Origin: Planctomycetota bacterium
GTDB lineage: Bacteria > Planctomycetota > Phycisphaerae > SM23-33
Direction of reading: 5' to 3'
Length of the DNA stretch: 43,466 nucleotides
Assembly: GCA_012729725.1 (NCBI GenBank)
Contig: JAAYCO010000032.1
Location: forward strand, 1 to 43,466
In this document: positions 1 through 43,466 of the stretch, one piece after another
Layout: each line of letters begins with the position of its first letter
Position numbering within the stretch: position 1 is the first letter of the stretch
Position numbers and translations under genes: made by a program
The notes under the pieces: model-generated
Databases searched by the model: none
What the model saw: only the letters and a program-made list of their open reading frames with translations
What the model was told of the DNA's origin: nothing

Positions 1-1
1 A

Positions 2-54
2 ATGCGGGGACCTGAATTTACGTCGCGTAGCGACACCTCGCCGTTGTATTTGTT
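2..54 (-). repeat. Extragenic palindromic repeat, copy A (inverted)
   Basis: Read on the minus strand this copy matches copies B (83-131) and C (220-273): it starts with an A-rich lead, then ACGGCGAGG, a small palindrome (GTCGC-TAC-GCGAC) and ends in TCAGGTCCCCGCAT. It lies in inverted orientation to copy B about 30 bp away, so the pair could fold into one long hairpin. The palindrome differs from the other copies but keeps its pairing. No gene overlaps it. Confidence 0.75.
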
Positions 55-82
55 TGTCGTGCAATAATCCCAACGCGAATCA

Positions 83-131
83 AACAGCAAACGGCGAGGA
101 TTCGCTGCGCGATAGCAGTCAGGTCCCCGCA
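83..131 (+). repeat. Extragenic palindromic repeat, copy B
   Basis: Shares a 27-bp identical core (positions 91-117) with copy C (233-259), containing the palindrome TCGC-TGC-GCGA, and then GTCAGGTCCCCGCA. Lacks the short ATGCA-type spacer present in the lead of copy C. It looks like a REP-type dispersed intergenic element; function unknown. Confidence 0.8.
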
Positions 132-151
132 CGGCCTTCGGCCGAGAAAGT

Positions 152-175
152 AGAACAGGAGAACAGGTGAACAGT
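152..175 (+). repeat. Tandem octamer repeat (three units of about NGAACAGG)
   Basis: Three head-to-tail 8-mers are visible: AGAACAGG, AGAACAGG, TGAACAGT. A second three-unit array with the same period and consensus lies at 14496-14519, also between genes. Nothing coding overlaps either array. Confidence 0.6.
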
Positions 176-219
176 AGAAAAGACGCGTCGCGCTGATTTC
201 GGTTCATGGGTGTTGTTCG

Positions 220-273
220 AACAGCAAATGCAACGGCGAGGATTCGCTGCGCGATAGCATCACGTCCCCGCAT
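220..273 (+). repeat. Extragenic palindromic repeat, copy C
   Basis: Same orientation as copy B and sharing its 27-bp core at 233-259. Its CCCCGCAT end is re-used as the left arm of the terminator hairpin at 266-285. The rest of 1-330 holds no gene that I can support: reading frames there are short and lack recognisable product or ribosome binding site. Confidence 0.8.
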
Positions 274-291
274 TGCCATGCGGGGCTTTTT
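266..291 (+). terminator. Intrinsic terminator (rightward)
   Basis: Perfect 8-bp stem CCCCGCAT / ATGCGGGG with a TGCC loop, followed by CTTTTT. The U-tract is on the plus strand, so it would stop transcription entering from the left edge, before the convergent pyrC. Its left arm is the end of repeat copy C. Confidence 0.65.
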
Positions 292-330
292 GCGTCTTGC
301 TGGTTTCGGGTGATGGATGTAATGGGCAGG

Positions 331-1617
331 TCAGGTCAACAGAGAGTGCTTCACCTGGCCGTCGACTATGGTGACAACAGCTCTTGCGGGCAGGCGCCAA
401 CCGTCATATGGACAATTGCGAGCGCGTGATGCGAATGCCGAGACGTCAACCGTCCAATCGGCTTGTGGATCAATAATCGTGACGTCGGCAATGCCGCCGA
501 CGGTGAGCCTGCCAAGCTCGGGCTTGCTGTTGCAGATGACCTTCGCGGGACCGGTTGTCATTCGTGCGATCATCAACGGCCAGTCCATCAGCTGCGTTTC
601 GATCAGCGCCTTGGCGTAAAGACCAACAGCGCAATCCAGGCCGATTATGCCAAAGGGGGCAAGTGCGAATTCGAGTTCCTTCTCTTCCTTCGAATGCGGC
701 GCATGATCGGTGGCAAGGCAATCAATCGTGCCGTCCAGAACGCCCTGGCGAAGAGCATCCACGTCGGCGGCGGATCGAAGCGGCGGGTTCATTTTGTAGT
801 TAGGATCATATGTAGAACAAGCAGCTTCCGTCAAAAGCAGATGATGTGGCGTTGCTTCGGCGGAGACGTCGAGCCCTTTCTGGCGAGCCTGGCGAAGCAG
901 CTCAACGCTGCCGGCCGATGATACGTGCTGGACGTGATAGTGCCCGCCGGTGCGTTCGACCAGTTCCAGATCGCGCCTCAGCATGATCTGCTCGCCGGAG
1001 GCCGCGATGCCGCCAAGGCCAAGGCGAACGGCAACCGCCCCGCTGTTCATGACGCCGGTCATTAAATCAGGATCCTGGCAATGCTGCATCAGCGGCATCG
1101 ACAACATGCCCGAGTACTGAAGCGCCCGCTGCATGAGCGACGCGGATGCGACTCCCAGGCCGTCGTCGGTGAATGCTACCGCGCCTGCCTGGGTCATGAG
1201 CCCCAGCTCTGCCAGGTTCTTGCCCTCCTGGCCTTTCGTGATGCACCCGACGGGCAGCACCCGCGCAAGTGCAGCCTCGCGCGCCCGCTGCAGCACGTAA
1301 TGGATCGATGTTTCGTTATCCTGGGGAGGATGCGTATTGGGCATCGCGAGGATCGTAGTGAACCCGCCGGCCACCGCGGCTGCGGAGGCAGTGGCGATGG
1401 TTTCCTCTTCTTCATGGCCGGGTTCGCGGCAGTGGACGTGCAGGTCGATCAGTCCAGGGCATACCACAAGGCCGTGTGCGTCAATGACGTGTTTTGCCTT
1501 GGCCTGTGCCTTGCCTACGCGCGATATTCTGCCCTTGGCAATTGCGACATCAGCGCACTCGTCCAGCCCCGAGGCTGGATCGATCACGCGCCCGTTTCGA
1601 ATGAGGATGTCATTCAT
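331..1617 (-). CDS. pyrC: Dihydroorotase (class I)
   Basis: Catalyses the reversible cyclisation of N-carbamoyl-aspartate to dihydroorotate, third step of de novo pyrimidine synthesis, in the cytoplasm. The 428-residue amidohydrolase has the class I signature DLHVHCREPG at 58-67 (metal ligands H60, H62), D151 in AFTDDG where class I enzymes use aspartate as a metal ligand, H179, H231, and ATDHAPH at 302-308 with the catalytic aspartate D304. All expected metal and active-site residues are present, so it should be active; some bacteria carry an inactive partner (PyrC') but this is not one. The ATG start is preceded by GGAGG at good spacing. It follows the acetyltransferase-fusion gene by 82 nt on the same strand; no aspartate carbamoyltransferase (pyrB) is adjacent in the window. 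Confidence 0.95.
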   Translation of the reverse strand: MNDILIRNGRVIDPASGLDECADVAIAKGRISRVGKAQAKAKHVIDAHGLVVCPGLIDLHVHCREPGHEEEETIATASAAAVAGGFTTILAMPNTHPPQDNETSIHYVLQRAREAALARVLPVGCITKGQEGKNLAELGLMTQAGAVAFTDDGLGVASASLMQRALQYSGMLSMPLMQHCQDPDLMTGVMNSGAVAVRLGLGGIAASGEQIMLRRDLELVERTGGHYHVQHVSSAGSVELLRQARQKGLDVSAEATPHHLLLTEAACSTYDPNYKMNPPLRSAADVDALRQGVLDGTIDCLATDHAPHSKEEKELEFALAPFGIIGLDCAVGLYAKALIETQLMDWPLMIARMTTGPAKVICNSKPELGRLTVGGIADVTIIDPQADWTVDVSAFASRARNCPYDGWRLPARAVVTIVDGQVKHSLLT

Positions 1618-1699
1618 GAGGCCTCCGGCCGGTGTTTGCCCGGCAGCGCAAGGCTAACATATGCTCGCGACAGCGGCAATGCGTTTCGGCACAGAAAAC

Positions 1700-3226
1700 T
1701 CATGCGCCGGCAGGGGCGGCCTGTTGCGCCGCAACCGTCGGCTTGTCCTCGATGGGCACAATCGCCGCGTGCATCTTCCAGCCGTCCCGCGAGGGGCCGT
1801 AGTAGTCCTTCAAGCGGCGCACCCGCCTGAAGCCGAACGATTCGTACAGGCCGATCGCCGCCGTGTTTTCGACGTCCACCTCAAGCATCACCCTGTCGAC
1901 GCCTTCGGCCTTGAGGACGTCCAGGCAGTTGGTCAGCAACGCCCTTCCGAAACCTTTGCCTCTGCAGGAAGCATCGACGGCGATGCTGTAAAGCCTGGCG
2001 GATACGCCGTCCTTGCGCCGGCGGCGAAGGAGCAATGCGTCTCCGACAACGCGGCCCTGATATCGAAGCACGTGCACACTTGCGGAGGGGCTTCGAAGCA
2101 GATAGCGCAACTGCCGACGCGTCAGCGCCAGGGGCTGGGCGAAGCTCTGGTTCTCCAAAGCCATCAACGCATCGATATCACTAAGGCCGGCTCGATACAA
2201 TTCAAATGATGTCGGGGTTTCATCCGGCGTTGTTGCGACAAGTTCGCCGCTGAGCGGGTTGAGCGGCGCCGGGATGGCCGCCGATCGCACCGGGCGGATA
2301 ACAAACTTCTCGATCCTGCACAGTGGACGATAAGATTGCTTGGTCCACGCAAGGGTGGGAATGTCCCAGTCGTCGCCGACGTTGCAGAACCGGGAGTGTG
2401 ACCAGTATCGGCGGCAGAATTCGCTGAATATGTACTGGGCCGAGCCGACACATTCGCGGTCTGTCTTCTCGATGGCGATGCTGCACGTGTTCGCGTCGAG
2501 CATCTCGCCGAGCGTAAAGCCGACAAGCCGCCCGGAGGCGTAAAGCACCATGCCGGTGAGGCCGATTTGCGGGGCAAGCGCCAGCGCCTCGGCGGTGGCG
2601 GCGACTTCCCGGCTGCGTTTGGTGGCGATGGCGCCCTTGGGCTCTGCATGCACCTCGTCGCCCTGCGTGTGCCAAAGCTTGAGCATCTCCAGGCACTCGT
2701 CGGCGTGCCGCCGCGGGTCATATGTTTCGATGTGGGCTTCATACCGCCTTGCAAAGCGGTTGCGCGCCTGCCGCTTCGAGGCAAGGTCTCCGCCGGGCAA
2801 GTCGATCATGCTTGCCGTGGAGTAGACGTAGTCGCCGCTCATGGGCTCAACGACGAAGCCGCCGGCGGGCAGACGATCCAGTATTTCCTTGCTGACGTAC
2901 TCGATGCGCGTCCACTGTTCGAGCCGGCCCTCGGCGTTGTAGTCGTCGCAGATGGCTAGGCTTTCTCTGACGGCGGCGCATGTGTCTCCAGGCCCGATCG
3001 GCGGAAACAGCATCGTCAGGCCGCCGTCGCCGTTAGCGAAGACACATATGCAGTCGTGGATGAGTTTCCAGTGAAGGTGGATCGCTTGACGCCAGACGAA
3101 AGTGTTGGCGAAAGTGTAGTCGGAGAGGCGGGTGGAACAAAACGAAAGGCACTGATCGAAGACGGGCTTGTCGCTTAGACAAATACTCTTTAACCCGTAC
3201 GACCCAAAAGGATCGTCGTCGCCCAT
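1700..3226 (-). CDS. DUF2156 domain-RimI-type N-acetyltransferase fusion
   Basis: A 508-residue protein with two acyltransferase-like parts. Residues about 8-310 resemble the DUF2156 / phosphatidylglycerol lysyltransferase C-terminal family, a double GNAT-like fold that in its relatives moves aminoacyl groups from tRNA. Residues about 340-490 are a classic GNAT domain close to RimI, the ribosomal protein S18 N-acetyltransferase, with the acetyl-CoA loop RGKGFG at 422-427 followed by the usual LEVDVEN and YESFGF stretch. The C-terminal tail is Ala/Pro-rich. I chose the ATG at 3224-3226; the reading frame stays open upstream to a TTG at 3289, but the ATG has GGAGG about 14 nt upstream and starts just before the conserved region. 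It precedes pyrC. Substrates are unknown; both assignments rest on recognisable motifs, the DUF2156 one less firmly. Confidence 0.8.
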   Translation of the reverse strand: MGDDDPFGSYGLKSICLSDKPVFDQCLSFCSTRLSDYTFANTFVWRQAIHLHWKLIHDCICVFANGDGGLTMLFPPIGPGDTCAAVRESLAICDDYNAEGRLEQWTRIEYVSKEILDRLPAGGFVVEPMSGDYVYSTASMIDLPGGDLASKRQARNRFARRYEAHIETYDPRRHADECLEMLKLWHTQGDEVHAEPKGAIATKRSREVAATAEALALAPQIGLTGMVLYASGRLVGFTLGEMLDANTCSIAIEKTDRECVGSAQYIFSEFCRRYWSHSRFCNVGDDWDIPTLAWTKQSYRPLCRIEKFVIRPVRSAAIPAPLNPLSGELVATTPDETPTSFELYRAGLSDIDALMALENQSFAQPLALTRRQLRYLLRSPSASVHVLRYQGRVVGDALLLRRRRKDGVSARLYSIAVDASCRGKGFGRALLTNCLDVLKAEGVDRVMLEVDVENTAAIGLYESFGFRRVRRLKDYYGPSRDGWKMHAAIVPIEDKPTVAAQQAAPAGA

Positions 3227-3434
3227 AACAGGTTTTAATGACCTCCAAAAAACGCCTGACCTGGTTTGCCTGAATCGGGACCTCACCAAGCTTCAAAAGG
3301 CCCCAGACACACTACAGGTAGGCTGTTAGGTGTGAATATACACATCACTCAGGATAGTACGCTGAAAAATCGGTCAGTTCTTGAAAAATGTTTGGAATTC
3401 TTGTAAACCCAGCCGCAGCCGTAGGTTAGGGCGC

Positions 3435-3464
3435 AAAAGCCCCGGTTAAACGCCGAACTGGGCT
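3435..3464 (-). terminator. Possible terminator after dnaB
   Basis: On the minus strand, right at the dnaB stop, AGCCC pairs with GGGCT around a part-paired GTT/AAC inner stem and is followed by TTTTG. The stem is imperfect and the U-tract short, so termination may be partial. Confidence 0.35.
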
Positions 3465-4834
3465 CAAATTTCCTGCGAATATGTGCCCGGCGCCGCGGAT
3501 TCGAAACGGGTGATGTCCTTAAGGAAGACAAGCTTCACCACGCCCGTTGGGCCGTTTCGCTGCTTGGCCACAATAAGCTCCGTGATGTTGGTGGGCAGGT
3601 AGTTTTCCTGGCCCAGATGATAGTAGTCTTCGTTATGCAGAAGCATGACCACGTCGGCATCCTGTTCGATGGAGCCGCTTTCCCTCAGGTCGCTCATTCG
3701 CGGACGGTGCGACTCGCGGTCGGTCGGCCCGCGATTGAGCTGGGCGGCGCAGACAATCGGCACCGAAAGCTCGCGAGCGAGGGCCTTTATGCCGCGCGAT
3801 ATCTCGGTGATCTGCTCGTGCCGCGGAACGCTTGACGAGCCGCCGTAGCTCATGAGCTGAAGGTAGTCCAGATAGATGCACTGAATGTCATGGGCGGCCT
3901 TGAGCCGTCTGGCCTTGGCGCGAAGCTGAAGGATCGTCAGGATCGGAGTGTCGTCAACATACACCGGCGCCTGCTCAAGTTCTCCGGCGGCGGCGGTGAG
4001 ATTCTGCCAATCCTCGGGGCTGATGTTCCCTCGCCGCATCCGCCGCAGGTCGAAATGAGCATGCGAGGCGAGAAGTCTTTGGGCAAGCTGGGCGTTGGAC
4101 ATTTCAAGCGAGAACACCGCCACCGGTTTTTTGTCGATGACGGCCATGTACTCGGCAAGGTTCAGCAGGATGCTGGTTTTGCCCATTGACGGCCGGGCCG
4201 CGAGGATGATCATCTCGCCCTGCTGGAAGCCGCTGGTCATTTCGTCAAGCTGAGTGTACCCGGTGGCGAGACCCGTTATGAGCTTGCCCTCGTGGGCCTG
4301 AAGGTTCTCGAATGTCTGCTGCAGCAGCGACTTTAGCCCGACGCTTTCCTGGCCGATCTTCTTTTGTGCGATCTGGAAGACGCTGTTCTCGGCAGTGTCT
4401 ATGATCTTCGGGGCCTCATCGGCGGCGTCGTAGGCCTGGCGGATCATCTCGTTGCCGGCGAGAATCAGCTCTCGCAGGAGCGCCTTATCCCGGACGATCT
4501 GGGCGTAGTATTCGGCATTGGCGGCGTCGGGCAGGCCGTCAACCAATGAGACGAGGTACTCGATTCCGCCCACCTGCTCGAGCTTCTTTCCCTTGACCAG
4601 CTCTTCTCGCAGCGTGACCAGATCGATGGGCCTGTTGAGCTGGCGCATGTCCACCAGGGTCTGGTAGATGCACTGGTGTGCGGGCCTGTAGAAGTATTCG
4701 GCCTCGACAATCTGAACAACGATGTCGATGGCGGCTGAATTGAGGATCATCGATCCAAGCACGCAGCTTTCGGCATAGATCGAATGCGGAGGAACACGTT
4801 GGGCGATGATTTCACTTGCGCTCGCGGTGGTCAT
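3464..4834 (-). CDS. dnaB: Replicative DNA helicase DnaB
   Basis: Hexameric 5'-3' helicase that unwinds the replication fork and recruits primase. The N-terminal DnaB domain begins with RVPPHSIYAE, and the RecA-like motor carries Walker A ARPSMGKT (213-220 from the chosen start), the LDYLQLM Walker B strand and the late SGSIEQDADVV and KQRNGPTG motifs; no intein interrupts it. The chosen ATG (4832-4834) has AGGG five bases upstream and gives 456 residues; an upstream in-frame ATG at 4892-4894 would add 20 residues but has no clear ribosome binding site. It is the last gene of the ribosomal-protein/ssb run, about 100 nt after rplI, an arrangement (rpsF-ssb-rpsR-rplI-dnaB) that is widespread in bacteria. 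Confidence 0.95.
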   Translation of the reverse strand: MTTASASEIIAQRVPPHSIYAESCVLGSMILNSAAIDIVVQIVEAEYFYRPAHQCIYQTLVDMRQLNRPIDLVTLREELVKGKKLEQVGGIEYLVSLVDGLPDAANAEYYAQIVRDKALLRELILAGNEMIRQAYDAADEAPKIIDTAENSVFQIAQKKIGQESVGLKSLLQQTFENLQAHEGKLITGLATGYTQLDEMTSGFQQGEMIILAARPSMGKTSILLNLAEYMAVIDKKPVAVFSLEMSNAQLAQRLLASHAHFDLRRMRRGNISPEDWQNLTAAAGELEQAPVYVDDTPILTILQLRAKARRLKAAHDIQCIYLDYLQLMSYGGSSSVPRHEQITEISRGIKALARELSVPIVCAAQLNRGPTDRESHRPRMSDLRESGSIEQDADVVMLLHNEDYYHLGQENYLPTNITELIVAKQRNGPTGVVKLVFLKDITRFESAAPGTYSQEI

Positions 4835-4937
4835 GCCTTCCCTGGCCTCCTGAGCAATGCTCGCAGAATTGATCATCGGCCGTCCCGCAGCCATGCCACG
4901 GAACGGCCCGACGATAGAATCCTAAAGTACAACCGTG

Positions 4938-5438
4938 CTATTGCTGTGCCGACTCGGGCGCCGCCTGTGCTTCCTGCGTCGCCTCACCGCCCTCACGCAA
5001 CGGCACAACCCAAACGCTGATCGCCGCGGTTATGTCGGCGTCGAAGACAACTCTGACATCATACTTATCCAACTGCCGGATGGCATTGTCAAGAATGATG
5101 TTGCTGGGCTCGACGAACATCCCGCCTTCGGCCAGGGCGGCGGTAATCTGCGCCGGCCCGATCGAGCCGTACAGATGGCCTTCTTCGTTGGCGCGGGCCG
5201 CGATCGTGATTTCCTTGCCGTCGACGAGCTTGGCCTTTTCCTTGAGTGCCGCCTTCTCTTTGGCCAGTTGCTCAAGATACCGCTGCTTGTCGGCCTCTAC
5301 CCTTTTAAGGTTGCCCTTGGTGGGCATCAGCGCCAGTGCCTGGGGGAGAAGGTAGTTGCGGGCGTAGCCCGGCTTGACTTCCACCACATCGCCAATTATC
5401 CCCAGGTTGGCGACGTTTTTTTTCAATAGCAGTTTCAT
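4938..5438 (-). CDS. rplI: 50S ribosomal protein L9
   Basis: Binds 23S rRNA near the L1 stalk and helps keep reading frame. The 166-residue protein has the N-terminal rRNA-binding domain (MKLLLKKNVANLGIIGDVVEVKPGYARNYLLP) in two adjoining segments, the long connecting helix (about 40-75, rich in Lys/Glu/Ala) and the C-terminal globular domain with GSIGPAQI and the closing V-V-P strand. It is about 15-20 residues longer than usual because of an Ala/Gln/Glu tail. GAGGA sits upstream of the ATG. It follows rpsR by 25 nt in the same operon. Confidence 0.95.
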   Translation of the reverse strand: MKLLLKKNVANLGIIGDVVEVKPGYARNYLLPQALALMPTKGNLKRVEADKQRYLEQLAKEKAALKEKAKLVDGKEITIAARANEEGHLYGSIGPAQITAALAEGGMFVEPSNIILDNAIRQLDKYDVRVVFDADITAAISVWVVPLREGGEATQEAQAAPESAQQ

Positions 5439-5463
5439 GCTGTTAGTCCTCTTAATACTTGTG

Positions 5464-5727
5464 CTAGCTGACGTAAGGCATAAGGGCCATGAACCGGGCG
5501 TACTTCACGGCGTCCTTGACCTTGCGCTGACAGGAGGCGCAGTTTCCGCTTCGCTTTCGCGAGAAAAGCTTACCATGCTGGGTGACCAGCTTCGACAGGA
5601 CGGGCGTGTCCTTGTAGTCGATGCTCTCGCCTTTGTCGCGGCAGAAACGGCATTTTGCCTGTTCGCGGAAACGTGGTTTTCGCTTTCGCTTAGCCGGGCC
5701 CGAACGTGCACCAAATCTCTTGGCCAT
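5464..5727 (-). CDS. rpsR: 30S ribosomal protein S18, zinc-binding form
   Basis: Small-subunit platform protein that partners S6. The 87-residue sequence has the conserved DYKD, L-V-T-Q-HGK and KVK.A.K.ARFMALMP stretches. It carries CRFC (26-29) and CASC (63-66), the four cysteines of the zinc-binding (C+) version of S18; many bacteria have lost these. GAGGT stands at good distance before the ATG. Lies between ssb (100 nt upstream) and rplI (25 nt downstream). Confidence 0.95.
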   Translation of the reverse strand: MAKRFGARSGPAKRKRKPRFREQAKCRFCRDKGESIDYKDTPVLSKLVTQHGKLFSRKRSGNCASCQRKVKDAVKYARFMALMPYVS

Positions 5728-5827
5728 AATAGTTACCTCAGTTTTCCTTGCAGCCCGTAGCGGCTGCGGCTGTCATAGTGTTCCACACTCGCCGCGACTG
5801 ATTTCAGGCCGTCGCGACAAGAACTTA

Positions 5828-6298
5828 TCAGAACGGAATATCCTCGCCTGTCGGCGGCGGTTCACCTTCGTCGCCCTGCTGGGAGTAGTCTTCCATGTTC
5901 GACGGGGCGGGCGCGCCTTGCCGCATGGGCGGCCTTTGCCGCGAGGGGCCTTGCCCGCCGGCGCCGCCTGGCGCTCCGAGAAACTGGAACTTCTCTACAT
6001 GCACGCGATGCTTGCTTTGCTTCGTGCCGTCCTTGGCCTCCCAGCGCGACTGCACCAGCCTGCCCTCGACAAGCACCTGCTTGCCCTTGGCGAGATACTG
6101 ATTGGCGGTCTCCGCCGGCTTGCCGTAGACGCGGCAGTCAACGTAGCACACATCATCTTTATTATTGCCCTGTGCATCGCGATAGCGATGGTTGACCGCG
6201 AGACCGAAGTCAACGGCAGCGGTCTGGTTGGGCAGGTACGACAACTGCGGATCTCGCGTCAGGTTGCCAATCAGTATGATCCTGTTGTAGTTAGCCAT
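5828..6298 (-). CDS. ssb: Single-stranded DNA-binding protein
   Basis: Coats single-stranded DNA during replication, repair and recombination. The 156-residue protein has one OB fold (about 1-108, starting YNRIILIGNLTRDPQL, with the W in SRWEAKDG), a Gly/Pro/Gln-rich disordered linker and the acidic tip EDIPF, the standard partner-docking tail. GGGAG precedes the ATG. It sits between rpsF and rpsR, the usual place for ssb. Confidence 0.95.
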   Translation of the reverse strand: MANYNRIILIGNLTRDPQLSYLPNQTAAVDFGLAVNHRYRDAQGNNKDDVCYVDCRVYGKPAETANQYLAKGKQVLVEGRLVQSRWEAKDGTKQSKHRVHVEKFQFLGAPGGAGGQGPSRQRPPMRQGAPAPSNMEDYSQQGDEGEPPPTGEDIPF

Positions 6299-6334
6299 GC
6301 GTGCTCCCTGTTGTTGAGCTTCCAGGTTTCAGCG

Positions 6335-6784
6335 TTATTCCTCGGCGGTTTCATCGGGCACTGCGCCGGGGACTTCCTCGGCGTCGCCTTCGCCTTCGAC
6401 TTCCGCCGGGGCGACTTCATCCGAGCCCTCTGAATCCTCGGTCCTGACGGGCGCCGAGGTTGCCGGGGTTTCGGCGTGTATCTTCGCCTCGGAGATTTTG
6501 TCCCGGCGAAGGATGATCACTCGCAGGATTCGCTCGTCGAGCTTGAAATCGTGCTCAACCTCGACGACCATGCGCGGATCGATGAGGAAATAGGTCAGGA
6601 TATACAGTCCGCGTTTGCGGCCTCGAATTTCGTAAGCGAGCTTGCGCTCGTCCCACGGTTTGATCGAAAGAATCTCGGCGCCTCGCCGCTCAAGAACCGT
6701 GCGAATCGGCTCGCTGACGGCGTTGAAGTCGGGGTTGCCCGAGTCCAAGAGGAACATTGCTTCATAGGTTCTTTTGTTATCCAT
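6335..6784 (-). CDS. rpsF: 30S ribosomal protein S6
   Basis: Central-domain protein of the small subunit that binds rRNA together with S18. The ATG at 6782-6784 starts the conserved MDNKRTYEAMFLLD; longer in-frame starts lie inside pth and are unlikely. The ferredoxin-like fold is complete to about residue 95 (RRDKISE), after which there is a strongly acidic Glu/Asp/Ala/Pro tail of roughly 50 residues ending ETAEE. Long acidic S6 tails are known elsewhere (E. coli S6 is glutamylated post-translationally). It begins 20 nt after the pth stop. Confidence 0.93.
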   Translation of the reverse strand: MDNKRTYEAMFLLDSGNPDFNAVSEPIRTVLERRGAEILSIKPWDERKLAYEIRGRKRGLYILTYFLIDPRMVVEVEHDFKLDERILRVIILRRDKISEAKIHAETPATSAPVRTEDSEGSDEVAPAEVEGEGDAEEVPGAVPDETAEE

Positions 6785-6804
6785 GCGCTTTCCCGTTCTG
6801 AAGA

Positions 6805-7416
6805 TTACTCTTCCTGCCGCGTTACGCGGTTGTATTTGTCCATGACGGGAGCAATCCCGCCGCGGACCCAAAGCTCCACTGCGTGCGCCGCCTGCTCGAC
6901 GGCATGCTTCATCACCGGCGCTTCATCCGGCGAAAAGGTAGACAACACATAATCAGCCGCGTCCATATAGGGCGGCGGCGGGCCGATGCCCACTCGAAGT
7001 CTGGGCGCCTGGCTGGTTCCGAGGGCTCTTATCACGTCGGCCAGACCTTTATGTCCGCCCGCGGAGCCTTCGGACCGAGCCCTGATCCGCCCTAGCGGCA
7101 GATCCAGATCGTCCATTATCACCAGCACGTCAATCGGTTCTATGCGGTGAAAGTTCACCGCCTGCGCCACCGCCTGGCCGGACAGATTCATATATGTCGC
7201 TGGCTCTAGCAGCAGCACCTTGCGGGCGCCTTCAACATTCCGCGCCTCGGTAAGCCGCCCGCCAAACGCCTGGCGCCCGGCGTCGAGCGACCAGAGGCGC
7301 CGCAACTGCTCAACAACCATAAACCCGACGTTATGCCGCGTTGACTCGTACGCCCTGCCAGGGTTTCCAAGCCCGACCACCAGCTTTGTCGACTCTTCTC
7401 GCACCAGCGCATCCAT
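6805..7416 (-). CDS. pth: Peptidyl-tRNA hydrolase
   Basis: Releases peptides from prematurely dropped peptidyl-tRNA so that the tRNA can be recycled. The 203-residue Pth family protein has GLGNPG with N18, the catalytic histidine H28 in TRHNVGF, N78 in TYMNLSG and D102 in the MDDLDLP motif. The position equivalent to E. coli N114 is K123 (GGHKGL), a substitution seen in many active family members. Sits between rplY and rpsF, a common rplY-pth pairing. The ribosome binding site is weak. Confidence 0.95.
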   Translation of the reverse strand: MDALVREESTKLVVGLGNPGRAYESTRHNVGFMVVEQLRRLWSLDAGRQAFGGRLTEARNVEGARKVLLLEPATYMNLSGQAVAQAVNFHRIEPIDVLVIMDDLDLPLGRIRARSEGSAGGHKGLADVIRALGTSQAPRLRVGIGPPPPYMDAADYVLSTFSPDEAPVMKHAVEQAAHAVELWVRGGIAPVMDKYNRVTRQEE

Positions 7417-7473
7417 ATTCCAGTCGGTGATCGGCCCAAGGCGGCAAGGCGACGGGCGCCTTGCGGTGCTCGT

Positions 7474-8097
7474 TTACTTGGCTTCCTCTTCCTCGGCCTC
7501 TTCCTTCTTCTCGCCGATGACTTCGGGCTCGGCAGCGCCGGCCTCCGCCGCGGGCGCCTCGGCTTCCTCGGCGACCACCGAGACGGTGCAGATCAGCACA
7601 TCTTCCTCGACCAGAAGCGCGGCGCCCTGGGGCAGCGGAACGTCCTTGGCCTTGATGACGTCGCCGATCTTCATCTCGCCCACCGGAATGCGAATCTCGT
7701 CGGGGATGGACGTCACGAGGCACTCGATCTCGAGGTCGTTGGTCACCTGCGTGAGAACAGCGCCCACTTCCGTCGGCTTGCCGCGAAGAATGATCGGAAC
7801 CGTAACGCTCACGCGTTCGTCCAGGTTCACCCGCGCGAAATCGACGTGCAGAAGCTTCGTTCCGAACGCGTCATACTGCACATCCTTAATAAGGACGTTC
7901 TCGGTATGACCTTCGACGTCCAAGGCCAGCAGCCTGCTGGCGTGAAGGGCAAGTTCGAGGTCGTGCCCCCCGAGGGCGACGGCTCTTGGCTCCACCTTAT
8001 GCCCGTAGATGATGGCGGGAACCATGCCTTTCTGCCGCAGGTGACGGCTTAGTCTTGAGCCCCGACCTTCGCGGGCGACAGCTTTTAACGTTTGCAT
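7474..8097 (-). CDS. rplY: 50S ribosomal protein L25 / Ctc family
   Basis: Binds 5S rRNA. The 207-residue protein is the two-domain CTC/TL5 form: an N-terminal L25 domain (about 1-90, with LKAVAREGRGSRLSRHLR and AIIYGH) and a C-terminal beta domain (about 95-180, with V-T-V-P-I-I-L-R-G and D-I-E-C-L-V). A short Ala/Glu-rich tail ends in EEEEAK. GGGAG precedes the ATG. Located between prs and pth, as in many genomes. Confidence 0.93.
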   Translation of the reverse strand: MQTLKAVAREGRGSRLSRHLRQKGMVPAIIYGHKVEPRAVALGGHDLELALHASRLLALDVEGHTENVLIKDVQYDAFGTKLLHVDFARVNLDERVSVTVPIILRGKPTEVGAVLTQVTNDLEIECLVTSIPDEIRIPVGEMKIGDVIKAKDVPLPQGAALLVEEDVLICTVSVVAEEAEAPAAEAGAAEPEVIGEKKEEAEEEEAK

Positions 8098-8137
8098 GCT
8101 CTTCTCCCGGCGCCGCAGTTATTCACACGCGGCTGCC

Positions 8138-9073
8138 TTATTTCAAAAACAGACTGCTGACGGATTCGTCATTGTGTATACGATAAATCGCCTCTCCGAG
8201 CAGCTTGGCGACCGATAGAACCGTTATCTTCGGGCATTGAGTAATCTTTTCATCGCCGACCGGAACCGTGTCGGTTACGACGACCTCGTCAATCGGCGCC
8301 GTGTTGAGGCGCTCAACGGCGGGCCCGCAGAGAACCGCGTGCGTGGCGCCGACCAGTATTTGCCTGGCGCCTTCGTCGCGGCATAACCGGGCAGCGCTGC
8401 TGATGGTTCCGGCAGTGCTGATCATGTCGTCCATCATCAACACGGTTTTGCCTTTGACGTCGCCGATGAGCCTGCCGACGCGCACGTCCTGCCCGCTGAT
8501 TCTACGCTTGTCCACGATGGCAAGATCGCCGCCAAGGTGCTCGGCGTATATCCGCGCGCGCTTGGCGTTGCCGGGATCGGGACTGACAAGGACAAGATCG
8601 TCTACCTGCTTGCTCGACCAGTACCTGCTGAGCACCGGCTCGGCATAAAGATTGTCCACGGGGATGTCGAAGAAGCCCTGGATCTGGGCTGCGTGCAGGT
8701 CCATCGTGAGGACTCTGTCGGCGCCGGCGGTTGCTATCAGATTCGCCACCAGCTTTGCCGTGATCGGCACGCGTCCTTCATCCTTGCGATCCTGACGAGC
8801 GTAACCGAAGTAAGGAATAACGGCGGTGATTCGCTCGGCGGACGCCCTGCGGGCGCAATCGATGAACACCAGCAGCTCGACGAGGCTCTCGTTGACGTTT
8901 CCGCAAGTGGGCTGAATGATAAACGTGTCCCTGCCGCGAACATCCTCTTCAAGCTTGATCAGCAGCTCGCCGTCTGGGAACGGCTGAATCTTCACCTGGC
9001 CAAGGGGCATGTTCAGATAGTCGCTGACTTTCTGCGACAATGCCAGGTTTGATCTTCCGCTGAATATCTTCAT
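8138..9073 (-). CDS. prs: Ribose-phosphate pyrophosphokinase
   Basis: Makes PRPP from ribose 5-phosphate and ATP, feeding purine, pyrimidine, NAD, His and Trp synthesis. The ATG at 9071-9073 starts MKIFSGRSN; the frame is open further upstream only into the tRNA gene. The 311-residue enzyme shows the ATP region YFGYARQDRK, the catalytic DLHAAQIQGFFDIPVDNL stretch, and the ribose-phosphate loop MMDDMISTAGT. The usual SPD.GG..RA loop reads SPDPGNAKRAR, slightly unusual but with the anchoring residues kept. First protein gene after tRNA-Gln in the long housekeeping run. Confidence 0.95.
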   Translation of the reverse strand: MKIFSGRSNLALSQKVSDYLNMPLGQVKIQPFPDGELLIKLEEDVRGRDTFIIQPTCGNVNESLVELLVFIDCARRASAERITAVIPYFGYARQDRKDEGRVPITAKLVANLIATAGADRVLTMDLHAAQIQGFFDIPVDNLYAEPVLSRYWSSKQVDDLVLVSPDPGNAKRARIYAEHLGGDLAIVDKRRISGQDVRVGRLIGDVKGKTVLMMDDMISTAGTISSAARLCRDEGARQILVGATHAVLCGPAVERLNTAPIDEVVVTDTVPVGDEKITQCPKITVLSVAKLLGEAIYRIHNDESVSSLFLK

Positions 9074-9162
9074 TTTGCCATCCGTCACAATGCATCCGCC
9101 GGCCCGACAAACAGGCCGCTGTATCGCCGTAATCGCTGTTCTCGCCCCGCGGGGCGACAAAT

Positions 9163-9234
9163 CTACCCGGCCAGGACTCGAACCTGGAATAGAAGGACCA
9201 AAACCTTCTGTGTTGCCAATTACACCACCGGGTA
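9163..9234 (-). tRNA. tRNA-Gln (anticodon TTG)
   Basis: Folds on the minus strand as a complete cloverleaf: acceptor TACCCGG/CCGGGTA with discriminator G, D arm around GGTGTAATTGGC, anticodon stem AGAAGG/CCTTCT around TTTTGGT (anticodon TTG, reading CAA), and the T arm CCAGG-TTCGAGT-CCTGG. CCA is not encoded. It is the first gene after the promoter at 9409-9437 and is followed by prs 90 nt later, so it is probably processed from a joint transcript. Confidence 0.95.
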
Positions 9235-9408
9235 ATGTGGCAAACCAACCGGCAGGGCTGGCGTCAAAAAAGCTGCCGGCGCAAGGAAAACGTGTCGCGG
9301 CTGAGGATCCTTTCGGAGGCCCGGGCAGTCGGCCGCAACCTCGCTGCCCGTTACCGCACTATGGCGGCGCGCCCCTTGCGAAAGGAAGACGCCAAGTCAA
9401 AGCGTCAC

Positions 9409-9437
9409 AGTCTATACGTCGCACGACGATGTGTCAA
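9409..9437 (-). promoter_or_regulatory. Sigma-70-type promoter for the tRNA-Gln-prs-ribosomal run
   Basis: Minus-strand TTGACA (9432-9437), a 17-bp spacer and TAGACT (9409-9414). The -35 is a perfect consensus and the spacing ideal. The start would be near 9402, giving about 170 nt of leader before tRNA-Gln. No other similarly good promoter is seen before prs, so it probably drives the run towards dnaB. Confidence 0.7.
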
Positions 9438-9458
9438 CCACCCAAAAGCGGTTTTTTC

Positions 9459-10439
9459 TTATGACTCGTTTGCCAGGCCCAGGCCCGCCGATATCCTGTC
9501 GAAATCGTCGAGGCTGTAGTATTCGACCATAATGCGGCCCGTATGCTTGGAGCGACCTGGGTATATCTTAACATGCGTGCCCACCGCGGCCGTGAGCCTC
9601 TCTTCAAGATCTCGCAGGTACGCCGGCTTGGCGCGAGACGACGCCGACGCGGCGACTTGATCATCCGCCGCCGTCTTTGCCGCCAGCGCCTCGAGCTGCC
9701 TGACGGAGAGGCCGTCGGCGACGGCCCTCTGCGCCAGCTGGGCCTGAAGATCCGGGCGGGATGCAAGACCCGCCAGCACCTTTGCGTGACCGAAGCTTAG
9801 CTTGTTCTGGCTGATCATATCCTGGATGTCAGATGATAAGTCAAGCAGGCGCAAATAGTTAGCTACTGTCGCCCTCGCCTGGCCCAACTGTTGCGCGGCG
9901 TCTTCCTGGGTGAGATGGAACCTGTCGAGGTACTGTCGATAGGCGCCCGCCTTTTCGATCGGGTTCAAGTCGGATCGCTGGATGTTCTCTATAAGGGCCC
10001 ATTCGATCATCTGCTGCTGCGTGGCGTGACGTATGACGCATGGCACGGTGGCCAGGCCTGCAAGGCGGGCCGCCCTGAGCCGACGCTCGCCGGCAATCAA
10101 TATATATGGAGGAGTTGCGCCAACGTCCGATAACCTCGCCACCAGCAGAGGCTGGAGAATCCCCTGCCGCTTGATGCTTTCGCTTAACTCCTGTAATTCA
10201 CTGGGGTTAAACTCTTTGCGGGGCTGGTATGGGTTGGGGGAAATATCGTCAATTGGAACCTCATTGGGGGTGGCGTCCTGGCGTGAAGGGCCCACGGGGA
10301 TCGCGACCTTGCCATGGTGAGTAGCCGGCGTTGTGGGCTCGCCGGGCGCATCTGCCGTAGCCGATGAGGTGCTGATGAGACTGGAAAGGCCCCTGCCGAG
10401 TCTCGGCCGGGCCACCGACGCCTTGTCCTTGGCGGTCAT
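9459..10439 (-). CDS. parB: Chromosome partitioning protein ParB
   Basis: CTP-dependent DNA clamp that loads at parS and works with ParA and SMC to segregate the origin region. From the chosen ATG (10437-10439, with GGAG six bases upstream; an in-frame ATG lies at 10451 without a ribosome site) it has the N-terminal ParA-contact motif RLGRGLSSLI (13-22), the CTP-binding part with GERRLRA (117-123), the parS-reading helix-turn-helix (around LTQEDAAQQLGQARATVANYLR) and a C-terminal dimerisation domain ending near YYSLDDFDRI. Two parS sites lie just upstream. No parA/soj gene is adjacent; asnB precedes it on the same strand. Confidence 0.95.
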   Translation of the reverse strand: MTAKDKASVARPRLGRGLSSLISTSSATADAPGEPTTPATHHGKVAIPVGPSRQDATPNEVPIDDISPNPYQPRKEFNPSELQELSESIKRQGILQPLLVARLSDVGATPPYILIAGERRLRAARLAGLATVPCVIRHATQQQMIEWALIENIQRSDLNPIEKAGAYRQYLDRFHLTQEDAAQQLGQARATVANYLRLLDLSSDIQDMISQNKLSFGHAKVLAGLASRPDLQAQLAQRAVADGLSVRQLEALAAKTAADDQVAASASSRAKPAYLRDLEERLTAAVGTHVKIYPGRSKHTGRIMVEYYSLDDFDRISAGLGLANES

Positions 10440-10457
10440 TGTGATCTCCATTCGGTA

Positions 10458-10473
10458 CGTTCCACGTGGAACA
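10458..10473. promoter_or_regulatory. parS site 1
   Basis: The 14-bp palindrome GTTCCACGTGGAAC (10459-10472) with flanking C and A matches the conserved bacterial parS sequence (TGTTNCACGTGNAACA) at 15 of 16 positions. It lies between the parB promoter and the parB start codon, over the inferred transcription start, so ParB bound here should dampen its own expression. Confidence 0.85.
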
Positions 10474-10479
10474 TTCTGG

Positions 10480-10507
10480 AGAATACAGGCGCATCCGCCA
10501 AATGCAA
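10480..10507 (-). promoter_or_regulatory. Likely parB promoter, between the two parS sites
   Basis: Minus-strand TTGCAT (10502-10507), 16-bp spacer, TATTCT (10480-10485). Transcription would start near 10473, at the edge of parS site 1. Matches to consensus are moderate. Confidence 0.45.
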
Positions 10508-10535
10508 GATGAAAAACGATTAATAGACGCTGCCG

Positions 10536-10551
10536 TGTTCCACGTGGAACA
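10536..10551. promoter_or_regulatory. parS site 2
   Basis: TGTTCCACGTGGAACA is a perfect 16-bp palindrome and a full match to the parS consensus. It sits 6 nt past the asnB stop and 78 bp from site 1. Confidence 0.9.
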
Positions 10552-10556
10552 CTCGC

Positions 10557-12428
10557 TTACCTGAGCACACCGCTGGCCGCCAGCACCAGCAAGGCCCAAA
10601 GCCTGTGGCTGTGGTCGTCAGTCCCCTTTACATGATCATTCACAAGGCCATGCACCGCTTCCGGACGAAATATGCCCTGCCCCAGGAAGGACTTGTCCAG
10701 CAACCTGCCCTCAAGCTCCCCGCGAAGATCCTCCCTCAGCCATCGGGCAAGGGGAACACCAAAACCCTTCTTTGGGCCCTTAATAACGTGCTTCGGCATG
10801 ATATCCGCGAAAACATGCCGCAATATCGCCTTGCCTACGCCACGATGCAGCTTCAATTCCTCAGGCATATGCAGGCCGATTTGAACAGTCTGATGATCCA
10901 GCAGTGGCGCGCGAAGCTCCAACGAGGACGCCATCGAGGCCAAATCGCTCTTCACCAGCAAATCGTCGGGCAGATACGTCCTCAAATCGTGATACTGGGC
11001 CCGCGCGACCTCCGAGTCTGTGTCCGCTTCCTCATACAAGTCCGTGAACCATCTTTGGGCGCATTCAACATCAACACTGCCGACAAACGGTTCGCAGAGC
11101 AGATACGCCAGATCGTCCGGCCTGAACAGGGCCCTGTGCATGAAATACTGCACGCCGAAGGGATATGGTAGCGCCTCTGTAAACCGGCACAGCAGACGCA
11201 GCCGATTCCGCTCGCGGTGGGGGGCTATCAAACCAGCGGCAGCGCCTGCAGCTCGGAGAATAAGATAGCCAAAACCGCCAATCCCGGCAGCCAACTGCAT
11301 TGCCCGATAGCGTTCGTACCCGGCAAAGGCTTCGTCGCCTCCATCTCCCGTCAGGGCGACGGTGACGTGCTGTCGGGCGGCGGCACAGATCAGCGTTGTA
11401 GGCAGGGCGCTCGAATCAGCAAACGGCTCGGCAAAAACTCGGGTGACAAGAGCCAGAGCTTCAGATGCGGTGGGGCGGATGAGCAACTCAGTGTGATCCG
11501 TCCCCAGAAGCCGCGCGGTCTGGGCGGCCTGCCTGCTTTCGTCATACTCGACATCGTCAAACTTAGCTGTGAAACTTTTCACGCCGCCGGATTTGCCCAC
11601 ATGCTTGCACATCAATGCAGTGACTATTGTCGAATCCACCCCGCCGCTCAGCAGCGCGCCCAAGGCGACATCGCTGTTCATGTGAGATGCCACCGAAGCT
11701 GTAACTCTTTGTCGCACAAGCTCTTGCCAATCTCCGCCGACCGGCGGCAATTCCTCCGGATTCCAGTACCGCGTTGGCGCAGGGTCATTGGGCAGCAGCA
11801 TGCAGCTTGCCGGAGGCAGCTTGTTGACGCCTGACCAAAATGACATCGGCGCCGGGACATAACCCACACTCAGATAATGACAAAGGGCTTCGTGGGATAC
11901 CGCCTTCGAGACCTGCGGATGCAAAAGCAGGGCCTGCGCCTCTGATGCAAATACCACTCCGCCCGGGACTTGCGCCCACCATAGCGGTTTCTGGCCCAGC
12001 CTGTCCCTGGCAAGAAAGAGCGAGTGCTCCTGTGAATCGTAAACGGCCAGGGCAAACATCCCCTCCAACTCGGTGAGCATGCCCCGGCCGAACTGGGCGT
12101 ACATCTGAAGAAGCACTTCAGTATCGCCGGCGGTGGTGAAGTTGACGCCAGCACGCAACAGCCGCTCACGCAAGACATTATAGTTGTAAACCTCCCCATT
12201 GAAGGCGATGGTGTATCTGCCGTCGGAGGTCTGCATTGGTTGGCGGGAGCCGGCGATATCAAGCACTGCCAGGCGATGGAAGGATATAGCACATCGGCCC
12301 GTGGGGCACTGAAAGAAGCCTTGCTGATCGGGGCCGCGGTGGGCGACCTTTGCGGCCATGGCCGAAACTAACCCTAAGTCGCAGCGTGAACTGGAGTTAC
12401 AGCGGAACTCTCCGGCGAAACCACACAT
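10557..12428 (-). CDS. asnB: Asparagine synthase, glutamine-hydrolysing
   Basis: Converts aspartate to asparagine with ATP, taking ammonia from glutamine. The 623-residue protein has the class II glutaminase domain first, with the nucleophile Cys2 right after the initiator Met (MCGFAGEF), RLAVLDIAG and FNGEVYNY, then the ATP-pyrophosphatase synthetase domain with LLSGGVDST near residue 260, TGDGGDEAFAGYERY and the late SLELRAPLLDH. Length fits the AsnB family; relatives can also amidate cell-surface precursors, which the sequence alone does not exclude. Transcribed towards parB, with the parS sites in the gap. It follows the membrane-protein gene by 52 nt. Confidence 0.92.
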   Translation of the reverse strand: MCGFAGEFRCNSSSRCDLGLVSAMAAKVAHRGPDQQGFFQCPTGRCAISFHRLAVLDIAGSRQPMQTSDGRYTIAFNGEVYNYNVLRERLLRAGVNFTTAGDTEVLLQMYAQFGRGMLTELEGMFALAVYDSQEHSLFLARDRLGQKPLWWAQVPGGVVFASEAQALLLHPQVSKAVSHEALCHYLSVGYVPAPMSFWSGVNKLPPASCMLLPNDPAPTRYWNPEELPPVGGDWQELVRQRVTASVASHMNSDVALGALLSGGVDSTIVTALMCKHVGKSGGVKSFTAKFDDVEYDESRQAAQTARLLGTDHTELLIRPTASEALALVTRVFAEPFADSSALPTTLICAAARQHVTVALTGDGGDEAFAGYERYRAMQLAAGIGGFGYLILRAAGAAAGLIAPHRERNRLRLLCRFTEALPYPFGVQYFMHRALFRPDDLAYLLCEPFVGSVDVECAQRWFTDLYEEADTDSEVARAQYHDLRTYLPDDLLVKSDLASMASSLELRAPLLDHQTVQIGLHMPEELKLHRGVGKAILRHVFADIMPKHVIKGPKKGFGVPLARWLREDLRGELEGRLLDKSFLGQGIFRPEAVHGLVNDHVKGTDDHSHRLWALLVLAASGVLR

Positions 12429-12480
12429 TTGGTCCAGCCTTGTCTATTTCAAAAAGGCTTGCCGTCGCCCCAAAAGCCGG

Positions 12481-13290
12481 CTAACGCCAGTCTGCCGCGG
12501 AGAACTTGCTCTTGAACTCGGCATTGACCGGGTCGTTAAGAAGCGCCTCGAATTCAGAGGTTGCCATCGAGCGGGACTCTCCGTTGGCAAAGAGAACCAC
12601 TCGGCTTTTCTGGTTATACTTGTGCGAGAACTCGCATGCTCGCAGCCTTGTGGTGGGGACGGAACGCTCTACGGGCAGCCCCGGAAAGTAGAAAAAGCCG
12701 ATCGCCTTGTCTTTTCTGGCGTACAGCTGCACCACTTCCGGGCCAATGTTGCCCTGGGCCACGACCTCCTCAAGCGTCTGGGGCGGCGTGGGGCTGTTTC
12801 TGAGAACCATGTCGATTACCTGAATCTGCTGCTTGGCGAATTCCCTGTTGCGAATTTCGGTCACCACTCCGCGCATGGGCACGAAGATGGCTATGCAGAC
12901 GGCAGCGGTAACGCACCCGCCAATAAGCAGCGGAACAGCGCCAATGCGCAACGCCGTCATGAACGGCATGTCGTAAAAAGCGAACAACACCAGGCACGCC
13001 GTGAAAAACGCGCCGATTGCGCCGGGGGCAACCGCCACTATGCGAAGATCCGCGTTTGAAGAAGCCCCAATGTAGTAAGTGATCAGGAAAAGAATGCCGC
13101 CGCCCACCATGCCGCCGATCGCGGCGAGCATCGCTGCAATAACGCCCTTGGGGTACTGGATGTGCCGTTGCTCTTTGAACCTGGCGTAGCGCGCCGCCAG
13201 CAGATATCCTCCACCAAACAACCATGCGCCGAGAACGGCGACCATAGGCCCCAGCTGCCATGGCCGGAGATAGTCCTGGATGTTTTCCAC
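12481..13290 (-). CDS. Hypothetical membrane protein with four helices and a C-terminal soluble domain
   Basis: I do not recognise a family. The 269-residue protein has hydrophobic segments at about 13-33 (first), 48-72, 80-105 and 112-138, arranged as two pairs and rich in Gly/Ala, then a soluble part of about 130 residues. That part contains TPPQTLEEVVAQGNIGPEVV, a stretch FYFPGLPVERSVPTTRLRA and a strand RVVLFANGESRSM. The last reminds me of the closing strand of pseudopilin-like DUF1559 proteins, but the resemblance is slight. Start is GTG with GGAG seven bases upstream. Upstream of asnB on the same strand. Confidence 0.75.
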   Translation of the reverse strand: MENIQDYLRPWQLGPMVAVLGAWLFGGGYLLAARYARFKEQRHIQYPKGVIAAMLAAIGGMVGGGILFLITYYIGASSNADLRIVAVAPGAIGAFFTACLVLFAFYDMPFMTALRIGAVPLLIGGCVTAAVCIAIFVPMRGVVTEIRNREFAKQQIQVIDMVLRNSPTPPQTLEEVVAQGNIGPEVVQLYARKDKAIGFFYFPGLPVERSVPTTRLRACEFSHKYNQKSRVVLFANGESRSMATSEFEALLNDPVNAEFKSKFSAADWR

Positions 13291-13404
13291 CGCACACTCC
13301 TCAATGAGTCAAGAAAGTGAATAGGTTATTCAGCATACCGAGACAGTTGTCGCCAAGCAAGCCTCGAAAGCGCTAATCCGGGGCTGTTGCCGCCTCTGTT
13401 CATT

Positions 13405-13413
13405 TGCTACAAT
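13405..13413 (+). promoter_or_regulatory. Extended -10 promoter for the dUTPase-like gene
   Basis: TGCTACAAT: an extended TG motif one base before TACAAT, with a TTGCCG 15 bp upstream of the hexamer as a poor -35. The start would fall near 13420, leaving a very short leader that still holds the AAGGAAAA ribosome site before the ATG at 13432. Confidence 0.5.
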
Positions 13414-13431
13414 CGCGCCAAAGGAAAACGC

Positions 13432-13905
13432 ATGGAAGAGACTTCGCTTACACTTGATGAAATATGGCGGCTTCAGGCGGAACTGAATCGTCGCGCCGGC
13501 TTTGACACCGAAGCGATTGGCCTGGAGCTTGCATCGCTGGAATCATCCGGCCAGCTTCCGCCCGAGGGCGGCCAGCGAGTCGTGGCGGGGCGGGCGCTGA
13601 AGAACTACATAGACGCCATGTCATCGGAATGTCATGAGCTGCTCAACTGCCTCTCGTGGAAGCACTGGTATAAGGAAGCGCGCGAAGGCCGCCAGCATGA
13701 GCTTCAGGACATCCAGAACGCCCGGGTGGAGGTGGTTGACATGTTGTTCTTCTGGATCAGCATGTGCCAGCTGCTGGGCATGGACATGACAACGGTCCTT
13801 GACCTTTACGCCAAAAAGCTGAAGATAAACCACAGGCGACAAGACGAGGATCGCACGCAGGCGCAGCATTCCCTGCACGAAGATGAGAATCGCCAGGTCG
13901 TATAG
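13432..13905 (+). CDS. Dimeric dUTPase-like all-alpha NTP pyrophosphohydrolase
   Basis: Probably hydrolyses dUTP or a related nucleotide to the monophosphate plus pyrophosphate, keeping uracil out of DNA. The 157-residue helical protein has the two-part metal motif of the all-alpha NTP-PPase (MazG / dimeric dUTPase) superfamily: ECHELLNCLSWKHWYK (about 65-80) and, after a gap, NARVEVVDMLFFWISM (about 98-113), then LYAKKLKINHRRQ as in dimeric dUTPases and dCTPases. Exact substrate is not decided by sequence. The ATG at 13432 is used, with AAGGAAAACGC before it. Read with rubrerythrin, 35 nt downstream. Confidence 0.8.
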   Translation: MEETSLTLDEIWRLQAELNRRAGFDTEAIGLELASLESSGQLPPEGGQRVVAGRALKNYIDAMSSECHELLNCLSWKHWYKEAREGRQHELQDIQNARVEVVDMLFFWISMCQLLGMDMTTVLDLYAKKLKINHRRQDEDRTQAQHSLHEDENRQVV

Positions 13906-13940
13906 CTACTGCAAACAACCCACTCACAACGGAGTAAACA

Positions 13941-14477
13941 ATGCCGGAACTTAAGGGCAGCAAGACCGAGAAATGTCTTTGGGAAGCTTTCGCGGGCGAA
14001 TCGCAGGCGCGCAACAAGTACACGTACTTCGCATCAGTGGCCAAAAAAGAAGGTTACGAGCAGATGGCCGCGATTTTCATGGAAACCGCGGAGAACGAAA
14101 AAGAACACGCCAAGCTGCACTTCAAGCTTCTGTCGGGTATAGGCGACACTGCCGCCAATCTCAAATCCGCCGCCGAAGGCGAAAACGAGGAATGGACATG
14201 CATGTATCCACGCATGGCCAAGGTCGCCCGCGAGGAAGGCTTTGACGATATCGCCCGCCTGTTCGACGGCCTGGCGAAAATCGAAAAGGAACACGAGGAA
14301 CGCTACAAGCGACTGCTGGAGAATCTCAAGTCCGGCAAGGTCTTCGCAAAGGGCGCAAAGGTGAAATGGCGCTGCCGTAACTGCGGCTTCACGTACGAAG
14401 GCGACAAGGCGTTGGATTCCTGCCCGGTCTGCAAGCATCCACAGGCGCATTTCGAGGTTGCGGCGGAAAACTTCTGA
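13941..14477 (+). CDS. Rubrerythrin
   Basis: Non-haem di-iron peroxidase that removes hydrogen peroxide in anaerobes and microaerophiles. The 178-residue protein has the four-helix ferritin-like domain with ligands E20 (FAGESQARN) and E53/H56 (ENEKEH), a second pair around E114-H117 (IEKEHEERY), and a C-terminal rubredoxin domain with CRNCG and CPVCKHP. Full-length two-domain form. GGAGTAAACA precedes the ATG. Its presence points to exposure of a largely low-oxygen organism to occasional oxygen. Confidence 0.95.
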   Translation: MPELKGSKTEKCLWEAFAGESQARNKYTYFASVAKKEGYEQMAAIFMETAENEKEHAKLHFKLLSGIGDTAANLKSAAEGENEEWTCMYPRMAKVAREEGFDDIARLFDGLAKIEKEHEERYKRLLENLKSGKVFAKGAKVKWRCRNCGFTYEGDKALDSCPVCKHPQAHFEVAAENF

Positions 14478-14495
14478 TCGAAGGATTGGAAAGTC

Positions 14496-14519
14496 TGAAC
14501 AGCCGAGCAGGTGAACAGG
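14496..14519 (+). repeat. Tandem octamer repeat, second array
   Basis: TGAACAGC, CGAGCAGG, TGAACAGG in direct succession, same period and consensus as the array at 152-175. It lies in the convergent gap between rubrerythrin and the FHA gene. Confidence 0.5.
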
Positions 14520-14577
14520 AGACCGCGCCCGGCGTGCACGCACGAGTTCGAGGAGTTCTCGCTTTAGGCCGCGGTGA

Positions 14578-15609
14578 CTATCTGCGCTTGGCGGGCATCT
14601 TCCTGCGCACGTAGGCCACGTGGCTCATGATGTTGTCCTGCAGGTCGCGGTAGGCGGGGGTGTCCCAGTCGTTGCTTCGCGGCAGCATCATCTGGAGCGA
14701 ATTCCAACGCATAAGCGACTCTCGCCACTTCTGTGCCTGCTGGCTGATCCAGGCCTGGCTGTACTCGTCCTGCACCCTGCTTATGAGCTCGTCGCGTGCC
14801 TGGATGAACATGCCGTGCACGTTCGGGTCGTCAAAATCCACCGAGTTCGCATACGCCAGGTGCAGCTTGAAGGCCATCACGCACGCCTGAAGGTCGGCGC
14901 GTCGGAAGTTGCGTTTGGGCCACAGCGCCCGGGCCTGTTCAAGCATCTCGGCTGCGATATTGAGATTCTGGTGCCGCTCGATGGGCTGGTAGAAAGCCTC
15001 GGATATGTCGCGTTCGCTCAAACGGGCGGGCTGGTTCGCCTTGGCGTCGCTCTTTTTGAGGCTCGCAAGGAATATGATCAGCACGACCATCGCCGCCAGA
15101 TAAGCGCCGCCGAAGATGATGTACTTGCGGTATTTCTTCAGCGCGTCGCTGCCGCTTGCGGCGGCCTCTGACGCTACGGGCGAGGCCGGTTCGTCTGTGG
15201 GGGGCTGTTCGGGCAACGGTTCCTGCACTTGCGGGGGTTGTTGCTGCTTCTGGGTCTGCACCCTCATGCTTCTGTATGCGGCGATGGCGCCCGACGCGTC
15301 AGCTCCGGGTGCGATGAACAGGATTTCGGTTTCCGCGCCCGTGCCTAAAACATCGCCCGTGTCCAGAAGCACTCGCTTGCCGTGCTTGAACTTCTTGCCG
15401 TTGATGAGGGTTCCCCTGTCCGAGAGATTCTCGACAAGCCAACCCTCTGCCGTGAGATCGAGCTGAAAATGTTTCCGCGAGGCGTACGCCTCCTGCAGCA
15501 CCAGTGCGCACTGCGGGTCGCGCCCGACGACAAGCTGGTTGTGCCGCAGTTGAACCCGCGCGCCCTGTTGAGGCCCTTGCATGAATATCAGTTCGGCCCA
15601 CTGCGCCAT
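14578..15609 (-). CDS. FHA-domain membrane protein, last gene of the Tad operon
   Basis: A 343-residue protein: an FHA domain at about 6-98 with the phosphothreonine-reading residues in place (GR at 29-30, SRKH at 44-47, N70-G71), then a Gln/Pro-rich linker (about 118-150), one transmembrane helix (162-184) and an alpha-helical domain outside the membrane plane (about 200-343). FHA domains dock on phosphothreonine made by Hanks-type kinases, and such a kinase is encoded in this same operon. The ATG overlaps the tadC stop by one base (TGATG), implying coupled translation. In-frame sequence further upstream lies inside tadC and is not used. The C-terminal helical part is not recognised. Confidence 0.85.
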   Translation of the reverse strand: MAQWAELIFMQGPQQGARVQLRHNQLVVGRDPQCALVLQEAYASRKHFQLDLTAEGWLVENLSDRGTLINGKKFKHGKRVLLDTGDVLGTGAETEILFIAPGADASGAIAAYRSMRVQTQKQQQPPQVQEPLPEQPPTDEPASPVASEAAASGSDALKKYRKYIIFGGAYLAAMVVLIIFLASLKKSDAKANQPARLSERDISEAFYQPIERHQNLNIAAEMLEQARALWPKRNFRRADLQACVMAFKLHLAYANSVDFDDPNVHGMFIQARDELISRVQDEYSQAWISQQAQKWRESLMRWNSLQMMLPRSNDWDTPAYRDLQDNIMSHVAYVRRKMPAKRR

Positions 15610-16592
15610 CAGAACAGGCCTCCTCGAATCGCCTTGAGAATCATCGGCCCGAAGACCGTAAGCACCACGGCCATGACAAGCAGCAGGCAGGGCAGCAGTA
15701 TTCGAACGCTGGCTACCGCGGCTGCGTTTTCGGCTCGCACGTACCTCGCCTGCCTCAGCAAAGTCGCCTGGTCGTGAAGAACGTCGCCAAGCGGCGTGCC
15801 AAGCTCCTCGGCCTGCACCACGCTGGAGATAATGCCCTGGAGCGAGTCGAGCGGAATGCGCTGCGCCAGATTCGCCAGCGCCTTGGGGCGCGTTGAGCCC
15901 AACTCCATTTCGGCAAGCATCGTTCGCAGCTCTACGTTGAACGGGTCGTCGCCCTGCTCTCGCACGACGGTCTTGACTGCCTCGGTGAAGGTGGCGCCGG
16001 CGCCCATCGCCAGCGAGATGAGATCCATGGCGTACGGCACTCGGCGGGCGATGCAACTGATGCGTTTGTGGGCGCGATCGTAAAGCTGGTAGATTGCCAG
16101 GCCCGCGCCAACTGTTGCGCCCATGAAAAACGCGAAGGCGCTGAACTGCCGATTGATCAGCAGGCTGCCCGCCTCGAACAGCACGCCCAGAATGAACCCG
16201 CAAAGCAGGGCAAGCGCCAGGTATTCCTCAGCCGTGTAGTAATTGGGGCTTCCGGCGGCGACAAGTTGCTTTCTGATCCATCGCTTGAGGCCGGGCATCG
16301 CCAGGCGGTGCGTCAGCAGAAGCAGTAGCCACATGAGCGGGCGGCAGAGGGGGTTCTCGAAGATGGTCTTTCTGTCTTCGTGGCCGGTTGCTATTGCCGC
16401 CTCGCGCTGGGACGACATGCTGATTTCGCCCGGCTGGCTGAATACCGACACGATGAGCAGGCTTATCGCCAGGAAACCCATCGCGCTTATCGCCACTCTG
16501 GACCATGCCGCGCCGGTGGCGGCCACGCCCACGGCGACCAGAACCGCCACGACAACCAGAATCGCCAGGACTATGAAGGTTTGCCTGTTCAT
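15609..16592 (-). CDS. tadC: Tad pilus inner-membrane platform protein TadC
   Basis: Inner-membrane partner of TadB that couples ATPase motion to Flp pilin assembly. The 327-residue protein has two N-terminal helices (about 5-27, 31-50), two central ones, then a type II secretion F-type (T2SSF) domain (about 185-300) with PYAMDLISLAMGAGATFTEA and EELGTPLGDVL, the family hallmark, and a last helix (about 300-320). The start follows tadB by a few bases; the stop overlaps the FHA gene. Confidence 0.9.
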   Translation of the reverse strand: MNRQTFIVLAILVVVAVLVAVGVAATGAAWSRVAISAMGFLAISLLIVSVFSQPGEISMSSQREAAIATGHEDRKTIFENPLCRPLMWLLLLLTHRLAMPGLKRWIRKQLVAAGSPNYYTAEEYLALALLCGFILGVLFEAGSLLINRQFSAFAFFMGATVGAGLAIYQLYDRAHKRISCIARRVPYAMDLISLAMGAGATFTEAVKTVVREQGDDPFNVELRTMLAEMELGSTRPKALANLAQRIPLDSLQGIISSVVQAEELGTPLGDVLHDQATLLRQARYVRAENAAAVASVRILLPCLLLVMAVVLTVFGPMILKAIRGGLF

Positions 16593-16595
16593 TGA

Positions 16596-17459
16596 TCAGA
16601 TGTCCACCGACATGATCTTGCGAATCCAGACGAAGCCCAGCACGTTCAGCAGCAGCACCAGCATGATAAGCAGTTTGCCCAGGCCGTCGGCGAACATGGC
16701 TTCGAGCCCGGCCGGATCGATCATGAAATAGTAAATGCCGATGACGACTATCGGCATCGCGCCCAGCCAGCGCGACGTGGCCCTGCCTTCGGCGGTGAGG
16801 GTTTTGACGCGATTCTCAAGCCGCTGTATTTCGCGTATGGAGTTGCCGATGCGTTCGAGGGTCTCGCCAAGATCGCCGCCGCGGTGGCGGTGGGTCTGCA
16901 GGGCCGCGAACAGCAGGCGATAGTCGCTGGAGCCGATTCGCAGGGCCGAGTTTTCCATGGCTTCTTCAAGCGGCACGCCGTATTCGTACTCTCGCAGAAG
17001 GTGGGCCACCTCGTGCTTCAGCGGCGTCGGGCCGTCGCGTGCAAGAAGCCCAAGCGACTGGACAAGATTCAATCCCGCCCGCACGCCGCTGGTAAGCGTG
17101 TGAATTCCGCCGACAAGCTGCTTCTCAAGGCGATGAAGGTGGCGTTTTCGCAAGGCGTGCAGGGCAACCGTCGGAATGACCATCCCCACGGCAGCGCCGA
17201 GCAGGGCGCCCATGCCGCTGTCGGCCACTTGCATGCCTATCAGCGCCAAAAGGCCCATGCCCACCAGCGTAAGAATCGTGACCATGCGCGGGCTGATGTT
17301 CAGCAGCAGCTTCTTTTGCAGTATCGTGGCGTACAGATGTTCCTGCCGGCGGATGATTTCCTTGACGGGCCTGTACGCCAGCACCGCGCCCGCTGCCGAA
17401 AGCACAAAGACCACCGCCGAGGTGATGACAATCTGCGTGGCTGATTCGGGCAGTATCAT
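16596..17459 (-). CDS. tadB: Tad pilus inner-membrane platform protein TadB
   Basis: Platform protein of the Tad machine. The 287-residue sequence opens with a transmembrane helix (10-30), has a pair of central helices (about 58-100), a T2SSF domain (about 115-240, with LTSGVRAGLNLVQSL and RGGDLGETLERIGNSIRE) and two C-terminal helices. Starts in an ATGA overlap with the cpaF stop and ends 3 nt before tadC. Confidence 0.92.
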   Translation of the reverse strand: MILPESATQIVITSAVVFVLSAAGAVLAYRPVKEIIRRQEHLYATILQKKLLLNISPRMVTILTLVGMGLLALIGMQVADSGMGALLGAAVGMVIPTVALHALRKRHLHRLEKQLVGGIHTLTSGVRAGLNLVQSLGLLARDGPTPLKHEVAHLLREYEYGVPLEEAMENSALRIGSSDYRLLFAALQTHRHRGGDLGETLERIGNSIREIQRLENRVKTLTAEGRATSRWLGAMPIVVIGIYYFMIDPAGLEAMFADGLGKLLIMLVLLLNVLGFVWIRKIMSVDI

Positions 17460-19336
17460 GCGAACACCTCGATGCTCAGGAAGCCTTGTTCGATAAGCTC
17501 TTCGCTGAAGGAGGGGATGTAGCCCGTGTGCCTCAGCCGAGCCTTTTCGCCGATCCCGCGCATCACGAAGACATCTTCGACGGTAACCCTGGTGGTTTCG
17601 GGGTCTATGCCCGTGATCTCGCTGATGTGCGTCACCCGCCGCCGGCCGTCGGGCAGACGGGCCATCTGGACGATGACGTGCATCGCGGCCGCGATCTGCT
17701 CGCGGATCGCCCTGACTGGCATTTCAACCGCCATGAGCACCATCGTTTCGAGTCTCATGACCGCGTCGATGGGACTGTTGGCGTGCAGCGTGCTCATCGA
17801 GCCGTCGTGTCCGGTGTTCATTGCCTGAAGCATGTCGAGGGCCTCAGCTCCGCGGCACTCGCCGACGATGAGGCGGTCGGGCCGCATTCGAAGGGCGTTC
17901 TTCACCAGGTCGCGAATGGCGTACGCGCCTCTGCCCTCGATGTTCGCCGGGCGGGTTTCAAGCCGCACGAGGTGTTCCTGAGGCAGTTGAAGCTCGGCGG
18001 AGTCTTCAATAGTGATGATTCGCTCTTGCGGAGGAATGAAGTTGCTCAGCACGTTCAACGTGGTGGTTTTCCCGCTGGCGGTTCCGCCAGAGATGATGAT
18101 GTTCTTGCGTCCCATCACGCACGCGCGGAAGAAGTTCGCAGCCGGCTCGGTCATTGTGCCGCGCTCCACCAGGTCGTCCACGGTGAAGGGGATTCGCGCG
18201 AACTTTCGTATCGTGAGCACCGGCCCGCAGAGGCTCAGCGGGTTGATAACGGCATTGACGCGCGAGCCGTCGGGCAGGCGGGCGTCGACAAGAGGCGTAG
18301 ACCGGTCGATCCTTCTGCCGACGGGCGTGATGATCCGCTCGATGATGCTCTGGACGATCTCGTCGTTGAAGAAGCTCCGGCCGGTGTTCTGCACGCTGCC
18401 GTCCTTCTCGATGTAGATCTTGTCCTTGCCCACCACCATGATCTCGTTGACGTTGGGCATTTCAAGCAGATCCTGAAGCGGGCCGTAGCCCAGCACGACG
18501 TCCTCGATTTCCTTCGAGAGCATCCGCCGCACGACATACAGGCGCAGGTCGGCGTTGACTCGCTGGGCGGCCTTCTGGCTGTGATCGGGCCAGCCTTTTT
18601 CCACCATCGCCACATCTTCGCGAACCGTGTGCCGGCGCAGCTTCAGTGGAAAGCTGCTGATGGTGTCGCCGATCAGGCGGTTGAGCACATCCTCGTGCTT
18701 CGCTGAAAGCAGGTCAGTTTTCTCGTAGCCGTAGCTGTACATCAGCTTTCCGGTGGCGCGCCGGGCGATTTCCGTCACGACACTGCGCCAGAGGAATTCG
18801 CCCAGCAGGTAATCGGCCATCTGGTCGTCAACCTCGGCCTGGTGCGCGGCGATGATCTCGGCGAGCTTGCGCTTGATCAGTACGACGTGCTCTTCGTCGG
18901 CGCTTCCGCGCTGGCCGGTGACTCGCAGATTAAGCTTTTCGAGCAGCTCGGCATGCATGCGGTGTTCGAGTTCGATCACGCGCTTGCGTGGAGACACCAC
19001 CTTCTGCGCCGCGCCGATGCGCCGGGCTGCCGGTTCCATCATGAAAAGGCTGAATTCGCCAACGCGGATTTCGTCGCCGTACTCTATCTTGCACTTCTGG
19101 CGGCAGGGAATGGTGTTGTTGGCGACTGTAACGCCGTTAAGACCCAGCGATTCAAGCCAGAACGAGCCGTTCTGATGGATGATCCTGGCGTGCCTGCGGG
19201 AGACAAACGGGCTGCGCAGCGTGACGCTGTTTCCGTCGTCCCTGCCGATGCTGATCTCCTCGCCGTCGGCCTTGACCACTTCCCGCTGATCGTTGTACTG
19301 GTTGTAGACCCAGATCTCCAAGGTAGTCTCCGTCAA
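17456..19336 (-). CDS. cpaF: Tad pilus ATPase CpaF/TadA with an N-terminal FHA domain
   Basis: Secretion-superfamily ATPase that powers Flp pilus assembly. Unusual in carrying an FHA domain (about 15-100) with G31-R32, S46..H49 and N68-G69 intact, ahead of the normal CpaF body: the N-terminal helical domain (about 130-280), then the motor with Walker A GGTASGKT (417-424), the acidic box [10 protein letters not shown], Walker [10 protein letters not shown] and the His box STLHAN (515-520). The 626-residue frame starts at a TTG overlapping the cpaB stop; a second in-frame TTG at 19321 has GGAG six bases upstream and may be the true start, without loss of the FHA domain. Its stop overlaps tadB as ATGA. 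A phosphothreonine reader on the motor implies control by the kinase in this operon. Confidence 0.92.
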
Positions 19337-20112
19337 TCTCGCTGAGTCACTGGAATTCCCGGCAATGCGCGAAGAAGGTCGGGGTTTACCTTGCCGGCAT
19401 CGGGCACAATTGCGCTGTGCGGCAGCACCTCGATCTCCAGGCCAAGCGATGCGTGAGCAAGGATCGCCTCCATTTGAAGCGAAGCTTCCCTGCTGAGTTC
19501 AATGGTGATCTCACGATAGCTGGTGAGGCCCTCATCCCTTCGGGCGTAACTATCGCTCAGCGGGCTTTCATTGATAGTCTTTCCGCCAACGCCAACCACC
19601 TTAACGCCCTCGATAATCCGGTATGGCTGAACTACGCCGTTCACCGGAAATCTGCCCAACAGGTTGACAAGATCGCCGGGGCGCAGGATGTCGCCCGGCG
19701 CTTTTTGCAGGCGTATCGCCTTGGCCACCATTCCCGGCGTTATAAGCGACGAAGGCGGTGGATCGGCCTGATGCTGAATGTGGCTCCAGAGCAGCGTTTC
19801 ACCAGCCCGCATCGAACGGTTAATGGTGTAGCCGTTGAAGTTGTTCTTCTCTTCCGGCCGGCGCAGAACGACAACCGGTCCAAGGCCCTTGGCATGGTGG
19901 GCGGCAACTTCATTCACTTCCAGTCGCCTGGCGTCCAGAGCAGTGCCCTGCTTGTAGTCAACGGCCACGCGAAGCAGGTAAACCGTTTCGCCCTTGGCCT
20001 CATCTCGCACCTGGGTGATCTGCCAGTTGTACACCAGCACCACCAGCACCCCCAGCACCAGGGCTACGATGAGCATTCCCTTGTTCTGCACAGCAGGTGT
20101 CTCGTCCGCCAT
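19333..20112 (-). CDS. cpaB: Tad pilus assembly protein CpaB/RcpC
   Basis: Periplasmic protein of Tad machines, thought to link the inner-membrane platform to the secretin. The 259-residue protein has one N-terminal transmembrane helix (about 12-30) and an SAF-like region: VAVDYKQGTALDARRLEV (about 50-67), MRAGETLLWSHI (about 101-112) and GMVAKAIRLQKAPGDILRPGDLV in two joined segments, which is the CpaB hallmark. AGGAG precedes the ATG. Separated from the gene before by a 67-nt gap with two hairpins. Confidence 0.88.
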   Translation of the reverse strand: MADETPAVQNKGMLIVALVLGVLVVLVYNWQITQVRDEAKGETVYLLRVAVDYKQGTALDARRLEVNEVAAHHAKGLGPVVVLRRPEEKNNFNGYTINRSMRAGETLLWSHIQHQADPPPSSLITPGMVAKAIRLQKAPGDILRPGDLVNLLGRFPVNGVVQPYRIIEGVKVVGVGGKTINESPLSDSYARRDEGLTSYREITIELSREASLQMEAILAHASLGLEIEVLPHSAIVPDAGKVNPDLLRALPGIPVTQRD

Positions 20113-20136
20113 GGGTTCTCCTATACTCTATTGCGA

Positions 20137-20180
20137 CATCTGTTACGTGCGAACAGATGCGGAATCGCAAGAACCGATTC
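20137..20180 (-). other. Two tandem RNA hairpins between operon genes
   Basis: Stem GAATCG/CGATTC (20162-20167 with 20175-20180) begins at the upstream gene's stop codon; stem CATCTGTT/AACAGATG (20137-20144 with 20152-20159) follows. Neither is followed by a U-tract, so they are more likely processing or stability elements than terminators. Confidence 0.5.
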
Positions 20181-20722
20181 TAACGTGTTGCTTTCAAAAC
20201 TGTGAGAGTTATGTCCAGTTCGCCGCCGTTGTCGGCGGGCTTTATCACAAGAATCATGTCGCCCTGATTGCCGGCATATATCAGCCTGTGCATTTCCCCG
20301 GCGGCATCCTGGGCGATCTTTCGGCAGTTGAGGGCCTCGAAGCCCGATTCGTAGTGGGCAATGGCGTCGCTGATCGCGCCGGCGTAGCGGTACTTGCCAA
20401 CCAAAGCTTCATCTCGAACCGTCCGCACATACACTTGCCTGGCGCCGGGCGGCGGGGCGGGTTCCAGCTCTTCGGTGGACGGCCTCACCGGTGAATCAAT
20501 CAGTTGTTCGATGGAATCCAGCGCGGCAAGCGGTCTGTCGGGCTGGGGCTTGTAGGCTTTCACGTCGATGGGGCGAGTTTGTTCTTCAACCTGCCTGGGG
20601 CCAACGAACGCCTTGTGGGCTTCCAGAGCGCAGAACACCAGCGATACCGCCAGCGCCGCCCAAAGTATGGCTCGCGCCAGTCGAGTCTTCTTGCGTGCAT
20701 TGTCCACTTCGCCGCCGGCCAA
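20180..20722 (-). CDS. Hypothetical single-helix membrane protein of the Tad operon
   Basis: Not recognised. The 180-residue protein has one transmembrane helix near the N-terminus (about 17-36, RAILWAALAVSLVFCALEA), a Pro-rich stretch (about 50-95) and a compact C-terminal domain with two-strand endings (DMILVIKPAD, ELDITLTVL). Start is TTG, two bases after the tadE stop, with a G-rich ribosome site. Its place between tadE and cpaB suggests a structural accessory of the pilus. Confidence 0.75.
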   Translation of the reverse strand: MAGGEVDNARKKTRLARAILWAALAVSLVFCALEAHKAFVGPRQVEEQTRPIDVKAYKPQPDRPLAALDSIEQLIDSPVRPSTEELEPAPPPGARQVYVRTVRDEALVGKYRYAGAISDAIAHYESGFEALNCRKIAQDAAGEMHRLIYAGNQGDMILVIKPADNGGELDITLTVLKATR

Positions 20723-20724
20723 TG

Positions 20725-21345
20725 CTACCAGCCCCCCAGGTACAGGTCGCGAAAGGCGGCGCCGAAATTCTGCGATTGTGGGGGAAGCGTTGTCAGCATT
20801 TCGTTCAGGCGGCTGAGGAACATCTCGTTAAGAGCCGACTCGCACCGCACCTCGGACCTTCGCCACTGCACGCCGTCGCGGACATGTCTGCCGGCGATAG
20901 GCCCGTTGAACCGCTGCCACAAGCGGACGTTCGAAGGGAACTCCGCCCGCAGCTCGATTCGCAGCCCGCGCGGGAACCTTGCAAGAACAAGCTCGTTCGC
21001 CAGCGTGCCCGCGGCGTCGCCCTGCGAAGATGCGATGTCCACATACGATTGAAGCACTGTCGCCGGGCCGGAATCGGATGTTGTGTAAACGTCCGTTCCT
21101 TTGCTTGCCAGTAAACCCTCGTTGATCTGCTGGTTCGACGGCATGCCTTTTTGCGACAAAACTCGCCAAACCGCGTAGCGATCGGCCATGCGGACGTGTT
21201 GCTGGTTGACCATGGACCAGCCGAACCAGAAGGTCAGCGCCAATACCGTCGCCAGCAATGGAATGACCATCACGAATTCCACCATGGCGGCGCCGCATCG
21301 GCGGCGGGGCTGGCGCAAGCGGCGGTATGATCTCAAAGCGTTCAT
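20725..21345 (-). CDS. tadE: TadE-like pseudopilin
   Basis: The 206-residue protein has a basic leader and the pseudopilin cleavage signature CG-AAMVEF (Glu at +5 after the Gly), followed by the hydrophobic helix VMVIPLLATVLALTFWFGW (about 25-43), as in TadE. The mature region is soluble with conserved Arg pairs. TadE is cut by the prepilin peptidase and acts in pilus initiation or surface anchoring. It starts one base after the TadG-like stop (TAAGATG). Confidence 0.85.
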   Translation of the reverse strand: MNALRSYRRLRQPRRRCGAAMVEFVMVIPLLATVLALTFWFGWSMVNQQHVRMADRYAVWRVLSQKGMPSNQQINEGLLASKGTDVYTTSDSGPATVLQSYVDIASSQGDAAGTLANELVLARFPRGLRIELRAEFPSNVRLWQRFNGPIAGRHVRDGVQWRRSEVRCESALNEMFLSRLNEMLTTLPPQSQNFGAAFRDLYLGGW

Positions 21346-21346
21346 C

Positions 21347-23359
21347 TTAATGATTCGTATACGTATTCAATATCGGCAGGAGTCGTTGAAAGTACTCGCT
21401 GGAATTCAGCACTTCGTTAGGATGCACGAGGTTGTCCACCAGCGGGGCCTGGTTTTGGGCGGCTTCCAGGCGGTCCGCCCAGTCGTCCCACATTGTCACC
21501 GGCGCCAGGCTTGCCCGCCAGTCCTGCGTCCACAGATCCCAGCTTGTCCGGTTGAACACCTTGGCCTGCGCCACGGCGTACATCGAACCTGACGGGTTGA
21601 TAGACGAGAACCGGCTGCCCCAGACGTCGGCGGCTGGAGAACCGCGCGCCACGCCAAGGTATGAGAAGTGCGACCGGCGCACGCCTTTGTCGTTGTGAGG
21701 GTCGATCTGGTCGTAGTCGCCCACGTTGGTGTCAAGAAGATACGGCGCGGGCAGATCCTGCTCGTTGCTCCAGTTGGCCGGGTTTGTAACCTCGACTTCT
21801 TCGCCCACGTTAATGCCGCCCCATATGAACCACTGCACGACGTAGACCTCGTGCCATACAGGTTCGCTGTTGGGATCGTCGGGGTTTTCTAGCTGAAGAT
21901 GCAGGCCAAGATCCCAATCCTCGGTCGTTTCGTAGGTCCAGGTATCTTTCCAGATGTGTTCTGCGATTTTGGGCGCGGGCCATCCCTGCGGATCGACCCA
22001 TCCGTCGAGCCAGATTGCCATGGGCTCATCGCTGTTGGCGCGATACGTTCCCGGACTCAACCACCCTGGCCCATCGGGCGGAACCGACGAGCAGACCTCC
22101 ACCAGGTAGAACATCGTGGAGTGCACATTCTGCGGGGCAGGAATCGCCACGGCCCTGGCCTGATTGTAGTCGGTGATCCAGTCGGGGTAGACGACGGTTA
22201 CGGGGCTGGGGGACACGAACATGTAGTCGAGCTTGATGCGGCTAAGGAGACGCATGTAATAGTCGAAAAACGTGTCGCTCAACTCGCGGTAGGCGTACCT
22301 GTCAATGTGCCGCAGAGCCCATTCCACGGGTCCATACGTGCGGTAGCCCATAAGCTCGTATTGTGTCGCGCGGTAGCCGCCGCCTCCGGAGCGATCCCTC
22401 GCCCCGGCGCCTCGCGTCCTGCCGCCAATGGCGATCTGCCCGCCGCCGCCTCGTTCATCGCCACGTCCCGGAGTCGGCTCAACCCACTCCCACGCGGTGG
22501 GGCTGGAATAGTAGATACGCCACTGAAACAGATTCGCCCACGGTCCCAGCCGGCGCCAGAAACCGGCATCCGGAATGCCGCCTCCCCGACCACCTTCATC
22601 TTCAAGGCTGCAACTCTGGCCGTCCACGCGGAAATCGCCCATCATCACAGGCTTGAAATGGTCGAATCGCCCCCGGACGGCGGGAAGCTCCGGAACCAGC
22701 GGCGCAATGAACGAGGCGTCAGCGCCGTTGGCCTGGCCGAAAGTCACCGCGTCCGCCTGGGCCAGATAACCCGCCGACTGCACCGTCGCCGTTGAAAGAT
22801 CGTCCAGAGTTGCCGCCGCCTGCCACAGCGCGCCTTCGCCCCGACCGGTATTCCAGTGCGTGATGGATGACATGTCGAATCCACCGCGATTCAACAGGGT
22901 GTCCACTGGCGTGAGGATATCCCTTTGCGTCGCAAGCCTGGCCCGAATGGCTTCGAGTCCATCACGCAGCAACTGCCCGCTTCGCCCCGATTCGTTGATT
23001 CCTCGCGCCAACTGGGCAGCAATGCAGCCTTCCCATTGAGTTGCTTCCTTCAGGCTCATGCCGGTCGCCAGCGGAAGCGAGTCGAGCACCGGCGCAAGGG
23101 CTATCATCCGGGCCTGGGCGCAGTTGTTCATGGCCACGACGTTCATCGATCTGGCCATCCATCCCGCGCCGCTGATGGCTGCCGAGTCGGCTGAGTGCTG
23201 CGCCGACATGCGCCGGTTGACCACGTCGCCAAGGTTGTAAACGTAGAATACCAGCCCCACCAGGATCGAAAGCGCCAGCAGCGTGATGATAAGCACTTGT
23301 CCGCTTCTGGCGTGCAATCGCACCCGCTTGCGCGGCAAACATCGCATGAATGGGTGCAT
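21347..23359 (-). CDS. TadG-like Flp pilus assembly protein
   Basis: A 670-residue protein with a basic leader, SGQVLIITLLALSILVGL (about 19-36) and then NRRMSAQHSADSAAISGA, the hallmark of the TadE/TadG-like family in which an N-terminal helix leads into a conserved alanine/serine patch. It lacks the Glu+5 of true pilins. The large exported part contains a Gly/Arg-rich stretch around residues 300-335 and many aromatic and Trp-rich segments, with no von Willebrand domain that I can make out. The ATG at 23357-23359 with GAGGTAAC upstream is preferred to an ATG seven codons earlier. Follows the kinase gene by 26 nt. Confidence 0.8.
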   Translation of the reverse strand: MHPFMRCLPRKRVRLHARSGQVLIITLLALSILVGLVFYVYNLGDVVNRRMSAQHSADSAAISGAGWMARSMNVVAMNNCAQARMIALAPVLDSLPLATGMSLKEATQWEGCIAAQLARGINESGRSGQLLRDGLEAIRARLATQRDILTPVDTLLNRGGFDMSSITHWNTGRGEGALWQAAATLDDLSTATVQSAGYLAQADAVTFGQANGADASFIAPLVPELPAVRGRFDHFKPVMMGDFRVDGQSCSLEDEGGRGGGIPDAGFWRRLGPWANLFQWRIYYSSPTAWEWVEPTPGRGDERGGGGQIAIGGRTRGAGARDRSGGGGYRATQYELMGYRTYGPVEWALRHIDRYAYRELSDTFFDYYMRLLSRIKLDYMFVSPSPVTVVYPDWITDYNQARAVAIPAPQNVHSTMFYLVEVCSSVPPDGPGWLSPGTYRANSDEPMAIWLDGWVDPQGWPAPKIAEHIWKDTWTYETTEDWDLGLHLQLENPDDPNSEPVWHEVYVVQWFIWGGINVGEEVEVTNPANWSNEQDLPAPYLLDTNVGDYDQIDPHNDKGVRRSHFSYLGVARGSPAADVWGSRFSSINPSGSMYAVAQAKVFNRTSWDLWTQDWRASLAPVTMWDDWADRLEAAQNQAPLVDNLVHPNEVLNSSEYFQRLLPILNTYTNH

Positions 23360-23385
23360 ACTGTTACCTCGTAGCATCAAGCCTG

Positions 23386-26088
23386 CTATTCTGAAGAATC
23401 GTTCAGTTGCTGCTCGACCTGCGCGATAAGCTCATCGATCTCGCTGTTGTCAATTCCGGCGTCGCGTTGCTTGCTTTTGGCCGTCTTGAGGTGGGCCATG
23501 GCCGCGTTCCAGTTCTTCAGTTGGATGTATTCCTTGCCGTTCTCGAGGTTTTCCTGATAAATGGAGAAGGCTATCTTCTTGTTCGCCAGTTCCGGCGACT
23601 CGGCCTTCGTCCTGGCCTGCGCGTAAGCCTCTCGCGCCTTGCCATAGTGCCTGGCGGCCAGATGCTCATCTCCCTTTCGCAGGAGGCCTTGATACTCCTC
23701 TTCCAGGGTGGTCGCCGCCTGGCGGGCGGTGATCAGGTCGCCCTCGGAGGGGCGAACCTCGCGGGCCTTTTCGTAGGCCTCAATCGCCTCACGATGCTTG
23801 TTCTCCTTCCGCAAGCGGTCGCCTTCAGCAATCAGCAGGCCAAAGCGGCATTGGGAGACTCGTTCATCCATCGGCGGCTCTCCGACAATCGCGGCCGCCT
23901 GGGAGAACTTCTCCAGAGCCTCGGCCAGCTTGTCCTGAAGCACCAGAGAGTCGCCTTCGGCGACAAGCGTTCTTCTTCGCTCGCTCATGTCAAGCAGCGC
24001 GATCTGCTCGGTAGCCTGCTGGTTGTCGGGATTGTGTTCGAGGGCCTTGGCGAAAAGCCTTCTGGCATTCGCAAGATCGCCCTGGTCAACGGCCTGCTGG
24101 CCTTGCTCAAAAGCCAGTTGTGACTGAAGCATGGCGATTCGCTGCGTCAGTGCATCGGAAGCGACTATGCCCGCGGCGTCTGTCAGGGCGGACAACTCCG
24201 CGCGCCTGTCGCCGGCGTCACTGGCGGCGTCAGCGCGAGCGATCGCCTCGAAATACTTCTGCCGGCCTGCAAGATCCGGGGCCTTTTGCCCAATGGCGGC
24301 CTTGGTCTGCTGAATCGCGGCCTCGATTTCCTGGGCCTTCTGCGTCATCGTTCGAGGGGGCGGGAGCTTGTTGGACGGCGCCATGTTGATCGCCCGCTCA
24401 TAGGCGGCGGATGCGCCGGCGAAATCCTGGCGCGACGCCAGCTCGTCTCCGGTGCTGACCGCCTGGAGAACCCTCTGGTTCAGGATCGCCAACTCGATCT
24501 CGTGCCACAGCGCATGTTTCATTTCGATCTTATCCGGCGGCATCGCCCCTGCAAGTTGTTGTTCAAGGCGGGTCTGCGCCTCGGTGAACCTGCCCTGTTC
24601 GTAGTCATACCGGGCCTCGGCGATGGTCATGCGGAACTTGCGCTCAAGCGTGCGTTCCGTCTCGAAGCGTTCAGTTTCGTCAATTATTCCGCTGCACCAT
24701 TCGACAAGATTCTTCCTGGAAGCCTGAATCTCTTTAGCGTTTTCGCGGGCCTTGCTTGCGAGCGTAGCGACGTTGTCCCAGTCTTCGTCGCTTTGCGCTG
24801 TCAGGAGTCCTGCCCTTGCGGCGGCCAGCGGCGCCATTACCGATGCCTTCGCCGCAGCCTCAAAGGATCTGGGTTTTGCCGCCACCAGCTCGAATTCATG
24901 CGCAGCCTCTGCGAATCTCGCGGCCTTGTAGTGATCGTCAGCGCTGCGGTAGGCGGCAAGGACTTCACGCCGGGCCTGATCCTGACTACTGCTGTTGCTG
25001 ATCATCAGGGCGACGGCTGTCACAATCAGCAGCACAAAGGCCGCCGAGGCGGCGATAATCTTGGTCTTGAGGCTGAGCTTCTGCCTCGGAATCTCGGCAG
25101 TGGGGGGAATAATAAGCTCAAGGTCCGTGGAAGACGGGCTGGAAACGGCACTGGCAACCTGCTGGAGCCTCGGGGCGACAGGCGCCGCTTCCGCAGCGCG
25201 GGCCTTTGGCGAGAACGTCTGCTTGATGGCCCTGCCGAGGGCCTCCATGTTGGCGAACCTGTCGTTGGGATTCTTCGCCAGCATCTTCATGACGATGTCG
25301 GATAATGGCGCGGGAACCCCCGGCGAGATTTCGCCAAGCGGCGGGGCGGATACGCTCATGTTTCCGTGCCACTTCATCCACCGCATGGCCTCGCTGTGCG
25401 GATCGCGCACCAGATCGGCGAAGACCTCGTTGAACTTGGGCCTGCCTGCCAGCAGCTCGTATGCGACCATGCCAAGGCTGTACATGTCGGCCCTGCCGTC
25501 GATATCGGCGCCCTCGAACATTTCCGGGGCCATGTACTTCGTGGTTCCCAGAAGCATTGATGTTTGGGCCGAGAGGCTGGCCGCGACGCCAAAGTCGGTA
25601 ATCTTGGGCCTTAGCCCATCTTCTACGATGATGTTGGCGGGCTTGATGTCCCTATGGATAATTCCCGCCTGATGCACGTCATGCAGGGCAGCGGCAAGAC
25701 GCCACAGTATCTGGAGGGCGGCCTTGGGCTCGGAAGGCCCGGCAGTCTCTCTAATAATCGTTTCAAGGCTGTGGCCGTTGAGGAACTCCATTACGATGAA
25801 CAGGCCGTGCTGCTCGGCCACCAGTTCGTGAATAGTGACTATCGCGGGCTGCTGCGCGCCCAGACGGGCAAGAATGCGAGCTTCCCTGCGGAATCGTTCG
25901 AGAAACTTTTCGTTCTCGGCCAGATGCGACGAGATCTGCTTGATTGCCACGTGGCGATCAAGCAGTGAATCGTAGCCTTTGTACACAATGGCCTGACCGC
26001 CGATCGCTCGACGTTCGACTATCTCATACTTCCCGATGGTAGTGCCTATTGGCAACCCCACCTGACCGTTGTCTGACGAGTTTGACAT
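23386..26088 (-). CDS. Transmembrane Ser/Thr protein kinase with TPR-like C-terminal region
   Basis: A 900-residue Hanks-type kinase inside the Tad operon. The catalytic domain (about 20-300) is complete: Gly-rich loop GGQAIVYKG, K50 (VAIKQ), E69, HRDIKPAN (HRD 145-147), DFG (165-167) and APE (187-189). A linker leads to one transmembrane helix (about 344-363) and then more than 500 residues of helical repeats, several of TPR type (for example GDLANARRLFAKALEHNPDN, KHREAIEAYEKAREVRPSEG). The repeats would lie outside the cytoplasm and could sense or bind pilus parts. The ATG at 26086-26088 has AGAGG before it; an upstream GTG lacks a ribosome site. Likely substrates, by inference, are threonines read by the two FHA proteins of the operon. 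Confidence 0.92.
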   Translation of the reverse strand: MSNSSDNGQVGLPIGTTIGKYEIVERRAIGGQAIVYKGYDSLLDRHVAIKQISSHLAENEKFLERFRREARILARLGAQQPAIVTIHELVAEQHGLFIVMEFLNGHSLETIIRETAGPSEPKAALQILWRLAAALHDVHQAGIIHRDIKPANIIVEDGLRPKITDFGVAASLSAQTSMLLGTTKYMAPEMFEGADIDGRADMYSLGMVAYELLAGRPKFNEVFADLVRDPHSEAMRWMKWHGNMSVSAPPLGEISPGVPAPLSDIVMKMLAKNPNDRFANMEALGRAIKQTFSPKARAAEAAPVAPRLQQVASAVSSPSSTDLELIIPPTAEIPRQKLSLKTKIIAASAAFVLLIVTAVALMISNSSSQDQARREVLAAYRSADDHYKAARFAEAAHEFELVAAKPRSFEAAAKASVMAPLAAARAGLLTAQSDEDWDNVATLASKARENAKEIQASRKNLVEWCSGIIDETERFETERTLERKFRMTIAEARYDYEQGRFTEAQTRLEQQLAGAMPPDKIEMKHALWHEIELAILNQRVLQAVSTGDELASRQDFAGASAAYERAINMAPSNKLPPPRTMTQKAQEIEAAIQQTKAAIGQKAPDLAGRQKYFEAIARADAASDAGDRRAELSALTDAAGIVASDALTQRIAMLQSQLAFEQGQQAVDQGDLANARRLFAKALEHNPDNQQATEQIALLDMSERRRTLVAEGDSLVLQDKLAEALEKFSQAAAIVGEPPMDERVSQCRFGLLIAEGDRLRKENKHREAIEAYEKAREVRPSEGDLITARQAATTLEEEYQGLLRKGDEHLAARHYGKAREAYAQARTKAESPELANKKIAFSIYQENLENGKEYIQLKNWNAAMAHLKTAKSKQRDAGIDNSEIDELIAQVEQQLNDSSE

Positions 26089-26150
26089 CTGGTCCTCTTC
26101 CACTCGGCGACGCGCCGGATTGAAATATCCGCAAACGCCTGCCGAACATC

Positions 26151-26180
26151 AGCATAACGTTTAACACGCAACATGTTCAA
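26151..26180 (-). promoter_or_regulatory. Possible internal promoter before the kinase gene
   Basis: Minus-strand TTGAAC (26175-26180), 18-bp spacer, TATGCT (26151-26156), in the 117-nt gap ahead of the kinase. Moderate match only. Confidence 0.3.
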
Positions 26181-26205
26181 GAAAGCCGGACTTATCCGCC
26201 GTTGT

Positions 26206-27126
26206 TCATCGAGCGCGCGGAAAAACCTCGCGAACTATGTAATCCTGCTGTCCTTCATTCGTCAGGGTGCAGGTGGCGTAAATCTCGGCGCCGTATTCAC
26301 CCGCGCCGAAAGGCAGGTCAACGCCGCCGTCCGCCAACGAGCGGAACACCTTCGAGGCGTACGGAACCGACAGATAGAATTTGTGATTCACGTGAGCCAC
26401 GATGTCTTCGCCCGGATCATATGAACTTCCATTGGCGGGGGGGGCTATCCACACCCTCGTGTAGTTCCGCGCGTAGCCCATGCGGTTGGGCCACGATCGC
26501 ATCATGTTGCCCAGTTGCGTGCGGCCATAGGCTTCGAAAAAATCCTGCACGCCGTTCTGCAACTCCGTCACGTCGGCCTGCGGGGCGCTGGGCGACGACG
26601 ACGAGATCGGAAAAATCGCCCACAGCGCGGCATTCTCGATCGCGCGCATCTTCGCGCCGCCTTCGTGCGCCTGAACGATGTTTCGCGGCTCGCTGTCTGT
26701 CTCCGTGGGAATCTGCACCACAGCGCTCCTGGCGGCGCAGAAGGCTGCGTAATTCACGCAGATGTTGCCGCCCAGCAGAAGCGACGACTGGGTCATGACC
26801 AGCACAATCATCAGGGCGATGGGCATGACCAGCGCGAATTCGAGTATTGCCGAGCCTTCCTGCCTGCCCATGCGGCCCTGCGCCCTGCCCGCATGAAGCA
26901 ACACAACAATTATTGCGCCAAGAACCACGGCGCACACGAATGTCACCGCCGCCATTGTGATGAAGATGGGGCTCTGGACCGCTCGCCCAAGCCAGCCCGA
27001 GCCGTTGAACATGACCGAAGCGCCGCCGGCCCATGCCACGCAAACCGCAGCCGACAGCGAGGCCAGAGTCGCCCACAACAGCGACAGGCTTGTTGCCGTC
27101 TTTGATGATGTGGCTGAGGTTTTCAT
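26206..27126 (-). CDS. TadE-like pseudopilin with two extra N-terminal helices
   Basis: A 306-residue protein. It begins with two hydrophobic helices (about 15-38 and 54-80) that are not part of the usual TadE, followed by a basic segment and the pseudopilin signature QEG-SAILEF (Glu+5) with the helix ALVMPIALMIVLVM. The rest (about 120-306) is soluble and ends EVFPRAR. The extra helices may hold it in the membrane after processing. Start taken at the ATG at 27124-27126; a TTG six codons upstream overlaps the peptidase gene. Confidence 0.8.
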   Translation of the reverse strand: MKTSATSSKTATSLSLLWATLASLSAAVCVAWAGGASVMFNGSGWLGRAVQSPIFITMAAVTFVCAVVLGAIIVVLLHAGRAQGRMGRQEGSAILEFALVMPIALMIVLVMTQSSLLLGGNICVNYAAFCAARSAVVQIPTETDSEPRNIVQAHEGGAKMRAIENAALWAIFPISSSSPSAPQADVTELQNGVQDFFEAYGRTQLGNMMRSWPNRMGYARNYTRVWIAPPANGSSYDPGEDIVAHVNHKFYLSVPYASKVFRSLADGGVDLPFGAGEYGAEIYATCTLTNEGQQDYIVREVFPRAR

Positions 27127-27133
27127 GCCGGTT

Positions 27134-27724
27134 TCATAATCCAAGCAGACTGCCGCTGCCCCGCCAGATCGCCTCTACAATTGCGGCAGCGGAACCTATG
27201 CAAAACGCCACTGCTAATGGCGCCTTCGGACTGTCGGCAACTGCTGGATCTATGGTCTTGCGAAACGCCAGGGCCAGCATCAGGCAGTGCCATACCCTGC
27301 CCAAAGTCTTCCTGATAACGCCGGCGCGCGCCATGACGATAATAGCCATGATCGCGGCAGCGATAAGCCCGAAAAACAAGGCGGACAGCGCGAATCGCCA
27401 ACCCGTCAAGGCCCCGACCGCCGCCATCAGTTTGACATCTCCACCGCCGACGCCGCCCATGCGCCACGCCACGAACATGGGCGCGAATCCGACCGCCAGG
27501 CCGGCAAGTGAACCGGACAGGCCAAGCGCATGCTCCGAGCCCCACATCCCGCCGACAAGGGCGTGTCCGACCAGCCCCGCCAAAGCCGCCGGTAGCGTAA
27601 TGTAATTCGGCGCCAGGCCCTTGCGCAGATCGACCACCGCCGCCCAGGGCAGTGCAACGGCAAGAAGAACATACGCCCACAGAATACTTACAGGCGGCAT
27701 GCAATCGCCCTGCGGAAACAACAT
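27134..27724 (-). CDS. cpaA: Prepilin peptidase CpaA/TadV
   Basis: Inner-membrane aspartic protease (family A24) that cuts Flp prepilin and TadE-like leaders after glycine. The 196-residue polytopic protein has both catalytic aspartates: D32 in VVDLRKG and D96 in the GVGGGDVKLM motif (GxGD type). Six or so hydrophobic segments. Starts by a one-base overlap (TGATG) with the flp stop; a second ATG eight codons on, with AGGG before it, is also possible. Confidence 0.9.
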   Translation of the reverse strand: MLFPQGDCMPPVSILWAYVLLAVALPWAAVVDLRKGLAPNYITLPAALAGLVGHALVGGMWGSEHALGLSGSLAGLAVGFAPMFVAWRMGGVGGGDVKLMAAVGALTGWRFALSALFFGLIAAAIMAIIVMARAGVIRKTLGRVWHCLMLALAFRKTIDPAVADSPKAPLAVAFCIGSAAAIVEAIWRGSGSLLGL

Positions 27725-27933
27725 CAGGGAGTAACCGGATCGTCAACGCCGCGGATGTCGTTCCATTTTTCGCTGGCCCATTCGGAGATTTCGTTTCGAT
27801 ACCACAGCACGACGGCCAGCAGCGGCAGCGCCACGGCTGCGATGATCAGGATGTACTCGACCATGTTGGCGCCTTGCTCGTCCCGGTACAGGGATTTCGC
27901 CACCGCCGCGAACTTCCGAATAGCGTTACTCAT
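27724..27933 (-). CDS. flp: Flp-type pilin 1
   Basis: Structural subunit of the Tad pilus. The 69-residue protein has a 22-residue leader ending EQG, cleavage G-ANMVEY with Glu5-Tyr6 as in Flp pilins, and one long hydrophobic helix (about 27-43). The short tail is acidic and Trp-containing (SEWASEKWNDI). Overlaps the prepilin peptidase start by one base. Confidence 0.92.
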   Translation of the reverse strand: MSNAIRKFAAVAKSLYRDEQGANMVEYILIIAAVALPLLAVVLWYRNEISEWASEKWNDIRGVDDPVTP

Positions 27934-27983
27934 GTTGTTCTCGATTCCGGGTCAGACTGCTCGATTCCGCCGGTGCTGACCTT

Positions 27984-28187
27984 TCACGGCAGCGGAAGTG
28001 TCTGCAAAAATGTGACCATTTGGTAGTACGAGCTCAGTGCGTTCAGCAGCGTCGTGAAGACATACACCATCGGCAGGCCGATGCCCGCCAGTAACAGCGT
28101 ATATTCGACCGACGTCTGCCCAGCCTGATCGCCCGCCAGACCGGCTCGGCGTATATACTCAATCCCTTGCCTGGGTTGTGGATGCAT
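27984..28187 (-). CDS. flp: Flp-type pilin 2
   Basis: A 67-residue pilin or pseudopilin with leader ending QAG, cleavage G-QTSVEY (Glu5-Tyr6) and the helix TLLLAGIGLPMVYVFTTLL. It differs in the mature region from pilin 1 and has no acidic tail. The ATG at 28185-28187 is fixed by a perfect AGGAGG six bases upstream. Lies 11 nt after the second cpaF. Confidence 0.88.
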   Translation of the reverse strand: MHPQPRQGIEYIRRAGLAGDQAGQTSVEYTLLLAGIGLPMVYVFTTLLNALSSYYQMVTFLQTLPLP

Positions 28188-28198
28188 AGCGCCTCCTA

Positions 28199-29314
28199 TC
28201 AATCATCGGCAAGGAAGATAGTTTGTGTTAAGCCCCAACTGTCGCGTAACACGCGAACCTTGGGCTCGTCACGGAACGACGACCTGGCCCCGGTGTGCGC
28301 CAGCTTGCCCACGCCCAGCCTGCCGGCCTGACCCTCGAGCAGCTTATAAACGAACATGTCCTGAAGCCTGTAACGCCCGTCCTCGCCCAGCGGAAGAACC
28401 TCTGACACCTGCGTCAGGGCCCGCCTTCCGTCGGTGAATCGAGTCACCTGGACGATTACGTCAATCGCCGAGGCGATCTGCGACCGAAGAGCATGAAGCG
28501 GCAACTCGACCTTGTTCATCATCGCCATGGTCTCGAGCCGGTTCAATGCGTCCAACGCCATGTTGGCGTGAAGCGTTGACATGCTTCCGGCGTGACCGGA
28601 CGTCATGGCCTGAATGACATCCAGCGCCTCGCCGCCGCGAACCTCGCCGATGATGATTCTGTCGGGCCTCAGCCGCAGCGATCCCCTGAACAGCTGGCTT
28701 ATTCCGACCGCTCCCCGGCCCCATCTGTCGGGCTGGCGGGTCTCAAGCGATATCACGTGATCCTGCTGAAGCTCAAGTTCGCTGCTGTCCTCGATGGTCA
28801 CAATTCGCTGGTGCGCCGGAATGAACCCGCTCAGCACGTTCAACAGGCTGGTCTTGCCGCTGCTCGTGCCGCCGGTGACGAGAATGTTTTTCTCGGCAAG
28901 CACGCACGTCTTGATGTATTCCATCACCTGCGGCGTCCAGGCGCCAAGCTCCAGCAGATGCTGCGCTGAGAAGTTGACTTTGGCGAACTTGCGAATGGTC
29001 ATGCACACGCCGCGCCGGCTCAGCGGAGGAAGAATCACGTGAACCCTGCTGCCGTCGGGCAGGCGCGAGTCAACCAGCGGATTCTCGTTCGTCAGACGCT
29101 TGCCTGTGAACTGAAGCACGTTGTTCACGGCAGACATCAGCGAATCGGCGTCCTCAAACCGGGCCTCCGTGCGCTCGAGCCTTCCGCCTCGCTCGACATA
29201 GATTTCGTCGTGCGAGTTGACCATGATCTCCGAAACCGCCGAATCGCGAAGAAACGACAGTATCGGGGCCAGGAAGTGATCGACAGTCCGCTCGTAAATG
29301 TTGACAGTGCTCAT
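28199..29314 (-). CDS. cpaF: Second CpaF/TadA-type ATPase (short form)
   Basis: First gene of the Tad operon. The 371-residue ATPase has an N-terminal subdomain (about 5-120) with SEIMVNSHDEIYVERGG and [20 protein letters not shown], Walker A GGTSSGKT (148-155), TIEDSSELEL, Walker B RIIIGEVRGG and the STLHAN box. It lacks both the FHA domain and the long helical region of the ATPase at 17456-19336. The ATG at 29312-29314 (GGGATCACG before it) is used; the frame is open 25 codons further, to no ribosome site. Two distinct ATPases in one Tad operon may mean separate extension and retraction, or two pilus types sharing parts. Confidence 0.92.
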   Translation of the reverse strand: MSTVNIYERTVDHFLAPILSFLRDSAVSEIMVNSHDEIYVERGGRLERTEARFEDADSLMSAVNNVLQFTGKRLTNENPLVDSRLPDGSRVHVILPPLSRRGVCMTIRKFAKVNFSAQHLLELGAWTPQVMEYIKTCVLAEKNILVTGGTSSGKTSLLNVLSGFIPAHQRIVTIEDSSELELQQDHVISLETRQPDRWGRGAVGISQLFRGSLRLRPDRIIIGEVRGGEALDVIQAMTSGHAGSMSTLHANMALDALNRLETMAMMNKVELPLHALRSQIASAIDVIVQVTRFTDGRRALTQVSEVLPLGEDGRYRLQDMFVYKLLEGQAGRLGVGKLAHTGARSSFRDEPKVRVLRDSWGLTQTIFLADD

Positions 29315-29380
29315 CGTGATCCCGTTGCCGGAGGGCCCAAGCCCGATGCCGCCCTGGCGCCGCTGCCGGACTAAAACGAC

Positions 29381-29408
29381 AGTATACATACTAACGCTCG
29401 GCGGACAA
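29381..29408 (-). promoter_or_regulatory. Likely promoter of the Tad operon
   Basis: Minus-strand TTGTCC (29403-29408), 16-bp spacer, TATACT (29381-29386). The leader would be about 60 nt. It faces away from the aminotransferase promoter at 29451-29479. Confidence 0.5.
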
Positions 29409-29450
29409 AAAGATATTGCGGCCCAAGCCGCACTCCGCGCGGTGTTGAGC

Positions 29451-29479
29451 TTGCATGAAATCCGACCCGGCAGTATGCT
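29451..29479 (+). promoter_or_regulatory. Possible aminotransferase promoter
   Basis: TTGCAT (29451-29456), 17-bp spacer, TATGCT (29474-29479), 51 nt before the start codon. Moderate consensus match. Confidence 0.4.
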
Positions 29480-29530
29480 GCTTCATCCATTGCAGGCGTA
29501 TGCCTGAATCAGAACCTCCGGAGACCGCAC

Positions 29531-30718
29531 TTGAGACTTTCCACCCGTATATCGTCGGTTGGCGAAAGCACAACCATAGCAATCACCGCACAGGCGAGGA
29601 AGATGCAGTCGCAGGGACTTGACGTCGTGAGTTTCGCCGCGGGCGAACCTGACTTTGAGACCCCGGCGTTTATCAAGGACGCCGCCAAGGCGGCCCTCGA
29701 CGCAGGCGACACCAAGTACACGCCACGAAGCGGCGAGAAGCTTCGCCAGGCGATATCCGCCAAGCTCGCTTCCGAGAACAAGCTGGCGTACCCGCCCGAA
29801 CGCATCATCGTGACCTTCGGCGGCAAGCACGCCCTGTACGCCGCGTTCCAGTGCCTGGTGAATCCCGGCGACAAGGTGCTGATACCCGCGCCATACTGGG
29901 TCAGCTACACCGAAATGGTGAAGCTTGCCGGCGGCGAGCCGGTGATCGTCAAGGCTTCAAGCGAGCAGGGTTTCAAGATAACCCCACAGCAGGTGCTTGA
30001 AGCCGCGAGTACCGGCGCGAAGATTCTCGTAATGAATTCGCCCAGCAACCCCACGAGCGTGACCTATTCGCCGGACGAGCTCGCGGCTATCGCCCAGGCG
30101 GTGCTCAAGACCAACCTGATCGTTTTCAGCGACGAGATATACGAGAAGCTCATTTACGGCGACACGAAGTTCGTGTCGTTTGCCGCCCTCGACCCCGCCC
30201 TGATGGACAGGACTGTCACGTTCAACGGCCTGGCCAAGACGTTCTCCATGCCGGGCTGGCGCATCGGCTGGGCAGCGGGCCCGGGCGATATCATCACTGC
30301 AATGCGCAATCTGCTGAGCCACGAGACGACCAACCCCGTGAGCTTCGCCCAGGCGGGGGCGCTTGCTGCCTACACCGATCCTCGCTCGGCGCAGACTATC
30401 GAATCGATGCGGGTGGAGTTCGAGAAACGCGGGCGGCACATGGCCCAAAGACTCAGCGCGATGCCCGGCGTCACATGCGTCCGGCCTACCGGCGCGTTTT
30501 ACTGCTTCCCCAACGTCAGCGCGCATTACGGCAGAAGCATCGGCCAGACCGCTGTCACCAACTCAACAACGTTCGCAAAGGCAGCCTTGAATGAAGCACG
30601 GGTGGCCCTTGTTCCCGGTGTTGAATTCGGCGACGACGATTGCGTCCGCCTGACGTTCGCCACAAGCCTCCAGCAGATAGACAAGGGGCTCGATGCCCTG
30701 GAGAAGATGCTCAAGTAG
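29531..30718 (+). CDS. Pyridoxal phosphate-dependent aminotransferase (aspartate aminotransferase family, class I)
   Basis: Cytosolic fold-type I transaminase, probably aspartate/2-oxoglutarate. The 395-residue protein has the cofactor residues of the family: PYWVSY (Y122 stacking), NSPSNPT (N173), SDEIYEKL (D201, Y204), the Schiff-base lysine K236 in FNGLAKTFSMPGWR and R244, and the substrate arginine near the C-terminus in FATSL region. It is closest in style to the gamma subgroup of aspartate aminotransferases. Start is TTG with GGAG seven bases upstream. Divergent from the Tad operon. Confidence 0.92.
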   Translation: MRLSTRISSVGESTTIAITAQARKMQSQGLDVVSFAAGEPDFETPAFIKDAAKAALDAGDTKYTPRSGEKLRQAISAKLASENKLAYPPERIIVTFGGKHALYAAFQCLVNPGDKVLIPAPYWVSYTEMVKLAGGEPVIVKASSEQGFKITPQQVLEAASTGAKILVMNSPSNPTSVTYSPDELAAIAQAVLKTNLIVFSDEIYEKLIYGDTKFVSFAALDPALMDRTVTFNGLAKTFSMPGWRIGWAAGPGDIITAMRNLLSHETTNPVSFAQAGALAAYTDPRSAQTIESMRVEFEKRGRHMAQRLSAMPGVTCVRPTGAFYCFPNVSAHYGRSIGQTAVTNSTTFAKAALNEARVALVPGVEFGDDDCVRLTFATSLQQIDKGLDALEKMLK

Positions 30719-30725
30719 AACGGCA

Positions 30726-30760
30726 TAAAAAACTCGGGCGTCCTTTATGGGCGCCCGAGT
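30726..30760 (-). terminator. Intrinsic terminator (leftward), weak on the other strand
   Basis: Stem ACTCGGGCG/CGCCCGAGT (30732-30740 with 30752-30760), followed on the minus strand by TTTTTT. Stops transcripts coming from the rnfD side; the same hairpin may also close the aminotransferase mRNA, though no U-tract follows on the plus strand. Confidence 0.8.
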
Positions 30761-30832
30761 CAGTCCGCGTCACCCGCTTTAGCGAAGTTCAGTTTATCTG
30801 TCTGTGGAGGGTCGCGGAACTAATATATTATA
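30727..30832 (-). ncRNA. Possible small RNA between a TATAAT box and the terminator
   Basis: On the minus strand a perfect TATAAT (30827-30832) stands about 70 nt before the terminator hairpin. A transcript starting near 30820 would be about 90 nt and end in that hairpin, with a small internal stem around TTCGCTAAAGCG. No good -35 at normal spacing (TTGACT lies 24 bp away), so this is only a candidate; the alternative is a long 3' end of the rnf transcript. Confidence 0.25.
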
Positions 30833-30865
30833 TCGGACAAAAAACTGTCCGGCGACAGTCAACTT

Positions 30866-30924
30866 GATAAAGCAAAAAGATTCCTCTTGACCTGCCGACG
30901 GCACCTTCTCGCAAGTGCTTTATC
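30866..30924 (-). other. Structured element downstream of rnfD
   Basis: A perfect 9-bp inverted repeat GATAAAGCA / TGCTTTATC (30866-30874 with 30916-30924) encloses a smaller TGCC-GAC-GGCA hairpin. It lies about 30 nt past the rnfD stop, without a U-tract. Confidence 0.4.
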
Positions 30925-30954
30925 TGCAAGCTGATATGAAGCAAACGCCAGGAA

Positions 30955-32181
30955 TCATTTTCGGCGAAGAAACTCAAATCTGCGCCTGCCCAGAACCCTT
31001 GGACGCCACAGAGAATCAAGCGCGGGAGTAAGCGTGTTCATCGCAAGCACCGCCATGAAGGCTGGTATGGGCGTGTTGACGTAGAGTTGCAGCAGCATCG
31101 CAAGCGAGCCGATTCCAGCGCCAAAGATAACCTGGCCGCCCGCACCAGTGGGTCTGGAGGTTGACTCGCCGGCAAGGAAAAACGCGCTGAGAACAATTCC
31201 GCCCGACAGCAGCCTGTACATGACGTACGTCAGCGCCACCTCGCCCTCCTGGTGCAGTACGGGCCACCACACCTCGATGGCCACGTCGTCCGGTCCGGCG
31301 AGGTACACAGGCGCCGCTGCGGCAACGGCCGCCGCGGAACACAGCACCGCCACAGGAAGCTGCCATTTCAGATAGTTGCGATAGATAAGATACAACCCCG
31401 CGACAACGATTACGATTGCGCAGGTCTCGCCAATGTTGCCGGGCACTGTTCCCATGAGCATCTCGCCCATAGAGGGCAGTTGGCCCAGGGCGGCAGGCGG
31501 GGCCTTAGGCAGTTCATTGGGCGGCGGAAGATAGGCCAGCGCGCTGTACGACGCCTTTGATGGACGAAGCCCGGACAGCACAACGTCGCTTCTACGAGAC
31601 ACAAAGGCATCGGCGTTTTCCGGTGCGCAACTGCCATGCCATTTTCGCCAATCATCAACAATCCTGCCCTTGTCCGCATCGCCCCACAGGAGGCGGTCCT
31701 GGGCAAGCACCGGCCAGTATTCGGGGTTCATCGCGCCGGCGAACAGCACTGCCGCCGCCAGCCTGCCCACCAACGCGGGCTGCCAGAGAAAATGCCCCAC
31801 GCCCCCGAACACCGCCTTGCCCACAATAATCGCAAAGGCCGAGGCGACAACGGGAACATACCACGGCGCCGTGGGCGGAAGGGTAAGCGCAAGCAACACG
31901 CCCGTAAGGTATGCATGCGATCGGCCCATCAGCGCCGGCATGCGGGTGACGCGGTAGTACAGGCGCTCTATGTTCGCGCAGGAGCCTATGCAAATGGCGG
32001 CAACAACCGCCGCCCGCCAACCGAACAGGACTATGCCCGCGCAAAGCGGGGCGCTCGCAGCCGCCAGCGTGACGATAAACACGGTGCGAATGCTCTCCGG
32101 CGCGCAAATAAGCGGGCCGCGAACATCCATTCCGATCTGTGTGGCGTGATGCGCCTGTGGTTGGCCGGTCAACAGGCTCAT
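30955..32181 (-). CDS. rnfD: RnfD/NqrB-type membrane subunit, lacking the SGAT flavin motif
   Basis: Polytopic membrane protein (408 residues, about nine helices) of the NQR2/RnfD/RnfE family, which in Rnf complexes moves electrons between ferredoxin and NAD while pumping ions. Family features seen: GRSHAYLTGVLLALTLPP (about 86-103), GKAVFGGVGH and QPALVGR (121-140), GNIGET (248-253) and FFLAGESTSRPTGAGGQVIFG in two joined parts (334-354). The SGAT motif whose threonine carries covalent FMN in RnfD is replaced by SGLRPS (203-208), and the loop around it is long. ATG at 32179-32181 overlaps the rnfC stop as ATGA; a longer frame upstream lies within rnfC. No rnfG, rnfA, rnfE or rnfB follows; a terminator does. 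Confidence 0.82.
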   Translation of the reverse strand: MSLLTGQPQAHHATQIGMDVRGPLICAPESIRTVFIVTLAAASAPLCAGIVLFGWRAAVVAAICIGSCANIERLYYRVTRMPALMGRSHAYLTGVLLALTLPPTAPWYVPVVASAFAIIVGKAVFGGVGHFLWQPALVGRLAAAVLFAGAMNPEYWPVLAQDRLLWGDADKGRIVDDWRKWHGSCAPENADAFVSRRSDVVLSGLRPSKASYSALAYLPPPNELPKAPPAALGQLPSMGEMLMGTVPGNIGETCAIVIVVAGLYLIYRNYLKWQLPVAVLCSAAAVAAAAPVYLAGPDDVAIEVWWPVLHQEGEVALTYVMYRLLSGGIVLSAFFLAGESTSRPTGAGGQVIFGAGIGSLAMLLQLYVNTPIPAFMAVLAMNTLTPALDSLWRPRVLGRRRFEFLRRK

Positions 32182-33515
32182 GGGCGCGCCTCGGGGTGCA
32201 GTTCCTGGGGCCGGACCTGTTGGGGGCGCTGTTGAAGGAGCCGTTTTATCCAAACAACCCGCTCGCAAAGGCCCAGTCGGGCCGGGCAAACGTATGAGCA
32301 GACGCCGCACTCTATGCACGCTCCAGCGTGCAGGCGCCGCGCGCGGTCGATTTTGCCCAGTTCGTATGCGTCGCTGATCCCCTTGACGTTGAGTCTTGCG
32401 GGACAATGATCAGTGCACCATCCACAGCGAATGCAGGGCGTTGCTGTTGTCGCCGGCGGCGTCTTGAGGTTCAGCACCGCATCGGTCGCGGCGCAGACCA
32501 CCGCGTTATCGGCTTGATAGGACGGCGCCATAGGCCCCCCGATGACCATCGTGCCCCGCGCTTCCTGAAGCATCGATTGGCAATCGGCGCCGTATGGCGT
32601 CCAGAAATTGCCCCTGGGCATTGTTCCCTGGCCGCTGACGGTCACAACCCTTGCCGTCTGGGGTGATTGGCATGCAACCCATCTGTACGCGGCGAAGCAG
32701 GTGGAGGCGTCGATAACTGCAGCGCCGACGTCAAACGTCTCTTTGCCAATCGGCGTTTCGCGCCGGTGGAGCACCTTGACCAGCAGCGTGTCGTTGCCGG
32801 CGGGATACTTTGCGGGAAGGGCCACCATGGCGACGTTGCATGCGCGGGCAGCGCCAACGAGCCCGCGATACTGGTCCACGCGCCGCTGGTCCACAGCCAG
32901 CAGCATCTGGCCCACCTCCAGGGCCTTTGCGATGATCATCAGGCCGCGGATGACCTCCGCGCCGTTCTCGACAAGCATTCGGTGGTCGGAAGTGACATAC
33001 GGCTGAGGCTCGACCACGTTTGCGATAATGCATTTGCAGCAGGCCCTGAGCCCTCGTTCGACCCATATGTTGAGCGGTTCGATATGGCCTTTGGCGGTGG
33101 TCAGGCCGCCGCCGGCAAGACTGGTCCTGATTTCCCGGCTTGAGGCGGCCCGCCAGTCGAAAACCGGAACAAGCAAACGAATGGGGGCCATCTGCCCCAC
33201 GGCGACAAGCTCTATAGCGGGCGAGTGTTTCACCCCAACGGCCGAAACCACCTGCACGTCAACTGTCTTTCCGATTCGGCCTTCACATGGCGCGTAAACA
33301 TCCACGCCGCCGCAGGCGGCTGCGATTCTCTCGCCTGCCGAGACTCTTGTTCCTTCCGGCACCAGCATGCGGGCGGGAGGGCCGGCGCATGGCGCAAGAG
33401 GAACTCGCAGCACACCCTGGCGCGCAGCGGGTTCAATCGGCATGCCAAGAGTGGAATGCTTTTCGTCAGGCAGATCGATGCCGCCGGCAAACGAGCCGTA
33501 TTGTCGCAAAAGCAT
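32178..33515 (-). CDS. rnfC: RnfC-type iron-sulfur protein
   Basis: Peripheral subunit of Rnf-type complexes. The 445-residue protein has the N-terminal RnfC barrel-sandwich part (GGIDLPDEK, then APCEGRIG), a central Nuo51-like domain and two [4Fe-4S] ferredoxin motifs, CIRCGWCTDHC and CIECGVCSYVC (about 361-371 and 400-410). In normal RnfC the central domain has a GGAGFPT loop and NGAECEPY for FMN and NADH; here they read AGGGLTT and NVVEPQP. This suggests loss or change of NADH binding. The ATG at 33513-33515 has AAGGA before it; another ATG two codons upstream is too close to that site. It starts 26 nt after the parvulin lipoprotein gene and overlaps rnfD. Confidence 0.85.
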   Translation of the reverse strand: MLLRQYGSFAGGIDLPDEKHSTLGMPIEPAARQGVLRVPLAPCAGPPARMLVPEGTRVSAGERIAAACGGVDVYAPCEGRIGKTVDVQVVSAVGVKHSPAIELVAVGQMAPIRLLVPVFDWRAASSREIRTSLAGGGLTTAKGHIEPLNIWVERGLRACCKCIIANVVEPQPYVTSDHRMLVENGAEVIRGLMIIAKALEVGQMLLAVDQRRVDQYRGLVGAARACNVAMVALPAKYPAGNDTLLVKVLHRRETPIGKETFDVGAAVIDASTCFAAYRWVACQSPQTARVVTVSGQGTMPRGNFWTPYGADCQSMLQEARGTMVIGGPMAPSYQADNAVVCAATDAVLNLKTPPATTATPCIRCGWCTDHCPARLNVKGISDAYELGKIDRARRLHAGACIECGVCSYVCPARLGLCERVVWIKRLLQQRPQQVRPQELHPEARP

Positions 33516-33541
33516 TCCCATCCTTTCGTGGCGGCGAAGCC

Positions 33542-34519
33542 TTAGCGAAGCTTGTTCCTGTCGGCGGCGTCAAGCTCTTTCATCAGCGGGTCAACGTACT
33601 CGTAACTGGCGTTGCGCATGAGCTCGATCAGCAGCCTCTGCTGTGCTCCGGTGGCGATCTTCTGCCTGACGGCGGCGTCCAGCGATTCGCGAACGTCCTC
33701 CAACGCCACATCTTTGGCGGGCACAACCTTTTCCAGCCGGAGGATGTGGAAGGCGTATCCCAGCTTCACCGGCGCGCTGAGTTCGCCCGGGCGAACCATC
33801 GCCAGCGCCACCTGCCTCAGGGCCGGGGGAATGTCAGAGGCGGCGCTTATTGGCGGCAGTATTCCGCCGTTGGCAGCGGAAGGATTCTTGGAGTGTTTCT
33901 GGGCAAGCTCGATAAAATCGGCCCCGTCACGAAGCATGTCCAGCATGCGTTGTGCTTCATTCAGCGATTCGACTTCAATGTGCCGCACCTGCACTCGTCT
34001 GCCGTACGTTTCTGTTAGCTCCGCCTGCAGCATCTCATCAGAAACCTTGAGGTCGGGCAGCACCATCTTGCGGAGCAGGGCGTTTCGCTCGACGGCCATG
34101 TCCCACGTCAGCCGGGGCATCTGCTTTTCCTGAAGAAACTGCGCCAGCAGCCTTTCGCGCTGCTGAGGTTCATCAACGCTGCTGAAAGTGTCGGCCAGCA
34201 TGCGCTGGTGCTCGAATTCCAGATCTTTGTCATCAATAGTCGCGTTGCGTTTGGCGGCCTCCTGCTTGACAATGGCGGTTACGATAAGCTGCTGGCCCAT
34301 GCCGACGCCTTGTCCGCGGATGAGCGCCTCGTGCAGCTGCTTCATGTATATCGCCTCGCCGTTGACGATGGCCATGACCGGGCCGCCTTCAGCTTGTACC
34401 TCTTGCGACGGGGGGGCAAGGATCGGAGCGGGGGGCTGGGGATCAACAGGCGGCGGGGGCGTGCAACCCTGCAACAGGATAAGGCCCGTCAGCATCGCGT
34501 AAACAACAAGGTGGCGCAT
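33542..34519 (-). CDS. Parvulin-type peptidyl-prolyl isomerase lipoprotein (SurA/PrsA-like)
   Basis: Extracytoplasmic folding factor. The 325-residue protein has a lipoprotein signal peptide with lipobox LLQGC (Cys about 19), a Pro-rich linker, a SurA-N-like helical region (starting VMAIVNGEAIYMKQLHEALI) and a parvulin domain (about 190-285, VRHIEVESLNEAQRMLDML, DFIELAQKHSKNPSAANGG, LGYAFHILRLEKV) with the expected layout. ATG at 34517-34519 with AAAGG upstream. First gene of the operon with rnfC and rnfD. Confidence 0.88.
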   Translation of the reverse strand: MRHLVVYAMLTGLILLQGCTPPPPVDPQPPAPILAPPSQEVQAEGGPVMAIVNGEAIYMKQLHEALIRGQGVGMGQQLIVTAIVKQEAAKRNATIDDKDLEFEHQRMLADTFSSVDEPQQRERLLAQFLQEKQMPRLTWDMAVERNALLRKMVLPDLKVSDEMLQAELTETYGRRVQVRHIEVESLNEAQRMLDMLRDGADFIELAQKHSKNPSAANGGILPPISAASDIPPALRQVALAMVRPGELSAPVKLGYAFHILRLEKVVPAKDVALEDVRESLDAAVRQKIATGAQQRLLIELMRNASYEYVDPLMKELDAADRNKLR

Positions 34520-34545
34520 GGCTTGTGCCTTTCTTTGATCGTCAT

Positions 34546-34575
34546 AGAGTAGCCTCTGGCCAAGGGGCGAGTCAA
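34546..34575 (-). promoter_or_regulatory. Possible promoter of the parvulin-rnfC-rnfD operon
   Basis: Minus-strand TTGACT (34570-34575), 18-bp spacer, TACTCT (34546-34551). Good -35, weak -10. Confidence 0.35.
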
Positions 34576-34585
34576 CCTGCCCGTG

Positions 34586-34613
34586 TTGCACGTATAACCC
34601 GCTGAAGTATCAT
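34586..34613 (+). promoter_or_regulatory. Possible gluQ promoter
   Basis: TTGCAC (34586-34591), 16-bp spacer, TATCAT (34608-34613). Transcription would start within a few bases of the ATG at 34624, so the mRNA could be nearly leaderless, matching the poor ribosome site of gluQ. Confidence 0.35.
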
Positions 34614-34623
34614 AAGAGCGGCA

Positions 34624-35574
34624 ATGAGTAATGGAATAACCAGGCTGGCGCCTTCGCCGACCGGCGCGCTGCACGTCGGTAACGCAAGGACGTTTGTAAT
34701 CAACCACCTGTTGGCGCGGCAGAACGGGTGGCGCGTTTTGCTGCGCATCGAAGACCTTGACGGTCCGAGGATCAAGGGCGACTCGTCGGCCATGATCGAC
34801 GAACTCTCGTGGCTTGGGCTCGAATGGGAAGGTCCTGTCGTGCGCCAATCCGAGCGGGGCGAGCTTTATCGCCAGGCGCTGAATCGTCTCTGGTCGGAGC
34901 GCTGGGCCTATCCATGCATTTGCAGCCGGCGGGACATCGAAATAGCCGCCAGCGCGCCCAATCTGGGTCAGGCATCGGCAGCATATCCCGGCACGTGCCG
35001 CGGAAGATTCGCTGATGAATCGCAGGCTCGCCAAGGCGGCAGACCCGTTGCGTGGCGGGTAATTGCCCCGCTGGCGCCCATGTTGTTTGACGACCGCTTC
35101 GCCGGGCCGCAGAGCGTAGATCTTGCCTCGGCTGGGGGCGATTTCGTGGTCTTCAAGAACGATAGCCAGGCTGCCTATCAACTGGCCGTTGTTGTTGACG
35201 ACTCGGCCGCCGGAGTGAACAGGATTGTGCGCGGCGATGATCTGCTCGAATCGTGCGCCCGCCAGATTCATCTTCGCCGCCTCCTTGGCTTTGACGAACC
35301 AATCGAATACTGGCACCTGCCCCTGGTAATAGGTCCCGATGGGCGGCGCCTGGCGAAGCGTCACGGCGACAGCAGGCTTTGCTACTATCGCCGGCTGGGA
35401 TGCACTCCCCAAAGAATACTAGGACTGATTGGCTTCATGTGCGGCGCCTTCGGCTCTCGGCGCGAGGCGGACATGAATGATCTGATGGAAGCCTTTGACA
35501 TCGAGCGTATGTCCAGATCTCCCGTGGTTTTCGGCCCGGATGACGACGCGTTTCTCGCCGGCCGAAAGGCATGA
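34624..35574 (+). CDS. gluQ: Glutamyl-Q tRNA(Asp) synthetase
   Basis: Attaches glutamate to queuosine at position 34 of tRNA-Asp. The 316-residue protein is a GluRS catalytic core without the anticodon-binding domain. It has PSPTGALHVGN (HIGH-type, 11-21), the LRIEDLDGPR segment, a zinc site from CIC (about 99-101) and YPGTC (about 120-124), and the KMSKS-like RLAKRHGD (about 243-250). Length and domain truncation fit GluQ-RS, not GluRS. Ends 12 nt from the convergent gpsA. Confidence 0.93.
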   Translation: MSNGITRLAPSPTGALHVGNARTFVINHLLARQNGWRVLLRIEDLDGPRIKGDSSAMIDELSWLGLEWEGPVVRQSERGELYRQALNRLWSERWAYPCICSRRDIEIAASAPNLGQASAAYPGTCRGRFADESQARQGGRPVAWRVIAPLAPMLFDDRFAGPQSVDLASAGGDFVVFKNDSQAAYQLAVVVDDSAAGVNRIVRGDDLLESCARQIHLRRLLGFDEPIEYWHLPLVIGPDGRRLAKRHGDSRLCYYRRLGCTPQRILGLIGFMCGAFGSRREADMNDLMEAFDIERMSRSPVVFGPDDDAFLAGRKA

Positions 35575-35586
35575 CGGAGGAGACGA

Positions 35587-36585
35587 CTACTCTTCTGATT
35601 TTAGCGGGCGGGCCATCAGTTCGTTTATGGCCTGCGACGGGGACATGTTGTTGAACAGCACGTCGTAGACGCCCTGCGTGATGGGCATTTCAACCTGATG
35701 ACGCCGGGCAAGCTCCACAACGCCACTGGTTGTCGCAACGCCCTCGACAACGGAATTCGTTGCCGAAAGGGCATCTTCGACCTTCTGTCCTTTTCCGACA
35801 GCCTCGCCGAAAGAGCGGTTCCTGCCGATTGGCGAAAAACATGTAGTGACCAAATCGCCCATTCCCGCCAACCCCGCGAAGGTCTGTGGCTTTGCGCCCA
35901 TCGCCACGCCCAGCCTGGATATTTCGACCAGGCCGCGGGTCAACAGGGCCGCCTTCGCGTTGTCTCCCGCGCCCAACCCGTCGAGAATGCCCGCAGCTAT
36001 GGCGATAACGTTTTTTGTCGCGCCGGCAACCTCAACGCCGATAACGTCGCTGTTGGTGTAAACACGGAAGTACGGCCGGGTGATTATTTCCTGAACCTGC
36101 CTGGCGAACTCTTCGTGCTCGCTGGCGGCCGCAACGGTCGCCGGAAGGTGGCGGGCTATTTCGGGTGCGATTGACGGACCCGAAAGCGCCGCCAGCGGCC
36201 GGTCGCCTCCAAGCACATCCGCCAGCACCTGGGTGGGTCGAAGCAGGGTTGCGACTTCTATGCCCTTGGCCACGCTGCAAATGCCAAGATTTGGCGGCAC
36301 ATGCGCGCAGAGGCGCTGCCAGACGCCGCGGATATACTGAGTAGGCACTGCCGAGACGGCAAGCTGGGCATGCTCGAATGCCTGATCGTCCCGCGATGTG
36401 ATCTCAACGCCTTTCGCCAGCGGCACACCGGGAAGAAATCGCCTGTTCTCGCCCAGCCGGCGCATTTCCTCGGCCGCGTCGGGAAAGGCCGACCAAAGAC
36501 GCACCTGCATGCCGTTTTCGGCAAGCATGTTGGCGCAAAGCGTGCCCATAGCGCCGTCGCCGATCATCGTTATTCTCATGGTCAT
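35587..36585 (-). CDS. gpsA: Glycerol-3-phosphate dehydrogenase [NAD(P)+]
   Basis: Makes sn-glycerol 3-phosphate from dihydroxyacetone phosphate for phospholipid synthesis. The 332-residue protein has the N-terminal Rossmann loop GDGAMGT (in place of the usual GxGxxG form, with the last Gly moved), SVAKGIEV (about 117-124), the active lysine in ATKNVIAIAAGI and the C-terminal helical domain with GLAGMGDLVTTCFSP and RNRSFG. First of the ATG pair (MTM) is used. It follows mfd by 42 nt on the same strand. Confidence 0.93.
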   Translation of the reverse strand: MTMRITMIGDGAMGTLCANMLAENGMQVRLWSAFPDAAEEMRRLGENRRFLPGVPLAKGVEITSRDDQAFEHAQLAVSAVPTQYIRGVWQRLCAHVPPNLGICSVAKGIEVATLLRPTQVLADVLGGDRPLAALSGPSIAPEIARHLPATVAAASEHEEFARQVQEIITRPYFRVYTNSDVIGVEVAGATKNVIAIAAGILDGLGAGDNAKAALLTRGLVEISRLGVAMGAKPQTFAGLAGMGDLVTTCFSPIGRNRSFGEAVGKGQKVEDALSATNSVVEGVATTSGVVELARRHQVEMPITQGVYDVLFNNMSPSQAINELMARPLKSEE

Positions 36586-36627
36586 TTCGGTACACTAATG
36601 AAAGACGCCAGAGTTGTCCAGCGAGGG

Positions 36628-39600
36628 TCATCTTCTCAACTGGTCGAGGAGCTTGCGCAACATCACGTGAGGCATTCTCAGTTCCACCGGCAGCCGCCAG
36701 TATATCGTGCGCTCGTCGCTCAGCCGCACGGTGCCCTCAGCCGTCTCAAACAACCGTTTCACCCGGCCCTGGTTGCTAACCTTCAAGACAATATCCGGGT
36801 CGATGCGCACAATGCTTTCTATGCCCATAGCCCCAGCCCTTACTCGCACCTCTGCCATGTCAAGCATCGTCTCGACGGTCTCTCCGGGCTGGCCGAACGC
36901 GTCGATCATGTCGCCGCGGAGCTGCTTAAGGTCGTCCACCGAAGCGCAACTGACGACCCTCCTGTAGATCTCCATTCGCTGACGCTCGGAAGTGATGTAG
37001 GATTTTGGTATCAGCGCCTCGATGCCTAACTCAACATGCACCTCTTTGCGAGCGGGAGCCTTCTTTCCCTTTATGGCGTTCACCGCCTGCTCAAGCAGTT
37101 GGCAGTACAGTTCGTAACCGACGGCTGCAATGTGCCCGCTCTGCTCCCTGCCAAGAATGTTGCCGGCGCCGCGAATCTCAAGATCACGCATGGCGATCTG
37201 GAAACCAGCGCCCAGGTCGCTGAATTCCTCCACTGCCTTGAGCCTCTTGGCGGCGTCGGAATTAACCGGGCGGTGCTGGGGCAGAAGAAGATAGCAGTAC
37301 GCGCGGTATTTGTATCGCCCCACCCTGCCGCGAAGCTGGTGCAGCTCGGCCAGGCCAAACCTGTCGGCGTTGTGAATGATGATCGTGTTGGCTGTTGGGA
37401 TGTCCAGCCCGCTTTCGATGATCGTCGTGCATAGAAGCAGGTCCACGCGGCGTTCGACGAACTTGAGCATGACCTTCTCTAGCTCGCCCTCGGGCATCTG
37501 GCCGTGACCAACGTCGATGCGGGCCTCGGGAACAAGCCCCCGAAGATGCTGGGCAAGAACGTCGATGTCCATCACGCGATTGTGGACGAAGAAGACCTGG
37601 CCCTTCCTGTCCAACTCGCGAAGAATGATCGACCGGATAAGCTGATCATCATAGTGAGTCACCTCTGTATGGATGCTTCGCCGATCCAGGGGCGGCGTGG
37701 AAAGCGAACTGATGTCCCTGAGACCCAGCAGCGCCAGGTGCAGTGTGCGTGGAATGGGCGTTGCCGTCAGCGTCAGCACGTCCACCTCGGCGCGCATGTG
37801 CTTGAGCTTCTCCTTGTGCTCGACGCCGAAACGCTGCTCTTCATCTATTACCACAAGCCCAAGGTTCTGGAACCGCACATCGGAACTCAGCAGGCGATGC
37901 GTTCCTATCAGTATGTCGATGCCGCCTTGGGCGACTCTCTTGGTGATCTGCGCCTGTTGGGTGTGGGTCCGGAACCGGCTGATCATGTCAACTGTCACTG
38001 GAAAATCGGCGAATCGCTCGCGAAATGTGTTGAGATGCTGCGCCGCAAGGACGGTTGTGGGAACCAGCACCGCTACCTGCTTGCCGGCCTCGACAACCTT
38101 GAACGCAGCCCTCATGGCAAGCTCGGTCTTGCCGAAGCCAACGTCGCCGCACAGCAGGCGGTCCATCGGCCGGGCCTTGAACATGTCCTGGGCGATCTGG
38201 TCCATCGCCGAAATCTGGTCGGGCGTCTCGGTATATATGAACTGCGAGGCGAATTGATTCTGCCACTCCGTCTGCTGAGGGTAACTGAACCCCGGGCTAT
38301 TGGCCCTGAATGCCTGCACCCGCAGCATCTCGGCGGCGAGGTCTTCAACCGCCTCGGCTGCCCGCTCTTTCTGCCGCTGCCACAGTGTGCCGCCAAGCTT
38401 GCTCAGCGGTGGGCGAATTCTCCCGGCGCCAACGTACTTCTGCACGAGATTGATTTGCGAAGCAGGCACGTGCAACACGGCGTTGTCGGCGAACCTCAGC
38501 GAAAGAAACTCCTCGCCCGCGCCGTGCCGCTCGATGGTCTTGAGCCCTTCGAACCTGGCGATGCCGTGCGCGACGTGCACGACGTAGTCGCCCTCTCTGA
38601 GATCGATCAGCGATTCGATGGGCCGGCCCGAGCGTATCGCCCGCACCTTACGCACCTTGGCGTAGCGGTGATATATCTGATGATGGCCGATCGCCAACAG
38701 CTTTCGGCCGGGCCAGTAGAATCCGCTGTTAAGATGGCCTATCTCAAGATTGGCCTTCTGGGCAAGAAACGGATGTGTCTGGTTAAGCTGGCTGCGAAAA
38801 TGCTCGCGTTCGGGCTGGTTCTCGCAATAAATCCACACCTTTGCGGTGTGCGCGAACTCCTGAAGCTCGCCCAGCGCCTCGGGGGCGTTCAACGAGAGGG
38901 TTTCCAGCGACCTTATGCCCACAGACAGGTTTCGCTTTGCCTCGCCTGATGCAAACTGGCGAAGCTCGAGGCGGGCGAGATTCTGTGTTACCGCCATAGC
39001 TTCTGCCGGGTCGAGCAGCCATTTGCCCCCGGCCAGCGGCCCGCCGACGGCCGTCTCTGATGCACGCCGGTGCAACTGCTCGGCCAGTTCGTCTATCTCG
39101 CGGCGATTGGTCCGGCAGATGATGGTGTCCGCCGGCAGATAGCTCATGAAAGACGCGTGCCTGCCGCTGGGCTCAGGCAGCTTGAGGCCCACGATATCGA
39201 CAGACTGGACGCTCTCGACGCTTCGTTGGCTGTCAAGATCGGTCAGGCGGATCGAATCCACCTCGTCGCCGAAGAACTCGATGCGAATAGCCGCCATTTC
39301 CCCCGGCGGCAGTATGTCCACTATGCCCCCGCGGTGCGCGAACTCTCCCTGCTGATCGACCTGCTCGACTCGCTCAAAGCCCCAGTCCACCAACCATTGC
39401 AGCAGGCGGTCGATGGACATGTCCATCCGCACCTTCAAGGTGAGTCTCGACGATTCCAGAGTTCGGCGGTCCGGCGCCGGTTGAAGCAGCGCCATCACCC
39501 CCGCGGCGATAATGACGCCCGGACCTGCGCCATGTCGCGCCAGATGATTGCACAGCCTGAGGCGGTCAGCGGTGACGTCATCGTTAAGATGCTCCGCGCC

Positions 39601-39879
39601 CAGGTCAACCTCCCAGGGCGGCAGGACCATCGCCCGCGCGCCGGTCAGCACCTCCAGATCGTCGGCGAAGTCATCGGCGTCCTCACCGTGAGGGGCGATG
39701 AAGAGCAGCGGCCTACCGGAGATCGCCGATATGCCAGCTGCACAAAGGGCAGCCGCGGACCCCCATACGCCGTCGATCTCGACTTCCTTTGCGGGCGCAA
39801 GACGAGCGGCGGCGGCTTTGAGCCCCGCGTCAGTCATTGCTTTGGCCACAAGAGAATTGTGTTTGGTCGAGACAGGCAT
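36628..39879 (-). CDS. mfd: Transcription-repair coupling factor Mfd
   Basis: Removes RNA polymerase stalled at DNA damage and recruits UvrA. The 1083-residue protein has the UvrB-like N-terminal modules (to about 350), the RNA polymerase-interacting CarD-like domain (REGDYVVHVAHGIARFEGL, near 470), the RecG-type helicase core with GDVGFGKTE (Walker A) and IDEEQRFGVEHKEKLK (DEEQ box), TATPIPRTL, TTIIESGLDIP, QLRGRVGR, and the C-terminal TRCF domain. ATG at 39877-39879 with GGAAG upstream; the frame is open seven more codons to a GTG. A weak promoter candidate lies at 39928-39958 (TTGATC, 19 bp, TATATT, minus strand). Cotranscribed with gpsA. Confidence 0.95.
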   Translation of the reverse strand: MPVSTKHNSLVAKAMTDAGLKAAAARLAPAKEVEIDGVWGSAAALCAAGISAISGRPLLFIAPHGEDADDFADDLEVLTGARAMVLPPWEVDLGAEHLNDDVTADRLRLCNHLARHGAGPGVIIAAGVMALLQPAPDRRTLESSRLTLKVRMDMSIDRLLQWLVDWGFERVEQVDQQGEFAHRGGIVDILPPGEMAAIRIEFFGDEVDSIRLTDLDSQRSVESVQSVDIVGLKLPEPSGRHASFMSYLPADTIICRTNRREIDELAEQLHRRASETAVGGPLAGGKWLLDPAEAMAVTQNLARLELRQFASGEAKRNLSVGIRSLETLSLNAPEALGELQEFAHTAKVWIYCENQPEREHFRSQLNQTHPFLAQKANLEIGHLNSGFYWPGRKLLAIGHHQIYHRYAKVRKVRAIRSGRPIESLIDLREGDYVVHVAHGIARFEGLKTIERHGAGEEFLSLRFADNAVLHVPASQINLVQKYVGAGRIRPPLSKLGGTLWQRQKERAAEAVEDLAAEMLRVQAFRANSPGFSYPQQTEWQNQFASQFIYTETPDQISAMDQIAQDMFKARPMDRLLCGDVGFGKTELAMRAAFKVVEAGKQVAVLVPTTVLAAQHLNTFRERFADFPVTVDMISRFRTHTQQAQITKRVAQGGIDILIGTHRLLSSDVRFQNLGLVVIDEEQRFGVEHKEKLKHMRAEVDVLTLTATPIPRTLHLALLGLRDISSLSTPPLDRRSIHTEVTHYDDQLIRSIILRELDRKGQVFFVHNRVMDIDVLAQHLRGLVPEARIDVGHGQMPEGELEKVMLKFVERRVDLLLCTTIIESGLDIPTANTIIIHNADRFGLAELHQLRGRVGRYKYRAYCYLLLPQHRPVNSDAAKRLKAVEEFSDLGAGFQIAMRDLEIRGAGNILGREQSGHIAAVGYELYCQLLEQAVNAIKGKKAPARKEVHVELGIEALIPKSYITSERQRMEIYRRVVSCASVDDLKQLRGDMIDAFGQPGETVETMLDMAEVRVRAGAMGIESIVRIDPDIVLKVSNQGRVKRLFETAEGTVRLSDERTIYWRLPVELRMPHVMLRKLLDQLRR

Positions 39880-40010
39880 TAACGCTTCCGGAGGCCGCAC
39901 CGTTTCAAGGGTAGGCTCACCATATCTAATATACGACGGCCTGTTGGACGTCGATCAAATTCCGCCTGCGTGCAACCCCCTCCGTCCGTGCTGGGACCTA
40001 TGGAAAACAA

Positions 40011-40038
40011 TTGCAGCGCTCCGCGGCAGGCTTATAAT
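40011..40038 (+). promoter_or_regulatory. Promoter of the 618-residue membrane protein
   Basis: TTGCAG (40011-40016), 16-bp spacer, perfect TATAAT (40033-40038). The start near 40045 gives a leader of about 100 nt. Confidence 0.55.
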
Positions 40039-40146
40039 ACGTGAGAATTCACAAGTCCTGTTCGCAAGGCCCCTAAGGCAAGGGACTTGGCGTTCGCGGA
40101 TGGAGATAGTGAATCCACCGGCAGGCAAGAAGGAAAGGAAATTCCG

Positions 40147-42003
40147 ATGGCCCAGGAGCAGCAAGAAGTTCGAGGCGTCAATTGGAACGAGGTCTTCAGC
40201 TTCACGCAGATATTCAAGTGCTTCCGCATGGCGATTCACCCGAGCAAGCTCGCGCTGGCCACCATGGCGCTTGTGACGGTGCTCCTGACGGTGTTGGTGA
40301 TGGACCTTCTGTGGGGGGCAGCGGGCCAATACGTCCAGCCTCAGGAGATTGCCGCACACGCGACGATGTCTCCGGCGCAGTTTGACCGACTGGAAAGCCA
40401 ATGGGAAAAGGCGCAGGTGGACAGAGCCGCCGCGCTAAAGGCCGACTCGGCCGGCCAACGGCAAACGCTGGCCCGCTACCAGGTGCTTTTTGCTCAGGCC
40501 GCCGATGAAAGAGGAATTGACCCAGCACCTCTGCGCCAGACAATTCGCCAGGCGGCTGAAGCGCGCACGGTTTCACAGGTTGACCTTCAGCGGCGTGATT
40601 CCGCATCCAAACTGCTTGACGAAGCCGAGGATCTCTTCGACGAGGAAGCAGACGCCATCGAGCGCATCATCGACGACGCCAAAGGCGACGCGGAATCCGC
40701 CGCCAGGCAGGCGCTGTCGCTGCGCAGGCTGGAGTTCCGCCAAGCCTACCTCGCCGTTCGCGGCCAGAGAGTGGGCGAAGGGTTCATCTCCTACCAACGA
40801 AACTGCCTTGTCGGCGCGGTGCAGGCGGTAGGCAATCTTAACTTCCTGGGCAACCTGAGCAGGTACAACGATCTGCTTCAGCGCCGCATGCCCGGCCCGG
40901 TGGCGGTCGACCCGCTTGCCCTTCAGATTCCAAGTCTGGACGGACCGGGCGGCAGACAGCTTCAACAGATGCCCGCCCTGCCCGCACAGACCGACAACCG
41001 CGGCCCGGGTCTGGCGATCTGGCTGCTGCTGAGCTATCGCGGCTTCGTGTGGCTTATAGCCCAGCACTGGGTGTATGCGCTGCTGTTCCTGGTGGTGTCG
41101 CTGGCGACGGTTGCCTTGTTCGGCGGCGCCGTCAACCGCATCGCCGCACTGCACTTCGCCCGTGAAGAAAAGATATCGATAGTGCAGTCGCTGAAGTTCG
41201 CGATAAGCAAATTCTTCAGCTTCTTCGCCGCGCCGCTCATCCCGATCGGCGTGATCTTTGCGGTGGGGGCGCTTCTGGTTCTTTCGGGCCTGATTCTGAA
41301 CCTGCCGATAGTCGGCGAACTGATCATCGGCATCCTGTTCTTCCTGTCCATCCTTGGCGGCTTCGCCATTGCGTTTCTCACGGTTGGCCTTGTCGCAGGC
41401 TCGCCATTGATGTATCCGACGATTGCGGTGGAGGGCTCGGATGCATTCGACGCCATTTCCCGCAGCTACAACTACGTTTACGCCCGGCCGTGGCGAGCGA
41501 TCATCTATGGCATTGTTGCAGCCGTGTACGGCGTGGCCACCTATCTGTTCGTACGCCTTTTCGCGTTCCTTGCTCTTCGAAGCACACACATGTTCGTCAA
41601 GTGGGGCGTGTGGAGCGATGGCGCAAGCGTCTCGCCCGCCGCTGACAAGGTTGACGTGATCTGGCCCGAACCAACCTTCTGGTCATTTGTCGGACCATTC
41701 AACTGGGATGCGATGACGGCCTGGCGGCAGTACATCGGCACGGTGCTGGTGAACTTCTGGGTGTTGCTGGTGGCATTGGTCGTCCTGGCGTACCTGCTGA
41801 CATACGCAGCCTCCGCCGGAACCGTGATCTACTGCCTGCTTCGGCGCAAAGTTGACGCCACCGATTACGATGATGTCTATGTTGAAGAGCCGCAGGAGGC
41901 GATCGAAGCTTCGCAGCCCGCTGCCGGGGAGCAGTCCCAGAGCGACGCCACCGAGGCCCCCAAGCCCGAGGAACCCCCAGCATCCGGCGGCGAAGCCCAG
42001 TAG
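40147..42003 (+). CDS. Large polytopic membrane protein with extracytoplasmic helical domain
   Basis: Not assigned to a family. The 618-residue protein has an N-terminal transmembrane helix (about 35-57), a long Ala/Glu/Arg-rich helical region, probably coiled-coil, outside the membrane (about 70-240), then about seven transmembrane helices between 285 and 580, and a disordered Pro/Glu/Ala tail. The segment EGSDAFDAISRSYNYVYARP (about 445-464) between helices recalls a motif common in multi-helix proteins of unknown role in planctomycetes and bacteroidetes. ATG at 40147 with AAGGAAA upstream; upstream start lacks such a site. Single-gene unit, with promoter and terminator of its own. Confidence 0.85.
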   Translation: MAQEQQEVRGVNWNEVFSFTQIFKCFRMAIHPSKLALATMALVTVLLTVLVMDLLWGAAGQYVQPQEIAAHATMSPAQFDRLESQWEKAQVDRAAALKADSAGQRQTLARYQVLFAQAADERGIDPAPLRQTIRQAAEARTVSQVDLQRRDSASKLLDEAEDLFDEEADAIERIIDDAKGDAESAARQALSLRRLEFRQAYLAVRGQRVGEGFISYQRNCLVGAVQAVGNLNFLGNLSRYNDLLQRRMPGPVAVDPLALQIPSLDGPGGRQLQQMPALPAQTDNRGPGLAIWLLLSYRGFVWLIAQHWVYALLFLVVSLATVALFGGAVNRIAALHFAREEKISIVQSLKFAISKFFSFFAAPLIPIGVIFAVGALLVLSGLILNLPIVGELIIGILFFLSILGGFAIAFLTVGLVAGSPLMYPTIAVEGSDAFDAISRSYNYVYARPWRAIIYGIVAAVYGVATYLFVRLFAFLALRSTHMFVKWGVWSDGASVSPAADKVDVIWPEPTFWSFVGPFNWDAMTAWRQYIGTVLVNFWVLLVALVVLAYLLTYAASAGTVIYCLLRRKVDATDYDDVYVEEPQEAIEASQPAAGEQSQSDATEAPKPEEPPASGGEAQ

Positions 42004-42022
42004 AAGCGTGTGTGGAATCTTC

Positions 42023-42057
42023 CGCCCGTCCGATGCCAACGGACGGGCGTTTTTTTT
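42023..42057 (+). terminator. Strong intrinsic terminator
   Basis: Perfect 10-bp stem CGCCCGTCCG/CGGACGGGCG (42023-42032 with 42040-42049), loop ATGCCAA, then eight T (42050-42057). Closes the membrane-protein transcript; the U-tract is on the plus strand only. Confidence 0.92.
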
Positions 42058-42058
42058 G

Positions 42059-42577
42059 CTAACGCAGTGCCTCTCGCATTTGCGTGAGGAACCCCTTGAG
42101 CACCTTGGGCGGAATATCATCCAGGGCTGGTTCGATATATCGCCCAAGCATGAAGTCTTCGACGGCGGTCATTCCCAGCGCCTTGTTGTTTTTAAGCCTG
42201 GAGACATAGACATCTAGCTTATCCAGCCGGCTGTTGGCCAGATCAAGACAGTAGTTCATGACATCCGACCGGCACTGCTCGATCGTGACTCTGGGGGCCT
42301 GCTTTGGGGCCGGGGCAGGTTCGTCCGGCCCAGGCGATGACTCCGAAAGCTCGCGCAGCAAAAGCTTCTCTTTGCTGCGCAGATAGTCTATCTCCTGTTG
42401 GCGACGTCGCTCCTCATTCTCATCGATGGGAGCAAGCGGAATGAGATCATCTTCGTCAACTGGCATAGGGATGTTGTTGCCCTGCCCGCAGTAGGGACAC
42501 TTGCCCTGTTTTCCCGCATAGGAATCCGGCGCCTTGATCTCCTTGCCGCACTTGATGCAGTTGAAGCTAATGGCCAT
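42059..42577 (-). CDS. Zinc-ribbon protein of unknown function
   Basis: A 172-residue protein. It begins with a zinc ribbon, CIKCGK and CPYCGQG (about 7-12 and 27-33) joined by APDSYAGKQGK, a style frequent in planctomycete proteins. An acidic stretch and a charged helix (about 55-80), a Pro-rich linker and a C-terminal helical domain (about 95-172) with CRSDVMNYCLDLANSRLDKL follow. Start at the ATG at 42575-42577, set by GGAG six bases upstream, which itself overlaps an earlier ATG. The ribbon could bind nucleic acid or protein; role not decidable. Confidence 0.8.
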   Translation of the reverse strand: MAISFNCIKCGKEIKAPDSYAGKQGKCPYCGQGNNIPMPVDEDDLIPLAPIDENEERRRQQEIDYLRSKEKLLLRELSESSPGPDEPAPAPKQAPRVTIEQCRSDVMNYCLDLANSRLDKLDVYVSRLKNNKALGMTAVEDFMLGRYIEPALDDIPPKVLKGFLTQMREALR

Positions 42578-42716
42578 CGTTTTCTCCATGCCCAGGGGGC
42601 AGACCCTGCCCCGCGTACGTATCTTACTCTATCCTTTGGCGACGATTTGAGCAATCAGCTTGAACCGCGGATGTGAAGAAGGCAATGCAAACTCCCGACG
42701 ATACCGTCGGCGAAAT

Positions 42717-42802
42717 CGGAGAGGGCGGGATTCGAACCCGCGGTGCCTAAAAGGCACACCGGTTTTCGAGACCGGCCCATTCAGCCGCTCTGGCACCTCT
42801 CC
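42717..42802 (-). tRNA. tRNA-Ser (anticodon CGA)
   Basis: Complete class II cloverleaf on the minus strand, 86 nt: acceptor GGAGAGG/CCTCTCC with discriminator G, anticodon stem CCGGT/ACCGG around CTCGAAA (anticodon CGA, reading TCG), a long variable arm TGTGCCTTTTAGGCACC, and T arm GCGGG-TTCGAAT-CCCGC. CCA is not encoded. Confidence 0.96.
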
Positions 42803-42880
42803 AGCAGGCGTGGCATTGTACACATTGCGCGCCGCAGCCACAAGGGGCCTGCCTGAGCGGCGCCAACTGTTCTCGCCGAA

Positions 42881-43466
42881 TCACTGGGGCCTCACTTTGG
42901 TGAAGTCGATAGGCTGACCGTCGAGGTCTGGGGGAACCGGCTCGCCCAGGAGTTGCAGCAAGGTTGGCGTCAAGTCAACGCTTCTGACATTGGACATCCT
43001 GCCGCGCGGCACGCCCGGACCGGCGATGATGAAAGGAACCTGCATGTCCACCGCGCGCGGGCCGCCATGTGCAGCCACATTGTTGTCGCGGAAGTCGTAA
43101 CCATCGGCGGCAAAAAGGACGAGATCTCCCAATCGATGGCTCTCAAACAACGTGGTGATCTGCTGCGGCAGATCGGGATATTCTGTCTCGCTTGTCGCGG
43201 CAAGCCATTGTCTGCCCGACATAGGCTGGCCCAGGAGCGCCTCCGCCGGCACGTGCCCGTTCCAGCCGAAGGGATCGTCTCCACTTACAAGTCGATAGGA
43301 TATCAGGTTCCCCTCGTGGACCTTGAACTCCGCCTCGCCGTCACATCTTCGAACACGGACGGCGCCATCCTCGCATCTGTATGCCAGACTGTCCACAGCC
43401 GGATGCCCCAAGAGCTGAGTAGGAAGGTCAACAGTGCGTTCCAGATGTTCGCCGGCGGGATAGTTC
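42881..43466 (-). CDS. Type I phosphodiesterase / alkaline-phosphatase superfamily protein, 3' part
   Basis: Incomplete: the frame is open to the right edge of the window, so only the C-terminal 195 residues are seen. DGYDFRDNNVAAHGG and VPFIIAGPGVPRG, followed by VRSVDLTPTLLQLLGEPVP and LDGQPID, are typical of the last third of sulfatase / nucleotide-pyrophosphatase-like enzymes, where the HGG histidine is a metal ligand. Substrate cannot be told from this part. A methionine-like start inside (TTG at 43411) is not the true start. The gene runs toward tRNA-Ser. Confidence 0.8.
   Translation of the reverse strand, partial: NYPAGEHLERTVDLPTQLLGHPAVDSLAYRCEDGAVRVRRCDGEAEFKVHEGNLISYRLVSGDDPFGWNGHVPAEALLGQPMSGRQWLAATSETEYPDLPQQITTLFESHRLGDLVLFAADGYDFRDNNVAAHGGPRAVDMQVPFIIAGPGVPRGRMSNVRSVDLTPTLLQLLGEPVPPDLDGQPIDFTKVRPQ

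Follow-up and report, generated by a model that had tools for sequence, protein, structure and literature searches.

FHA-fused motors are already known from Tad systems. Class III CpaF systems have the architecture FHA-IDR-CpaF, are mostly betaproteobacterial and were described with no kinase mentioned (PMC12019362). The Kil apparatus of Myxococcus xanthus is Tad-like and comprises an FHA-fused ATPase together with other FHA proteins, for which its authors suggest a signalling cascade; it is reported without TadG and with a short secretin, and the word "kinase" is absent from the main text (PMC8460266). In the threonine phosphorylation pathway of type VI secretion (PpkA-Fha-PppA), a membrane Hanks kinase and an FHA protein are encoded with the machine, and phosphothreonine recruits FHA to the membrane complex (PMC5995506). 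T7SSd of Actinomycetota is a secretion system with an FtsK-type ATPase, in which a membrane kinase with helical ectodomain (TsdD) accompanies the FHA-bearing motor TsdC (PMC11217815). In mycobacteria, the phosphorylated juxtamembrane region of the PASTA kinase PknB binds FhaA (PMC12077195, citing Roumestand 2011), and PknB controls cell wall and division. Finally, the FHA protein and Hanks kinases of the ArnA/ArnB system regulate the archaellum, a filament related to type IV pili; there, FHA is separate from the motor and represses archaellation (PMC4858521, PMC4187195).

The window, i.e. the whole stretch of 43,466 bp analysed, is contig C145 of a genome of 3.22 Mb (250 contigs, 96.64% complete). 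Genes for a Tad pilus machine, a transmembrane Hanks kinase and two FHA proteins follow one another in a single minus-strand run (14578-29389; Table 1). All genes and domains named in the initial annotation were recovered at the coordinates given there, and the spacing is as tight as it had stated: FHA-CpaF overlaps both TadB and CpaB by 4 bp, and the exception is 117 bp before the kinase gene. Promoter and terminator scans gave uninformative counts, not far from shuffle means. The first gene may start with ATG at 29389 or at 29314.

Table 1. Features of the Tad operon in order of transcription (positions in the window).
Feature	Position	Strand	Evidence
Second CpaF/TadA-family ATPase, without FHA	28199..29389	-	T2SSE E 2.6e-57; TIGR03819 E 6.2e-82; Walker A GGTSSGKT
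Small Flp-like pilin 1, 67 aa (..GQTSVEYTLLL..)	27984..28187	-	motif by eye; no Pfam match in stretch scanned
Small Flp-like pilin 2, 69 aa (..GANMVEYILII..)	27724..27933	-	Flp_Fap E 1.9e-6, below Pfam cut-off
Prepilin peptidase CpaA/TadV	27134..27724	-	Peptidase_A24 E 9.7e-17
TadE-like pseudopilin 1	26206..27144	-	TadE E 2.7e-5
Transmembrane Hanks Ser/Thr kinase, 900 aa	23386..26088	-	Pkinase E 3.6e-47; K/HRD/DFG/APE; AF2 model
Candidate FHA-docking motif T330-A-E-I-P, kinase juxtamembrane linker	25087..25101	-	Thr invariant in 35/35 mid-operon kinases; linker predicted disordered
Kinase transmembrane segment	24982..25077	-	hydropathy; translation
TadG-like protein	21347..23380	-	Tad PF13400 E 2.2e-6
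TadE-like pseudopilin 2	20725..21345	-	TadE E 5.8e-7
Protein of unknown family	20180..20722	-	no Pfam/NCBIfam match; weakly similar ORF at same place in L039, L042
CpaB/RcpC	19333..20112	-	TIGR03177 CpaB E 2e-11, below cut-off
FHA-CpaF fusion motor ATPase, class III CpaF architecture	17456..19336	-	FHA E 3.8e-13; T2SSE E 8.2e-59; R, S, H, N canonical
TadB platform protein	16596..17459	-	T2SSF E 2.6e-19
TadC platform protein	15609..16592	-	T2SSF E 2.3e-17
Membrane-anchored FHA protein (FHA, disordered linker, TM, helical periplasmic domain)	14578..15609	-	FHA E 8.3e-13; AF2; Foldseek

Judged by protein families, the operon is a Tad machine in its core features, with two motor ATPases, two platform proteins, a prepilin peptidase, Flp-type pilins, TadE- and TadG-type minor components and CpaB. 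No secretin matched within the window; three secretins, one of them GspD-like and none assignable to Tad, are found on other contigs. Among the operon proteins scanned, neither TadZ nor TadD was matched. The motor of 626 aa carries an N-terminal FHA domain (residues 28-93) followed by linker and T2SSE domain (285-560), as in class III CpaF. In contrast to Kil, the operon encodes TadG and a kinase and gave no secretin match, and the presence of TadG rules out Kil identity. The membrane kinase and FHA proteins encoded with the machine recall type VI secretion, and a kinase whose ectodomain is helical, accompanying a motor that carries FHA, recalls T7SSd; the machine itself, however, is Tad, and no match to PP2C_2, the family searched for a PppA-type phosphatase, occurs in the genome. 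The initial annotation knew of no Tad system of this make-up. This is too broad for the FHA-fused CpaF, known from class III and Kil, and stands for the kinase: the open-access literature searched yielded no paper that describes a Ser/Thr kinase together with a Tad system, and the betaproteobacterial FHA-CpaF loci that we recovered revealed no kinase within the flanks covered. The gene content suggests an on-site phosphorylation circuit controlling the pilus, for which, in the Tad type, we found no description in that literature.

In the whole genome, five Hanks kinases pass the Pfam cut-off, and one of them is encoded in the Tad operon. FHA domains number four: two belong to the operon, and the two remaining FHA proteins lie on contigs C171 and C22. 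Since these domains are so few and the arrangement recurs in relatives, it goes beyond chance. The relatives were surveyed by FHA-CpaF search among 60 genomes followed by retrieval of loci, to which a phylum-wide search and further loci were added. Wherever loci were sufficiently complete, the order CpaF2-CpaA-TadE-kinase-TadG-TadE-CpaB-FHA.CpaF-TadB-TadC-FHA is conserved, and in those loci of the first survey where TadG was recognised the kinase is always located between a TadE-like gene and TadG. Conservation of gene order was the main test proposed in the initial annotation, and its proposal survived: the order is kept in the family of the window, in its order and in several further Phycisphaerae families, to which the phylum-wide search adds f16 and f17. 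In a second arrangement the kinase gene follows TadC or membrane FHA at the 3' end; this is found in some Phycisphaerae and in genomes that we label Planctomycetia, a label inferred from phylum-level kinship.

Kinases are not found at every Tad locus. FHA-less Tad loci of the same class (L065-L071) contain none, and at L188 (Phycisphaerae, 13 kb of upstream sequence) neither kinase nor most Tad genes were found. Several of the more distant FHA-CpaF loci lack both TadC and kinase (L199, L200, L203, L205-L207, L209), and others possess TadC with no kinase within the flank covered (L212, L213, L216, L217, L219). Outside the phylum, a kinase adjoins FHA-Tad genes at L077 (Deltaproteobacteria MAG), L128 (Acidobacteria MAG) and L118. 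Over 80 named loci, kinase and FHA-CpaF are linked with Fisher p = 7e-4, a value uncorrected for relatedness.

A tree was constructed from 82 kinase domains, comprising 48 Tad-linked, 28 nonTad and 6 further Tad-adjacent kinases. All 48 Tad-linked kinases, i.e. 35 encoded in mid-operon position and 13 others including the adjacent, opposite-strand one of L208, form a single clade with support 100/100. The 28 kinases without Tad link fall outside, and so do the 6 Tad-adjacent ones (from L117, L118, L128, L196 and L215), suggesting separate recruitment. Kinase and FHA-CpaF agree in their patristic distances, with r 0.96 over 48 loci and 0.91 when only mid-operon loci are taken, a correlation that may arise from vertical descent alone. 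Two genomes, G058 and G214, have two systems each; there, the kinases are as divergent as their CpaFs and each kinase goes with its own operon. Kinase search at E <= 1e-70 gave at most one match per genome. Of 39 high-quality relatives, 24 have kinase and FHA-CpaF together (G028 only with an FHA-CpaF fragment at contig end) and 15 have neither; the few mismatches concern genomes of low completeness (G001, G002, G020, G026, G055). This co-occurrence, like the FHA-residue patterns described below, is clumped on the tree and does not represent independent events. Taken across loci and genomes, the comparisons show a kinase-FHA-Tad unit in its structure, conservation and co-inheritance, inherited jointly across Phycisphaerae and, in the second gene order, in Planctomycetia.

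The kinase of the window consists of kinase domain, disordered juxtamembrane linker, one transmembrane segment and helical ectodomain with TPRs detected by Pfam. Catalytic Lys, HRD, DFG and APE are all present, bearing out the description of its motifs as intact, and the closest solved kinases are PknB and PknA. In the AlphaFold2 model (mean pLDDT 67.4, i.e. low, from a five-sequence alignment) the linker (295-343) is disordered and the ectodomain mostly helical; the best 50 Foldseek matches are kinase domains only. Matches to PD-T4-6 in PADLOC reflect generic Hanks domains, and a defence kinase was rejected. According to hydropathy, each of the 48 clade members is predicted to have one transmembrane segment, located shortly C-terminal to the kinase domain. 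The 35 mid-operon kinases all keep catalytic Lys, HRD Asp, Asn and DFG, and 27 of them have the alpha-C Glu at the aligned position (8/35 are without it).

Within the otherwise variable linker, Thr330 is invariant in the mid-operon kinases (35/35). The next residue is Ala in 86% of them, and Pro stands at +4 in 97%. The pattern T-x-x-[ILV]-[PT] occurs in 34 of 35 linkers versus 1.1 expected by shuffling each linker, a figure that is descriptive only, since the motif was spotted in the same alignment. With Met allowed (T-x-x-[ILVM]-[PT]), it is present in 35/35 mid-operon kinases, in 0/13 kinases of the 3'-end type and in 2/28 of the other transmembrane kinases; because the 3'-end kinases are without the motif, the docking step proposed below would not be universal in the kinase family. 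The linkers of FHA-CpaF and of the membrane FHA showed no conserved phosphosites comparable to Thr330. The motif's hydrophobic +3 residue agrees with a common FHA preference, a general rule that may not hold for the FHAs considered here. The motif resembles the phospho-TssL peptide DLPpTVVEI that recruits Fha in type VI secretion (PMC5995506), and its juxtamembrane location has a counterpart in the PknB-FhaA pair cited above. Thr330, a conserved residue that is new here, is a candidate FHA docking site. Together, conserved order, co-inheritance and this threonine lend strong comparative support to the original proposal that the kinase is wired to the pilus.

As for the readers, the claim that every FHA contact residue is intact holds for FHA-CpaF (R, S, H, N) and fails for the membrane FHA, which reads RSHR with Arg in place of the STNG Asn, at a column variable among relatives. 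The AlphaFold2 model of the latter protein (mean pLDDT 69.9) places FHA at 5-101, and its top Foldseek matches are the FHA domains of GarA and OdhI. Both FHAs are readable in 30 operons. When R, S, H and the STNG Asn are scored, 19 of these have a canonical FHA-CpaF, 12 a canonical membrane FHA, and 29 at least one of the two. f1-type operons keep the CpaF FHA canonical and have mostly lost Asn in the membrane FHA; f16/f17-type operons keep the membrane FHA, and their FHA-CpaF has mostly lost phosphate-contact Ser and Asn. This reciprocity (Fisher p 2e-5) reflects few evolutionary events. The sole exception, L050, has no canonical FHA, carries Met at +3 and misses the alpha-C Glu.

The initial annotation had proposed that phosphorylation switches pilus assembly and that the TPR region senses pilus or surface, both of which we retain as possible steps. 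It is probable that this Tad pilus has a dedicated phosphothreonine control circuit in its own operon. We infer that phosphorylation takes place, that FHA docks at Thr330 and that pilus assembly is under the control of this circuit. The ectodomain would respond to an envelope signal, which may be pilus load, surface contact or wall state, by clustering of the kinase; the kinase would then autophosphorylate at sites including Thr330, which lies within the disordered linker close to the inner face of the membrane. The FHA domain of the CpaF hexamer, the membrane FHA protein or both would dock at phospho-Thr330; the canonical reader would be CpaF FHA in the window and membrane FHA in f16/f17. Docking might keep the motor close to the kinase, at the TadB/TadC platform, and so gate pilus extension or retraction. 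Against this scheme, a phosphatase for its reversal, sought by PP2C_2, was not matched in the genome, the membrane FHA of the window is without the STNG Asn, and 8 of 35 mid-operon kinases are without the aligned alpha-C Glu. The stronger form, in which the pilus is gated by a receptor kinase that is itself a dedicated Tad subunit and recruits the FHA motor through its invariant juxtamembrane phosphothreonine, we put forward tentatively.

Alternatively, the pilus might serve as a surface sensor, with the kinase phosphorylating targets elsewhere in the cell and the FHAs merely anchoring it to the machine. The FHA proteins on C171 and C22 could be off-operon readers, and a conserved docking threonine would anchor equally well without gating of the motor. 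Fusion of FHA to the motor and strict co-inheritance of the kinase with this fusion fit local control better, however, and we regard the sensor role as unlikely. Loss of contact Ser and Asn from most f16/f17 FHA-CpaFs, and of Asn from most f1 membrane FHAs, would also be expected if the FHAs were structural assembly modules, now phosphorylation-independent, and the kinase a scaffold; the EssC FHA and EssB pseudokinase of T7SSb provide a reported phosphorylation-independent precedent (PMC11217815). Such degeneration is nevertheless quite improbable: none of the 35 mid-operon kinases has lost Lys, HRD Asp or DFG Asp, the threonine is invariant, and all but one of 30 operons keep at least one canonical FHA. 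That the kinase gene lies in the Tad operon by mere coincidence is hardly credible and was rejected: Hanks kinases can be many in Planctomycetota (up to 47 matches in one genome searched), but the f1 genomes searched have only about 4-7, kinases of other subfamilies also adjoin FHA-Tad loci (L117, L118, L196, L215), and conserved order, single clade and co-occurrence all contradict it.

For the mark that the catalogued FHA-fused CpaF motors should read, no writer has been known so far. As one inherited unit, the operons described here offer a kinase as candidate writer, Thr330 as candidate site and two FHA proteins as candidate readers, so that the question of how Tad motors are switched becomes directly testable. 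In the stronger form given above, an envelope-sensing kinase would control motor engagement directly, not via transcription or c-di-GMP. If the dedicated phosphothreonine circuit is real, control by kinase and FHA, known from type VI and proposed for type VII secretion, would extend to a type IV-family pilus, in a unit conserved across a large branch of Planctomycetota.

Outside Planctomycetota, a Tad-type locus (L077) in a MAG titled Deltaproteobacteria also contains FHA and kinase genes, and its FHA-CpaF, the FHA-fused motor ATPase, shares 45% identity with that of the window; the locus may owe its presence there to transfer or to misbinning. Two genomes each possess two kinase-FHA Tad systems (L059 and L063 in G058, L189 and L190 in G214); in both, the mid-operon and the 3'-terminal kinase arrangements are represented once each.

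The kinase alpha-C Glu is absent from a sub-clade of Tad kinases (loci L043, L045, L048 and L050), and canonical FHA residues are lost as well at L050. At the distant loci L198, L201, L204 and L218, the interval between TadC and kinase is occupied by an ORF that replaces the membrane-FHA gene and starts with a zinc-ribbon-like CxxC pattern.

Features in and near the Tad operon of the window
Feature	Position	Remark
CpaF ATPase	28199-29389	
FHA-CpaF	17456-19336	
RnfD-like and RnfC-like genes	30955-33521	close to Tad operon

The two CpaF ATPases are dissimilar, and such a pair per operon is kept across loci L039-L060. The motor described for Tad pili is a single bifunctional CpaF (PMC12019362). 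Extension and retraction are possibly split between the two ATPases.
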